DNA of 64,000 nucleotides from Nymphaea colorata (Eukaryota > Streptophyta > Magnoliopsida > Nymphaeales > Nymphaeaceae): assembly GCF_008831285.2 (NCBI RefSeq), contig NC_045144.1:20103716-20167715 (forward strand). The letters run 5' to 3'. Under the pieces are notes generated by a model that worked only from the letters and a program-made list of their open reading frames with translations, made no database searches and was not told the DNA's origin. The translations under genes were made by a program, and so were the position numbers. This document shows positions 1-64,000 of this stretch, piece after piece (position 1 is the stretch's first letter; each line of letters opens with the position of its first letter).

Positions 1-1190
1 CAGTGATGGTCGGCCGTAGGACCAGCCTGGTCGTGCAGGCCACGCCTGAGAAGTGCCAGGTGCACCAAGGCACGAAGGCCAAGCTTTCCCCGGCCTGAAT
101 TGGCAAGACTGACTTGGTCAGCCTGCCACGTTAGCTGCAGGCCCCACAAAGGGTATTGTTGTATTTTTGTGAAAATATAATGTTATTTTTCTAAAATGAA
201 AGGATATTTCGAGAAAACGAAGGGCATTTTGAGATATTTCCATAAAATAAGGTTATTTCGAAAATCTTGAATTAAAAATGATTGGTATTTGGAAAATGAA
301 CCTAACGTCTCGATACTTGGACTTTGGAATGATATGTGACTTGTATGTTTGGAGCTGGATCAAAAGCTTAGAATTGATCAAAAATAATATATTTAGATTT
401 GGATCTCGAATTTTGATCTAAAATTCATAATTGGTTTTGATTCACAAATTTAGAAATAGACTAAGGTAAAAACATGGAATTGGATCTAAATTTGTTTTAG
501 ATCAAGAATTTGTAACAAATAGAGGATATGACCCTAAACTTTGGATCTTGGGTCTGGATTGATAGAAAGGCACAAATAGGGATCAAATGAGTCCAAAATT
601 GATATTTGAATAATGGTCTAGATCTAAAGTTTCATTGTAGATCCAGTTTTAGAATTTAGATTTGGATATATATCCATTTTGTATGTGGTTTTAATCTAGG
701 GTTCTATTTTGGATCCGGGGCTAGTATTTGGATCTAGATTTGGTTTTATGGCTCTATTTTGGATTTAGGCTGGGTTTTGGATCTAGATTTGGATCTTGGC
801 ATTTGTTTTAGGCTTTTGTATGTGGTTTTGAATTAGATCCCAGCTTGAATTACAGAATAAGTCTAAATTGAGATTAGGCATTGTGTCCAAAGTCTAAAAT
901 TAGATCCAAACAAGACTCACATATTGTTGATAGTCAAATAAAAGAAAATTTTGTCCACAATTAAAGAAATTGAAGTGTTGGACGCCAAAAAAATCCTTGA
1001 AAGTTGTCCGTACAATTATCACAAAAATGTTTGAAAATTGCTAAACATAAAATTTTTTAAAATTTGGGATGATTACAAAACAAAAATTCAAAAAAGCAAA
1101 ACAAAAAGCAAAAACAAAAAGAAAGGGGCCAGGGGAGCAGCCCCTGTGTTCCCTACCCAACCAGCACCGACGGATCGCCTTTGGCTGCCA
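1..1190. repeat. Dispersed repeat, copy 1 (partner at 17785-19165)
   Basis: This AT-rich stretch is dense in GATCT/GGATCC-type words. It aligns over about 1.1 kb with 17785-19165. Shared landmarks in order are a GC-rich GGCC/GCCAGG-rich leader, a GGTATT...GGGCATTTTGA block, a long run of 'tagatttggatct' phrases, and a GATCGCCTTTG block ending at GAATGCAGATAGA. Copy 1 is cut by the window edge. No coding frame is visible. It is probably a decayed retroelement (LTR or internal part), but no terminal repeats or target duplication can be defined. Confidence 0.6.
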
Positions 1191-1204
1191 AATCGCATGG
1201 CTGA

Positions 1205-2470
1205 ATGCAGATAGACATTGGATATAAGGTATTTAAAACTAATTATGATCCAAATCTGAATCTGATAGGAAGCTTAAATTGAATCTGATCAGATATCGTT
1301 CTTTGAATTTCTTAGTTAAATATCAAAGTTTTTATTTTTTTCTTGTCTGATTTCTTTGGAAAAGTTTCTGTCGCAGATCCGTATGCAGTAAAGCAAGTGG
1401 CCCCGCTGATGCTACAGAATGACTGTGACGTTGATTGGAGACAGAATCGGAGAGGAGTGGATATCAGCATTTAAAAGATTTGCCTTTTATAGTTTTTCAG
1501 TTTTTTTTTTTTTTTTTTCATGTTTATCTTTCTAGTCCTTTGCTGTGAACATGGTGCACCAATACTGTGGGCTGAACTCGGTGTCTGCAATGAAACAACC
1601 TCCCTTTTCCCTTTTTCTCTCTCTCTCTCTCTCCTCTTATCTCCAAGGCTAGCCGCCAGAAGCGACCAGCTATCATCACCGGTCCTTCCCATTATTTTCA
1701 CTTTGTTATATATAAAATGTGAGCCCTTTCTCTATAGTGGTTGGTCACTGTAGAGAAAGAGGAAGAGAAGAGAGAGGTGTGTGAGCCTTTAGAAGGGAAA
1801 GACAAAAGCGCCAGGAAAAGGCCAATGATGGTGGGGGTCTTCCCAGTGGTGGAGAGAGAGAGGGAGGAGAAAAAGACAGATGCTGGCAATAAGATACCCC
1901 AAAGTGTAAACAATCATAGTATGTCAATGCAACCTTACATAATGTAATATGGATTTAAGATCCAAATCTACTGAAGATCTCACAATTCACATCTTCTAAT
2001 GCACAACCTTTCCTCGGCCATGTTCATAGCAACGATTTTTAGCGATTTTAGGGGCAGATTTTTTACTTGTTGTTTTTATTTTTTATTTTTAGTTTTTATC
2101 AAAGAGGAGATTAGAAATGGACATTAATGTTTGAGAACCTTTCTCACTTTGAAAACGCTACACTGCCATTTTTTGTGAGAATAAAAATATGTTGGTTTTG
2201 CAGCTCGTCAAATATACAGTACTTTGTGTTAAATAGTATCTTTTCACGTGGTCGTATTCAAATAGCGTTCAAGTAAGTGTCTCATTAAAGTGTGTAGGTT
2301 AAAGGGATGCAGGCTTGACCAGCGACGGCGGGCTGTGTTGCATCTTTCTTAGTTGTCTAGTTCAAGACGCAAGCTTCATCTTCATCTATGATGTACATGG
2401 TCCACCCTCATTCATTCTCTCTCACTCTCTAAAAAGGTAAATCTCTTAGTAAGTCTCAGTCTCAGGCCTA
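1205..2470 (+). repeat. CRP promoter-side module, copy A
   Basis: This is the upstream region of CRP1. It contains, in order, an AAAACTAATTATGATCCAAA block (about 1230), a TTTCTGTCG...GCAGT block (about 1365), a GGTGCACCAATACTGTG block (about 1552), a GCGCCAGGAAAAGGCCAATG block (about 1808) and an AGCGATTTTAGGGGCAGATT block (about 2040). The same order recurs upstream of CRP2 (20930-22245). Partial copies lie near 12.9, 31.2, 33.9, 35.7 and 38.2 kb. The open reading frames inside it are short, mutually overlapping on both strands and not supported as genes. Confidence 0.6.
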
Positions 2471-2479
2471 TATAAATAG
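2471..2479 (+). promoter_or_regulatory. TATA box of CRP1
   Basis: TATAAATAG followed by ATGATG lies 80 bp before the CRP1 start codon. The same TATAAATAGATG core lies 90 bp before the CRP2 start and 78 bp before the CRP3 start (minus strand). Conservation of motif and spacing in three family members supports a real core promoter with a leader of roughly 50 nt. Confidence 0.7.
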
Positions 2480-2550
2480 ATGATGGATGAGGTTTCATTC
2501 TGCAGTGCACTCGTCCAGTCTTCCTCCACCAGTTGCAGTTGCTGTTCACA

Positions 2551-5500
2551 ATGAAGCGAGTTTCCCTTTCAATCCTCTTTCTCGCCCTTCTCTTGCTATC
2601 CTCTGTGGCTGTTGGGCGTCAATTGGTTGAAGATTCCCGTATGTTTTCTTTTTCCCATCTAGTCGTTCTTCCTTTAGAAGTTGTTTGGCATTTATTTGGG
2701 GAATATTCATGGTGAGAGCAGGGGATCATGTCACTGTGTTGCTCTTGATGTCAAATAGGCAACTGCACGAAAGAGTTGCTTGATGAAACGCCAACGGGAT
2801 TGACCGATCTGCGGTTGTCTAATTATATTAGTTGTTTTCGATAGTTGAGTGGTCTCATCTTTACTGCCTCCCCATATCTCTCTTTCGAACACTAAAAGCT
2901 CACACACTTTAACATGCTCAAAGACATATTATGAACAACATGCTCAACCAATTTCTCAACCAATTGCAGTTGCAGTGTCTTTCTCAACCAATTGCAGTTG
3001 CTATTTACAATGAAGCGAGTTTCCCTTTTAATCCTCTTTCTTGCCCTTCTCTTGCTGTCCTCTATGGCTTTTGCACCTATGCTGATCTCTAGTCCTCCTT
3101 TGCTTCTTTTTCCTTTCAAAAATTTTAGCCCAGAGTAGATCATGTCACCCTCTTGCAAGGCAGTTGTGGGCAATTGCCTCCTAACTGAAAACTTTACATT
3201 TTATGCCTATTGCCTCTATCGTGTTGGTGACACTCTTGATGTCAAACACGCAGCTCACTCCATGTTGCTTGATATATAACACAGAGAATGATTTGCATTA
3301 ATTTGTGGTTGTTTCCACTCCTCTTCGATTCCCTGAGCCATATAGTTGGTTGCTACCATGACGCGAGCTTCCTTTCCGTCTTGTTTGTAGCCCTTCTCTT
3401 ACTTGTGCAGGTGGCTTTTGCAAGTGAAATGGCTGAAAATCAGAGTACGTTTCGTCCTACCCCAGACTTCCTTATCCTTTTCCCAGAAACCAAACGTAGA
3501 TCGATTGAGTGACCCCCTTATAGGAGATGCTCTTCATGTCAAACAGGTTCTTTGAATCCCTGTAAGTTCAATCTGACTTTTGTGGTGCGATGTTATTATG
3601 TGGTGGTTGTCATGTTTATAATGAACACCGCCTGCGCACTCATGTATGTCGCTGTGTTAAGATCATGCCCACTGTTGTATGCTTATTGTAAGCCCCGGGA
3701 ACCTCCTTGTTTCCTCTCTGTGAATTTAAACCCTCGGTAGAAAACCAGAGAATGGGAGGTTCGCCATCCGCCTCCCTTCGTTCCAATCGCTTGCTGCTTC
3801 TGGGAACTGAGGCATCAGATTTTTGTCTGCTGATTTGTCGATGCACAATGGTCGCCGGTTACCGAAAACGACCACTGCAGTGCTCGCAGAGAAAGAGGAG
3901 AAACGTCAAAAAGAAAGGAAAGATTAAGCGACGAATATTTTTCCTCTTTTTTTTTTTTCGTTGGACCTCATAAAGTCCCCTGTTTTTTAAACCTCGACCC
4001 CTCTGTCTCTACCGACGAGCAGCAGACGCCCGACGGACTGGAACCCAGTCGTCTTCCTCGTGCCAGAAGCTGAGACGTCCTCATGCTGGTAGCAGAGAGG
4101 CGACTTGGGTAAAGGAAGAAGACGGCGTTTGAAGCCCTGCAGACGAACTCCTGTCGTTCCTCTGGGTCTGCCGACATAAAAGGAGCGAGAGTAGAGAAGG
4201 AGGCGACTTCCTCCTGTCCCTCCTCTGGGTCTGCCGGGACAGAAAGAGCGAGAGCAGATAAGGACAGGAAGGCGGCTGGAAGCGTCGGTCGGCCGGTAGA
4301 AGCGGCAGTAGGAAACCCTAGCGCAGAACCTCGAGCGAGGAGAGAAAAGCTCTCCCGAGGAGAGAGAAAATGGGGCGCAAAAATGAAGTTTTCACGGGTC
4401 GAAATCTATTTATACTGAATATTTGAAAATTACAAATTTAGTCCATCAATTTTGCATAATTTTTAAAAATGCTGTCATATTTTGTAAATATATTGTCGTG
4501 ACGTTTTTGCTGAAAACTTTTCAAAAAGAGGCTTTCGAATGTTAATTTCAGCAAAACCGAGAATTTTATACAAAATTGCGTGGTGATACCCTCAGATTTA
4601 TTATAAATTGCAGAAAGTGGGTTCCACGAAAACCTTTTGCAATTTCTGCAGAAAACCAAGGTTTTATGTACAATTACGTACTGGTACCTTTAGGCTTATT
4701 GACTTGCCGAAAGAAGGTTCTGAAAATATATTTGAAAAGCAAAGGGAAATTCAAGTTCTAAGTTTAAGTTTAAATTTGAGATTTATGTGCATGCTTTATA
4801 TTATTATTACGGATCTCCTTATATGATATCCTCATATTGTTCTCCTTTTATTATTTTTTACAATTAATGACTTCAAGAGTAGGAGCCTCAAAACTGGGCA
4901 AGACCGAAAGACTAAATGGTTAACATATATGTATGTTTATGCAATTTTATTATAAAGACTAAATGGTTAACATATATGTATGTTTATGCAATTTTATTAT
5001 TTAGTGTGTGCATAACTCAATGACGATACAAATCTTGTGTTTGTGAAGCTAACTAAAATCTTACTTGGATATGAATACTATGTTGAAACACACTTATATT
5101 GTATTTGAATTTGGATCCTCTTTCTTTGTTTAAATATATATTGATTCTATTGTTGATATCATTGTGGTTGGATCCACATTGGAATGATATGAATTTTACT
5201 TAAAGATCCATATTTATATTCATTGAGATCATGACATATTCATATCTTAATTGGTTTGTACATTGTTAAAATCCATATCCTACTTATATTCAAAGATACA
5301 CTATTATGCATACCTTGTGGATAATTCATCGTCAGTTTGGTTTCATGGTGATTTTAGTTTTGACCAAAATTTTGTTTTATATATTTGTTTGGCTGTTGAA
5401 TTTGGATCTCACTGTAAACGTTGCAATTTTTTTTGGAGCATGATTCGATTTGACTCGGTTACATCTTTTGGTCAAAATCAAGATCTTGTTTATATTAAAT

Positions 5501-8500
5501 CTAAACAAATTATGATATGCATTGATTTTTAAATCTAATGATTTTATGAGTTGTACAATTTCTAAGTGAGTAGCACTAGAGTGCTAAAAGACGAATTTCT
5601 TTTGCTCCTTATGAAAGAATATTCTTGTGATAAATATTACATTATTGTATGTTTATCATAGTTAAATTGAATGATTATATTATTGTATGTTGGTATGCTA
5701 AGAGGTGTAAATCAACACTCTTAGACATGGTGAGATCATATAGCATTGTGCTCGGTTCATGATATATTTGGATCCAAGTTAACTTGTTTGGATCATTGAT
5801 TCCAAACACTTGTACTTTCATCGAATCCAAGATATCATCTTATTTGCATTTTTGCTTGCAGTTGTAAGGTAACACTCTTAAGCATGATGGAAGTCGTATT
5901 AATGAAATTTATTATTGGAAGATTTGTTGTACTAAAAGTTCTAGTATATGAAATTTTATTTGCTCTTATTTGAAATGACTACAGGTGTGAATTAAGATTT
6001 ACGTCACATTAAAAGTAATTAAAGGAAAAATCTTTGGTGTTGACTTAAGAGAACTAGATTGTCTTTTGGGATTAGATATTTGTTATCTTTTCCTATTGTT
6101 ATGGTTGGATCTATGTTGATAAGATCTGAATTTCTATATTTGAATTGATGAAATTCACATTACATAAAGTTTAGTTTCAGATCTAAACGGACTTGTTTGG
6201 ATATGTGAGAAAAATTTATATCATGTTTGTTTTGGTTCCAATAAATATTATCATGTTTGGTTTTGAATCTAATCATATTGTAATATTTGTTGTCATGCTG
6301 GATCTAAAGATCATTCTAGAGAACTATTGAATAAAGTCTGATTTGATTCTCTTTCCTAGGCTTTGGTTCTAATAAATGTTATCATGTTTGCCTTTGGATC
6401 TGATCATTTTGTAATATTTGTTGTCATGCTAGATCCAAAGATCATTCTAGAGAACTATTAAATAAAACTTGATTTGCTTCTCTTTTTTAGGCTTTTATTC
6501 CAATAAATGTTATGATGTTTGCTTCTGGATCTGATCATATTGTAATATTTGTTGTCATGTTGGATCCAAAGATCATTATAGAAAACTATTGAATAAAGTT
6601 TGATTTGCTTCTCTTTCTTAGGAAAACCAATTTGATTTAATGCATGCTCATGAAATGTAGTATGACACTGTTGAACTAATATTCATATTGGCAAGAAGGC
6701 ATTTACTTGAAGTTTTATAGCACTAAAGTGCTAGTACATGATAACTTGAATTTTTGAGAAGAAAGATAGGCTAATGATTGTTGAATCATATTATATAATA
6801 TTTCAATGAGAATCATGTGTTTTAAAATCATATTAGTTGTATTGTGGATATTACTAGTTTAGATTTATGCTAATATAATCTGAATCTTTATATTCATATA
6901 GCGTTTGGAATTGGATCTATTTATTACTTGAGATCCACCTTAGATACAGCTTTGATTCAGATTTGAATATATAAATTTGGATATATGGTTAAACATCCTT
7001 ATCTTCTTTATATTAGATCCAAGCATATCATGTTATTTGTTCATTTGTATATGAAACTATGTCAACATACTATGAAGCAAGTTTCTATTTGAGAATGAAT
7101 TTGATTTTAATATTTGTCATGAGGTGTAAAATAATACTCATGAACATAATAAGATCCACAGTAACTAGATCCATATTGATATCTTTGGATATCTATAATG
7201 CATGTTAAATGCATATCTAAAAATAAAACAATATGTTTGTAAATACATATGCATTGGATACCCAAATAAAGTAGGTTGTATGATGTTTTTTTTTTTTTGT
7301 TGCACGAGATGAAACTATTTCAATAGTACAAATATAATTATTCATTTGATGATCAAGTTTGATCAATTAAATATGTTAATAAGTAATCAAGTATTGAACC
7401 GACTAAGAATCAGTTTGATAATAAACCGACTGAGGCTTATTAGTGATCTCAAAGATCATCTTGTGGCGATACTTGAATTGTTGTTTTGTGCATTTGGTAG
7501 TAAAACTATGTGTTGAACTTTATGAAATACTTGTCAAATCTGACATGACAATAAGTGATTTATTTGCTTGTTAAGATATAAATATTTAGTTATGAAAATT
7601 ATGATATAAATGATGAGTTAAATGAAATTCTTTGCATGAAATGATATATTGATGAAAACTATACAAGATGAAAAGTGCTTGTATTATAGACTATCAGTTA
7701 ATTGCTCATTCTTTTAAATAGTCATAATAAAGGTTAGGTGTTGCTAATCAAGTTGATGACTATATAAATACTTGAAAAGTGGGAACACACTTGAATATAC
7801 TTATACTATATTGGAAAACTAATGTTTTGTCATATGATAATGTATTGTATGAATGCTTTGAAACTCCTGTTGTTAAAGAAGTTAAGCAATTGTGGAAAAC
7901 AATAAAAAGAAAATACATAATTTGTTTTCTATATATATGAGTTTGTGTGTTCGACCTGGTATAGGCTTCTAATTTGGTTTGTTAGTATACATTAAGAAAG
8001 TTCATGTTGACCTTGTTTTATGACAGTTAAATGTTTTCAGATATATGAATGAAACAAAAGATATATTCATATAGTTATTAGCTTTCGTAATGATTTATGT
8101 GTCAAGCATATAACCCGTATGGGATTCAAAACATCCTGGTTTGCCTCTTTGTGGTTGAAAAGTATCTAGGCTAACTTGATTATTGAACAAGAAGAGAATA
8201 TCCATTGCTAGCATTGTTATCTAGAGAATTATTGATGAATTTATGCAAAGCTTGTGGTCCACATGGGACTAAGTATTTTTTGTAGTATGTTACGATGGAA
8301 ATACTTGTGCATGAAGAAAACCTCGTAACTAATGTAAAATATATTGAATACTTGAAAGGTTGCAAATAAAAACCATTGAATAGAAAACTTCGCTACAAAC
8401 CTTAAACAAAATTCAAGTTACGATGAACAAACCATTATAAAAAGCAACATAACTAAAATTAAAGAAACCCACAAACAGTGGAAACAATCTGACGGTATCA

Positions 8501-9573
8501 TGGCCAAGTGGAAGATGTTGGATAACAGCCTTGAACCTTATATTTACATCTTGTAATTGCAAGAGGGCTCACTTGCAGTTATGAGATTAAATATGAAAAC
8601 TAACCAAATTTCTCAAGTCATAACCATTGCTGAGCATCGAGAAACCCTAAGAGGCGGTCTATAAAAGCTCAGCTAATCTCATACTTAGGGTTGATCTTGG
8701 GAGATTACCCAAGCCGGCGCGCCTCGTAGAAACAAACCCGTGAATAACCTATGGTTTTGTTCCTTTTTTCTTTCACTTCTTCCAACACTTGGTGTGATGT
8801 TGCTGCTGCCTCTTCACGCACAAAGGAGACGCCGCTGGTGAGGAGACTCTAAGCCTATCACAGATAGGATAACATTCCGCTGCATTTTTCCCAACAATTA
8901 TATATATTCTGCTGCATTTTTCCCAACAATTATATATGTGACTAAGATTGGAACTTTAAGGATTGAGCTTTGAAGATCATTCTAAGTGCTCTTCATTGGG
9001 AAAGGTGAAAACATTTCCTAAAATAACTTTTCTACACTATCCTGAAAGAACTTTTTAGGAATGAAAGGATGGTTGTTCCTATTTACTTTTAGTAATAACA
9101 GTCTCACAGCCTGCAATTTTCGCAATGCTTTCTAGCCGTTCTTAAAAGTATATTTTTTTATTTTGACATAAGTTGGGTCTGAACACAAATCTCTTAGGTA
9201 TATGTATAACTGGTGCATGTGCCTTGGATTAGATATTCTCTAGAACTAATTAAATTTACAGCAATGACCAAAAGTACTGCAATCTAATCCCTTTTTAATA
9301 TTTCTTTTTCAGTTGTTTTACTCAATATATATGACCTTTGAATTTATATATGTGGGCTGTCACTTGTGACATCCAAAAACCACATGTTACTTGGCCGAAT
9401 GCAATGTGCTTTCCCTAATTATCATTAATATAGATGCAGATAAGTACAAAGGCTTTTGCAGTCTCTGCATTCGTCATGGCGTGTGCTGCGCAGACTATTG
9501 CTGCCCCACTAAATGCTGCTCGAAGGAGGAGTACGATGAGTTCCTGAAAGGGACGAGTGTCCCTCAGAACTGA
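2551..9573 (+). CDS. CRP1: secreted cysteine-rich peptide, two exons
   Basis: Exon 1 is 2551-2638 (88 nt) and exon 2 is 9440-9573, giving 73 residues. Residues 1-22 form a signal peptide (MKRVSL followed by a Leu-rich core), predicted to be cut after VAVG. A short variable spacer follows. The mature part has eight cysteines spaced C-x2-C-x5-CC-x3-CC-x3-CC, followed by an EEY motif and a VPQN C-terminus. The donor is C|GTATGT, phase 1. The acceptor TGCAG is chosen because CRP2 and CRP3 share it; a TAG acceptor 6 nt upstream would also keep frame. Exon phases and lengths match CRP2 exactly. The 6.8-kb intron is unusual: it holds two decayed first exons (3010, 3358), a 0.6-kb duplicated segment and a Copia LTR, so joining of these two exons is inferred. 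The product is probably apoplastic. The family is not recognised; a signalling or defence role is only a guess. Confidence 0.62.
3010..3075 (+). pseudogene. Broken CRP first exon (lacks 3' end and splice donor)
   Basis: This starts like CRP1 and CRP2 (MKRVSL, then the same Leu-rich core) and matches the CRP2 signal exon nearly base for base up to GCTTTTGCA. It then jumps to the sequence that in CRP2 lies just after the splice donor (CTGATCTCTAGTCCTCC). About 30 bp containing the end of the exon and the GTATGT donor are therefore missing. The flanks on both sides match CRP2, so this copy occupies the position equivalent to the CRP2 exon 1. It cannot be spliced as its relatives are. Confidence 0.7.
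3358..3444 (+). pseudogene. Broken CRP first exon, CRP3-like, 1-nt frameshift
   Basis: An ATG at 3358 opens an exon-like block that aligns with CRP3 exon 1 (ATGACGCGAGCTTCC against ATGAAGCAAGCTTCC) and ends at CAGA|GTACGT. It is 87 nt long instead of 88. One base is missing near position 3374, which throws the Leu-rich signal core out of frame and gives an early TAG in the ATG frame. The downstream residues (FAS...MAENQ) are readable only in the other frame. It is a dead copy of the CRP3 subtype lying next to CRP1-type copies. Confidence 0.65.
3540..4137. repeat. 0.6-kb segment nearly identical to 24880-25473
   Basis: The segment runs from AGGTTCTTTGAATCC to GACGGCGTTTGAA and matches 24880-25473 almost base for base. 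Only a few substitutions are seen, plus one extra T in a T-run and a 7-bp repeat (GTAGGCTG) near 25420. It lies in the CRP1 intron here and in the CRP2 intron there. A 68-residue minus-strand reading frame is identical in both copies, but this follows from the DNA identity and is not evidence of coding. In CRP2 the segment abuts the exon-2 region directly. Here 5.2 kb of other sequence intervenes. Confidence 0.8.
4138..8515. other. AT-rich, probably transposon-derived intron DNA
   Basis: This is the part of the CRP1 intron absent from CRP2. It starts with GC-richer purine blocks (4140-4370) and is then strongly AT-rich with repeated GGATCCAA/GATCTG phrases like those at 300-900 and 18180-18800. 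No intact frame is present. Near 7950-8300 broken phrases vaguely resemble the end of a Copia polyprotein, and GGCCAAGTGGAAG just before 8516 is a plausible polypurine tract. That would make this the wreck of a Copia element whose 3' LTR is at 8516-8896. No 5' LTR or primer-binding site was found. Confidence 0.4.
6232..6622 (+). repeat. Three tandem copies of a ~128-bp unit
   Basis: Each unit starts with TCCAATAAATNTTATNATGTTTG (third copy slightly changed) and runs through GATCATNTTGTAATATTTG, GATCATTCTAGAGAACTATT and TTGATTTGCTTCTCTTTC. Units begin near 6234, 6367 and 6495. Divergence between units is modest. The repeat is noncoding and sits in the CRP1 intron. Confidence 0.75.
8516..8896 (+). 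mobile_element. Copia-type LTR (3' or solo)
   Basis: This 381-bp block begins TGTTGG and ends CCAACA, a perfect 6-bp terminal inverted repeat typical of Copia LTRs. It contains a TATA box (CTATAAAAGCTC, about 8660) and a purine-rich GGCCAAGTGGAAG just before it that could be a polypurine tract. The last 20 bp plus flank (CTGCATTTTTCCCAACAATTA) are repeated immediately downstream. A truncated relative of the same LTR is at 24650-24867 in the CRP2 intron. No matching 5' LTR was found, so it is either a solo LTR or the 3' end of a decayed element. Confidence 0.65.
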
Positions 9574-10008
9574 GGAGGCTTCCTGGTTCGCCGGTGTTGA
9601 CGCATGTTGATGATAATGGTAGCAGCGAAGGTGCTTGTCAATAATAAAGTAAGCGTGCAAGCTTATTGTCCGCTAGCAATCGAGCATGCATGCAGGGTAT
9701 GTGTGTCCTGGTTCTTGTTGATTTTACAAGAACCTTATGTGTACGCTTTATGTCGCGTGGAATGAAATAAATTAGTTAAGCTCTGCCTAATCACTACACT
9801 ACAGAAAGAAGCATGTTTTTTGCAACATCCAAGATCCTGCCATGCAAAGCCAAAAATCCGTTGCTGCAAGTTTGTAGCATAATTACTTCAAATTCTTACT
9901 TGATCGTAAGATTAAAAACCATTAATTACTGTTGTTTCGGCGGCAGATGAAAAACTTTAGCTACTGTTTTTACCTTTTAGCAACAGTTATTCTGCCTGTG
10001 TGAGTACC

Positions 10009-10011
<3 letters not shown>

Positions 10012-10086
<75 letters not shown>
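10012..10086. repeat. (TA)n microsatellite
   Basis: About 37 TA units. The duplicate position near 26124-26150 has only a short (TG)n(TA)n run, so the array grew or shrank after duplication. Confidence 0.95.
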
Positions 10087-10089
<3 letters not shown>

Positions 10090-10343
10090 GGTAAAAACCA
10101 AACCCTTTAATTTGTTATTAAAAAATTTAAATAAAATATAAACATCCTAATATATATATATATATAAACTATTTTGATCATAACAAAGCTGTTTTATGAA
10201 ATATGTTGATTTTTTATTATATGCTATGAGAGACGTTTATTTTTTTCTTTTTATAAAAACACTATTAAAATCTAAAAAATGATCAGCTGAATATGAACTT
10301 TCAGAAAGAAAGAGAGATTTCACAAAAAAGATATTGTGATCAG

Positions 10344-10345
<2 letters not shown>

Positions 10346-10434
<89 letters not shown>
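10346..10434. repeat. Compound (TA)n(GA)n microsatellite
   Basis: About 21 TA units run directly into about 23 GA units. The duplicate site (26405-26430) has only the GA part and is much shorter. Confidence 0.95.
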
Positions 10435-10439
<5 letters not shown>

Positions 10440-11499
10440 TTCCCCAAAAAAATTGGGAACACAAAAAGAAAAAAGAATTCACAAACCAGAGAGAGAGTTT
10501 TTACAAAAGTACCACCTTAATGATGTAAAACGGCCGTCAACTTTGAGAAAACTAAATGACTAGTTTGACAAATAATTAATTTAAGAATAGTGGAGTAAAT
10601 ATATAATTTTAATTTGAACGAAAATTCACAAAGCAAGTTAGGATCCCTGTTGATCTTCCGCCCACTGAAGTTAGCCATGAATGGCCTTCACAATATGAGG
10701 TGGGCATGTTTTTGAAACTAGAATTGTGTAATCAAACAAATATTTGATTTCAAAATCTTCGACTCATTCTTAAATCAAAATTCTGAAATTACCATTTTGT
10801 TCTAACCGTGGAAATTGCGATTTTCAGAATTCCATAATTTTTTCATCTCTGCTTGAGGCACATGTTGTCACCATAGTTTTAATTCATCACTTTTTAAATT
10901 TTAATTAAAACTGAAATTTTTAAATTCTAATTTGAGGTGAAATTTTGTCTTTAAAATTTTATTTATACAGTCAAAATTTGCGACAGTCAGACGATCCTGA
11001 TTGTATAATTCTTTCATTATAATAAAGGAAAGAGTTGTCGATTGAAGCATAGACCGGCGTTTTTAGCCCTCCCTCCCTTTTAGTTTTTAACGTTGGTGAG
11101 GGCCCATAAATTTATTAAATTTCATTAGAGCATTGCCTGGACATCCGGTCGGCTTGGCCGAGTTAAATTAAAAATATATATATTTAATATAATATATATA
11201 TATATATAATTAATCATAATAAAATATTATAATTATATATAAAAAATAATAAAATATATATTAAAAATTTTATCTGATTGAACTGGTTTCATTGCGCCCA
11301 GCCAGGCTGGCCCGATAACGTATGGGACTGGCCCGGTGGCCCGGTGCCCTTCATTTGGGGGCTGACTACCGAGTACCTGCCAGTAGCCCGGCCATGTGCC
11401 TAAGCTTAATTTCACAGCAAACATCTTTTAGCCTAATATGGATAGCCCAATATGGATGATGTGTAACAAACTAACGGTCATCAACAAGCCAACTTTTCC

Positions 11500-12659
11500 T
11501 CTTCTCTTAGAAAATTCATTGTGATTATGTGAAGAGTAGAGAAGACAGTAAATGTAGGTTAATTAGCGCTTTTTTTTTCATTTGAGTGGTTCATGTTTTC
11601 ACCACTCTTAAATAGAGGCAACTACTTCCTCGTATGTCTATCACCTTCATGGTTTATAGAGCTTGCGTTGGGACCTATTACGGTATAAAAGATGTGTGCG
11701 TGAATCTCAATCGTGACAGCAACCGTATAATTTGGATCTCAGACCCCTTTAAAATAGATGGCCTTGCCGCCCAACTCCAACATCCTGACTTCTTTTTGTG
11801 TTTAAACCTTTTCTTCTTTCTCTTTTGGATAGCAAGACCCTGTTCTAATGGTTGGGACACTTCGTTTCTTCTTATGCCTACGTGATAGGCCTCCTCTCAT
11901 CTGCTATTTTTCAATCACGTCAGTTTTTCTTGTTTTCCAAATTTATGCCAACCAACTTACACTGTTAATGACTATATCATTGCTCCTGATCGTTCTAACC
12001 CATAAAAAGGCGCTAGATCTCTTTCGTCTTCATCCAAATTAAATTAATTATTTACTTTAGCCTTAGTATATTAATTAATTAGTTATTCATGACATTGAAG
12101 TTATGCTTTTTATATTGCTGTATAAATCAATTTTCGTGAAACAAATAAGTTAATTTGGATTGATTAATTTATATTATAAAAAATAGTTTAAACCCTTTCA
12201 ACCTCAAAAAATTTTATCTAGCTTTGTGTTTGGAACCAAGTACAAATCCAATCTCATATTTTGGAATCTTTTGAATCTCAAAAACTTTCGCCTGATGTGA
12301 AAGAATCGAGGAGATCCATATATATCCAACAAAAGGAATGATAAAACTTTGATACGTTTTCAATTTTTCATATATTTTTCAAGAATAAATATAAATACAC
12401 ATTAATTAAGTTTTGGACGAATAACAAATCCACACTCATGTTTTGAGTGTTATTTCACTTTATACAATTTAGATCCTTGATTTTGAAGATATCAATTTAT
12501 TAATTTATTTATGCACATATATATTCATTAATTAATCCTAGATTAATGCCTACCACTAATGCCAATCCTACGATCCGAGTGTTCTATGAATCTATCTAAA
12601 AAATAAATATTTACTTCAAAGATCGTAGAATATTCATAAATAACTTGGTATATTGTTCT
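11500..12659. repeat. Flanking duplication block (partners 28385-29506 and 41620-42310)
   Basis: Shared landmarks are AAAATTCATTGTGATT, CAAATAAGTTAATTTGGATT, the TTTCGCCTG...GAGGAGATCCATATATATCC block, and AAGTTTTGGACGAATAACAA. The piece at 11635-12095 is missing from the 28-kb copy, and part of it is present at 41620-41820. The block leads straight into the CACTA-type left end at 12660. No gene is seen; the small open frames are not conserved in the other copies. Confidence 0.65.
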
Positions 12660-12765
12660 CAACGACAAAAACTAAGGATTCAATGACAACTGAAAAACAT
12701 CTGCAAAAACATTGCTATGTGCCAGTAAATGTTTTACTGAAGTTCGAAACGGTTGACAGTAGGCT
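12660..12765 (+). mobile_element. Left-end fragment of CACTA-like element
   Basis: It begins right after TTGTTCT with CAACGACAAAAACTAAGG. It aligns with the left ends at 19638 and 29507, including CTGAAAAAC and GCTATGTG. After about 105 bp it gives way to a GC-rich GGCCCGG tract, so most of the element is lost. The right flank of the insertion locus reappears near 12905. Confidence 0.5.
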
Positions 12766-12899
12766 TGGGCGTGCGGGCCGGGTCGCGGCGGGTACCCTGT
12801 ACCCAGCCCGGAATGGGCCCGGGTCCAGGCCGCAATTTGCTAACGTCGGGCTTTCGCCCGTTGTGAATGGCCCGGCCCGACATTACAATGTTCACCTCA

Positions 12900-13500
12900 A
12901 TCATTGTCGCAGATTCATGAAACAGAATAGTATATTTTTAATGGGGCCATTTGGCAATTCAAATCCAAATCAAATCAGATTGCTAGGTTCACATATGAAT
13001 CCAAATCTTATAGTGCCGACTGCCGGCTGCCGGCTGCAAAGAGAGAATGAGGCCTGAAAGAGAGAGGAGAAAAAGACAGATGCAAAACAAGAGAGAGAGA
13101 GAGATATCACCACTGACCAGGACCTCATGGTTAATGAAATATGGATTTAAGATCAGCTATCAACATCCAAATCTACTGAAGAGGTCACAATTCACATCTA
13201 TTAATGCTCCCCATTTTTTCCATTAATGTGCATACCCTTTTTTTCTTTTGTCAAAAGGTATGGAGCCTAAGCTCTCTGGAGCTTTTCACGAGATCGTATA
13301 CAAATAGTGTCTCGTTAAAGAAGGGACATATACAAGTGGAGAGCAGAGATTCGGCGGTGGTGGTCGCAGTTGATTATTGCAACTTTTTTAGTTGTCCAGT
13401 CCATTCATCTATACGAAATGGGGATTTCTACCTACGTAATGGAGATGACATATTCTACCTCACGGATGAGATGATGTACATAGTCCCCTGCCTGCATTTT
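12900..13500 (+). repeat. Orphan CRP promoter-side module, decayed
   Basis: It contains GCCATTTGGCAATTC (about 12949), ATATGGATTTAAGATC (about 13140), TCACAATTCACATCT (about 13185), a CACGAGATCGTATAC-like block (about 13287) and GATGATGTACATAGTCC (about 13470). The last four are found in the same order at 1948-2400 before CRP1. No TATAAATAG box or first exon follows, so this looks like the remnant of a lost CRP gene copy. Confidence 0.5.
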
Positions 13501-14068
13501 AAATAAGAAGTGGAAGAATGGTCGCCTTCCCCTTCGCTGCTGGTCGCGCTCCCTTTTGCAGCCGGTGGCTTGCCGCTGGTATGCCGGCAAAAAGGGGGAA
13601 GGCGACCGGCATTTCCTTTCACTGATTCATACCTAATAGCAATATTTATATATATATATCTTGAACCTTCAAAATTTTGGAGTTACAACACATGTATAAT
13701 CATGAGCTTTTGTCTCACACACCTATATTGCTATACATGTTGTCACTTTTTAAACTTATTTTTCCTTTTCACTGGTTTTACCTAACAGATTAGGTGAATT
13801 TCATACCATTTTGGTGCCAATCAAAGTCCAAATATATAATAAAGTGTTCCAATATGTGAATATATAGGAATTAACATAAGCTGATTATGCTTTGAGACAG
13901 GATGGTTTTATTTTCTTTTTTGTATTGATAAAAAAGCATTGCAAAACGAGTTTTTCTTTGATAAACTAGTTTGCAGTGAATTTTCTACCCAGGCAAAAGA
14001 AACTTTAAAATAATGACTATGAAAAAATGAAAGAGAAAAGAGGGCATTGTCCATGGAAAAAGAGAATG

Positions 14069-14112
<44 letters not shown>

Positions 14113-16652
14113 AATGAATTAAATGTGTGTGATAGAGAGGAAGAGTGTAATCAATGGGAAGAGAATGGGACCCTGAATCAAATATCAGAAACAAAGAAAT
14201 TAATGTAGCCATGTTTTTTTCTCTTACTCACGAGTCTGAGTCGAGTTTGATCCAGTAAACCTAAGTGAATTCGAGCTCAAAATTTGATTAAAAATGGAAC
14301 CCAAACTCGACTTGTTTATGAAATGAATCCTTTCAAACTCGAGTTTGAGACAAACTTTACTGAGTTGAATCCGAGCCACTCGATGTATTGTTCAGGCCTA
14401 AGAGTGGAGCCCGATCTATACGTAATAAGCTTCTCTATTTTGTAAAGACATAATGTAATTTTGCATTTTCACCGTATTTAAGAATTGATACTCTTCATGT
14501 CACTGGGCAACGGGCCGGGCCACCGCCGGGTACCCGGTACCCGGCCCGTTACGGGCATGGGCCAGGGCCTTGAAATAATGATTTCAGGGCTGAGGTTAAC
14601 GGGCTCAGCCCGGCCCGATAATTAACGGGTCGGGCTCGGGCCTGCCGTTGTGATCCTCGGCGGCCCGAGAAGCCCGACATCATTTTTTTTTCAAAAAACT
14701 GAATGTTGAGGTAGCCGAGCGGCGCGCATTGCTCGAGGTCTGCCAGAACATGACCATTCCCCTATATCTCTCCACCCCTGTCATCTGCAAACCGCTACAA
14801 CTTAAGCGTCTGTTTCTATGGGTCGCCGGTGCCAAGCTCACTTGTCTCTCTCCCCATGTTCTTCAACTCCTTTAACTCGAAAAAGCCCAACCCGGCCCGT
14901 TAATGATCGGGCCGGGCCGAGCCTCGGGCATAAGTTGAAGCCCAAGGCCAGATATTAGGTGGGTCCGTCCGATGCCCAGCCTTAACGACAAGGAACATGC
15001 TCAGTGTTTTCCTCCATTTTCTCTAATTTTATGCTCAGTGTTTTTCCCCCATTTTCTCTAATTTTCTAAACTGATTCCTAATTACTTAACGTGGTGTCTT
15101 TGTACCTCCACTCACGTGGTGTCTTTGTACCTCCACTCAAAACGAAAAAAGAAATGGATCCAAAAATATGAAATTTGGATCCAAAATTTGAACAAAGATA
15201 AGAGCGCCTTAGTTTTGGATTTCCCAAAACGCCCTTTCCGTCTGTCTCATCGTCGGCACAGACCCTAAACCCATTTTTCCGAGGGAAAAAACTGGCCACC
15301 CCTTCACTTGGAAATACTTTTCCCACAAACGTATTATTTCCCCCCATTCATCGCTTTCTGGTAATTATTTCACCAGCACTGCATCAAAAACACATGTATC
15401 ATCACTCACTCACTGGGTGACAAGGGTATCTGTTTGATGCACTAAATTCCATTTCCCCCGACTCATCGCTTTCACGTTGATGCCAAAAGAATCGTGCCCA
15501 TGACGTGATTCATGTGACCTGCCAAAGTTTTCTGCAGTAGAAATAAAGAGATATATATATATATATATATACACTTGATTCTCATCCTATGCTACATGTG
15601 CAGCACATTTTGTCATGCACTTAGCCTTTGAGATCAATTCGCTACTCCATAGATTTAGATAGAGGTGTGCCATTCAGTATCAAACAGGAAGAACCGACAG
15701 CTGAAAACCTTCATTCTCTGTTAACCATACGTCCATTGAGCAGGCAGCAGTCGTAATTCAAGAGGGGAGGATCTGCTGGGGCTCCTCCTCCACCAACATC
15801 AAAGGAAATTAATGTTAATTTGGTATGAAAAATTAGCTAGCTAGCCAAACGTTAGCTTGACATCTTCAAGCGCTCAAAGAGGTTAAAAGTTAAATATATA
15901 AGGGTTCGTGCAATCGATGGGAAAGGGGCTGATAGGCGGTCAGTTTTTATTTTGAATTTTAGAGACGCCAACTTCTTGTGTTGCAAAAGATAAGTCACCA
16001 ATGCTCAAATTGAAGTATGGTCAAGGTAGTATCTCAAGGCACTAAAAGCAAACCTTGTACCTTAAAAAAGGAAAAGTATAGATAGAGGTTTTGGTCTTTT
16101 AGTTCACCCTAAAATGTATAAATACATATATCTAAGATGACCTATGCCTAGTAGATCTGACTTAAAGGCATGTTTACAGAATCGAGAACAAGTTGAACCA
16201 TGCATTGGTCACTCACATATGACAATGTATTGATGAAATTAAACCGTGTCAAACCCTGAGGAAGGTCTCTTCCTAAGTTGAATACGGTCAAGTTTAAAGA
16301 ATGGAAAAAAACAGTAAATTAAAAAAAAAATCCCTAAAAGTAAGAAAAGTAAAATAAACGAGAAACTAATAACACAAACATCAAAATAACCATGAACGTA
16401 GAGGTAACACATGCAAAAGGTCAAGCTGTAATGATGTGGATCAAGCACAATCAAAAACAAGGGAATCATTATATTGATAGATATCAAAATAGATTTAGTA
16501 ACATAAGAGATATGGGTGTTGGCTTGGATTTCTCTTTGTTTTTGTTTTTGTTCTCTCTCTCTCTCTTCAATGGTTTCTCAGTTTGGCAAAGGAGCTCAAG
16601 ACAAGAGATTATGACTGGTGTGTTACAAATGGCTACTTGTTTTCATTCATTC

Positions 16653-16699
<47 letters not shown>

Positions 16700-17784
16700 A
16701 TATATAAAGAGAGAGAAAGAGAGAGAGAGAGACGATGGCCTCCAATAGTAAAAAATATCGTTGGCCTTTCATCAAGTAAAAAGTGAATCCGGAACCCGTG
16801 AAACGTATTGAAACTCTTGGTGTGAGTCTGTGAGACAAGGTGTAAGACGTCCATGAAGTAACTAAAACAAGGGTGGGACTGTGCCGTTTGAGGTATCCGA
16901 GATGGTTGTTTGTCTCCATCCTCTGAGTTGTGCATCGTTCCAGCTATCGTATATCGTGTGTTGAGATCGATCCCTCTATTATAGATTGAACCAAAACCAC
17001 AACAAAAAGCTTACGTATTGATATGCTGGAATCAGAATGTTCTTGATTTAATTAATTTGATTCCAATGTACTCGGCATCCAATGCACCTCTATTTCCATT
17101 TTCTTCCGATTCATAAGCAATTATTTAAGTAGAAAAACCGCATAAGGTACACAAATCCGATCGTCCTTGTCGACAGATTCTAAAACGATATGAATTATTA
17201 AGAAACTAAGGATGGATTCTCCACGACTGAAAATCTAAAAGCTTTGTCCTGAAGAGCTTAAAAATTTGCTAATTATTTGTTTGTAGGGTTGCTTCGTGAT
17301 CTGTTTCAATAATTAGAGATGGAGATTACTGTAACGAGAAGACCATATAATTAAAAAGTAGACGTCCTTTGTTTGTTCCCGTACATAAGTGCATGATTTA
17401 ATTAATTTGGCCTGGGGTCCAATAGCCATTGAATTGGGTAAAACTTCAGTCATCCGATATTGTGGAAGTTATATCCATGTAAGCAACTCTATTATTTGTG
17501 GCGCTTCAAGGGAAGGAGAGAAAAATTGAAGAAGAAGAAGAAGAGAAAGAAGAAATCTAGAAGAGACGAGAGAAACCAAAGGCTTGAAAAGATTATTGGA
17601 GAAATGATGAGGTATTTATAGAGAAAGAAGACACAAGGGGATTGTGGTATTTTTTTTTTTAAATGAAGTTAACTATCACTTAGTTATTATTGACTTAAAA
17701 TAACTTAAAAACACAAAAAAGATCAAATTTGTCCAAAAAATATGTTGATATGAGGGTTGATAATGCCAGAGGCAGCTTGTCCAC
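13501..17784. other. Intergenic, no gene recognised
   Basis: It holds a short inverted repeat (GGTCGCCTTCCCC at about 13520 against GGGGAAGGCGACC at about 13593-13606), a (GA)n tract at 14073-14109, GGCCCGG-rich dispersed repeat at 14505-14690 and 14885-14980, two 2-copy tandem duplications (about 15000-15065 and 15090-15138), (AT)n at 15549-15570, (TA)n(GA)n at 16657-16732, and a GAA-rich stretch at 17510-17580. Frames up to 118 codons here overlap simple repeats and show no domain. Confidence 0.5.
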
Positions 17785-19165
17785 CCAAGGCTCGCCAGCC
17801 TAGGCCTGACCCACTGCAAGTCTTGAAGGCCTAGACAGGCTGAGCTGGCCAGCCACAGACCTATTCTGGCCTGTGATGGCTGGCTGCATGACTAGCTTGG
17901 TCATGCCAGATCGCGCCTGGGCAGTAACAGGTTAGAACCCACCAAGCCAGGCCAGGCCAGGCTGCGCCAAGGTGGCGCGTAAGCCTGGCTTGCCTGGGCC
18001 TAGATTGGCTAAACCAGACTTGGTTAGCGTGTTACTTGTGCACCCTACAAAGGGTATTTGTGGTATTTTTATGAAATGAAATGATATTTCGTGAAAACGG
18101 AGGGCATTTTGACATATGTTCATAAAACAAGGGTATTTTGAGAATCTTGAATAAAAAAATATTTCCATCTAAAAAATGATCATACCTCGATACTTGGACT
18201 TTGGAATGAAGTGTGACTTATATTTGGATTTGAAAATGGATCTAGCTCTCATATTTGAAGCTGAAGCTGGATCGAAAGCTTAGAATTGATCAAAGATAAT
18301 ATTTTTAGATTTGGATCTCGAATTTTGATCTAAAACTCATATTTGGTTTTGAATCTCAGATTTTGATCTCAATTAAGGTAAAAACATGGAATTCGATCTA
18401 AATTTGGATCTAGATCAAGAATTTGGAACCAATCAAGGATATGAATCTAAACTTTGGATCTTGGGTTCAGATCGGACCTGGATTGATATTAAGGCACAAA
18501 TTGAGATCAAATGAGTGCAAAATTGATATTTGAATTACGGTCTAGATCTAAAGTTCTGTTGTGGATCCAGTTTTCAAATTTGGATTTGGATATAGATCCA
18601 TTTTGTGTGTGGTTTGAATCTAGGGATCTATTGTGGATCTGGGGCTAGTATTTGAATCTAGCTTTGGTTTTAGGGCTCTGTTTTAGATCTAGGGCTGGGC
18701 ATTGGATCTAGATTTGGATCCTAGAATTTTTTCTAGGCTTTTGTATGAGTTCTTGAATTGGATCCCAGTTTGAATTATAGAATAAGTCTAAACTGAGATT
18801 GGACATTTTGTCCAAAGTCTAAAATTAGATACAAATAAGTCTCACATATGGTTCATAGTCAAATAAAAGAAAAAGTTGACCATAGTTAAGAGAAATTGAA
18901 GTGTTGGAAGCCAAAAATCCTTGAAGGTTGTCGTAAAGTTATCACAAAAATGTTGGGAAAATGCTAAATATAAAATTTTGAAAAATTTGGGATGATTACA
19001 ACTTAAAAATTCAAAAAAAAAAACAAAAATAACAAGAAATTTAAAAAAAAAACAAAAACAAAAATACAAAACAAAAGAAAGGAGCAGCTTCTGTGTTCCA
19101 TATCCAACCATCGCTGCTGGATCGCCTTTGCCAAGCAAGTCGCATGTCTGAATGCAGATAGAAGT
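17785..19165. repeat. Dispersed repeat, copy 2 (partner at 1-1190)
   Basis: This is the fuller copy of the GATCT-rich repeat at the window start, with the same order of blocks from the GGCC-rich leader to GAATGCAGATAGA. A/T-rich length differences and scattered substitutions separate the two, so the duplication is older than the CRP 3'-flank duplication. Confidence 0.6.
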
Positions 19166-19637
19166 CCACCGTCAAGGACTCTGGAAACAGAGAGGCGATC
19201 GTTAGTAAGAAGTGATTTGCGGGATCCAAGATTATCGGCCCATAGCCCTTAGTTAAAACTCTCCATACAAATTTGTTATTAAATACTTGGCTAGCCTATG
19301 AAGAAGACTCGGTAGAGAGTTATTCATTCTGATCTACGGGGCTTTCAGACGGAAGATCTCAAGTCGGCATATATATTTATGAATTAATTAATGCATATAT
19401 AATGAATATATTAATTTATTTATGCACATATATATTCATTAATTAATCCTAGAATACCGACTAGCACTAATGTCAATTATATAGACAATATATAAGTCTT
19501 TTAAAACTTAGGTTTAGTTAATTATTTCCTTTGTTTATAAATATGGGAGTAGGAATGGTCTGAGTGTTTTATGAACCTATCTGAAAAAATAAATCAAACA
19601 TTGTGGAATATTCATAAGGCACTTGTTATATTGTTCT

Positions 19638-20785
19638 TACTACAAAAGACTCAGGATTTACCGATGGCTAAAAAACGTACGTAACACATGGCTATGTGTC
19701 GCTAAATGTTTCAAACATGTGTCATGGCTAACACATGTAACACCGTTCGAGGTGGTCGACAAGACAATGAAGATAATGTGAGTGACAACTATCACTGACA
19801 TTCAAGTGCACATGTCGGTTTAGAATTAAAATTTTGCACCGATGTGTCATAGGTAAATAAAATTATTACTAACATATTTTGGGTGCCAGTGGAAGTTTTT
19901 ACCAACATATTTTGGGTGCCAGTAAAACTTTTTATCGACATATAGCTGGGCATTGGTAATATATTTATCCACGCATATTCATGTGCATTGCATATCAAAC
20001 ATATATAACTGCAGCAAAACTGAAAAAAAAACATGAAACAGAAAACGTAAAATGATTACCTTTAGTATCAAAACAACAAAAAAATAGAGAAGACATGAAT
20101 CAAATAAAATAAACAACGAAAAGATAGAGAAGACATGAACCAAATTGAAAAAATAAAAAGATAGACAAAATATGACCAAATAGAATAGAATAAACAAGAA
20201 GATAGAGAAGTAATGAACCAAATAGAATATTTCAACTACCTCACTAGCAGCAAATGCTCTTTTGTTCTTTGGCAGCACGGTCTCTGATACTTGGAGAAGA
20301 ATGCTGGAATGCAAAAGCACAAAAACATGAAGCAAAAACATAAAATCATTACCCTAAAACAATATCAATAACGGATAACCTAAAATCCTGTACAAATGGG
20401 AAAAAAACATAACATTAAGTTCAAGCAATCTACTTTTTTATCATGTAGACATCAAAAATTGATGAAAACACCTACAATTGCTCAAAAGCTTTGATAAATG
20501 TTGGTGGAAAGAAGAGGAAGGAGAAAGAAAAGAGGAAAGAAGAAAAAATAGAGAAGAAAGCTCAAACGGAGTAGAGTCGGGGAAGCTTTTACTGACACAA
20601 GAAAAGCATTGCTAAAGGTTCTTTTATCGACGTAAGCATGACCATGTGTCCGTCAAACTTATTTCTTCTGATCAATTGCGAAATGGATGTTGTTTTGAAC
20701 GTTAGTAAAAGTGAACATGTTTACCGATGAATTTGAGTTCAATGTTCATAAAAGCTCAACTTTAATCAGTCTTTTTTTTATAGTA
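19638..20785. mobile_element. CACTA-like non-autonomous element, copy 1
   Basis: The left end TACTACAAAAGACTCAGG and right end ...TTTTTTTATAGTA form imperfect terminal inverted repeats of CACTA type (first base mutated). Three-base target duplications TCT flank it (19635-19637, 20786-20788). The interior has many subterminal repeats of the pattern ACCGACAT...CACATGTCGGT and GTGTCGGTAAA in both orientations, typical of these elements. No transposase frame is present in about 1.15 kb. Confidence 0.7.
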
Positions 20786-21284
20786 TCTATAAGTCCGCCT
20801 CAATCTTTGTGGCATATTTATGAAATACTCATAGTATATTCTTGATTATGCCATTTGGCAATTCACAACAAGAATCCAACCCAAATCCGGTTGTGTGATT
20901 CACATTTGAATCCAAATGTTGAAGTGTAAACAAAATCTAAACTACATAGATACAGCTTTCAAAATATATAGACATTTGATATGAGATATTTAAAACTAAT
21001 TATGATCCAAATCTGAATCTGATAGGAGAAACTTAAATTGAATCTGCCTAACTAAATATCAATTTTTTTTTCTTGTCTGATTTTTTTTGAAAAGTTTCTG
21101 TCGGCAGATGCAGTACAACACGTGGCCGGATTCATGAACATCCACGACACAACACCCCCACCTGATTGATGCTACAGAATGACTTTGATGCTGATCGGCG
21201 ACGAGTGGACCATATACATCAACATCAGCTGCATTAGGTAATGAAGCTTGTGTCAAGCACTAGCAAAACTCTTTCACAATTCAC

Positions 21285-21334
<50 letters not shown>

Positions 21335-22245
21335 CAAGTAGATGTTGTACATACAACCATTTGAATTTGAATGAATGGCAGATCGCTAGATTGAGTTGCG
21401 TGCAGGAAGGCGACCTAGAAGACATTCTAGTAATTTTTAAAAAGGTTTGTCTTTGATAGTTTTTTACTGTTTTTTTTCTTTGATTTCCCATTTCTGTCTT
21501 TCCAAAAAGATGCGAATCGAGGTATCTTCGTGATAACTATACTAATCAACAAATTTTGGTGCACCAATACCGTGTGCTGAATATAACCAGGTCCGGGCCG
21601 TCCGGCAGATCCGGGCGTCTGCAATCAAACAAACACGTCCTCTTATCCCTTTTGTGGCCAGCTAACATCAACTGTTCTTCTCATTAGACAGAGAAGAAAG
21701 ACAAAGCGCCAGGGAAAAGGCCAATGATGGTGAAGGTCTTCTTTGTGGTAGAGAGCGAGAGACAGAGAGACCGCAGATGCCGGCTGCCGACTGCACAATC
21801 TTCCCTCAGCCATGTTTATAGCAATGATTTATAGCGATTTTAGGGGCAGATTTTTGACTTTTTGTTTTTATTTTTAATTTTTAGTTTTTTATCGAAGAGG
21901 AGATTAGAAATGGGTGGGTATTTGAGAACCTTTCCCACTCTGAAACTGCTACACTGCTCTTTTTTGTGAGAATAATCATATGTTGGTTATATTGGAAAAA
22001 ACATGAGTTCAAAATAGTGGGTGCCACATCTATACTACCCAGTTGTTTGTTCTGCTTTCAATTTGCCGTTGTCAAATTTATCTTTTCCTTTTGCAGCTCG
22101 TCAAATATACAGTACTTGATGTTGAATAGTAGTTTCTCACGAGGTCGTGCTTTTTTAGTTGTTTAGTCCAAGAAGCAAGCTTCCCTCATTCACTCTCTCT
22201 CACTTTCTAAAAAGGTAGATCTCTTACTGAGTCTCAGGTCACGCT
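20786..22245 (+). repeat. CRP promoter-side module, copy B
   Basis: This is collinear with copy A (1205-2470): GCCATTTGGCAATTCACA, AAAACTAATTATGATCCAAA, TTTCTGTCGGCAGATGCAGT, GGTGCACCAATACCGTG, GCGCCAGGGAAAAGGCCAATG and AGCGATTTTAGGGGCAGATT. It carries its own (TA)n array at 21287-21333. It ends at the CRP2 TATA box. The minus- and plus-strand frames across it are not gene-like. Confidence 0.6.
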
Positions 22246-22254
22246 TATAAATAG
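22246..22254 (+). promoter_or_regulatory. TATA box of CRP2
   Basis: TATAAATAG followed by ATGACG lies 90 bp upstream of the CRP2 ATG. The following leader (GAGGTTTCATTCTGCAGTGC) is shared with CRP1, so initiation probably occurs at the same place in both genes. Confidence 0.7.
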
Positions 22255-22335
22255 ATGACGGAGGAGGTTTCATTCTGCAGTGCACTCATCCAGTCTTCCT
22301 CCACCAGTTGCAGTTGCAGTTGCTATTTACAAACA

Positions 22336-23748
22336 ATGAAGCGAGTTTCCCTTTCAATCCTCTTTCTTGCCCTTCTCTTGCTGTCCTCTATGGCTTTTGC
22401 ACGTACACTACATGAGAATAAAAGTATGTTTCCCTGATCTCTAGTCCTCCTTTTCTTCCTTTTCCATTCAAAACCTTTAGCCCATCAAGAGTAGAACTTG
22501 TTACCCTGTTGCAGGCGCCGAGGCAGGTGTGGGCAATTGCCTCCCTACACGGACACTAAAAAATTCTTATTTTGTGTTAATATTTATAAGCAATTTTTCT
22601 CATTTACATATTTGTGCCCATAAAGCTTTTACATTTTATGTCTATTGCATCTTAGCTCGAATTTCGTGGCTTTGCCTCTACCGTGTTGGTGACACTCTTG
22701 ATGTCAAACACACACCTCACATCTGCACTCCATGTTGCTTGACGTATAGTACAGAGAGAATGATTTAGATTACTTTGAGGCTGTTTCCTATTGGTGTCTG
22801 ATATTTGGAGTCTCACCATTTGAAGATCAGAACAGCCTCTCCCAGCTTGCTCCTCTCTCTCTCTATCTCCTGCATGTTGCTTGATTTGGTTTTTTGCAGC
22901 TTTTTCTCTAATATTTGTTACATAACAAGGTTAGTAACATTGTATTGGAATTAAGGAGAGGTACAGCATAGGGCACTTTTATTTTAAGATTCAAACTTAG
23001 AGGGGCACTAGTAGTTTTTATATGTAAATAAAGCAAATTCAGTATTTAGATACACGTACAAGAGTTGGGTATTTAGATAGAAGTAGGTACGTTTTGGATC
23101 ACATCTAAAATCTAATGATTCTAAATTGGATGTAAATATAAACAGGTTTAAGGTCTACAACTTCTTAAACTTATCTTCGCGTGGTCTGTATTTATTGCAT
23201 TCTAACTGAAGTGTCACATCTACAATATCCTAAAATATTATCATCTGCTATCTTTGATATATGCAACCATCCTTTAAAATCTCGCATTTTCAGAATTGAA
23301 GGTGCACTGGTCATTTTTCAAGATCCAGCTTCGTAACTGTGGTCGAAAATTTCGTGGAAAGAAAAGCATCAAGAATAAGATGTGAATGTAATTTTGTAAT
23401 CCTTCATGTTCGAAAGCTACGAGCCATTGATTTTGATATATTTATTTATTTATGAAATTTGATCTACGTATCTGTCATTTATAGTTTTATCTATTATTAG
23501 AACATTAGTTAGCTTGGTGTTATTGTAATTTTTTGGTTGTTGATTTTACTTTTACAGAACTTACTTTCCCATCAATTAGGGCTTATCTCTTGTCGTAAAT
23601 GCTGGCCCATTTGCAATAGAGAAGGAAACCTCAATTAGGGTTTATCTCTTTGTCGTAAATGCCTGGCCCATCTGCAGTAGAGAAGGAAAACTTAAAAAAA
23701 AAAAAGTTTCATAAACATAGGCTTTGGGCGTGGGACCAATTATTGGCG

Positions 23749-23824
<76 letters not shown>

Positions 23825-24308
23825 CTAAGTTGAAAATATGAAAGACAGTGAGAGCTGGCAGGGGCTTTTGAGCCCCTTCAAAATTTCAAGAAAAGAAAAA
23901 TTCTTTTACATGTAATTTTTTATAAAATTTACTTGGCCTGTATAAAAGATTTTGAAAAATTATATTTTGGCTTTTGTTAAAATTTTTAAAGTTTAATTCG
24001 GTCCTCAAATTTTTTGGTTTCGCCCCTGCATATAAGTACATGAAATAATTTATATCAGGCATTACATAATATCATCTTAAACTAAGTTACCATAACAAAA
24101 TTTTTTAGATGCCAAACGCGTCACAACAACTCTCAGGCGCCCGTCATTCTTCAGCAAAACACCTTTTCCCACTGCAGCCGGCCAACTTACTTACCTTCGA
24201 AACTCATTCGCACTGTCATTATTCACATCCTTGTACTATCCTGCCTTCCCGTCGTGGGCGATGGTCACGGACTTAAATTATGATCAATTATTGGCTCTCT
24301 CTCTCTCT

Positions 24309-24363
<55 letters not shown>

Positions 24364-25696
24364 GTTAGATTTATATTTATATTTATATTTGTGGTAGTGT
24401 TCATTTAACATATAGGAAATTTGTCCAGCCAGCTAGCTAGTTTATTTATTTTCCTGCTAGGTTAATGTGATACGATATATGCAACCATAGGGATGATCAC
24501 TGGCAGATTCAGGCTAAATTAAGTTATATTATATTCACCATGACACGCTTCATTTGGAAAACGAGAAGAAGACTGCCGGTGTAGCAGATTTTATAGAGCG
24601 AAAGTTTCAGCGGGCACTTTGAGGCTTCAAGGCCAAAGTTTCAGTGGGTCCTATTGCAGTTATGAAATGAAAACTGCTGAAATCTCTCCCGGCGGGAAAC
24701 CTCTATAAAAACCCTGTTAATCTTATACTTAGGGTTGATCTTGAGAGATTACTCAAGCCGCTCTTCCTAAAAGCAAACCCGTTAATAACCTATGTAAGGT
24801 TTTATTCTTTCTTCTTCTCCTTCTTTTTAACACTAAACACGATACCCGCTGCATTTTCCCCAACATTAGTATGAGAACCAGGTTCTTTGAATCCTTGTTA
24901 GACTTTTGTGGTGCCTGTGATGTTATTATGTGGTGGTTGTGATGTTTATAATGAACACCGCCTGCGCACTCATGTATGTCGCTGTGTTAAGATCATGCCC
25001 ACTGTTGTATGCTTATTGTAAGCCCCGGGAACCTCCTTGTTTCCTCTCTGTGAATTTAAACCCTCGGTAGAAAACCAGAGAATGGGAGGTTCGCCATCCG
25101 CCTCCCTTCGTTCCAATCGCTTGCTGCTTCTGGGAACTGAGGCATCAGATTTTTGTCTGCTGATTTGTCGATGCACAATGGTCGCCGGTTACCGAAAACG
25201 ACCACTGCAGTGCTAGCAGAGAAAGAGGAGAAATGTCAAAAAGAAAGGAAAGATTAAGCGACGAATATTTTTCCTCTTTTTTTTTTTTTCGTTGGACCTC
25301 ATAAAGTCCCCTGTTTTTTAAACCTCGACCCCTCTGTCTCTACCGACGAGCAGCAGACGCCCGACGGACTGGAACCCAGTCGTCTTCCTTGTGCCAGAAG
25401 CTGAGACGTCCTCATGCTGGTAGGCTGGTAGCAGAAGAGAGGCGACTTGGATAAAGAAAGAAGACGGCGTTTGAATGTTACTTGTGACATCTAAAACTGC
25501 ATGTTACTTGGCCCAATGCAATGTGCTTTCCCTAATTATCATTAATATGGATGCAGATAAGAAGGATTACAGAGGCCATTGCTTTACCTGCCTTCGTCAT
25601 GGCGTGTGCTGCAAAGACTTTTGTTGCACCAACCGATGCTGCTCGGCGGAGGAGTACGCTGAGTTACTGAAAGAGACGATTGTCCCTCAGAACTGA
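22336..25696 (+). CDS. CRP2: secreted cysteine-rich peptide, two exons
   Basis: Exon 1 is 22336-22423 (88 nt) and exon 2 is 25557-25696, giving 75 residues. The signal peptide is almost identical to CRP1 and ends at MAFA. A variable spacer (RTLHENK) follows, then the eight-cysteine core C-x2-C-x5-CC-x3-CC-x3-CC, EEY and the C-terminus VPQN. The donor AAAA|GTATGT and acceptor GATGCAG|AT are phase 1; the TAG acceptor seen in CRP1 is TGG here. The intron is 3.1 kb and contains a truncated Copia LTR and the 0.6-kb segment shared with CRP1. Relative to CRP1, exon 2 has a 6-nt insertion and 15 replacement changes but only one silent change. Both noncoding flanks are far more similar, and all cysteine codons are kept. 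AATAATAAAG near 25760 is a likely polyadenylation signal. The protein is probably secreted; its molecular function is unknown. Confidence 0.72.
23752..23822. repeat. (CT)n ... (TA)n microsatellites
   Basis: About 14 CT units, a short unique spacer and about 16 TA units lie in the CRP2 intron. A second CT/TA pair is at 24295-24362. Confidence 0.9.
24650..24867 (+). mobile_element. Truncated Copia LTR
   Basis: It aligns with the 3' two-thirds of the LTR at 8516-8896. Landmarks are TTGCAGTTATGA, a TATA box (CTCTATAAAAACCC), CTTATACTTAGGGTTGATCTT, GTTAATAACCTATG and the end GCATTTTCCCCAACA. The 5' TGTTGG end is missing. It lies just upstream of the 0.6-kb duplicated segment in the CRP2 intron. 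Confidence 0.6.
24880..25473. repeat. 0.6-kb segment nearly identical to 3540-4137
   Basis: This is the partner copy, in the same orientation. It is immediately followed by TGTTACTTGTGACATC, the sequence that precedes exon 2 in both CRP genes. The 3' breakpoint of the shared segment (after GGCGTTTGAA) therefore coincides with the point where CRP1 carries 5.2 kb of extra DNA. Confidence 0.8.
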
Positions 25697-26117
25697 GGCT
25701 TCCTGATTCGCCGGTGTTGACGCATGTTGATGATAATGGTAGCAGCGAAGGTGCTTGTCAATAATAAAGTAAGCGTGCATGCTTACAATCGAGCATGCAT
25801 GCAGGGTATGTGTGTCCTGGTTCTTGTTGATTTTGCAAGAACCTTATCTGTACGCTTTATGTCGCGTGGAATGAAATAAATTAGTTAAGCTCTGCCAAAT
25901 CACTACACTACAGAAAGAAGCATGTTTTTTGCAACATCCAAGATCCTGCCATGCAAAGCCAAAAATCCGTTGCTGCAAGTTTGTAGCATAATTACTTCAA
26001 ATTCTTACTTGATCGTAAGATTAAAAACCATTAATTACTGTTGTTTCGGCGGCAGATGAAAAACTTTAGCTACTGTTTTTACCTTTTAGCAACAGTTATT
26101 CTGCGTGTGTGAATATC

Positions 26118-26150
<33 letters not shown>

Positions 26151-27460
26151 AACCAAACCCCTTAATTTTGCTAAAAAAAATTTAAATAAAATATAAACAT
26201 CTTAATACGTATATATAAAAACTATTTTTATCATAACAAAGCTGTTTTTATGAAATATGTTGATTTTTTATCATATGCTATGAGAGCCGTTTATTTTTTT
26301 CCTTTTATAAAGACACTATTAAAATCTAAGAAATCATCAGCTGAATATGGACTTGCAGAATGAAAGAGAGAGATTTCACAAAAAAGATATTATGATCAGA
26401 AATAGAGAGAGAGAGAGAGAGAGAGAGAGAATGCATTCAAAAAAAAAAATTAGGAACACAAAAAGAAAGAGAATTCACAAACCAGAGAGAGTTTTTACAA
26501 AAGTACCACCTTATTGATGTAAAACGGCTGTCAACTTTGAGAAAACTAAATGACTAGTTTGTCAAATAATTAATTTAAGAATGGTGGAGTAAATATATAA
26601 TTTTAATTTGGACGAAAGTTCAAAAAGCAAGTTAGGATCCCTGTTGATCTTCCGCGCACTGAAGTTAGCCATGAATGGGTGGCCGTCACAATATGAGGTG
26701 GGCATGTTTTTGAAACTAGAATTGTGTAATCAAACACATATTTGATTTCAAAATCGTCGACTCATTCTTGAATCAAAATTCTGAAATTACCATTCTGTTC
26801 TAAGCGTGGAATTGTGATTTTCAGAATTCCACAATTCTTTCATCTCTGCTTAAGGCACATGTTGTCACCATAGTTTTAATTCATCACTTTTAAAATTTTA
26901 ACTAAAAATGAAATTTTCAAATTCTAATTTCAGGTGAATTTTTGCTTCAGAATTTTATTTATACAGTCAAAATTTGCGACCGTCAAACGATCCTGATTGT
27001 ATAATTCTTTCATTACAATAAAGGAAAGACTTGCCGATTGAAGCACCAGACCGGCGTTTTTTGCCTTCTCTCCCTTTGAGTCAAATTTCATTAGAGCATT
27101 TACTTTAAGTATGGACAGTCGGCTCGGCTCGGTTAAATTAAAAATTATATATTTTTAATATAGAATAATATATAAATATAATTAATCATAATAAAATATT
27201 AAAATTATATATATAAATTAATAAAATATATATTAAAAATTTTATGGGACCAAACTGGGTTTTGTCGGGTCCAACCGAGCTGGCCCGATAACGTATCGGG
27301 CCGGCCGGATGCCCTTCATTTGGGGCCCGAATCCAGCCGGGTACCAAGTACCCGTTGGTGGCCCGGCCGGATGCCGAAGCTTAATTTACCCACAGCAAAC
27401 ATTTTTAAACCCAAAGTCAATGATGTATTACAAAGTAACGGTCATCAACAAGCCAACTTT
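25480..27460. repeat. CRP exon 2 and 3' flank duplication, copy B
   Basis: This is collinear with 9360-11500, including the GC-rich GGCCCGG block at 27240-27380. Microsatellites are shorter here (26124-26150, 26405-26430). No gene other than CRP2 exon 2 is present. Confidence 0.8.
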
Positions 27461-29506
27461 TCCTCTTTTCTTTCGATTTATCAGATCTCTAATGCAAGAA
27501 CACATTTAACACCACTTGGAACTTGATTAACGATCAGATTCAAGTTTTCGTTCACTGAACGAAGTAGAAATTATAAAATCAGGATATGATCCCATCTACC
27601 TTCATCACCATTTGTTTATATCATTTTGGAATCCTTCAAAAGTGAAACTGGAAGCATGGAGACAGACTACTTGTTGGCGGATAATAGTTTCGTTTCACAT
27701 GTTCGAGTTTAACGGAAGGGTTGCTGCAGTGGGGGCCTTCATGCAGTGGCTGCGCAAGAAAAAATTTCTGAAAGGGCACTAGTTCAAATATTTTCATATC
27801 TGAAGCGACATTCATACGAAACAATATTTAAAGATGTTAATGTAAAAATAAATAAACTGCCCCATGTAAAGGGGAAAAAAAGGAAAAAGAGAAGTCAATT
27901 TAGTTGGTTCATTAAGAAGGAGAGGAAGGGAAAAAAATTTTAAAAAAAAAAGTTTGGTTATAAAGAATATTAAAAAAAGAAATGAAAATGATAACTCAAT
28001 GTGACTGAGACTAAGATCAAACCCATTAAGTTGAAAATGGTGAGACTGAAACCATTGAGCTTAGAAGATCATAGAGAACACAAGGCAATTGAGAGATTAT
28101 ATCTCTTACAAAGCTGCTACCTGTCCTACTGAGAACCGGGTGACATTCAAAAACTTCTAAGCCTTACGCTACCTTTTTAACTACAATGGGCAAAGAACAA
28201 CTTAGAAACTGAAATCAAATGAGATGATGGAAACCACACCAGGGAAGATAAAGAGAAACCATTGGCCGCCATATGTGTCAACGAAGACCAACTTAGAAAC
28301 TGAAGGCTGAATCTCTCGAAGAAAAAGCAAAGATAATGTATATAATCTTCATTGAACTCAATATTATATAGTGGGCATCCCCTCTTACAAAATTCATTGT
28401 GATTCTCCGAAGAGTAGAGGGGACAGCAAACGTAGGCTAATTAGCGGTTTCTTTCTTTTTTTCATTCGAGGTGGGTGGTTCATTTTTTTACCGCTCTAAA
28501 GAGAGGCAACTATTGAAGTGATGCTTTGTATATTGCTTTTTAAAATCATTTTTAGTGAAACAAATAAGTTAATTTGGATTCATTAATTTGTATTATAAAA
28601 AAATTCGAGTTTAAACCCTTTGAACCTCAAAAACTTTTATCTAGATTTGTTTTTGGAGCCAAATACTGATCCAATTTCATATTTGGGAATCTTTTGAATC
28701 TCAAAAAAACTTTCGCCTGGTCTAGAAGCATCGAGGAGATCCATATATATCCAACAAAAAGAATAATAAAACTTTCATACGTTTTCAAATTTTTATATAC
28801 TTTTCAAGAATAATTATAAATACACATTTAATTAAGTTTTGGACGAATAACAAATCCACACTCATGTTTTGGGTGTTATTTGGCCCCCCTGCAAATTTTT
28901 TTTAACTTTACATATAAATTTTACAAAATTTTGTGTATCCTATATAAAAATTTTGTAAAATAATATTTCAGTACCTATCAAAATTTTGAAACTATAATTG
29001 GGCCCCCTAAGAAAAAATTTGTGGGCTCACCCATGCTTCATCTCTTCATCAATAGTTTCAAAGAGTATTACAATAATAAATTAAAATGGGTGTTTCCCTT
29101 TCCAAACAAATTTTCTTTAAAAAAAATAACAAAAATTCAAAAAAAAAAAAGGAAACTGCTGTCTCCCTCCATGGGACCTCGCCAGAGGGTTTTTCCCCTC
29201 GCCTCGGTGGGTATAAGCATAAATAAGGAGGGTAGCTGCTATATATATATATATATATTCATCTGACTTATTTGATATAACTTTTTTTTTTTTCACTTTG
29301 ATGCGTTAATCTCCTTCATGACTCTTTTGCACTTGCTGGTAACTGTTGTCCTGGCAAGAGCTCACAGATTTGTTATCTATTTTTTTTCAAAGTACCAGAC
29401 CAAATCAAGTTCTCCTATTCACTTAAAGGTTCGATGAGTGTTCCATGATATAAAGATTCCGTTCAAAGATTGTGGAATATTTATAAGACCCTCGTTTTAT
29501 TGTTCT
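27461..29506. repeat. Flanking duplication block with ~0.9-kb extra insert
   Basis: The stretch at 27470-28385 has no equivalent at 11.5 kb, and its 27870-28330 part matches 41060-41600 (ACTAAGATCAAACCCATTAA, AGAACCGG, AACTACAATGG). From 28385 it returns to the sequence of 11500-12660. The stretch at 28880-29030 is a short dispersed repeat (GGCCCCC...AAATTTTTTTTAACTTTACAT) also seen at 23860, 31205, 34740 and 42165. No gene is recognised. Confidence 0.55.
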
Positions 29507-31012
29507 CGCTATAAAAAACTGAGGATTTACCGGTAGCTGAAAAACGTCTAGAGAACATGGATATGCATTATCGATGTTAAAACTATTATCGACATTCAAG
29601 CACACGTCAATATAGAATTTTACCGACGTCTATAAAACATGGCTATGCGTCGGTAAAAGTTTTATCAACGGTCGAGGTGGTCGATCAAGACAATGTCAGT
29701 GAAAACTATCATCGACATTCAAACGCACATGTCGGTGTGGAGTTTTTCACCGATGCATCATGTGCGTAGGTAAATTAAATTATTATCGACCCTTTATCAA
29801 CACATTTTGGGCATCGGTAAAACATTTTATAGGCACACAGTGACACAGGTGAGAGTTAGTAACATATTTATTGATGCAATTATGTGCGTCAGTGAAGATT
29901 TGTTAATTTCTTTTTTATCGACCCATATCCATGTGCATTGCATTTATATGAAACCTAGATAGCTGCAGCAAAATTGAAAAAAAGCCTGAAACAGGAAACC
30001 TAAAATTACCTTTAGTACGGAAACAACAAGAAGAAAGCAAAGATAACAACCAAATAAAATAAACAACATGAAGATAGATAAGACATTAAGCAAATAAGAC
30101 AAACAAGAAGATAGAGAAGATATGACCAAATAGAATAAAAAAGAAGGTAGCAAAATCATGAACAAAACAGAAAAAAATAACTACTTCACTAGCAGCTAAT
30201 GTTCTTTTCTTTTTTAGCGACACGATCTCCACTGCTTGGAGAAGAAGGCTGGATTGCAAAAGCACAAAACTTGAGGGAAAATCTTAAAATCATTACCATA
30301 TAAGAATATCATAACTTAAAATCTTTCACCAAAAAAAAAAAAACTTAATATTAAGTTTGAGCAACCTTCTTTTTTATCATTGAGATGTAAAAAATTGATG
30401 AGAACACCTACAATTGCCCAAAAACTTCGGTAAACGTTGGTGGAAAGAAGAGGGAGGAGAAAGAAAAAGTGGAAAGAAGAAAAAAAGAGAAGAAAGACTT
30501 GAGCAGAGTTATACTGATGCATGAAAAACATAGGTAATGGTTTAATTAAAAGCATCGGTGAAAGATACTTTTAGCAATGTGAGCATGACCACGTGTCGGT
30601 AAAACTTACTTCTTTTTATCGATTGTGAAGTTGACGTCAGTAAAATGTTCTTTGTCGACGTTTTGTTTTGAGCGTTCGTAAACATGACACATGTTTAGCG
30701 ATGTTTTTGAGTTTGGCGTCGATAAAAGTTCAACTCCAAATAACACCCTAGCAGCACACAACGGGAAAGGCTACTTGTCACTGATGCTTTATTATAAGTG
30801 ACATGTTTATCGATGTTTTTGAAGGAGACGTCAAAAAAGTTCAACTTCAACGACATCCTAGTGACAAGCATCGGTGAAAGTTTTTTTCACTGATGTCGAG
30901 GACATCGATAAAAATTAATCTTCACTGACATTTAAAGTTGAACATCAGTAAAAGTTGCCTTTCACCTACATTCATTTTTCTACGCGTCGGTGGATCAGCC
31001 ATTTTTTTAGTG
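29507..31012. mobile_element. CACTA-like non-autonomous element, copy 2
   Basis: The left end is CGCTATAAAAAACTGAGG and the right end ...GCCATTTTTTTAGTG, which is CACTAAAAAAATGGC when read inward. TCT target duplications lie at 29504-29506 and 31013-31015. The interior of about 1.5 kb is full of GACGT/GTCGGTAAA subterminal repeats. It shares flanking sequence on both sides with copy 1, so the occupied locus was itself duplicated after insertion. Confidence 0.72.
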
Positions 31013-31770
31013 TCTATAAGTCTACCACAATCTTTGCGGGTAGATTAATAAAACACTCATAGTATGTTCTTGATGGGGCCATTTGGCAATTCACAATAAA
31101 AATCCAATCCAAATGATTGTTAGATTCACATGTGAATCCAAATCTTGACTTGTAAACCAAATATAAACTGCATAGTCACAAACTTTTAAAATATATAGAC
31201 ATTCAAGGGCGGAGCCAAGGGAGGGGTCCTGACTTACCTTATTTTTTTCTAAATTAGGGGGGTCCTGACTTACCTTATTTTTTTTTAAATTTACATGTAA
31301 ATTTTAGAAAATTTGAACTATCTTGCATAGAAATTTTAAAAAACGATATTTCGGCTCGAGTCAAAATTTAAAAACTTGAAAAATTTTTGACTCAATGCTT
31401 ATAAACATTGAATATAAAATATTTAAAATTAATTGTGATCCAAATTTGAATGTGATCACATATCGTTTCTTGAATTTTCTAATTAAATATCAGTTTTTTT
31501 TTTCCTTTGTCTGATTTCTTTGAAAAAGTTTCTGTCGCATATGCATATGCAGTACAACACCACCAGACCGGATTAATGAACATCGACGACAGAAGACCTC
31601 ACCCGATTGATGTTAGAGAAAGGCTGTGACGCCGATTGGAGACTGCATGAGAGACGAGTGGACGATTTACATCAACTCTTAATGTTCGGTGGATGTCAGC
31701 GGCATTATGTGGATGAAGCATGTGTCGAGGACTAGCAGAACGCTTCCGCAATTATATCTGACGAATAGCT
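31013..31770 (+). repeat. Orphan CRP promoter-side module
   Basis: It contains GCCATTTGGCAATTCACA, a GTGATCCAAATTTGAATNTG block, TTTCTGTCGCATATGCATAT and a GATTGATGTTAGAGAAAGGC block. These match the far-upstream half of modules A and B. The module stops before the GGTGCACCAATAC block and has no TATA or first exon. A GGGGTCCTGACTTACC tandem duplication lies at about 31225-31290. Confidence 0.5.
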
Positions 31771-32364
31771 GTAAGCTTCCCAGTCAATAATATATGCCCC
31801 TTCTTTAACTGACATTGCCTCTCTTTCTCTTTTCAGAAAACCAAGAGTCACTCGGTCTTTTCTTGGCAAGAAAAGTCTCCACCGTCAGGGTGAACGGGTT
31901 CGGGTCCTCTTTTGAGGCTGGATCCAACCCAACGGCCTGGGCATTAAAGCGTGTGTGAGAATGATTTTGATGCTTTTGCATGTCTTTGTATCTTTCCCAA
32001 AGCACATTAATGCTAAGTACATTAATCGAGGTTCAACTTTCTTTATCCAATTTTTATGTGTACTCGTGGGCATCCGGCCCGGCCCGACTGGATAAAAATG
32101 TATGTATCTATGCACATGTGTGTGTCATAAAAGAAAGGCAACTGAACTAATCAAACAGAACGTATTTTATTTCATAGCACAAGGAAACACGATAGAAGCA
32201 AACACTGCTTGTTGCTAACAGGAAGAAGAACTAGGAAGGGGCGCACCCTGCATGCAAGCTGTCCCAGCAGACAATAAGCATGCGCTGGCTTTATTATTTA
32301 GATGCACCATAAGTTACTGCTATCATCCTGATGAAGACGATAACAGATCAGAAATGAGAAGCTT

Positions 32365-33638
32365 TCAGTTTGCAATGGATGCTATCCTGCTAGGGACAGC
32401 GTGAGCATTCACGAACGCAGTATACTCCTCAACATTGCAGCAAAGAAGATGGCCGCAGCATCTCTGACCTGATCGGCAGCATCCAGTGCCGGAGCAGCAG
32501 CTCTCACCATATCCGCAGCATCGGCCATTGTGGCAACTGACTCCACAAAGAAGATCGCCTGTCGCCTGCTTTTCGTCTGCATCCATAGCCATAATGATCA
32601 GGAAAGTGGTCAGCCAATCAATAAATCTCATGCATGTCTACATGCACAAATGGCAGAATACTGTGGACTGGGTGCATCATACGTAACTCGAGTAAGTGGT
32701 CCGGTTAATACGACTATCGAAGTGTTTGGATGCATGGCATTTTGCCTCCAAAACACTTTTTTTTTTTTTCTGCTTTCTTGGGCGGTTTGGAAACAGATTT
32801 TTCAGAAACATTGGTTATACTTATTAAGAAGGCGGTTTACTTATTAGTAATTAAACAAACTATCACTATCACCATAGGTTATCCTTCCAAAGCCAGTTTT
32901 TACCAAACCACCGAAACACAAAACTAGTGTTTCATTTCTTTTTTTAGCCTATTTTAGCCAGATGAGCCCGGCCGAAGAGGCACATGCATCGTCTATGCGT
33001 GGTGGTAATTTAAGTGGTCATGCACCTCTTTACATCACTTCAAGTCTGCAAGATAACTTATATTCCAAGACGAGGCCGATGCATCAATACCTACCTGTGT
33101 CCTGGTACCTCTCGTTCAAACACTTGGAACTCCGATAATCGAGGTAGATCTGCGCATGTTACTAAGATGGCAGCAGGTCTATTTTTTTGGTTCTTCAAGA
33201 AATTTGCCATAGGAAAGAGTATAGCTAAAGATAAGTCGGATACAAGTAGAAAACTCTAACGAGCATATATGTATCATTGAGCATACCGATCTGCGTGCTC
33301 ATGTGCATGCGCGTGTGTAGTTTGCATTAGAGAGATAGAGAGATCTGGAGAGGAGGTATTGATCGGATCACCACTACTTTAACAACAGCCACAAATTTGT
33401 TATTGTCGGCGTCTCATCAAGCAACTCTATCATGCATGCAGTTGGCGGTTCGACGCCAACCGGCTGCTTGACGTGATCTAATCTACTTTCTCTTCTTTTT
33501 TGGTGTGGAGAGAAGAAAGAAGCAAAAGAAGACTAAAGAAGGAAACATACTTTGTTTTTCAACCACATCACTTGCCGAAGCCACAGAGAGCAGCAAGAGA
33601 GCGGCAAGAAAGAGGACGGAGAAGGAAGCTTGCTTCAT
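32365..33638 (-). CDS. CRP3: 12-cysteine secreted peptide, two exons
   Basis: Exon 1 is 33638-33551 (88 nt) and exon 2 is 32576-32365 on the minus strand, giving 99 residues. The signal peptide MKQASFSVLFLAALLLLSVA is predicted to end at ASA. The mature region has 12 cysteines: C-x3-C-x4, then CC-x5-CC-x4 twice, then a final CC. The shared EEY motif and a VPSR...C-terminal extension follow. Exon 1 length, phase-1 intron, GTATGT donor and GATGCAG acceptor are the same as in CRP1 and CRP2. The 3' region (AATAATAAAG, CATGCTTATTGTC, GCATGCAGGGT on the minus strand) matches the CRP1 3' UTR. The intron is 974 bp, much shorter than in the plus-strand genes. The start is the inner ATG, because the longer frame begins upstream of the probable cap site. 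The pattern of double cysteines recalls granulin but does not fit its spacing. It is probably secreted; function unknown. Confidence 0.78.
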
Positions 33639-33707
33639 TGTGAATACAAATTGCTTCACAATTGCTGGAGGAAGAGTGGATGGGTGCAGAATGGCATCCC
33701 TCGACAT

Positions 33708-33716
33708 CTATTTATA
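33708..33716 (-). promoter_or_regulatory. TATA box of CRP3
   Basis: On the minus strand TATAAATAGATG lies 78 bp before the CRP3 ATG, matching CRP1 (80 bp) and CRP2 (90 bp). Confidence 0.7.
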
Positions 33717-33939
33717 GGGATGGCATGAGACTCAACCAAGACGACGCAGTTAAATCTGAATCTGATCATATTTCTTTTCAAAAGTTTTTGTCGGATATGG
33801 ATGAAAAGTACAGCAAGAGACTGGATGCATAACAACCAGCCCCATTGATTACTTGTATACCTTCACCCTTTAATGGCTCTGTCACCCTTTAATGGCCCTG
33901 ACTTGAAGGCTGTTTGTCATTTTACCTTCACCTCTTTTC

Positions 33940-34185
33940 GATTTCTCACTTTGGTCTTCTCAGAAAGTTTTTTCTTTTGTGTTAACGGGAGGTATTTTCG
34001 TATAAACTATACTGGATCACCACCAAATTTTGGTGCACCAATACTGTGTGCTGAACATAACCAGGTTCGGCAGAAGTGAACCCGAACAAACACGTCCCCT
34101 TGTCCCTTTTTCTCTCTCTCTCTCCTCTATCTCGAAGGCTACCCGCCAGAAGTGGCCAGTTAGCATCACCGGTCCTCATAAGTTT
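33940..34185 (+). repeat. Partial CRP promoter-side module
   Basis: It contains TTTTGGTGCACCAATACTGTG, GAACATAACCAGGT, CAAACACGTCC and a (TC)n stretch, then CGAAGGCTACCCGCCAGAAG. The same order is found at 1530-1690, 21480-21680 and 35690-35885. It is in plus orientation, that is, opposite to CRP3, although it lies on the promoter side of that gene. Confidence 0.6.
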
Positions 34186-35612
34186 GTAAAATGATAAAAT
34201 TGATGTTTTAGTAACAAAATAAATGAAGATAAATAATTAAACTTAAGTTATATGCTTTACAGCAAAAATAATGTAAAAAACAATGGGAAAACGGGTTTTT
34301 TCAAGAAAGACGGGCTTTGTGTGACTATATTTTTAACCTTATCCCTACAACATATCTATATGAGGCCATGTTTTGGAATTTTGCTGGGAATGAAGATGCA
34401 TGTGGAGATGAAACAGTGGAGATGGTAAAAGAGCCGAAAATGGAAATGAGATTGGACTTGTCAGAATTGACAGTGTTTGTATTTAAAAAGAGAAAAGGCC
34501 AATGTTCCTGCTCTGAATTTTCAAACCCGCAGTCGCAAACAGCTCAATTCTCAAATCCACGACCACAAACAGTGGGCAATCATTCAGGATTTTCTAATAT
34601 CCCATAAATAGTTTTTTCGTTTCTAACGATCTAAATCGATCAGATATATCTGATTACCGATTCAATTTGGTCATCGTAATCAGTCGGATTTGGTAAATAA
34701 ATTCAGAATATTTTAGCGTGCAGTTTTGTACCCCTAACCAGGGGTGGAGCTAGTGGGGCGGCAGGAACATTGGCCTTGTAAATTTACATGTAAATTTAAA
34801 AAATCTTATTTATCTTTTATGAAAAAATTAATTGTTAAACATAAACCTGAGTGTTATATCTGATTAGTGTTATATCTGATTGACATCTGATAACTTGTGA
34901 TCCATACCAGTTGCATGTAGCTGAAGTAAAGTTGGTCTTACAAAATGGGCACCTAGTCCAAGTCTGAATCCAAAGTTCATTAGAGTGAATCTGGTTAAGT
35001 TGAATTTGGACGTGGAGACATATTCGTGGTGCATTTGGATTGTGAAACTAAGTCATAATGTCCGCTTTTGCGATCCGCCATGTTTATTCGTGGAGATTTG
35101 TTTTGGATATAGGACCATTCAACGTCTAAATCCATTCGTAATTCAAATTTGATTAACTGATCGAGCTCTATAAGAGATCCAAAATTGTTTTATTGGTCCA
35201 TAACTATTAAATTTGTTTGGGATCTTGTTTTTGCTTTGTTGGGTCAAACCCACTTAGGATCCGAATTTATCTTATCAATATGACTTGTTTAATCATCAAT
35301 TTGATTCTCGTGAATGCTATGTGCTAGTATCTTAAACTATATATGATGAAATATTCACGACATCACTCTCATTGATGGGTGTACCACAACTCATAGCTTT
35401 GGACCAAGGAAATGAAAGGGGTTTCGGGTTTCTTTTCGGCCAGTAGGTTACTAATTACCTCATCCACTGACAAATTTGATACAAGGTTCAACTTGTTGTT
35501 TTTACCTGGACACCTAACTGTATATACGGTGGGCAGGCAGATATGCTAGATAAATACAATATAATTTGTTTGTAAAATTTGAACCTCACAATTCTCTCTC
35601 TCTCTCTCTTTA

Positions 35613-35661
<49 letters not shown>

Positions 35662-38090
35662 TTTTCTAATATATACAGCCATTTGAATGAATGGCAGATC
35701 CCTAAATTGAGTTGCGTGCAGCAGCAACCTACATGTGCACCGATACACCGATACCAGTGCGGTGAATATAACCAGGTTGGGCAGATCCCAGTGTCTGCAT
35801 ACCGCAATGAAACAAACACGTCTCCTTATCCCCTTTTTTCTCTCTGTTTTATTCAGAAGTGGCCACCTAGCATCACCGGTCCTTCTCATTGGACCACCCA
35901 TCGCCCCTCACATGGAGAAGAGTCAGAAGACCCAGCACCCCACCGTCATTGGTCTTCTCCGTGGCTGGCCTTCTCCATGAAGCTGTCTTCCCCTCAAGGC
36001 TCACACACACAGTCTTTCTCTCTATAGTGATCTTCCGTTTTCATGTTTTATTGGAAAGGGTTAGCACAGTATGTCTTTGATAAATTCCTGTTTAGGAATG
36101 TCTTTGAAGTTTGAATCCTGCAATTGCTGCCTACACGAGATTTGGGGAACTGATAGAATATTGCACTTAACTCGTTTGGTGAAATGCCTCACAAGGGTGT
36201 GGTCTCATAGAACTTGCAGATTGTGGGCTATGTGAAACGCAAGGATATGAATTCTGCAATGATTATATGAATGTGAGTGATCGTTTTTCAAGCAAGAAGA
36301 AACTTGTTTTCCAACCTCTCAACGTTTATTGGTTCCTTGTTTCAATGTTATTCAGGTGTTCTAACCCGGGCTGTTATTTTTTTCTATTTATTTTGGTTTT
36401 CTTAAAACCAAGAAGGTTGGACTTCGAAAATGGTAATAGGAGGAGGACTATATGTTATGAAAAGTCCTCATTTTCAAGTAAAAACATGCATTGATGGTGT
36501 ACAACTGCGTTCAAACATGGCTTTCTTCCGAGTTCTAACAATTAGCAAACTGTATAAACAGAAAAAGAGTGCTGATCGTGGTTCCTCGTCATCTTTTATG
36601 AGGACAAAAGTATGAATAATTACGTGGTATTATAGTCACGTGCTGATGAAATTTGGGCCTGAATAAGTTTTTACTTTATGTAAAGATTAATTAAGGGCCG
36701 TCAAACAGATAGTAGCTGATGTGATTTTGGGCCTTATGTTCGGAGGCCATTCAGTGTTTTGTCTTGAAACTGGGAGAACTAGAAAGTCCCAACTGATTTT
36801 CTTTTTATGGAGGAGAATTGAATTCACAGACTACGAGATGGAGATTTGTTGCCATTGCCTCAGCAAAGGAGGGCTTCGTTTCTAGCTATAATTTATCAAA
36901 GACAAGAAGAAGCCGTTGATTTTGGGAATTGCACGTCGAACACATTTTTCAGTTTTTTTCTTCATTTATTTGTTGAGAGAAACTATTCCGTCTCCATTTT
37001 TAGAACTCGGTTCATTTCAGTGTGCGTGAAATGGTGATTGAACGAATTCTTTTTTTCCTCTTCAGTTCCTTTCTTTCTTCATTTGTGGCTCTCTGATTCT
37101 GGAGGCCGAGGTGCTTCTATGGTTCTTTACCAGCTAGAGATTTTTATTTTGAATTCAAGAAGGCATGTGGTTTTATCTCAGTAGCTTAATGCCATTGCAG
37201 ATTTTCTGCTGTCAATTTCTTGTTTCACTTCGGCTGCTGTCTTACAATTTACCTCTGTATTTTCTTTTGGGTCCTTTGCTCAAAGGCTGAACTTGATACA
37301 AAATTGCATAACACAGTGATTGAGCTTAGCAATCTGATATTAATGTTCTATATCTGCTGCTTAAATGTCTTCTGCTTAAATGTACAAAATGGTGGAATAC
37401 TAGGCATAGGAAGAGGAAGAAGAAGAAGGTTACGAGGAGAAAAACGTAGAGAGAGAGAAAGCAAAGGAAAGGGTATTTTTATTGGCTAGTTTTTTTTACA
37501 TATTTTATTAGATATATGTTTTCTTTCATTTAATGTTGATTCTAGGTCTCTCGAATGTGTAATGAGAGGAAGAGGAAGAGTGAGTATTTTTGTTGGTTCA
37601 TATTTTTTTAATATACTTAAACAATTATCTTTTATTATTATAAGAGAATTTTAGGCCATCCTTGTGTAGAGAGAAGAGAAAGGAAGCGAGGGTTTTTATT
37701 AATTCATATGTTTTTTATTATTTTATCATGGTTTTTATTTATTACATATAAATTTTAAATAGTTTGTACGTGCAGAGAGAGAGAGAGAGAGAGACGAATA
37801 GAACCAACCAAAAACATATTTTAAATTTGTCTATCCAATGATTTGAACAGTCATACAAGTTGAACACGCTATCCAAGCAAACAAACATCAACATAATACT
37901 ACTTGTTCACATGGTCAAGAACTCCTTGTATTGTACTTGAAACAACTGTCTCAAGAACATGCGTTTCCGAGACACCTGTTACTACAACCAAACCGGTTAG
38001 CAACAAGAACAGTGTGAGTGTTATGTGAATATATATCAGAAATAAAGATTTACCCCAAACTTGTAGTAGATTTAATGTTTGTTTTAATGT
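34186..38090. other. Intergenic, no gene recognised
   Basis: Contents: a (CT)n(TA)n array at 35590-35660; a further copy of the GGTGCACCAATAC-type module near 35690-35885, where the equivalent block reads CATGTGCACCGATACACCG; and an inverted copy of the 1741-1830 stretch at about 35935-36035. The stretch at 36100-37500 has somewhat lower AT content and several frames of 60-90 codons, without any domain, splice pattern or initiation context that I can support. Purine-rich GAAGAAGAGG runs occur at 37400-37470 and 37560-37690. Confidence 0.45.
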
Positions 38091-38600
38091 TCTATAAAAC
38101 TGCCTCAATTTTTGTGGCACATTTATGAGACACACTCACAGTATGCCCTTTGACGGGGGCCATTTGGCAGTTCACAATAAAAGTCCAATCCCATTGGGAT
38201 TTTAGGTTCACATATGAATCTAAATCTTGATTTGCAAACCAAATCTTAACTGCATAACTACAACCTTCAAAATATATAAACAATGGATATGTGATATTTA
38301 AAACTAATTACGATCCAAATCTGATCCGATTAGATAAACTTAAATCTGAAGAATTTAAATTTGAATTCGATTGGATTTCCTAACTAACTATCAAGCTTTT
38401 TTTCTTTTCTATGTCTGATTTCTTTTGAAAAGTTCCTATCGGATATGCAATACGATACAAGACCGGATGCATGAACATCTATGGCGCAACACCCCACCCC
38501 ATTGATGTTACAGAATGACTGTGACACTGATTGGAGACTAGTGGACCATGTGCATCATCTGTCAGGTGGATGACAGTGGATCATTATGGAACTGACTACA
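38091..38600 (+). repeat. CRP promoter-side module with unoccupied CACTA target site
   Basis: It begins at TTCTATAAAACTGCCTCAAT, which carries a single TCT where the copies at 20786 and 31013 have element-TCT. It continues with GCCATTTGGCAGTTCACA, AAAACTAATTACGATCCAAA and a TTCCTATCGGATATGCAAT block as in the other modules. No TATAAATAG box or first exon follows. Confidence 0.6.
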
Positions 38601-41029
38601 ATTTGATGAGTATTCCTTTGTAGTAGGTCATGAACTAGATCAAAATTATTCTCAACGAATTCCTAAGAAGTGATCCAATTTCTAAAGACTCAAAGAAATA
38701 AACAAGTATTGTTAATTTCTTCATGCTCATTCTAAGTCCAAAGTATCATTTGAATAAATAAGAATCCACTCCCTTCCATGATTTCTTCTCCATATTGATG
38801 CGTATAGCATTACGTGGATGAAGCTTGCATCAAGGACTAACGCAGTGGAAGCAAATATAACAAGCGGGTAATAGATGAAGAAGGTAAGTATGTCGAGACA
38901 TGTTTGATTGTTTTCATCCATTAAAACTGAATAACATGTAATATCAATATTTGTGTTTATTTAATAAACTTCATGATATTTCACAAATAAAAAAAATGAA
39001 AACCTCAATATTCAGTTACACGCAACAAAAAAAACATGTAATTAATAGAAATTATCAGCTGATTCCACTAAGGTGACTCACTATGAGTTTGTCAGCTCTG
39101 CATTGTAGGGAGGAAAAGCATCAACGTTCCTTATAAAAGAGAAAAAAAAAAAAAAAAAAAAAAAAGAAGAAGAAAGAAACTGAGGAATTTTCTACTTTGT
39201 TTGAAAATCTGGGGGCTGCCCGTGCTTCTTCCTGGCACCCTCGGGCTACGCCCCCTGGATTCTATGGCTTAAGATGACTTTCTTTCTTACGTTAAGAAGA
39301 TTCTGCTTTTTGAAGAGATTTTCCAGCCAATCTGGAAAAATGGAGCTCAAAATTCGTTTTCACTAAAGATTACAAATCTAAAACTTTTTATTTCCATGAA
39401 AATGCTTATTCAATGAAAAAATAAATTAAGGTGGGGAGTTGCGCGGCGGACACTCAATAGGCTAAAAATAAAAAATTTTATGCTTCTTTATTAACTTCTC
39501 CCGCTCCTCTGTCTCAAAGGGCTACCAGCATCAGCAGTTTCTCTGATGATTTTATCTCTGCAGCAGGTCTCCCATTCTCCTGTCTGCCTCGAGGGCTCCC
39601 GACCAGCAATGGGCTACTGGCATTACACTTTTATCATTCTAAAACGAATACCGTTAAGTTATCTCCACAGTCGTGTCGATTGAAAAAAGGTGTGCGCACC
39701 TATGTTGTTGTTGCGAGCAAGATGCTCACGCTCTGTTATCACTGTTTGTTAGTTAGTGAAGGCTCACCCTCCCTTCCCTTCTATGTTAACACCAAATATT
39801 GTGCAAGAAAGCAAGTGCACAAATGTAGACGGCAGGCTGTAAAAGATAGAGAGTCGAGGTCCAACGTTCTTTAATATTTGGAAGAAATATTTGTTTAAAA
39901 TCCATTGTTGAAGAACTGCGGGATCCTAATTATTTCCTCCCTTTCCTTTTCTTTTCTAAAAATAATATTTCTGGTGGGCAGTCTGTCTTTCTGTTAGGTG
40001 CTGAATGAACAAATACTGTTCTAGATAAATTATGTATGCTTCATGTTTGACAGAGGGAAAAAATCTGACTTTTTTATTTTCATTTTAACAAAGCATTCAG
40101 CAACCGATTGGTCCCTATGGCGAGCTGGGTCATAATAATGATGTCGGGTGTCTGACTAACCCAGTCCTGCCCACACAAACCCACAGAGATATTTATTTGC
40201 ATATTAATCATCTCTTACAGCCCAATTTGCTTATTTGCACATGTATTAGCATCCGTTAACATACTTTGCTTTTCAACCGCATTAGTGGTTGAGTTAATCC
40301 ATGCATGATTAATAGTCCATCTTTCGTACACTAAACCAACGCGCAGTGCATTGACTCCTAGTCAAGCCGCCATTTGTGGTTGTAATTCAATCTCATTCTT
40401 CGATTAATTTTGAGCCTTTCATAGACTCCTATCTCAATGCATGCACAGTATGATTAGTGTCTCATAGAAAAAAATTTCTAGCTCCACCCATCTCCTCACC
40501 AAAAGCATGAAGCAGCGAGAGGCCACTATATGTGAAGCAATGGCAGTGGGCTGGAGGTTTTGGCTCCCCAACTCACTGGAGACTCACATAAAAAAGAGTA
40601 TTTAGGTGAGCTGCAACCCATCTCAACGCCACCATACAAGCATAGAGGCCGGGCGTGGGCATTGTGGGGGTAATTGCCGATACAAACCAATATAAAAAAA
40701 AAAATGTTTACTTTCATATTTATATTTTAGAATAATTTTTTCATTTATGTATTGATACTCCTCAAAAACTTAAAATTTTATAAGTAGTGTCAGGCCTCAA
40801 CAGATTGCTTTGGCCCCACCCTTCCCACCCTGCATGCCCTGTCAGCAAAAATTACAGCCCACAGGCAACAGATTAAACTTCTCCTTTCGCCTACCAATAA
40901 AGAATATTTCTAAAGGAGAGGATAAGAATAATGAAACTAGTGATCTTCGCCTGAAGACGCTCACTGTTGCAGGATTAATGTTCATAGCTTTGATTTGAAA
41001 AGGATTGTTGTAACTATAGCAGCCTGTTT
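38601..41029. other. Intergenic, no gene recognised
   Basis: AT-rich sequence with a poly(A) run at about 39141-39165. Short frames of 60-65 codons on both strands show no recognisable domain. A fragment near 40740-40830 resembles the short dispersed GGCCCC...AAATTTT repeat listed at 28880. Confidence 0.4.
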
Positions 41030-42310
41030 GGATGGAGGGAAATCATGTTTGGCTGGAGGGAAAGCAAAGGGAGAAAAAAAGGGAAAGAGAAGTCAATCCT
41101 GTGTTTTGTTTTGTTGGTTAATTGAGAAGGAGAAGAATGAAAAATAAATAAAAATAAAAATAAAAACATGTTTGGTTATAAAGAAAATTTAACAAAGAGT
41201 AGAAAATGAAAAGAAAATGATAACTCAATGTAAATCCAAGAGCAGACTGTGACTGAGACTAAGATCAAACCCATTAAGTTGAAAAAGGTGAGACAGAAAC
41301 CATTGAGCTTAGAAGATCTTAAAGAACACAAGTTTTCCACTTAGGCAATTGAGGGATTATATCACTTACAAAGCTACTCCGTCTCCTATTGAGAACCGGA
41401 TGTCACTCAAAAACTTCTAAGCCGTATGCTACCTTTTTAACTACAATGGAGAAAGAGCAACTTAGAAACTGAAACCAAATGAGATGATGGACACTAATGA
41501 AAACCACACCAGGGAGGATAAACAGGAAGCATTGACTGCCATATCCATTAACGAAGACCAACTTAGAAACTGAAGGCTGAATCTCTCGAAGAACAAGCAA
41601 AGATAATCCTCTCATGTGGTATTTTTCAATCACGTCGTTTTTTTTCTTGTTTTCCAAATTGATGCCCATTGGTAGGTTTTACAAACCATGCATCGCCAAC
41701 CAACTTACACTGACTATATCATTGCTCCTGATAAAATGCGCTAGATCTCTTTAGTGTTCATACAAATTAAATTGATTATTTACTTTAGCTTTAGTAGATT
41801 AATTAATTATTTATTCACGATATCCAAGTTATGTTTTATGTATTGCTGTTGAAAATCACTTTTCGTGAAACAAATAAGTTAGTTTGGATTGATTAATTTA
41901 TATTACAAAAAATTTGAGTTTAAACCCTTTGAACCTCAAAAACTTTCATCTAGATTTGTGTTTGGAACCAAATACTAATCCAATTTCATATCAAAAACTT
42001 TCGCCTTAACTGAAATCGTTGAGATCCATATATATCCAACAAAAGGAATAATAAAATTTTCATACATTTTCAATTTTTCATATATTTTTCAAAAATAATT
42101 ATAGATTCACGTTTAATTAAGTTTTGAACGAATAACAAATCCACACTCAAGTTTTGGGGTTATTTGCCCCCGCCCCCACCTTCAATTTCTTTTTCAACTT
42201 TACACATAAATTTTAAAAAATTTCATATATCCTATATAAAAAGTTTGTAAAATAACAGTACCTATCAAAATTTTGAAACTATAATAAAAATTTCTGGCTT
42301 TGCCTCCGCT
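41030..42310. repeat. Third copy of CRP 3'-side flanking block
   Basis: The stretch at 41060-41600 matches 27870-28330, and 41620-42160 matches 11890-12430 and 28500-28870 (TTTTCAATCACGTC, CAACTTACACTGACTATATC, GAGATCCATATATATCC, GAACGAATAACAAATCCACA). Neither a CRP exon 2 nor its 3' UTR is found next to it. The minus-strand 88-codon frame at 41403-41669 is part of this repeat and shares its middle with a repeat fragment near 45145, so it is not counted as a gene. Confidence 0.6.
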
Positions 42311-42531
42311 TCAATTCTTCATCAATATTTTCAAAGAGCTGCTCCTTCTTTACAAGTATTAAAATAATAAATCAAAATAGGCGTTTCCCCTCTCCAAACA
42401 AATTTTCTTTTAAAAAATAACAAAAAATTCAAAAAAAAAATGAAGGAAACCACTGTCTCCCTCCCTGTAGTCCGGGCAGCTGCTAACGGTCGACACTTAA
42501 AATGCTGCTTTTATATATATATATATATATG

Positions 42532-42660
42532 TTCACTTAATTAAGTTTTACATGACATTAAGAGACATCAAAGCATAACCTTCCATCTTTTATATTATAG
42601 TCGCTTAACTAAGCTTTACCTGACATTAAGAGACATCAAAGCATAACCTTCCATCTTTTA
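42532..42660 (+). repeat. Two tandem copies of a ~68-bp unit
   Basis: The unit contains ACATTAAGAGACATCAAAGC and ATAACCTTCCATCTTTTA, both repeated exactly. A similar two-copy tandem duplication (GGATCGTG...AACTAAGATTAC...ATCCAACATGAT) is at 43139-43250. Confidence 0.8.
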
Positions 42661-42712
42661 ATCGGATGATTCTGGTTTCATTTTTTTTTTTTTAACTTTT
42701 TTATTTTCTTTT

Positions 42713-42962
42713 ACGTTATGTTTGGATGAAGGGAAAGAGATGGAAAGGAATTGATAGAAGTGAAAGGAAATGAAAAAAAAGGAAGGGAATAGGGAGGGAA
42801 ATGAGATGAAAGGAAGAGGGAGAGGAGATGAAAGGAAGCCGAATACACATCTATTTCTTTCCCTTTCAAACTCTCTATTTTCAAAAGGATTGAAATTACA
42901 TTAAAAAATCATTTCTATTCCATTATTTTCTTTTTATTTCCTTTACATCCAAACACAGTTAT
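42713..42962. mobile_element. Possible MITE
   Basis: The ends TGTTTGGATGAAGGGAAAG (42719) and CTTTACATCCAAACACAG (42943) are inverted repeats of each other over about 15 bp. The roughly 245-bp interior is purine-rich in the left half and pyrimidine-rich in the right half, so it would fold on itself. GTTA precedes and follows it. No superfamily assignment is safe. Confidence 0.4.
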
Positions 42963-44065
42963 TAGTTCTCATTTTCTTTCCCTCTATATTAATTAGTCAT
43001 TTAAGCACAGGAAAAACTTTTTTTTCCATTTTTTTCTCTCTTTTCTTGAAATTAAAAAAAAAAAAGAGAAGGGGGATTTGTCCCCCCAAACCCATCCCAT
43101 CGGGGGTAGTAGCAACCTCCTCCCCATTTGTCATTTTGATGGATCGTGAGAGGGATTAACTAAGATTACTAATCCAACATGATGAACAGTTAAGAACTGG
43201 ATCGTGGGAAAGGTTAACTAGGATTACCGATCCAACATGATCAACAATTAAGAGCTTCTTAGTAACACAAATTGATAATAATCTTGCCATGTTTGATGTA
43301 GCAGTCCAACAGACCAGATCGGCTTTAAAAAATTTCTTCTGAAGCCTTTTCTTTTAAACCCTCTTCTGTCATGATATGCAACTGCCAAACCAGTAATAGT
43401 TTCCTTCTACCGCTTCGCATACATATAGACAAAGAATCAAAATAGTTTTTGAAATCTTTTTATGAAAAGGAAACTAGCATACACTACTTATATTTTTTTT
43501 ATAAAAAAAAAGTCCTTTTTGACATTAGAAAATATGTTGCCAATTATCACAAGAAATATATTTTGGTAATGTAGGTTGAGAATATCACATTCCCGTTAAG
43601 AACGTTTCATATATGTTTTGTCGATAAAATTAAAGACAATATTTTCGAAATATCAGCGGTATTTATGTCTATGGTATCTGCGTGTATTTTATCCGATGTT
43701 GATGCAAGTAGCTATTTTCTCTCCGAGATGCCTAATTCTTTTTTTTTTTTTCCCCTTTAAACTCCAAGAAACTTCGCATTCAAACTCTTGGTAAGGGCAA
43801 AATAATAAGTCTGTGAAACATTTTTCAAAGTTAAAAACATTAAACTCTTGAAGTCGTGAGGACCGGATTCCAACTTGAGGGTTGCATTGCCTGCTACACA
43901 TGCGCTATCCCAATTTAGAATTTGTAGTTCTTAGGGTTTTATCTGTGAAGGATCCTAGTGATATTGCTTATTATGAAAACCTTTATTAGTCACAAATATA
44001 GGTCTTAATTACAGTTTTATATATGAGGTTCTTTTTGGGTATTAACAAAAAATTTTGCTATCTCG

Positions 44066-44205
<140 letters not shown>

Positions 44206-45356
44206 TCTCCTCAGATCAGGAGAAAGTTATTGAGGTCCAAACGATACCCAAATATGAAGTTGGGCTTGTATTTCGTTCCGAACACAAATTTAGATAAAAA
44301 AATTTGAGGTTCAAAAGCAACGCGAGTTTTATGTGCCACCTTATGTACATAACAAGCCTAAGACATGGGTAGATTCTATTACAAATATGCATATTTATTT
44401 TAATGACCTAATATGACACATGCCTATTATTTCATATAATATATGAGATAATGACAAGAGGTGGTGTAAGATAATGACTATAAGATAACGATATGACTTA
44501 TGAGCGAGACAAAAAAATTAAAGATGCTTCTTTGTCATTTAAAGAGGAGGTATATTGATTATAACGATCTGCATATACGGGCTCACAATCATTAGGTCTG
44601 AACTTTATCAAATCTTAAAACATTTTTTTTGTCCCTAAAAAAAGTTCTCTTTTTCTTTTAACTAGAGGTATTTTTCTTCATTATTATATTGGCACCCAAA
44701 AATTTCCTCAGACTTAACCTGCTTCAGTTTGTAAAGACTAAAACGAGTCCTCTAAATTTCCTTTTTCCAAAAAAAGTGGCAACAAATGGAAAGGCCTTCT
44801 CACAAAAATTATCAACTATGCGGACATATAAATATATGTTCAACTCTTAAGCTTGTTTAAATTATTCAAATTAATATAATTAATTAATCGGCCAAAAGTC
44901 GTGATTTGCTTGGCGAAAAAATTATTTTAATTAGTAATATATATAACATAACTTCAATATCGAGAACAAATCATCAATCCGCTAAAGCTAAAGCAAATAA
45001 TTAAAGTTGATTCGGGTGGGAAATAAGAAAGAAAGAGATCTAATGCGTTTTTATAATTACTTTTTCTTCAAAGGGATCTCCACTTTACGATCATGTGTTC
45101 ATGGAAGATTATGTCATATTTTCTCGTTTCTCCATAGTCCTCTTCATTCACACATATGGCAGTCAATGCTTCTTCTTTATCCTTCCTGATGTGGTTTCCA
45201 TTAACGCTCATATAATGGCATTTTACTCCGTCTCCCTCGTGAATGTACCAAGACTACTGCCATTAGCGGTTCAACAAGAAGGAGAAAGGGGAGAAGCAAT
45301 GGAGGTGGGGTGGAGCAGCGGCACCAGGCGGTGGTGCTCCGCCACCCGAACCGCCG

Positions 45357-45605
45357 ATGGGGTTGAAATTAATGATGGGTTCCCTTTATTGTGGTAGCAT
45401 GCTATCCTTTGTCGCTGGAATTTTTCTGCTGGCCCTGTCGTTCATGATTAGGAGTCCCTTCCCTCGCGTATTTGACGCGGTCATCTGGCTCTCTCTCTCA
45501 ATCCTCCTCATCAGCTGCTTGGTTTTGTGCCAAGCCCTCAGCGCCCATCGCTTACGTCAAGTCGCCTCCGTCCCGGACGAAAACGAGCAGCCGCAGCAAC
45601 CATAA
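45357..45605 (+). CDS. TM1: small two-span membrane protein, possibly broken
   Basis: 82 residues. Membrane spans are at about 9-31 and 40-61, separated by a short loop with IRSPFPR, followed by a polar Gln-rich end (ENEQPQQP). It is the first of four same-strand two-span frames (TM1-TM4). The DNA upstream of the ATG (CAACAAGAAGGAGAAAGGGG...GGTGGTGCTCCGCCACCC) aligns with the N-terminal coding region of TM4. Here it has no usable ATG in frame, and a 1-nt shift separates ATGGAGGTGGGG from GGTGGTGCTCCG. The gene may therefore start late at 45357 or may be a pseudogene. After the TAA, GATCAGCAGCAGCAG continues in frame, like the DQQQQ end of TM3. The family is not recognised. Confidence 0.42.
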   Translation: MGLKLMMGSLYCGSMLSFVAGIFLLALSFMIRSPFPRVFDAVIWLSLSILLISCLVLCQALSAHRLRQVASVPDENEQPQQP

Positions 45606-47781
45606 GATCAGCAGCAGCAGTAAGACTCTGCGCTAGATCGACCATGGCCATTACCCAGTACCAACTAATCAGTTTGCCAGAACTATCAACCATGTCAGCG
45701 TCTAGTTCTTTTTTTATCAATTATTCTTATGAGCTTCTTTACCGCATGATCATATCAACCCTGTCCATCATCCTCTACATGTTTCTTCCCTCTTTTTTTC
45801 CGTGTATAACTAAATTTTCTTTTAGGTTGAGTAATGTGGACGATAATTTTTATATTGGTTATAAAATAATTTATGTACATTAAAAACTTGTGTACATGGA
45901 GATCACATCTACCTACTTGGTTTTATTTTAAAAAAACACACTCCAAATTTTTTTGCAGTTTACTTCAAAACCATTATTTCCTTTATTTATTTCTAAACTC
46001 ATCATCAAGACCATTGAAATGTTGTCATTCCATTAATCGGTAGTTTAACCATATTCTTACTCAAGGGATGGATTGGATGGTTTGGTCTTGGTTGAAGTAT
46101 GAATTTGAGAAACATGAAAAACGGAGGATGGATTTATAATTTTGCCAATTACCATACCGTTGTTAGATAAGGTATTTAGGGCGGGGCAAGATTGTTTTCT
46201 TTGTCCTAAGAGTGGTTAAGCACTTTTCTTTGATGGTGAAAGTTCAATTCAAATTTAACATATCCAGAAAGCATATATCTTGTGCCGAACAAATTAAACT
46301 AATTACATGCACTTAAGGGTGGGCAATGGGCCGAGTACCGGATAATTAGTTGGATACTCATGGGCTGGGACTGGTTATTTAATACTTGGACTAGATCAAT
46401 TAAAAAATTGGTGGGGCTCGGTTGATCCGAATTTGGTAATAGGGGCCCGACTCGGCCGAATATATATATATATATATATATTCTTTCTAATTTTTTATTC
46501 TCTCTCTTACACACACTATGTACATATCTTCTTTGGAATACGATACTAGAAAACGGCGCAGGTAGGAACTCTTAGTTTTGTGCCAACGACTCTAATTTGA
46601 CTGAATCAGTTGTGAATCAATAAAAAATAATGGAAAACTCTTTTTCAAAAAATGAAAGAACGCAAAAGAATAACAATGAAAATGCTCAAAGTATTAAAAA
46701 AAAATTGATACATGGAACCTGTTCCTGTTAATTTAAAATGCTTCGATGAAATAAAACTTTGTAGCAAGAAAAAACTTACTCAAACTATGTCCAGGTCAGC
46801 ACATAACAACAAGGACTTTATACAGTAATTATATGATGATATTCAGTGACGGCACGTCAGATGTAATTAACATCATGTCAAGGATCTATTAGTAACAAAT
46901 ATTATTCGTCACCGAATGTCATCATCAGTCACATGTTCTGACAATCTGGCTTCTTCAGTGTCCAGGCGTCCAGATGGAAGGGGATTACTTGAAACAATTA
47001 TAAAATACCATTCACCGACCAAAAGTGGTGAAGTGAACCCGGTTATATACACCACCTACGAGTAGAGGTGTAGATAGTTGCCACACCTGTTCCGCCAAAA
47101 AAACCTGTTATTTTTATTTTGTTGCTTTAAATTATTTACTCGTTTATATATAGTGGTGCCCTAAAACATTGAGAGTCACAGAATTAGTGTCCTCTGCCCA
47201 AAATTCTTGGCTACACCATTGCAATCAGAGCTTATGACCAGGCAACTATGTCACTAAATATCATTGGTGACAGAAAACACTCATCTGGTCTGGACTCAGC
47301 ATAAAAATTGTATCACAGGTGTCCTTTTTAACATTAATCTTGACCTCATATACATCATGCATTCTTTTGAGTTCATCCCTAAAGGGTTTGATGGAATGAA
47401 CGAAAATGGGTCGACAGACAGTTTTTGTGGCATAAGCTCTTTATGTAGTAAAAGGAGCGATGACACTGATATGTAAATTGAAGATCTTAGGTGGAAAAAA
47501 GAGAAGAAAAAAGAGAAGAGGAGATTTTGGCTTTCACTCGTCTCGTTTCTTTTGTTAACCTAGAAAAAAAAAATGACTAAACGACGAGCATCATAGCTAT
47601 CTCATAAACTAGAAGCATCATTATGCAATATTGATCATGTAACATGAAATTCAACTGCTGATCATGCAACATGTTACGTATACACATGAACCACAAATAA
47701 TTAATATATGAGTGAGTGCTATAAGAGCTTCAAAAAGCGTATACATGCACGGGAAATTACAAGAGCTCTTCATGAACAATA

Positions 47782-47820
<39 letters not shown>

Positions 47821-48059
47821 CACTATATATATATATATCACTGGTACATATACATGAGATAACGTACGGAATGCTGTTGAACAAGATCTCCACAAAACGT
47901 TGGCAGCTCTAGAATTAGCAGGACGCGACATGGCACCTTTGCATCGGTTCAATGGAGCGCATCGGTTTGGCATTGATTCGGTTTGAGTCATGAGCCAATT
48001 TAAGCTAATTCACACCGTCCCAGTTTAACCTGTCATGCAATGTGTCTATACGTACCTCC

Positions 48060-48108
<49 letters not shown>

Positions 48109-48187
48109 GTTCTTTGGCTTGTCTCGCACTGGTGCACCAAGAAGGCCGCCATTAGAGATTAATTCAAGCAAGAAGAGGAAGAAGAAG
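45606..48187. other. Intergenic, no gene recognised
   Basis: Contains a GGCCCGA/GGGCCGAG dispersed repeat with (AT)n (46315-46480), AT-rich sequence, (AT)n at 47785-47840 and a (TC)n tract at 48060-48102 that probably lies in the TM2 leader or promoter. The 118-codon frame at 45527 overlaps TM1 out of frame and its 3' flank. Confidence 0.45.
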
Positions 48188-48394
48188 ATGCCAACTATGA
48201 ACGACCACAGGTTTAACATGGTGATGGTTGGTTTCCTGTTATTCTTCAGCGTGCTCTTTGTGGCAGTGATGTCGTTCGCGCTCGATTTCCATCCGGCCGA
48301 AGCCAGATGGACCATCTGGTCTGCCTCAATTTCCATGTACCTCAGCGTCCTTGCAGTTGCCGCTGTCTTCTATCTTTGCCCCACCTTTGTTTAG
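48188..48394 (+). CDS. TM2: small two-span membrane protein, tail interrupted by TAG codons
   Basis: 68 residues from ATG at 48188 to TAG at 48392. Spans are at about 11-32 and 42-64, with a loop containing DFHPAEAR. The start is chosen because the frame upstream is simple-repeat DNA and Lys-rich. The reading frame continues past the TAG for 82 further codons to a TAA at 48638, interrupted by only one more TAG (48470). The extension is Gln/Pro-rich and built from 13-codon repeats, like the Gln-rich tails of TM1 and TM3. Either the gene recently lost its tail or it is a pseudogene. Stop-codon readthrough is possible but unproven. The family is unrecognised. Confidence 0.45.
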   Translation: MPTMNDHRFNMVMVGFLLFFSVLFVAVMSFALDFHPAEARWTIWSASISMYLSVLAVAAVFYLCPTFV

Positions 48395-48430
48395 CTGCAG
48401 CTTCTACGGCAAGAACAACAAGCCCAGAGG

Positions 48431-48586
48431 CAGCAAGAACAACCGCAACCTAATCAAGAAGCCCAGAGGTAGCAAGAACAACCGCAACCTAATCAAGAAG
48501 CCCAGAGGCAGCAAGAACAACCGCAACCTAATCAAGAAGCCCAGAGGCAGCAAGAACAACCGCAACCTGATCAAGAACGCCAGCAT
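48431..48586 (+). repeat. Four tandem 39-bp units in TM2 tail
   Basis: Each unit is 13 codons in the TM2 frame, reading QQEQPQPNQEAQR in the consensus. The second unit begins TAG instead of CAG. The fourth has GAT for AAT and diverges at its end. The unit length, a multiple of three, and the family-wide Gln-rich tails suggest the array arose while it was being translated. Confidence 0.85.
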
Positions 48587-49382
48587 GGGCAGCACGAGCA
48601 GACCAACGACCAGCAACGTCAGCCGGAGGAGCCTCCATAATCCATTAACGGCGACCCTCTGCTCTGCTTAATGATCGACCACGACCATATGTCAGGAACG
48701 GGCGCAGTCTATTTCTTTCTTCTGGACTTTAGCTTTCGCGATGATCTGCATTTCTTGCCTACCATTTCATCTTCAATGCCATTCACCATGGAAGTTAATC
48801 TTTCACATTTTTCACCGATCAGGCATCGACTGTACCAATGTTCGTTCTTTGTGTATCTTTCTGCATTCTCGAGTGTTATATCCACAGCTAGCATACGTTG
48901 ACAGGCGCTGCCGCATTTGAAAATCTGAATATCAATGTAATATGTCCAATACCTATGTTACGCTATCTGGTGTATGGTATATACATGTATATCAGTATAT
49001 GCATATTTCTGGGATAGAAATACATACATGCATACGTACCTGCGTGTATATGCTTATCTCGTATTACCCATCTGAAGTTATAGTATGTGGAAGCACCTTG
49101 GGCTTTTGACCACAATCTTATACACCTTCAAGGCATGAAGCTAGTCCTCCTCCAAGAGAGAACATTGTTCAAATTAATACTCTCTCTCAAAAATGTAGTG
49201 TAGTATTTACCGATCATCTTCCTTCTGCTCTATCATCTATCAGAACTTAACAGTATCTTTAACAGTATCTTTAATCGTAAGGGAGAGAGAGAGCTCATCA
49301 ATCGATGCTCAACTCAACCCGCAGGTTTTTTTTTTCTTCCAAAAATTGACAAAAGCAAAGAGGAACAGCTGAAAATCAATAC

Positions 49383-49437
49383 CAGCTCCAACCAAGATGA
49401 GAACCTTCGTGAGCCCTATTCCCGTCCGCATCGCCAT
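49383..49437 (-). pseudogene. Captured first coding exon in left hairpin arm
   Basis: On the minus strand, ATG at 49437 is preceded by a leader-like sequence and followed by 55 nt encoding MAMRTGIGLTKVLILVGA. It ends at GGAGCTG|GTATTG, a good splice donor, followed by T-rich intron-like DNA. This looks like exon 1 of a protein-coding gene. From memory, KVLILVGAG resembles the N-terminus of short uncharacterised plant proteins, but this is not verified. No later exons are nearby. Confidence 0.5.
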
Positions 49438-49897
49438 GGCTAACTCTAGCAAGAGATTCCAGAAACAAACCCTATAGTTCCTCCTCGGACACAAGGACCG
49501 AGAGAGAAAAGAATCCAAGATCGAGGTGGGGGCACGATTAGCAGAACGACGGAGGCGGGAGAGGGAGAGGGAAGAGCGTAAGAACAGGTCCCGTCTTGAT
49601 CCACCTAATTCGTCTTCATCCTTTTCAGCCATAGAGACTGAGAGCGGCGGGAAGGACACGACGCGACACGAGTTTGGTCTCTGCCAGCCGCTCTCAGTCT
49701 CTCTGGCTGAAAAGGATGAAGAAGAATTACGTGGATCAAGACGGGACCTGTTCTTCCGTTCTTCCCTCTCTCTCTCCGGCCTCCGTCGTTCTGTGTATCC
49801 TGTCCCCAGCTCGATCTTGGGTTCTTTTCTCTCTCGGCCATCGTGTTCGAGGAGGAACTATAGGGTTTGTTTATAGAATCTCTGGCTCGAGTTAGCC

Positions 49898-49952
49898 ATG
49901 GCAATGCAGACGGGAATAGGACTCACTAAGGTTCTCATACTGTTTGGAGCTG
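49898..49952 (+). pseudogene. Captured first coding exon in right hairpin arm
   Basis: This is the mirror copy of 49383-49437, reading MAMQTGIGLTKVLILFGA with the same GGAGCTG|GTATTG donor. Two replacement differences (R/Q, V/F) separate the copies. Downstream there is only the rest of the arm, then unrelated DNA, so it cannot make the full protein. Confidence 0.5.
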
Positions 49953-50496
49953 GTATTGATTTTCAGCTTTCCTCTTTGCTTTTGTCAACTTTTGGAAAAA
50001 AAAAAAACCTACGGGTTGAGTTGAGCATCGATTGCTATCGATTGCTGAGCTCTCTCTAAGTGCTTGATCGCATCTCGGATCCTACATTGTGCCTTGTAAT
50101 TGAGATGGCGCATCACTTGGCAGAAAATTCAAATTAGATTACTCGAGGTTATTTCTTAAATTGTGAATAAAATTTCATGCCCAACTAAAATATTTGCTAA
50201 ACTATTATGTAGAAATCAGGTCGATATAACGATTAAGTTTGCCGAAGTATGCCCGATTATCGATCGATTTTCTGAAATTAAAAAAATATTGTATAGATAT
50301 ATTTGTTTTCTTTTAACTGAAGACTTCGTTCGTTCGTTATTGTGTGCCGAAAAGTTCGGTTGATGGAATGATGGCCTTTCTTGTTTTCATATATATATAT
50401 ATGTACCAGCTGCCGTCTTGCGGGCCTTCAATCCGGCGTCCCTCTCTGTCTCCCCCTCTCATTCTCTCTCTCACCCTCGCCAAAAGTGAAGCCATC

Positions 50497-50883
50497 ATGA
50501 AAGAACAAGAACATGGAGAGGAGCAAGAAAAAGAACAGGAAGAAGATGATGGTTCTCCAGCGCTCGAAGACGTTTGCAAGGCCTTTCTTCTTCTCGGCCT
50601 CTACCAGCTTGCGGTTGGCGGGGTGTTGCTGTGGCTGTCGTTCCTCATTAAGACTGATGACAGTAGCCGATTCGTGGGGTCCGTTTCGGTGTCCGTGCTT
50701 CTCTTGTTCCTTGGCGTCTGTACATTCGTAACAGCTGCCTTTGTGGCTGCCCATTTCAGAGTCTTCGGCAACAACGCCGGCGAGCACCCGATTCCGCCTG
50801 TCGCGCCCCGGAATCAGCGATATCACAACCATGTTGCTGAGCAAGAAATTCCTCTTCATCATGATCAACAACAGCAGCATTAG
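50497..50883 (+). CDS. TM3: small two-span membrane protein
   Basis: 128 residues. An acidic Gln/Glu-rich N-terminus (residues 1-20) leads to span 1 at about 29-51, a short KTDDSSR loop, span 2 at about 60-85, a HFRVFGNNA motif and a polar tail ending DQQQQH. The ATG at 50497 is chosen because CATCATG(A/C)AAGAA is shared with the TM4 start; the longer frame begins in TATA-like (AT)n at 50388-50402, which could be the core promoter. Loop acidity, spacing of spans and the post-span motif (HFRVFGNNA against AFHRFSGNDNA) relate it to TM4. It is intronless. With both ends polar and acidic, both termini probably face the cytosol. I do not recognise the family and make no functional claim. Confidence 0.65.
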   Translation: MKEQEHGEEQEKEQEEDDGSPALEDVCKAFLLLGLYQLAVGGVLLWLSFLIKTDDSSRFVGSVSVSVLLLFLGVCTFVTAAFVAAHFRVFGNNAGEHPIPPVAPRNQRYHNHVAEQEIPLHHDQQQQH

Positions 50884-51997
50884 TCAGCAACCTCTGTAAC
50901 CATCGTAATCTTCATCTTCTATCTTTTCTTCATCGTCATCCTCATTCCAACTTGTCGATAGAATTTCAAAATGTCAACGATCGACTTCCCTATCTTTTCT
51001 TCAGTTTTCTCACTTTCTGTGGATTTCCGTTCTTACTCATGGCAACGACTGGTTCCACAGTTGATTTCGTTCTTAGTCCATCTTCTGTCCTTCTTTGCTT
51101 ATTTCTTGCAATATCGTTGATAGCAGACACGGCTTCTTTCTTTGTTCTTTTATGGGCCTCGTTGGGGCATGTTCCTCCATTGTTGTAACCCTGTTGCAGA
51201 AAATAAAGAAGCTAGCTCATAGATTTTTTAGAACAGTACTGACTTGGGTAGTGCAATCTGATCAGCGATCTACTTCTTTTTCTTGGTTTAGTAGTAAGAT
51301 GGAAACCATTATGTAATATATGGAGTTCATTAATTTTCTTGGAAATTGAATGGGTTATAAGATGAAAAGCATTATGTTATACGCAGCCTTCATGCATCGC
51401 GACACCACATAGAATTCTAGTTTAATCATGCAAATCGGCGTGAAATATAAGAAAAAAAAAGATCAAGATAAAAAAATATAAGCAAATCAAACGTTATGAG
51501 CCAAAAAGCTAAGACCTGGCTAATTTTAATTATGATCATTCTTATAAGATTTGACGCACAAATTTTTTTTAAATATAGTCTTAAATTTCTTGCATATAAT
51601 ATGGTCAGATATATATGAATGAACCGATCAAATGGCCTCCGCAGATCAGTGCAAAAAGTCTATCTATGACTAATATTCATAGACGTTATCTCCAATTGAT
51701 TTTTTTTGTTCGGACTCTAGAATCAGTTCAAATGGCCCAAATGTATAACAAGAACTAAAATCACAAATATTGACTAATGAATGAATTATTTACTTTTATA
51801 GCTAGCTCAATTTTGGCTTGGTCTAAAGGCATTGATTTGATTTGAACATTAAAAAAAAAAATCAGTTGATATATGCTTCATAAACTTAATCAGTTTTTCT
51901 GTTGGAATCCCGCCAAATTGACCAAGAAGTTAAACAGATCCAACTATGTGTATACATATATATGCCAGCCTGTGCACAAAGATTAACTACTACCATC

Positions 51998-52342
51998 ATG
52001 CAAGAAGAGGAAGGGGAACGACAAGATCAGCAAGAAGAAGAAATGGTGGGGCGGGTGGTGCTTGCTGGTGGCGCTCCACCGCAAGAACACCTGTTGGCAC
52101 CCGTCTTCACCGCTCTCGTTGGCCTTGGTATCTACTCCTTCTCGTTTGGGGCGGCGGTGCTTGCTCTATCGCTGCTCCTCAGCAGTGATGATGACGACAG
52201 GCGTCGATGCCATTACCAGGGGCAGGCTCTGATGGCCATGTTCATCATGATCATCGGATTCGTTACCTGCGCTACGGTTCCCTGCACGACTGCCTTCCAC
52301 AGGTTCTCCGGCAATGACAACGCCGACAACCAGAATCAGTAA
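51998..52342 (+). CDS. TM4: small two-span membrane protein
   Basis: 114 residues. An acidic Gln/Glu-rich N-terminus (MQEEEGERQDQQEEE) precedes a Gly/Ala/Pro linker, span 1 at about 36-62, a loop SSDDDDRRR, span 2 at about 77-99, then AFHRFSGNDNADNQNQ. The ATG at 51998 matches the TM3 start context; the earlier in-frame ATG lies before a TATA-like TATACATATATATG (51950-51964). Layout and loop match TM3, and the N-terminal coding DNA also matches the region upstream of TM1. It is intronless, 1.1 kb after TM3 and on the same strand. The family is unrecognised. Confidence 0.65.
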   Translation: MQEEEGERQDQQEEEMVGRVVLAGGAPPQEHLLAPVFTALVGLGIYSFSFGAAVLALSLLLSSDDDDRRRCHYQGQALMAMFIMIIGFVTCATVPCTTAFHRFSGNDNADNQNQ

Positions 52343-54180
52343 GCCTTACGTGTCCACGCGACTGCCTTCCACAGACGTGTGCACGCAACTCAATCTCGTA
52401 TCAGTAAGCCTCTGTTTCATCAGAACCGGCCTTCTTTTACCAACATCAACAAGGCGTACCGGCCATTGTGGTTCCTTTTTCCCCATCTCCATTTCTAGTT
52501 TCTAATTGATTTCCAGTTGTCAAATGGAGCGTTTCAGACGCCGACCATTGACCTCCTTTGCCTTTCTTTTTATTTTTGAGTTTCTTTTTGGATTTCGTTG
52601 CTAATCAAAGCATATAAGAGTACGTTTTCTGATCTAATCAATCTTCTTCTTCTTCGTCTTCTTCTTCTTATTCTTTCTGTGTTTCTTTCTTGCAATATTT
52701 AATCATCCAAAACACATCGCAGGCTCTGCTGTTGAGGATGGAGAAGTTCATAGTTCAATCTTGCCACTTATGTACTACCTTCGTGTTAATTCGTTCCATC
52801 TTAGAGACTTACACCATGCAGTAACTCCGACGTTTAGACGTCACAGGGAAATAAATTTTCAATATTGAGAAACTTGTAACATGCTGCCACTGCGTCACTT
52901 CTTTCATGTTGATTCCTTCATGGAGAACTAAGGGTAGTAAATGAACTTGGAGCGTGGAAGCCCTATTCCCAGCAGCATTGCGGCACAAGGTTAATAAATG
53001 AAACAATAAAAATATGCTCAAACTTTGTTACTTTTCATTAATTGCTTGTTTCAAATAAATTTAGGAGGGGCAACTTGGGTATTTGAACAATAAAAAATAT
53101 TTTTTGTCTTCTTAGGCTATAATATATGTTTATATCAAAGGCTAAGAAAATTATAGACTATATGTAGGCTACCATCCAACATCAATCACAATAAATTTTG
53201 ATGGACAACATCTAAGAGTGAGCATTCAAATTAGTAATTAATATGATCGAGCTGTTCATAGCCTTTTCATCTCCCAATCTTGTTGAAACAAAAACTGTTT
53301 GAGCATGCTAAAAATTATTATCAGTGCTTGTTTTTATTTCTAATCATTTTTAAACTCCACCATCAAATTTTAGGAGATGGACGAAGAATAATGGTGCGCA
53401 TAGTTCATATATATTTCCTCAATTATCTTTACATGTAAATGTATGTTTTTTATCTGAAAGTTGATTGGGGTTTTCGTATATATTTTCTCAATTATATTTA
53501 CGTGTAAATGTATGTTTTTTTATCTGAAAGTTCATTGGGGTTGGGCCTAGGCCTACGTGTAGTATTTTTTTTAAAGTACATCTTAAATGACACTCATGAT
53601 TCGTCTGAATTGGGTTGAACACAAAAAGATAGGCAATTTTTGCAAATCAACCCCACTATTGTAAGGCATTTTTCTCGTGAGATTTTTCAGAAATAATGGC
53701 GCTGAAGCCAATGGCAGGTTCCTTCAACAATGTAAAAGAACTCATATCATTGATTGCTGACGCGTATCTTCATGCAAATCTTAAATGCTTGGAAGTTCCA
53801 GCCGGCGGTGGAGTAGCTGGCGGCGGAGGCAAAGGGGAGGGGAGGGGAGGAGACGCGGTACACCTGAGCGGCGCACGCCTTTTTCCGGCACGTTCAGGTT
53901 GTTTACGCCACCAAATTCAGATGACCCACGGCCACACCTCCAAATCAATGAAGAGCCCAATATTATCAATATCGCTTCATATTCAAATCCTATCGTCCTT
54001 TTATAAGTATCCTACAAGGCTAATACAGGTTTCTTTAGCCTTCTTTAAATCACTTCGGACTAAACTGATTTATAATAAAATGGAAAAATGAGAGGCACCG
54101 AATCGCTTTTAAGATTACCAATTTGGCATCAAGTCGGAAGAGAGAAAAAGAAGTAAAGGGAGAGATATATTTGGGGTTTT
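52343..54180. other. Intergenic between TM4 and fimbrin
   Basis: Holds a two-copy tandem duplication of about 69 bp (53404-53542; shared GTAAATGTATGTTTTTT and TATCTGAAAGTT) and otherwise AT-rich DNA. A 131-codon frame at 53696-54091 starts plausibly (MALKPMAGSFNNVKEL) but passes into a GGCGGAGGC-type low-complexity stretch and shows no domain. It could be a fragment of a lost gene, with low confidence. Confidence 0.4.
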
Positions 54181-54221
54181 TGACTTTTGAGGGGCCCAGA
54201 AGGTACATAGAGGAGATTGTC

Positions 54222-54227
54222 TATAAA
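54222..54227 (+). promoter_or_regulatory. Probable TATA box of fimbrin gene
   Basis: TATAAA in CTATAAAGACGC lies about 625 bp upstream of the fimbrin ATG, followed by a (TC)n tract at 54281-54300 as is common in plant leaders. The leader would be long and could contain an intron, with CCCAG at 54829-54833 just before the ATG as a possible acceptor. The assignment rests on position and motif only. Confidence 0.4.
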
Positions 54228-54846
54228 GACGCATGAACAAAACACCTCCTTTGCTTGTGGACTTCATTCTCTTCCCCCCTTCTCTCTCTCTCTCTCTCTC
54301 GTTCTCAGAGATGCTCTGTTGTGGGAGAGGGAGAGACTATTCTGAATAAATAAAGAGGGAGAGTGGGGCGTGAATGTCTCAAGTCTTAACAGTTAAGGTG
54401 TACCAAAAATACAATCCCTGAATCTTCGTTGGCACTCTTCTGTTTTTCTTTTAGTTTTTTTCCCTTCTTTGTTTTTCTAAGAAAGGAACGCCAGATATAC
54501 GGTGCTACAGTTTGTTCCATCTCTTTTGGATGAAACGATTGGAGGTTTTCTTCATTGGTGAATTGTGGGGATAGGTAGAATTGGGGTGGCAATGCTTCGT
54601 CACCATGGCGGTTTCGTGCCTGGCTTTTCTTTATGTGCTTCTTCATGTAATGTTGAGAATTGGGTTTACAATCGTTGAATAAATTGAAAAACATGGGATT
54701 TGGATTTCTCCAAAGAATTTGAGGAATCCTCTGACTTTCTGGGAGAAATTGTGGCGTAGTAAGGGCGGACTCTTGTTAGTTTGCTCTTGCAATTGTTGCA
54801 TTTCCTGTCTGTTGCCGTCGTTGGCGGTACCCAGACAGCGACGGCC

Positions 54847-57800
54847 ATGTCTGGGTTCGTGGGCGTTCTTGTTTCTGATCAATGGCTTCAGAGCCAATTC
54901 ACGCAGGTCGAACTTCGTGGATTGAGGTCGAGCGTAAGTTCTCTTTTCCTCCTTTTCGTTATTGATTTGTCTGGTGTTCCCTGTTGGTTCGGCTATCATA
55001 GTTGTTGAATTATGAATCTTGATTCTCTGGAATTAGTTCCTTTCCGTCAAGAGAGAATCCGGGCATGTCACCGTCGCCGATTTGCCGGCGACTTTGGCGA
55101 AGAACAAGCGATTCAGCGAGAAGTTGACCGAGGAGGAGATCGCTGCTTTCTTGGGGGAAACATATCCAAACACGGAGGAAGAGATCGATTTTGAAGCGTA
55201 TCTTCGGGTTCGTTGGTTATTGTTCTTCTTGAAATTGATAGTTTATTTCGTCAATTTGCTGAAAGAATTTGATCGTTCGGGTTTGATTACATTTAATTTG
55301 TATGGCTTCCACATTTGTCCATGACCATTTTAGACTGGACAAATTGATTTGGGTAGTTTTGATTTCTTTGAACTGGGAATTCTGATTCTGCGCCACATGA
55401 ATGGTGGCAGGTTTGTTTAAATCTGCAAGGACGTGTGCATGAGAAACTGGGTCATTCGAAGCATGCGTCTGCGTTTCTGAAGGCTGCCACTACCACCCTT
55501 CTGCATACGATTAGCGAATCCGAGAAGGCATCTTATGTTGCTCATATTAATAGCTACCTTGCAGACGATCCATTTTTGAAACGATATCTTCCCATAGATC
55601 CAGCTACGAATGAACTTTTTGATATTTCAAAAGATGGGGTCCTACTCTGGTATGTATAAGTGGGTTATTTGATTCCTCCGTATGACATATACCTGTCTGT
55701 TCAGAAGTTTAAAGGTTGTACTACCGATTGAATGTGTTTTGGTGCAGTAAATTGATCAATGTTGCTGTGCCTGGGACTATTGATGAGCGAGCAATCAACA
55801 CCAAAAAGGTTCTTAATCCATGGGAACGGAATGAGAACCATACACTTTGCTTGAACTCTGCAAAGGCAATTGGGTGCACTGTCGTAAACATTGGAACACA
55901 GGATCTGGTTGAGGGAAGGGTATGTCCGCTCCACGTTGCCTTCTAGTTATAAATATCTGTTTTCTTTTGTTTAGGTTCACTTTTTGCAATTCTAGAATAT
56001 TCTCACGGTCCACCCTGTTATCATCCCTTTTGTGTTTTCTTTCTTCATTTGTATGTGAATTATGCGTTTTTTGCAATTATTGAAAGTGCATAGGAAGATT
56101 GGTCAACATCAATCCGCAGATAGTATCTACTGCAGCACTGGCGACAAGAATGGAAATTCATTTTAATTATAACATGAGAATCAGCTTCATTTTCATCTTA
56201 ATTTCCATTATCTCCTTCAAATTCAACATTCTCCTTGGTGTATATGTGCTCCTGATCATCTGCTTTCTCTACTCCTTCAACGTTGAACCATTCAAGATCT
56301 TCCTTCTAGAATGTGGTGGCTGGCTTTTTTTAAATGCAAGAATCTAGTACATCAAATTGTTTGTGAAATCATTACGATATGCTATTCTTTATCATATAAC
56401 CATCTTTCAACTACATTACTTGTCTCTTCTACCAAACATTTGGAAATTATGGTTGTCACCTGGTGCGGTATGAAAAGGGAAAAAAAATTTAATGAATGCA
56501 AGAAGCATTTAACCAACCACTGGGTGCTCTACTGCAGGAACCATCATTTGTTCCACTTCTTTTTCTGCTGGAACTACTTTCTTGAAATTTTCCCCCTTTT
56601 CCTTTTGCGTCAAACTAGCTACTTTTGATCTGATACTAGCATCAGTAGGATCGGAAGTAAAAGCTAAACATCATCATTCTCCACTTCTCAGGCCTCATGC
56701 TAGCCCACTTCAACAATGTCTCATTTCCTTTTCTAATTTTTTGGCTTTGAGAATATCAATCATTTGAATATATTAATATTTCATAGCCTTTGCAGATCAG
56801 TGTCTGGGCTAAATGGTGCTTTAGTTGAGAGATTCCTCCAACAATCATTTCTTTTATTTAACAAAAGTTACAAACTAATTTCAACCAATTATCTTATTTC
56901 ACTCTTGCTCAGGATTTCTATTTGAGGTCACTTGAAGCCATATCATAAAAAAACAAGAGGCACCTATAATAAGAGTTGAAGATTTGATACTTTCTTGGTA
57001 GAAATAGGTTGTCGCATACAAATGAAAGAATCTCTCATTTGCAAATCTAGCCTTAGATTGGCTTTTTCTTCCTCAAAATGACAAAAACTCTCTCATAACA
57101 ACTCCTGAAAGTGTTTAGGAATCTATGGGATTTATAGCCCAAAATGGAAAAGAGATTCGGGTCCCTCTTTTTCTTCCGCCACTCCCATGTCATGTGATAT
57201 TCAGCTGTATTGAATTATATTGTGTGACGCAACCCCACATCATAGGAAATAAGTTGATATGGGGCGTTACACTTCTGTAACTAGTTACAAGGGTGTAGCA
57301 TTCCAACTGTTATGTTAATGCACAACATTGGGGGAAGGTGTTGTTAACTTATCATCCCCCGCCCTCTCTCCCTCACAGACACATAAGAAATTCATTCCTA
57401 TGCAAATACAAGGTCAAACAAACATGCCCAAGCTCGAAAGTATATTGTTTTTAACTACTTGTCCTGTTATAGACACCCCACGCCCAAGTCCATGTTGGGG
57501 TAACTCCAATTGAAATCATAATCTGTAGTTGTGAGACATTGCTAAGGTAGTTTCCAGTTCTTTTAGGAATAGATTGAATATAGTTTGGCTTCAATTCTTC
57601 GAAACTTTAAGGTCTTACCTAGCTGTTGGCTTGTGTTTATTTACTTTATCACTTTAAGTGGTTGTTGCCGCTCCTTGTTTGTTCCATTTTTTCTTGATTG
57701 ATAACAGTCGTTTGAGTAATTTTAGTCTAGAATAAGTTTGGATTCAAAAGATATATATTGACAAATGGCATTGATGAAGTAACTTTCCTACCTTAATAGT

Positions 57801-58336
57801 TTCACAAAGTCTGTATACATACAAGCCAAAAGATGTTTACCATTGTGCTTTCCATCCTTGGCTGACTACAAAATCATTTTTGGACATATGAACTTGCTTT
57901 TCTGTTGATTTCCATTCATGCATATAGTCGAGAACTGTCAACTAAAGCTGATATCGTATTCTCGATGCAGCCCCACCTAGTCCTTGGATTGATATCGCAG
58001 ATTATTAAGGTAATTTTTCAGTTTATTTTCCTTATTGCAAAGTGGGCGAATGCTTTGAAATGTTACTGTGGTTTTTTTTTTTTTTTTTTGGCGAGGGGGA
58101 TGCTAGTTTTGGGATTGGCAAGACTTGCATCTGTATGATATTCTACTTCATTTCTCCATTTTAGATACAATTGTTAGCAGACCTGAACTTAAGGAAGACT
58201 CCTCAGCTGGTCGAGTTGGTGGATGATAGCAAGGTAAAAAATAGTTGAATCAGCTATAATCATGCATGTTTTTAATGTTCCTTCCTTGGTTCTGCTTTTA
58301 TCACTGAAATGGCTCTTCATGGTTTGTAACTTTGTC

Positions 58337-58381
<45 letters not shown>

Positions 58382-61300
58382 ATGTTGTGTGAATTTAAGT
58401 TTGGACTTGGCCAGATCTATGTATTACCAAGTCTGACATAGTCAATTTTTACATATTTCAACTTTGACTTGGATTTGGAGTCACTTAAAACAAAAAAATG
58501 GATCTCGTGAGCATCAAAATCCAAATTTTCCATGTAATAAGATTTAGATGTTAGTGACATTTGAATTCAACTGGGAGTCTGAGATGCATATGTATTAACT
58601 GCATATCAAGCCTATATCAAATTATTAATTAGATACTATTACCAAATCCGATTTTTGGGGTCTGGATTCCAGTGGTTAATTATCTTATTCAATCTATTGA
58701 CATCGCTTCATGTTGTTTGGTAGGATGTGGAGGAACTGATGGGTTTATCTCCAGAAAAAATATTACTGCGTTGGATGAACTTTCACCTCAAGAAAGCTGG
58801 CTACAAAAAGAACATAACAAACTTTTCTTCTGATGTGAAGGTATGCTCATCCTTAGTTAGATACAGAAGTTCCAACATACTTTACCCTGGTCATAGCTAA
58901 TGTCAACATTAACTTGTAACCTTTTTGGGAAATTGCTGTTCAACCTAGCTAGCTAAACTGTTGATAATTATTTCACAAATGCCTGCTTCATTTTTGCATT
59001 CCTGCTGCTATTTTATGTTTCATGTAAAATTTGATTATTTTACTATTTTTTCCTTGTTCATTTTGATGTAAGTCAAATTAAATAAATTGAGGAAGGTAAG
59101 TTTCATCGGTCAGATTATCTGACGTTACAAGGACAAAACAATTAAACAAGTGTCAAAAGAAGTGTCTGCTTGATACAACTAATGAAACTTTGTTCTAACT
59201 GTATCGGTTCATGTAAGAGCATTGATCTCCCTTTCATCTTGTACCAGAAGGTTAACTTTTTTTTTATATATAAGATGGAAAGATGAGCAGGAAGAAAATT
59301 CTATTGAAAGTTATATAACTGCTTACTTAGTTGTTTTGACACCTGACCTTGTCCTCCCAGTGGAGCCTAAAAATAATTACCATCCGGGGTCTATGCTGCT
59401 CTTCTTAGCAGGGAAGATACACTGAAGTTGTGGTTACTGGTGAAAGTGAAGCTTGTTTCTGAAGTCTATTGTTGACCATGTAGATGAAGTCATGGATCAC
59501 CATTTACCTATGAACATGTCAATCCCTAAAGGACAACACCCACGTATAGCAATAATATTCTCATTCCTAATGGGATTTTTGACATTTGGAAAACTAGCCT
59601 TATTGGGACTGATATCATGAAAATCTGTCTCTGAAGCAAATTATTTCTCAAAATATATTCAGAAAATTAGTTCAAAATTCAAATAGAACTAGATTGAGTC
59701 TTTTTGAGTGGGACTATTTTTTTTTATTTGAAATGCCTCTAGAATTAAAAAAGGACAACAAAACAGCCATTATGAAATTGATAAAGCATTCTTAGATGCA
59801 TTTAAGTTTTCTCAAATCTGTGTTTGCCACAGATTCTTGTTGCTTAACTGAACAAAAACCTGGGATTTTGGCTATCTTAAGGATCTCAGTGGTTGCATGC
59901 ACATGAGTGCCTTGAATGGCTTCCTCTTATCTCCTTGCATGCTTAGAATATCTCCTTAGGTTGTCAGGATTATGTAGGACAAAATGTCTTCTTAGGTTTA
60001 GATCAGTCTCAACTCCTGCCAAATGCAAGGTGACTTGTCTAAATACTCCCTTCAGCTTAAACCTCAACTCAGATAGGAATCTGGTAAGTTAATGGTTGTT
60101 CCCATTGTGATATCGGAACAATTGTATCTCCTGTTGCTGACCCTTTTATTCCAAAATTGTCTCTTTCAGATTAATTGTTTCTTTAATAGTTGGTATATCA
60201 TGCCATTGTGTTGCAGGATGGAGAAGCCTATGCTTTTCTTCTAAATGTCCTTGCACCAGAGCACTGCAATCCAGCTGCACTGGATGCAAAAGATCCTTCA
60301 GAAAGAGCAAACATGGTACTTGAGCATGCAGAGAGAATGGATTGCAAAAGATATTTAACCCCTAAGGACATTGTTGAAGGCTCACCAAATCTTAATCTTG
60401 CTTTTGTCGCCCATATATTTCACCACAGGTAAGAACACATTTTCTGCTGTCCATCAGTATAGTTGTTCTGCCATATATGCAGCATTAAGTTTTTCCAATT
60501 CAAAGCTGGAGAATTTGATTGCTTTACCTGTGGAGTTACTTATCATTCATGTTTTGATGTTCATTGGTTCTTATCATTTTAGCAAGTGACCGTAGGCACC
60601 ATTTTTTGCTGAGTTTGTTGCTTCATATTGCATATTGGCATTTTTTTTATCCTATAGGAATGTGAGCTGTCTCTCGTTCTAATCTAATTTGTGATGTATA
60701 GTCTAAGAGGACTGGTTCCATTACATTACCAGTATAGACATTTTCCACAGGACAAGTGTAACTGGATTTTCTTGCTTTTCTCTTTATAGATGCTGTTAGT
60801 TGTAAGCTAATACTATCTGTTCTTATATCTACCTTTACAGGAATGGTTTGTCAGTGGACAGCAAGAAGATATCTTTTGCTGAAAGGATGACTGATGATGT
60901 ACAAACTTCAAGGGAAGAGAGAGCTTTCAGATTGTGGATCAATAGTCTTGGCGTCTCTACATATGTTAACAATGTGTTTGAGGATGTTAGAAATGGGTAA
61001 GTTGTATATGTTGCTTACAGCCCATGAAATAGAGAATGAGTGGTTATGATTGTTGTAGATATGTGTGACTGAAGTTGACTTGGGTGAATTTTTGTTTGGT
61101 CTAACAAATTTTCATGCATGATGTTAAAGCATGGTTATACATTCCATTGTTACTTTTTAACATCTGGCGTTGTTTCAATGTCCTTTGCTAAGTATCTACT
61201 TTGTTACGTAGATGGGTTCTCTTGGAAGTTCTTGACAAAGTCTCTCCAGGGATAGTTAAATGGAAACAAGCAACCAAACCTCCAATCAAGATGCCATTCA

Positions 61301-63024
61301 GGAAAGTGGAAAATTGTAATCAGGTTGTACTAGTTGGGAAGGAATTGAAGTTTTCTCTCGTCAATGTTGCTGGAAATGATATTGTCCAAGGAAACAAGAA
61401 ATTGATACTTGGTAAGTTTGATAACTAAATTTCAAGTTATGTGACTTCATAATATTCTTAAAAAGCTTGGATGGTGCAGCATATCATCTACATTATATGA
61501 TATGCATGACTACTATTTCCTCTGGTGAACTATTTTCTGTTTTATGTGCCATCAATCTAAATTTGAAACCACGCTTTTGCTTAATTGGTGCATAAATTTT
61601 TGTTGCAGACATGTATTTTTTTTTCTTGACTAATCATTTCCTTAGGTAGGTGCTTCAACTTTGGCAAGAAAGCTAGTGTCTGTTGCTGTCAATTCTTAAC
61701 TGCATCACCCTCATGGCCTATGCTTTTTATAGAGAGAGAGAAAGAGAGAGATGCTATGTTTCCAATATAGTACCACTGGTCTTTACTTCCATTAAATTGC
61801 ATCATGGAAGAACTGCATATTTTAAGTTATTCCAATTGTTCTCTGCCTAAGGTAGTCAAGGGAGTGTGGTATTCTCCATTTTCCAATGACAAGGCGCAAC
61901 TTGTTCTGTTTCAGCTTTTTTATGGCAGTTGATGAGATACAACATTCTTCAGCTTCTGAAGAACTTGAGATTTCACTCTCAAGGAAAGGAGATGACTGAT
62001 GCTGATATTCTGAATTGGGCAAACAATAAAGTCAAGAGTGTGGGAAGAAACTCTCAAATGGAAAGTTTCAAGGTATCAGATATTCTTTGTTTGCATTCAT
62101 CATTTTACATTCACAAATTCCGGATTTGGAATATGCATTTACAGTGTATTTCCTCTATTTCTTTTTTCCTATTTATTTTGAAAGGATAAAAATCTTTCGA
62201 ACGGGATATTTTTCCTCGAACTTCTCAGTGCTGTAGAGCCAAGAGTTGTCAACTGGAACCTTGTCACAAAAGGCGAAAGTGGTATGCTTGCATAATGCTG
62301 TTTAAATTTCTTTGATTTTTTCATTCTGTTGCTATCCATGATCTGAAACTATTATCTCTGAACTGGTCTTTATGGTATTCTGGCTTTCTGAAGTTAAAAG
62401 TTTGTCAATTATCTTTAATGCCATTCTCCTTTACTTATTGTTGTTTTCTGATCCATGTTCCTGTCATTGTGATGCAGACGAAGAGAAGAAACTGAATGCA
62501 ACATACATTATCAGTGTAGCACGAAAGCTTGGTTGTTCCATTTTCTTGTTGCCTGAGGACATCATGGAGGTACTACTATCTGGACTTTTCTATTATTGCT
62601 TGTGTTGGAACTTGGACATGTGCCAAATTGGAATTTATGTTATGGAAATAATATGACAAAATATTATGTCTATCCTTCACTTTTGTGATCTGTTTTTGCC
62701 TTTTGCTGTGTGCTGTGTCCTTTCCTTTTCTGGCAGGTGAACCAAAAGATGATTCTGACATTGACTGCAAGCATCATGTATTGGAGCCTGCAACAACCAT
62801 CTGAAGATGCACCTCAAGCCACTCCAGATATTGAAAACGGAAGCATCTCCAATGGTGTTGACGCCTTGAGAATTGAAGATAGTGTTTCAGAAACATCATG
62901 TACAGATGAAACAACCTCCGAAGCATCTGCGCAGGTTGTCGAAAGCCCTTTACCAACCACTGAATCTTCTTCACCATCTGCTGAAGATGGAGACAGCATT
63001 GCTAGTGAGCCCCTGCAACAGTAA
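54847..63024 (+). CDS. FIM: Fimbrin (plastin-type actin-bundling protein), 14 exons
   Basis: Cross-links actin filaments into bundles in the cytoplasm. Exons: 54847-54933, 55037-55207, 55411-55649, 55748-55919, 57971-58009, 58165-58233, 58724-58840, 60217-60428, 60841-60996, 61212-61411, 61915-62072, 62185-62281, 62478-62569, 62737-63024. All 13 introns are GT-AG and the phases join without a break into 698 codons, about the usual length of plant fimbrins. It starts [20 protein letters not shown]. Residues about 1-85 form the degenerate EF-hand-like head. Four calponin-homology domains follow at about 123-240, 268-375, 393-500 and 513-620; landmarks are [43 protein letters not shown] and [16 protein letters not shown] Ser/Glu/Thr-rich tail of about 78 residues ends EPLQQ. 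The exon 2 donor (CGG|GTTCGT) is weak. The largest intron, after exon 4, is 2.05 kb. Which plant paralogue it is cannot be settled here. Confidence 0.96.
58339..58381. repeat. (TG)n microsatellite in fimbrin intron 6
   Basis: About 21 TG units between exons 6 and 7. A minus-strand frame encoding alternating His-Thr across it is an artefact. Confidence 0.9.
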
Positions 63025-64000
63025 AAGGGAAAAGCACAACGCTTGAGAAACTATACTTTTATCTTTTTTATTTCTTTTATTTGTTTATTTGTTTATTTTT
63101 TGGTTCTTTATACACGAACAGGTCACTGGCATTAAAGATGTACGTAGGTAAAATCAGTCTGATGTAGCAATAAGTTTGTCCCTTACTGTGTATGCTTGTA
63201 ATTTTTTTTACGGGCAGTACAAAGTGTATCTAAAATTCGTCATATAAGCTGGAGGCTTCAGTTGATTCAAGCTAGATGTGTAAATATATGTTCTGGTGGA
63301 TTTAATCCCAGCATTTTGATCAGTACACGTACGTCTCTATCCGAGTGATGAAGAACTGGTTTTTTGCACTTTCCTGCATTAGACTTCCAGTGTGCACAGT
63401 GGCATGGAATAGGAATTGCCAAATTAGTACTCAAATTCATCCTCGATATCAGTTGTGAATGGTTCAGATCTATGATGAAGGTGTTGCTATCTTGTGCCAG
63501 TTCTGTCTTCCTGTTTTTTTCAACCGTTCGTAGTGATCTTACCCGTTTTGCCCGTTTGTGTTTGTTCTCGAATATTTTTTACGGCTAAGACTACCAAATG
63601 AACGGGTTGTGTGGAGGAGAGAAAGAGAGAGAGAAAGTGAAAGTGGTATAAGCCAGACTCTAGGAACCTTCAACCTCGTTTGCGTTCAAACTTCAAACGT
63701 TAGTAAGTCTCTCCCACCCCCGACGGCCCTGGAAAGAGAATGGGCTGCCACAACAGCCCCTTCTCTTTTGAGTGCCCCCATCTTTCTTTTGAGAATATCT
63801 CTCTCCCTCAAACCAGAGAGGGGCTCCGTCCTTTCTCTCCCTCTATCTCTGACTTTGCATTGGTCGATGCCGTCTCTTTTTGTCTGCGATGGGGTCGCAG
63901 CTGTGCCATTTTTCTTTTGTAATTTTTTAACTTGATGATGGTACAATAATAAGAAACGTGGTTCAGCTGGCAAAAAAATGAAGAATTAGAATAAGCAATA
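63025..64000. other. Fimbrin 3' flank and unassigned sequence
   Basis: The first 300 bp are T-rich and probably 3' UTR; GCAATAAGTTTG near 63168 could serve as a polyadenylation element. From about 63620 the sequence becomes richer in CT/GA blocks, with several overlapping frames of 60-125 codons on both strands. It resembles the leader or promoter of a further gene beyond the window, but nothing can be assigned. Confidence 0.4.

What the first reader, a model, noticed from the sequence alone, without database searches (positions are those of the whole stretch)
9440..25696. Mature-peptide exon of CRP1 and CRP2 diverges far faster than its own flanks
Seen directly: over 43 aligned codons of exon 2, CRP1 (9440-9573) and CRP2 (25557-25696) differ in 16 codons, 15 replacement and 1 silent (a Cys TGC/TGT), with about 23 substitutions plus a 6-nt insertion (about 18% of sites). 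The roughly 400 bp after the stop codon carry only about five substitutions. In exon 1 the signal-peptide codons are nearly identical (two silent changes, one replacement) while the spacer after the cleavage site has diverged. All eight cysteines and the EEY and VPQN motifs are kept. Established knowledge: a conserved signal, conserved cysteines and hypervariable loops in recent duplicates are typical of peptides under diversifying selection, such as reproductive recognition or defence peptides. Which of these applies here is inference.
Basis: partly seen in the sequence, partly recalled or inferred. Interest (0 to 1): 0.88.

Follow-up and report, generated by a model that had tools for sequence, protein, structure and literature searches.

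The report
Water-lily peptides with swapped cores
Two neighbouring plant genes for small secreted peptides belong to a large clustered family, probably in a water lily, whose ends stay constant while the middle changes by natural selection and by exchange between gene copies; the family appears to have grown out of cell-wall glycine-rich proteins.

Summary
In detail: exon 2 of CRP1 and CRP2 differs at 23 of 134 sites (15 replacement codons, 1 silent, a 6-nt indel), against 5 of 388 sites in the 400 bp after the stop. The yardstick is poor: that tract is unusually young. Other flanking and intron stretches differ mostly by 8-17%; a repeat in the introns differs by 1.7%. Pairwise dN/dS is 2.1 but not significant.

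The own genome (408 Mb, probably Nymphaea colorata) shows a family on one contig: 33 of 35 two-exon models built, 26 distinct precursors, CRP1-3 included. Signal exon, splice sites and tail recur; cores are Gly-rich, Pro-rich, or 6-, 8- or 12-Cys. One 8-Cys gene is a mosaic broken inside exon 2 (p 5e-5). Site models put about 30% of 8-Cys codons at omega about 7-12; 0 of 400 mosaic null simulations reach the observed statistic.

A gene on another contig (C2) with the same two-exon plan and tail scores 41.7 bits with Pfam GRP, cut-off 30: the family probably derives from class II glycine-rich proteins. Function (recognition or defence) is inferred; no expression data.

The parts
2551..2638 (+). 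CRP1 exon 1 (signal peptide and spacer, phase 1, donor GTATGT)
   Evidence: TATATA at -82. Pairing with exon 2 over a 6.8-kb intron is inferred
9440..9573 (+). CRP1 exon 2, 8-Cys core and tail, with stop
22336..22423 (+). CRP2 exon 1
   Evidence: TATAAA at -90
25557..25696 (+). CRP2 exon 2, 8-Cys core and tail, with stop
33551..33638 (-).
   Evidence: TATAAA at -78
32365..32576 (-). CRP3 exon 2, 12-Cys core and tail, with stop
   Evidence: same amino acids in a copy at C7:21554090
3010..3087 (+). relic signal exon inside the CRP1 intron, splice donor missing
3363..3443 (+). relic signal exon inside the CRP1 intron, frame broken
9574..9973 (+). young 3' tract, nearly identical to the one after CRP2
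   Evidence: 5/388; also close in g72 and g86, about 12% away from g66
25697..26080 (+). the matching young 3' tract of CRP2
3541..4133 (+). dispersed repeat in the CRP1 intron, nearly identical to 24876-25475 in the CRP2 intron
   Evidence: 10/584; 36 genome matches

Best explanation
CRP1, CRP2 and CRP3 are members of a family of small secreted peptides, clustered on one contig, with constant ends and a changing core. Each gene has a signal exon, a phase-1 intron and one exon that carries a variable core and a recurring tail (CC-x-x-EEY/F...VP). Two processes make the observed pattern. (1) Exchange between paralogues (gene conversion or unequal crossing-over), with a breakpoint shown inside exon 2 in one gene, moves cores and makes some flanks alike, such as the 400 bp after the stop of CRP1 and CRP2. 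(2) Diversifying selection changes codons around and between the cysteines while cysteines and tail are kept. The family probably descends from class II glycine-rich proteins. Shown: the family, the two-exon models as sequence, one mosaic, the selected site class in four genes. Inferred: splicing, secretion, the recombination mechanism, the origin, and the role (most likely an extracellular peptide set that meets variable partners: microbes or, less likely, mates).
For: Family: 33 of 35 two-exon models, 26 distinct precursors (the n097 model is doubtful). Signal mean identity 71% over 253 pairs (two length variants left out), tail 52% over 300 pairs, core 39% over aligned residues. Exchange: g72 (C7:20072611) matches g66 before and CRP1 after a breakpoint near codon 28 of exon 2, permutation p 5e-5; CRP2 as mosaic p 0.013. 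12-Cys genes: in codons that code the same residue, silent divergence exceeds that of the intron end at p<0.05 in 5 of the 11 pairs shown (of 55 examined), e.g. b499-b732 10/25 against 13/160. Selection, 8-Cys: M2a against M1a p 2.5e-4, 12 codons with posterior above 0.8: none a Cys, 8 between the first and last Cys, 2 before, 2 in the tail; 0 of 400 mosaic null simulations reach the observed 19.38. 12-Cys: M2a p 0.005. Origin: spliced C2 gene 41.7 bits with PF07172; tail profile from C2/C11 modules scores CRP2 24.8 and CRP1 15.7 bits, best of the shuffles 5.8. TATA boxes 78-90 nt upstream of all three ATGs.
Against: No transcript or protein evidence. CRP1 needs a 6.8-kb intron with two relic signal exons. 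The selection test has four sequences and 44-50 codons; no type A pair has dN above dS at p<0.05 (6 of 6). The 12-Cys tests were not bootstrapped, and recombination inflates them. The island pattern is not universal: of 6 pairs among four 12-Cys genes, 2 show exon 2 above both sides, 3 have an equally diverged 3' flank, and b499-b563 is the reverse (0.09 against intron 0.15). CRP1 as mosaic p 0.097. CRP3 and most 12-Cys genes are not recognised by the tail profile.
Confidence: 0.7

Rival explanations
1. Exchange alone: exon 2 is an older sequence brought in by conversion between young flanks, and replacement changes piled up without positive selection.
For: Mosaic g72; silent sites of exon 2 are also far more diverged than the intron end in several 12-Cys pairs; mean omega about 1.
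Against: In CRP1-CRP2 silent divergence in like codons is 1/16, no higher than the intron (6/80), while replacement divergence is 20.5/106.5; the site test survives a mosaic null.
Confidence: 0.15
2. Relaxed constraint: one or both copies are untranscribed and drifting.
For: Two relic signal exons and a long intron in CRP1; mean omega near 1.
Against: Open frames, splice sites and TATA boxes kept. In simulations that place 23 random changes on CRP1, all Cys survive in 3-4% of runs, at most one silent change occurs in 1-3%, and both in 0.05% or less.
Confidence: 0.1
3. Reproductive recognition peptides (pollen-stigma or pollen-tube signals) rather than defence.
For: Constant signal and varied Cys-rich core are also known from such peptides (established knowledge, e.g. 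LURE and SCR, recalled).
Against: No expression data; class II glycine-rich proteins, the probable source, are reported as cell-wall proteins, WAK1 partners and immune triggers (PMC5852109, PMC8096328, PMC7576778, passages).
Confidence: 0.25
4. Assembly artefact: some copies are duplicated or collapsed contig ends.
For: Exon 2 is identical in five copies (b732, b763, b834, b857, b880) and in four (b499, b505, b511, b517).
Against: CRP1, CRP2, g66 and g72 differ from each other throughout, so the main pattern does not rest on identical copies.
Confidence: 0.05

Closest known systems
Class II glycine-rich proteins (Pfam GRP, PF07172)
   Same: Signal peptide and C-terminal Cys-rich domain; the C2 gene with the same plan and tail scores 41.7 bits; four of six Gly-rich C7 members score 23-28 bits, below the cut-off of 30.
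   Different: CRP1-3 have no glycine-rich repeat and no PF07172 match. The tail spacing C-x3-C-x3-CC of the C2 gene differs from the six-Cys stretch of the dodder protein as printed in PMC7576778.
Plant cysteine-rich peptide families in tandem clusters (NCR, LURE, SCR; recalled)
   Same: Constant signal, spaced cysteines, varied loops, local clusters.
   Different: No Pfam match for CRP1-3 beyond chance; the recurring C-tail and the glycine-rich kin.
Venom peptide superfamilies with constant signal and varied mature part (recalled, only as an analogy)
   Same: Constant ends with changing core; two-process diversification.
   Different: Plant genes; weak Pfam matches to such a family (E 0.26-0.65, far below cut-off) are taken as chance.

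Membership tests
Class II glycine-rich protein | N-terminal signal peptide | tested here: met
   hydrophobic N-terminus in the 33 models; no signal-peptide predictor was run
Class II glycine-rich protein | Gly-rich repeats | tested here: not met
   absent in CRP1, CRP2, CRP3; present in six C7 members and in the C2 and C11 kin
Class II glycine-rich protein | C-terminal Cys-rich domain | tested here: met
   CRP2 24.8 and CRP1 15.7 bits with the C2/C11 module profile, shuffles at most 5.8; not met for CRP3 in that test
Class II glycine-rich protein | Match to PF07172 above its cut-off | tested here: not met
   no match for CRP1-3; met by the C2 gene
Peptides under diversifying selection | a class of codons with omega above 1 | tested here: met
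   8-Cys set; mean omega not above 1
Granulin-like 12-Cys fold for CRP3 | match to a granulin model | tested here: not met
Reproductive or defence peptide | expression in the relevant tissue | not testable with these tools
   no transcriptome held

The most novel reading that the evidence does not exclude
A cell-wall glycine-rich protein lineage has turned into a combinatorial peptide arsenal in a water lily: a constant signal and a constant tail hold an exchangeable core, which ranges from glycine-rich repeats to 6-, 8- and 12-cysteine domains, and is renewed by conversion with breakpoints inside the mature exon and by selection on loops. The tail would be the shared recognition or anchoring part.
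Probability: 0.35. Interest if true: 0.8.

Novelty: new variant of a known kind. Interest (0 to 1): 0.6.

Why it matters
If right, it gives a traceable route by which a cysteine-rich peptide family arises: intermediate glycine-rich, proline-rich and cysteine-rich cores still stand side by side with the same signal exon and tail. It would also warn that low divergence next to an exon can be a conversion tract rather than a neutral yardstick. The plant is probably an early-branching angiosperm, where such families are little described in what I searched.

Tried and rejected
Rejected: the plain reading that exon 2 far outruns its flanks (most other stretches differ by 8-17%) and the plain 15:1 count as proof of selection (NG86 not significant). 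Granulin or toxin-type membership: no Pfam match for CRP1-3 beyond one PepSY_2 match at E 0.17, PDB matches to short Cys-rich peptides at E 0.59 or worse, no PDB match for the tail profile, no NCBIfam match in three proteins. The raw PF07172 match ran through a stop and intron sequence; it was replaced by a spliced model. The repeat 3541-4133 was not used as a clock. Mosaic test of CRP1: p 0.097. Hexapeptide searches of papers for the tail listed no paper with two of the terms; papers holding only the motif could lie outside the ten shown. Searches for water-lily peptide families listed none that describes this one; only listings and, for one transcriptome paper, passages were seen.

Rows dropped: one search shows 11 of 55 12-Cys pairs (flank divergence under 0.16; s7.9 left out); one search used 9 of 12 distinct 12-Cys sequences (s7.9, b554 and b573 left out as near-duplicate or frame-altered) and 4 of 5 8-Cys genes (g86 equals g72); one search used gap-free codons, one breakpoint and one fitted tree; one search used 9 of 10 modules; one search counted 25 precursors (n097 left out); six of the Gly-rich members were scanned with Pfam over, four matched.
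Full report
What is in the window. A third gene, CRP3, lies on the minus strand (exons 33638-33551 and 32576-32365) with a 12-Cys core. All three have a TATA box 78-90 nt before the ATG, a phase-1 junction and an acceptor that ends in GATGCAG. The CRP1 intron (6.8 kb) holds two relic signal exons near 3010 and 3363.

The contrast re-measured. Exon 2: 23/134. The 400 bp after the stop: 5/388. Distal 3' windows: 135/1259, single windows from 5% to 17%. Upstream 149/1029 and 24/196, promoter 19/143, one intron block 21/121, intron end 6/79. So the 3' tract is the odd one out (p 2.5e-11), and exon 2 stands only modestly above the rest (p 0.03 and 0.06).

The family. The window lies in a 408-Mb genome of 783 contigs, on contig C7. 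Published N. colorata has 409 Mb in 804 scaffolds (PMC7015852, passages), so this plant is probable, not proven. Queries with CRP1 exon 2 gave 5 of 5 matches on C7, with CRP3 exon 2 23 of 23, with the signal exon 32 of 32; queries with 6-Cys members gave 13 of 14 and 10 of 11, the two others being weak and broken. The tool scores only the best candidates, so counts are lower bounds. Sites cluster at 19.82-19.88, 20.03-20.25 and 21.47-21.88 Mb, with singles at 6.9 and 7.9 Mb. I built 33 two-exon models from 35 tried; no exon 2 was found for n250, and the 7.9-Mb copy has a stop in exon 1; the n097 model is doubtful. They give 26 distinct precursors.

Constant ends, changing core. Core types: Gly-rich with GPGWG repeats (six genes), Pro-rich or short with 4-6 Cys, 8-Cys (CRP1, CRP2, g66, g72, g86) and 12-Cys (CRP3 and others). 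Mean identity is 71% for the signal, 52% for the tail and 39% for aligned core residues; core length runs from 32 to 75 residues.

Exchange. In g72 the intron end and first part of exon 2 follow g66, the rest follows CRP1 (18 of 22 informative sites before the break, 51 of 58 after), permutation p 5e-5; the same break appears with CRP2 as second parent (p 5e-5), CRP2 itself gives p 0.013, CRP1 p 0.097. Among 12-Cys genes, silent divergence within like codons exceeds the intron end at p<0.05 in 5 of the 11 pairs listed (uncorrected), with b467-b536 the other way. The profile of b499-b732 is 0.09 in exon 1, intron and the first eight codons of exon 2, 0.28 in codons 9-70 and 0.14, 0.07, 0.15 after the stop; b563-b732 is similar; three pairs with b467 also have a diverged 3' flank; b499-b563 is reversed. 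This cannot be selection alone, because silent sites are raised too.

Selection. Type A pairs: dN/dS 2.11, 1.23, 2.25, 1.11, 1.14 and 0.66 in six distinct pairs, none significant; replacement divergence exceeds that of the intron end in 6 of 6 at p<0.05 and that of the 3' flank in 5 of 6. Type B pairs run from 0 to 1.94, one undefined. Mean omega 1.08 and 0.95. Site models: 8-Cys M2a against M1a p 2.5e-4 with 30% of codons at omega 7.6; refits on gap-free codons with three trees give omega 9.5-11.7 and p 2.7e-5 to 6.2e-5. Under a null simulated with two trees and a breakpoint, 0 of 400 runs reach 19.38; the 99% point is 11.3. 12-Cys: M2a p 0.005, M8 p 2e-9, nominal only.

Origin. Four of six Gly-rich members match PF07172 at 23-28 bits, below its cut-off of 30. 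A C2 gene has the signal MALRRLSLLVIFAAF..., exon 2 beginning DKKDA, GYGYGR repeats and the tail CYYRCGYRCCSAEEYAEFVQ; spliced by me it scores 41.7 bits, though exon 2 alone does not match. A query with that tail gave 40 matches: 19 on C2, 15 on C11, 6 on C7; a C11 frame of 325 codons repeats a 29-residue tail module. A profile of these modules finds CRP2 (24.8 bits), CRP1 (15.7) and most Gly- and Pro-rich members, against 5.8 for the best of 1040 shuffled sequences, but not CRP3; a profile-profile comparison gives 97.8% over 20 columns on hand-trimmed alignments. CRP1 and CRP2 thus lack the glycine-rich part that defines the class: they are derived kin, not members.

Role. Class II proteins have a signal peptide and a C-terminal Cys domain, and bind wall-associated kinases (PMC5852109, passages). 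A dodder class II protein in the cell wall, through a 21-residue Cys-rich stretch, is the ligand of the tomato receptor CuRe1 (PMC7576778 and PMC8096328, passages). By analogy I think an extracellular recognition or defence role most likely; this is inference.

Noticed in passing
C11:9857601-9858431 (L088): A 325-codon frame repeats a 29-residue Cys module with the family tail about ten times, like a poly-peptide precursor.
   Followed up: partly
C7:21573317-21573574 (b573): A 12-Cys relative whose first part of exon 2 reads as a shifted frame that later returns to frame, so that a stretch of the core is new.
   Followed up: no
window 32365-33638 and C7:21554090-21555127: CRP3 has a copy 1.4 Mb away with the same exon 2 protein and a one-residue change in length of exon 1.
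   Followed up: partly
window 3541-4133 and 24876-25475: A dispersed repeat lies in both introns, nearly identical in these two copies but at different relative places.
   Followed up: yes
window 48377-48610: Tandem 39-bp units, five copies in a Gln-rich frame.
   Followed up: no
window 49328-50007: Inverted repeat with arms of 327 nt, 86% complementary, 26 nt apart.
   Followed up: no
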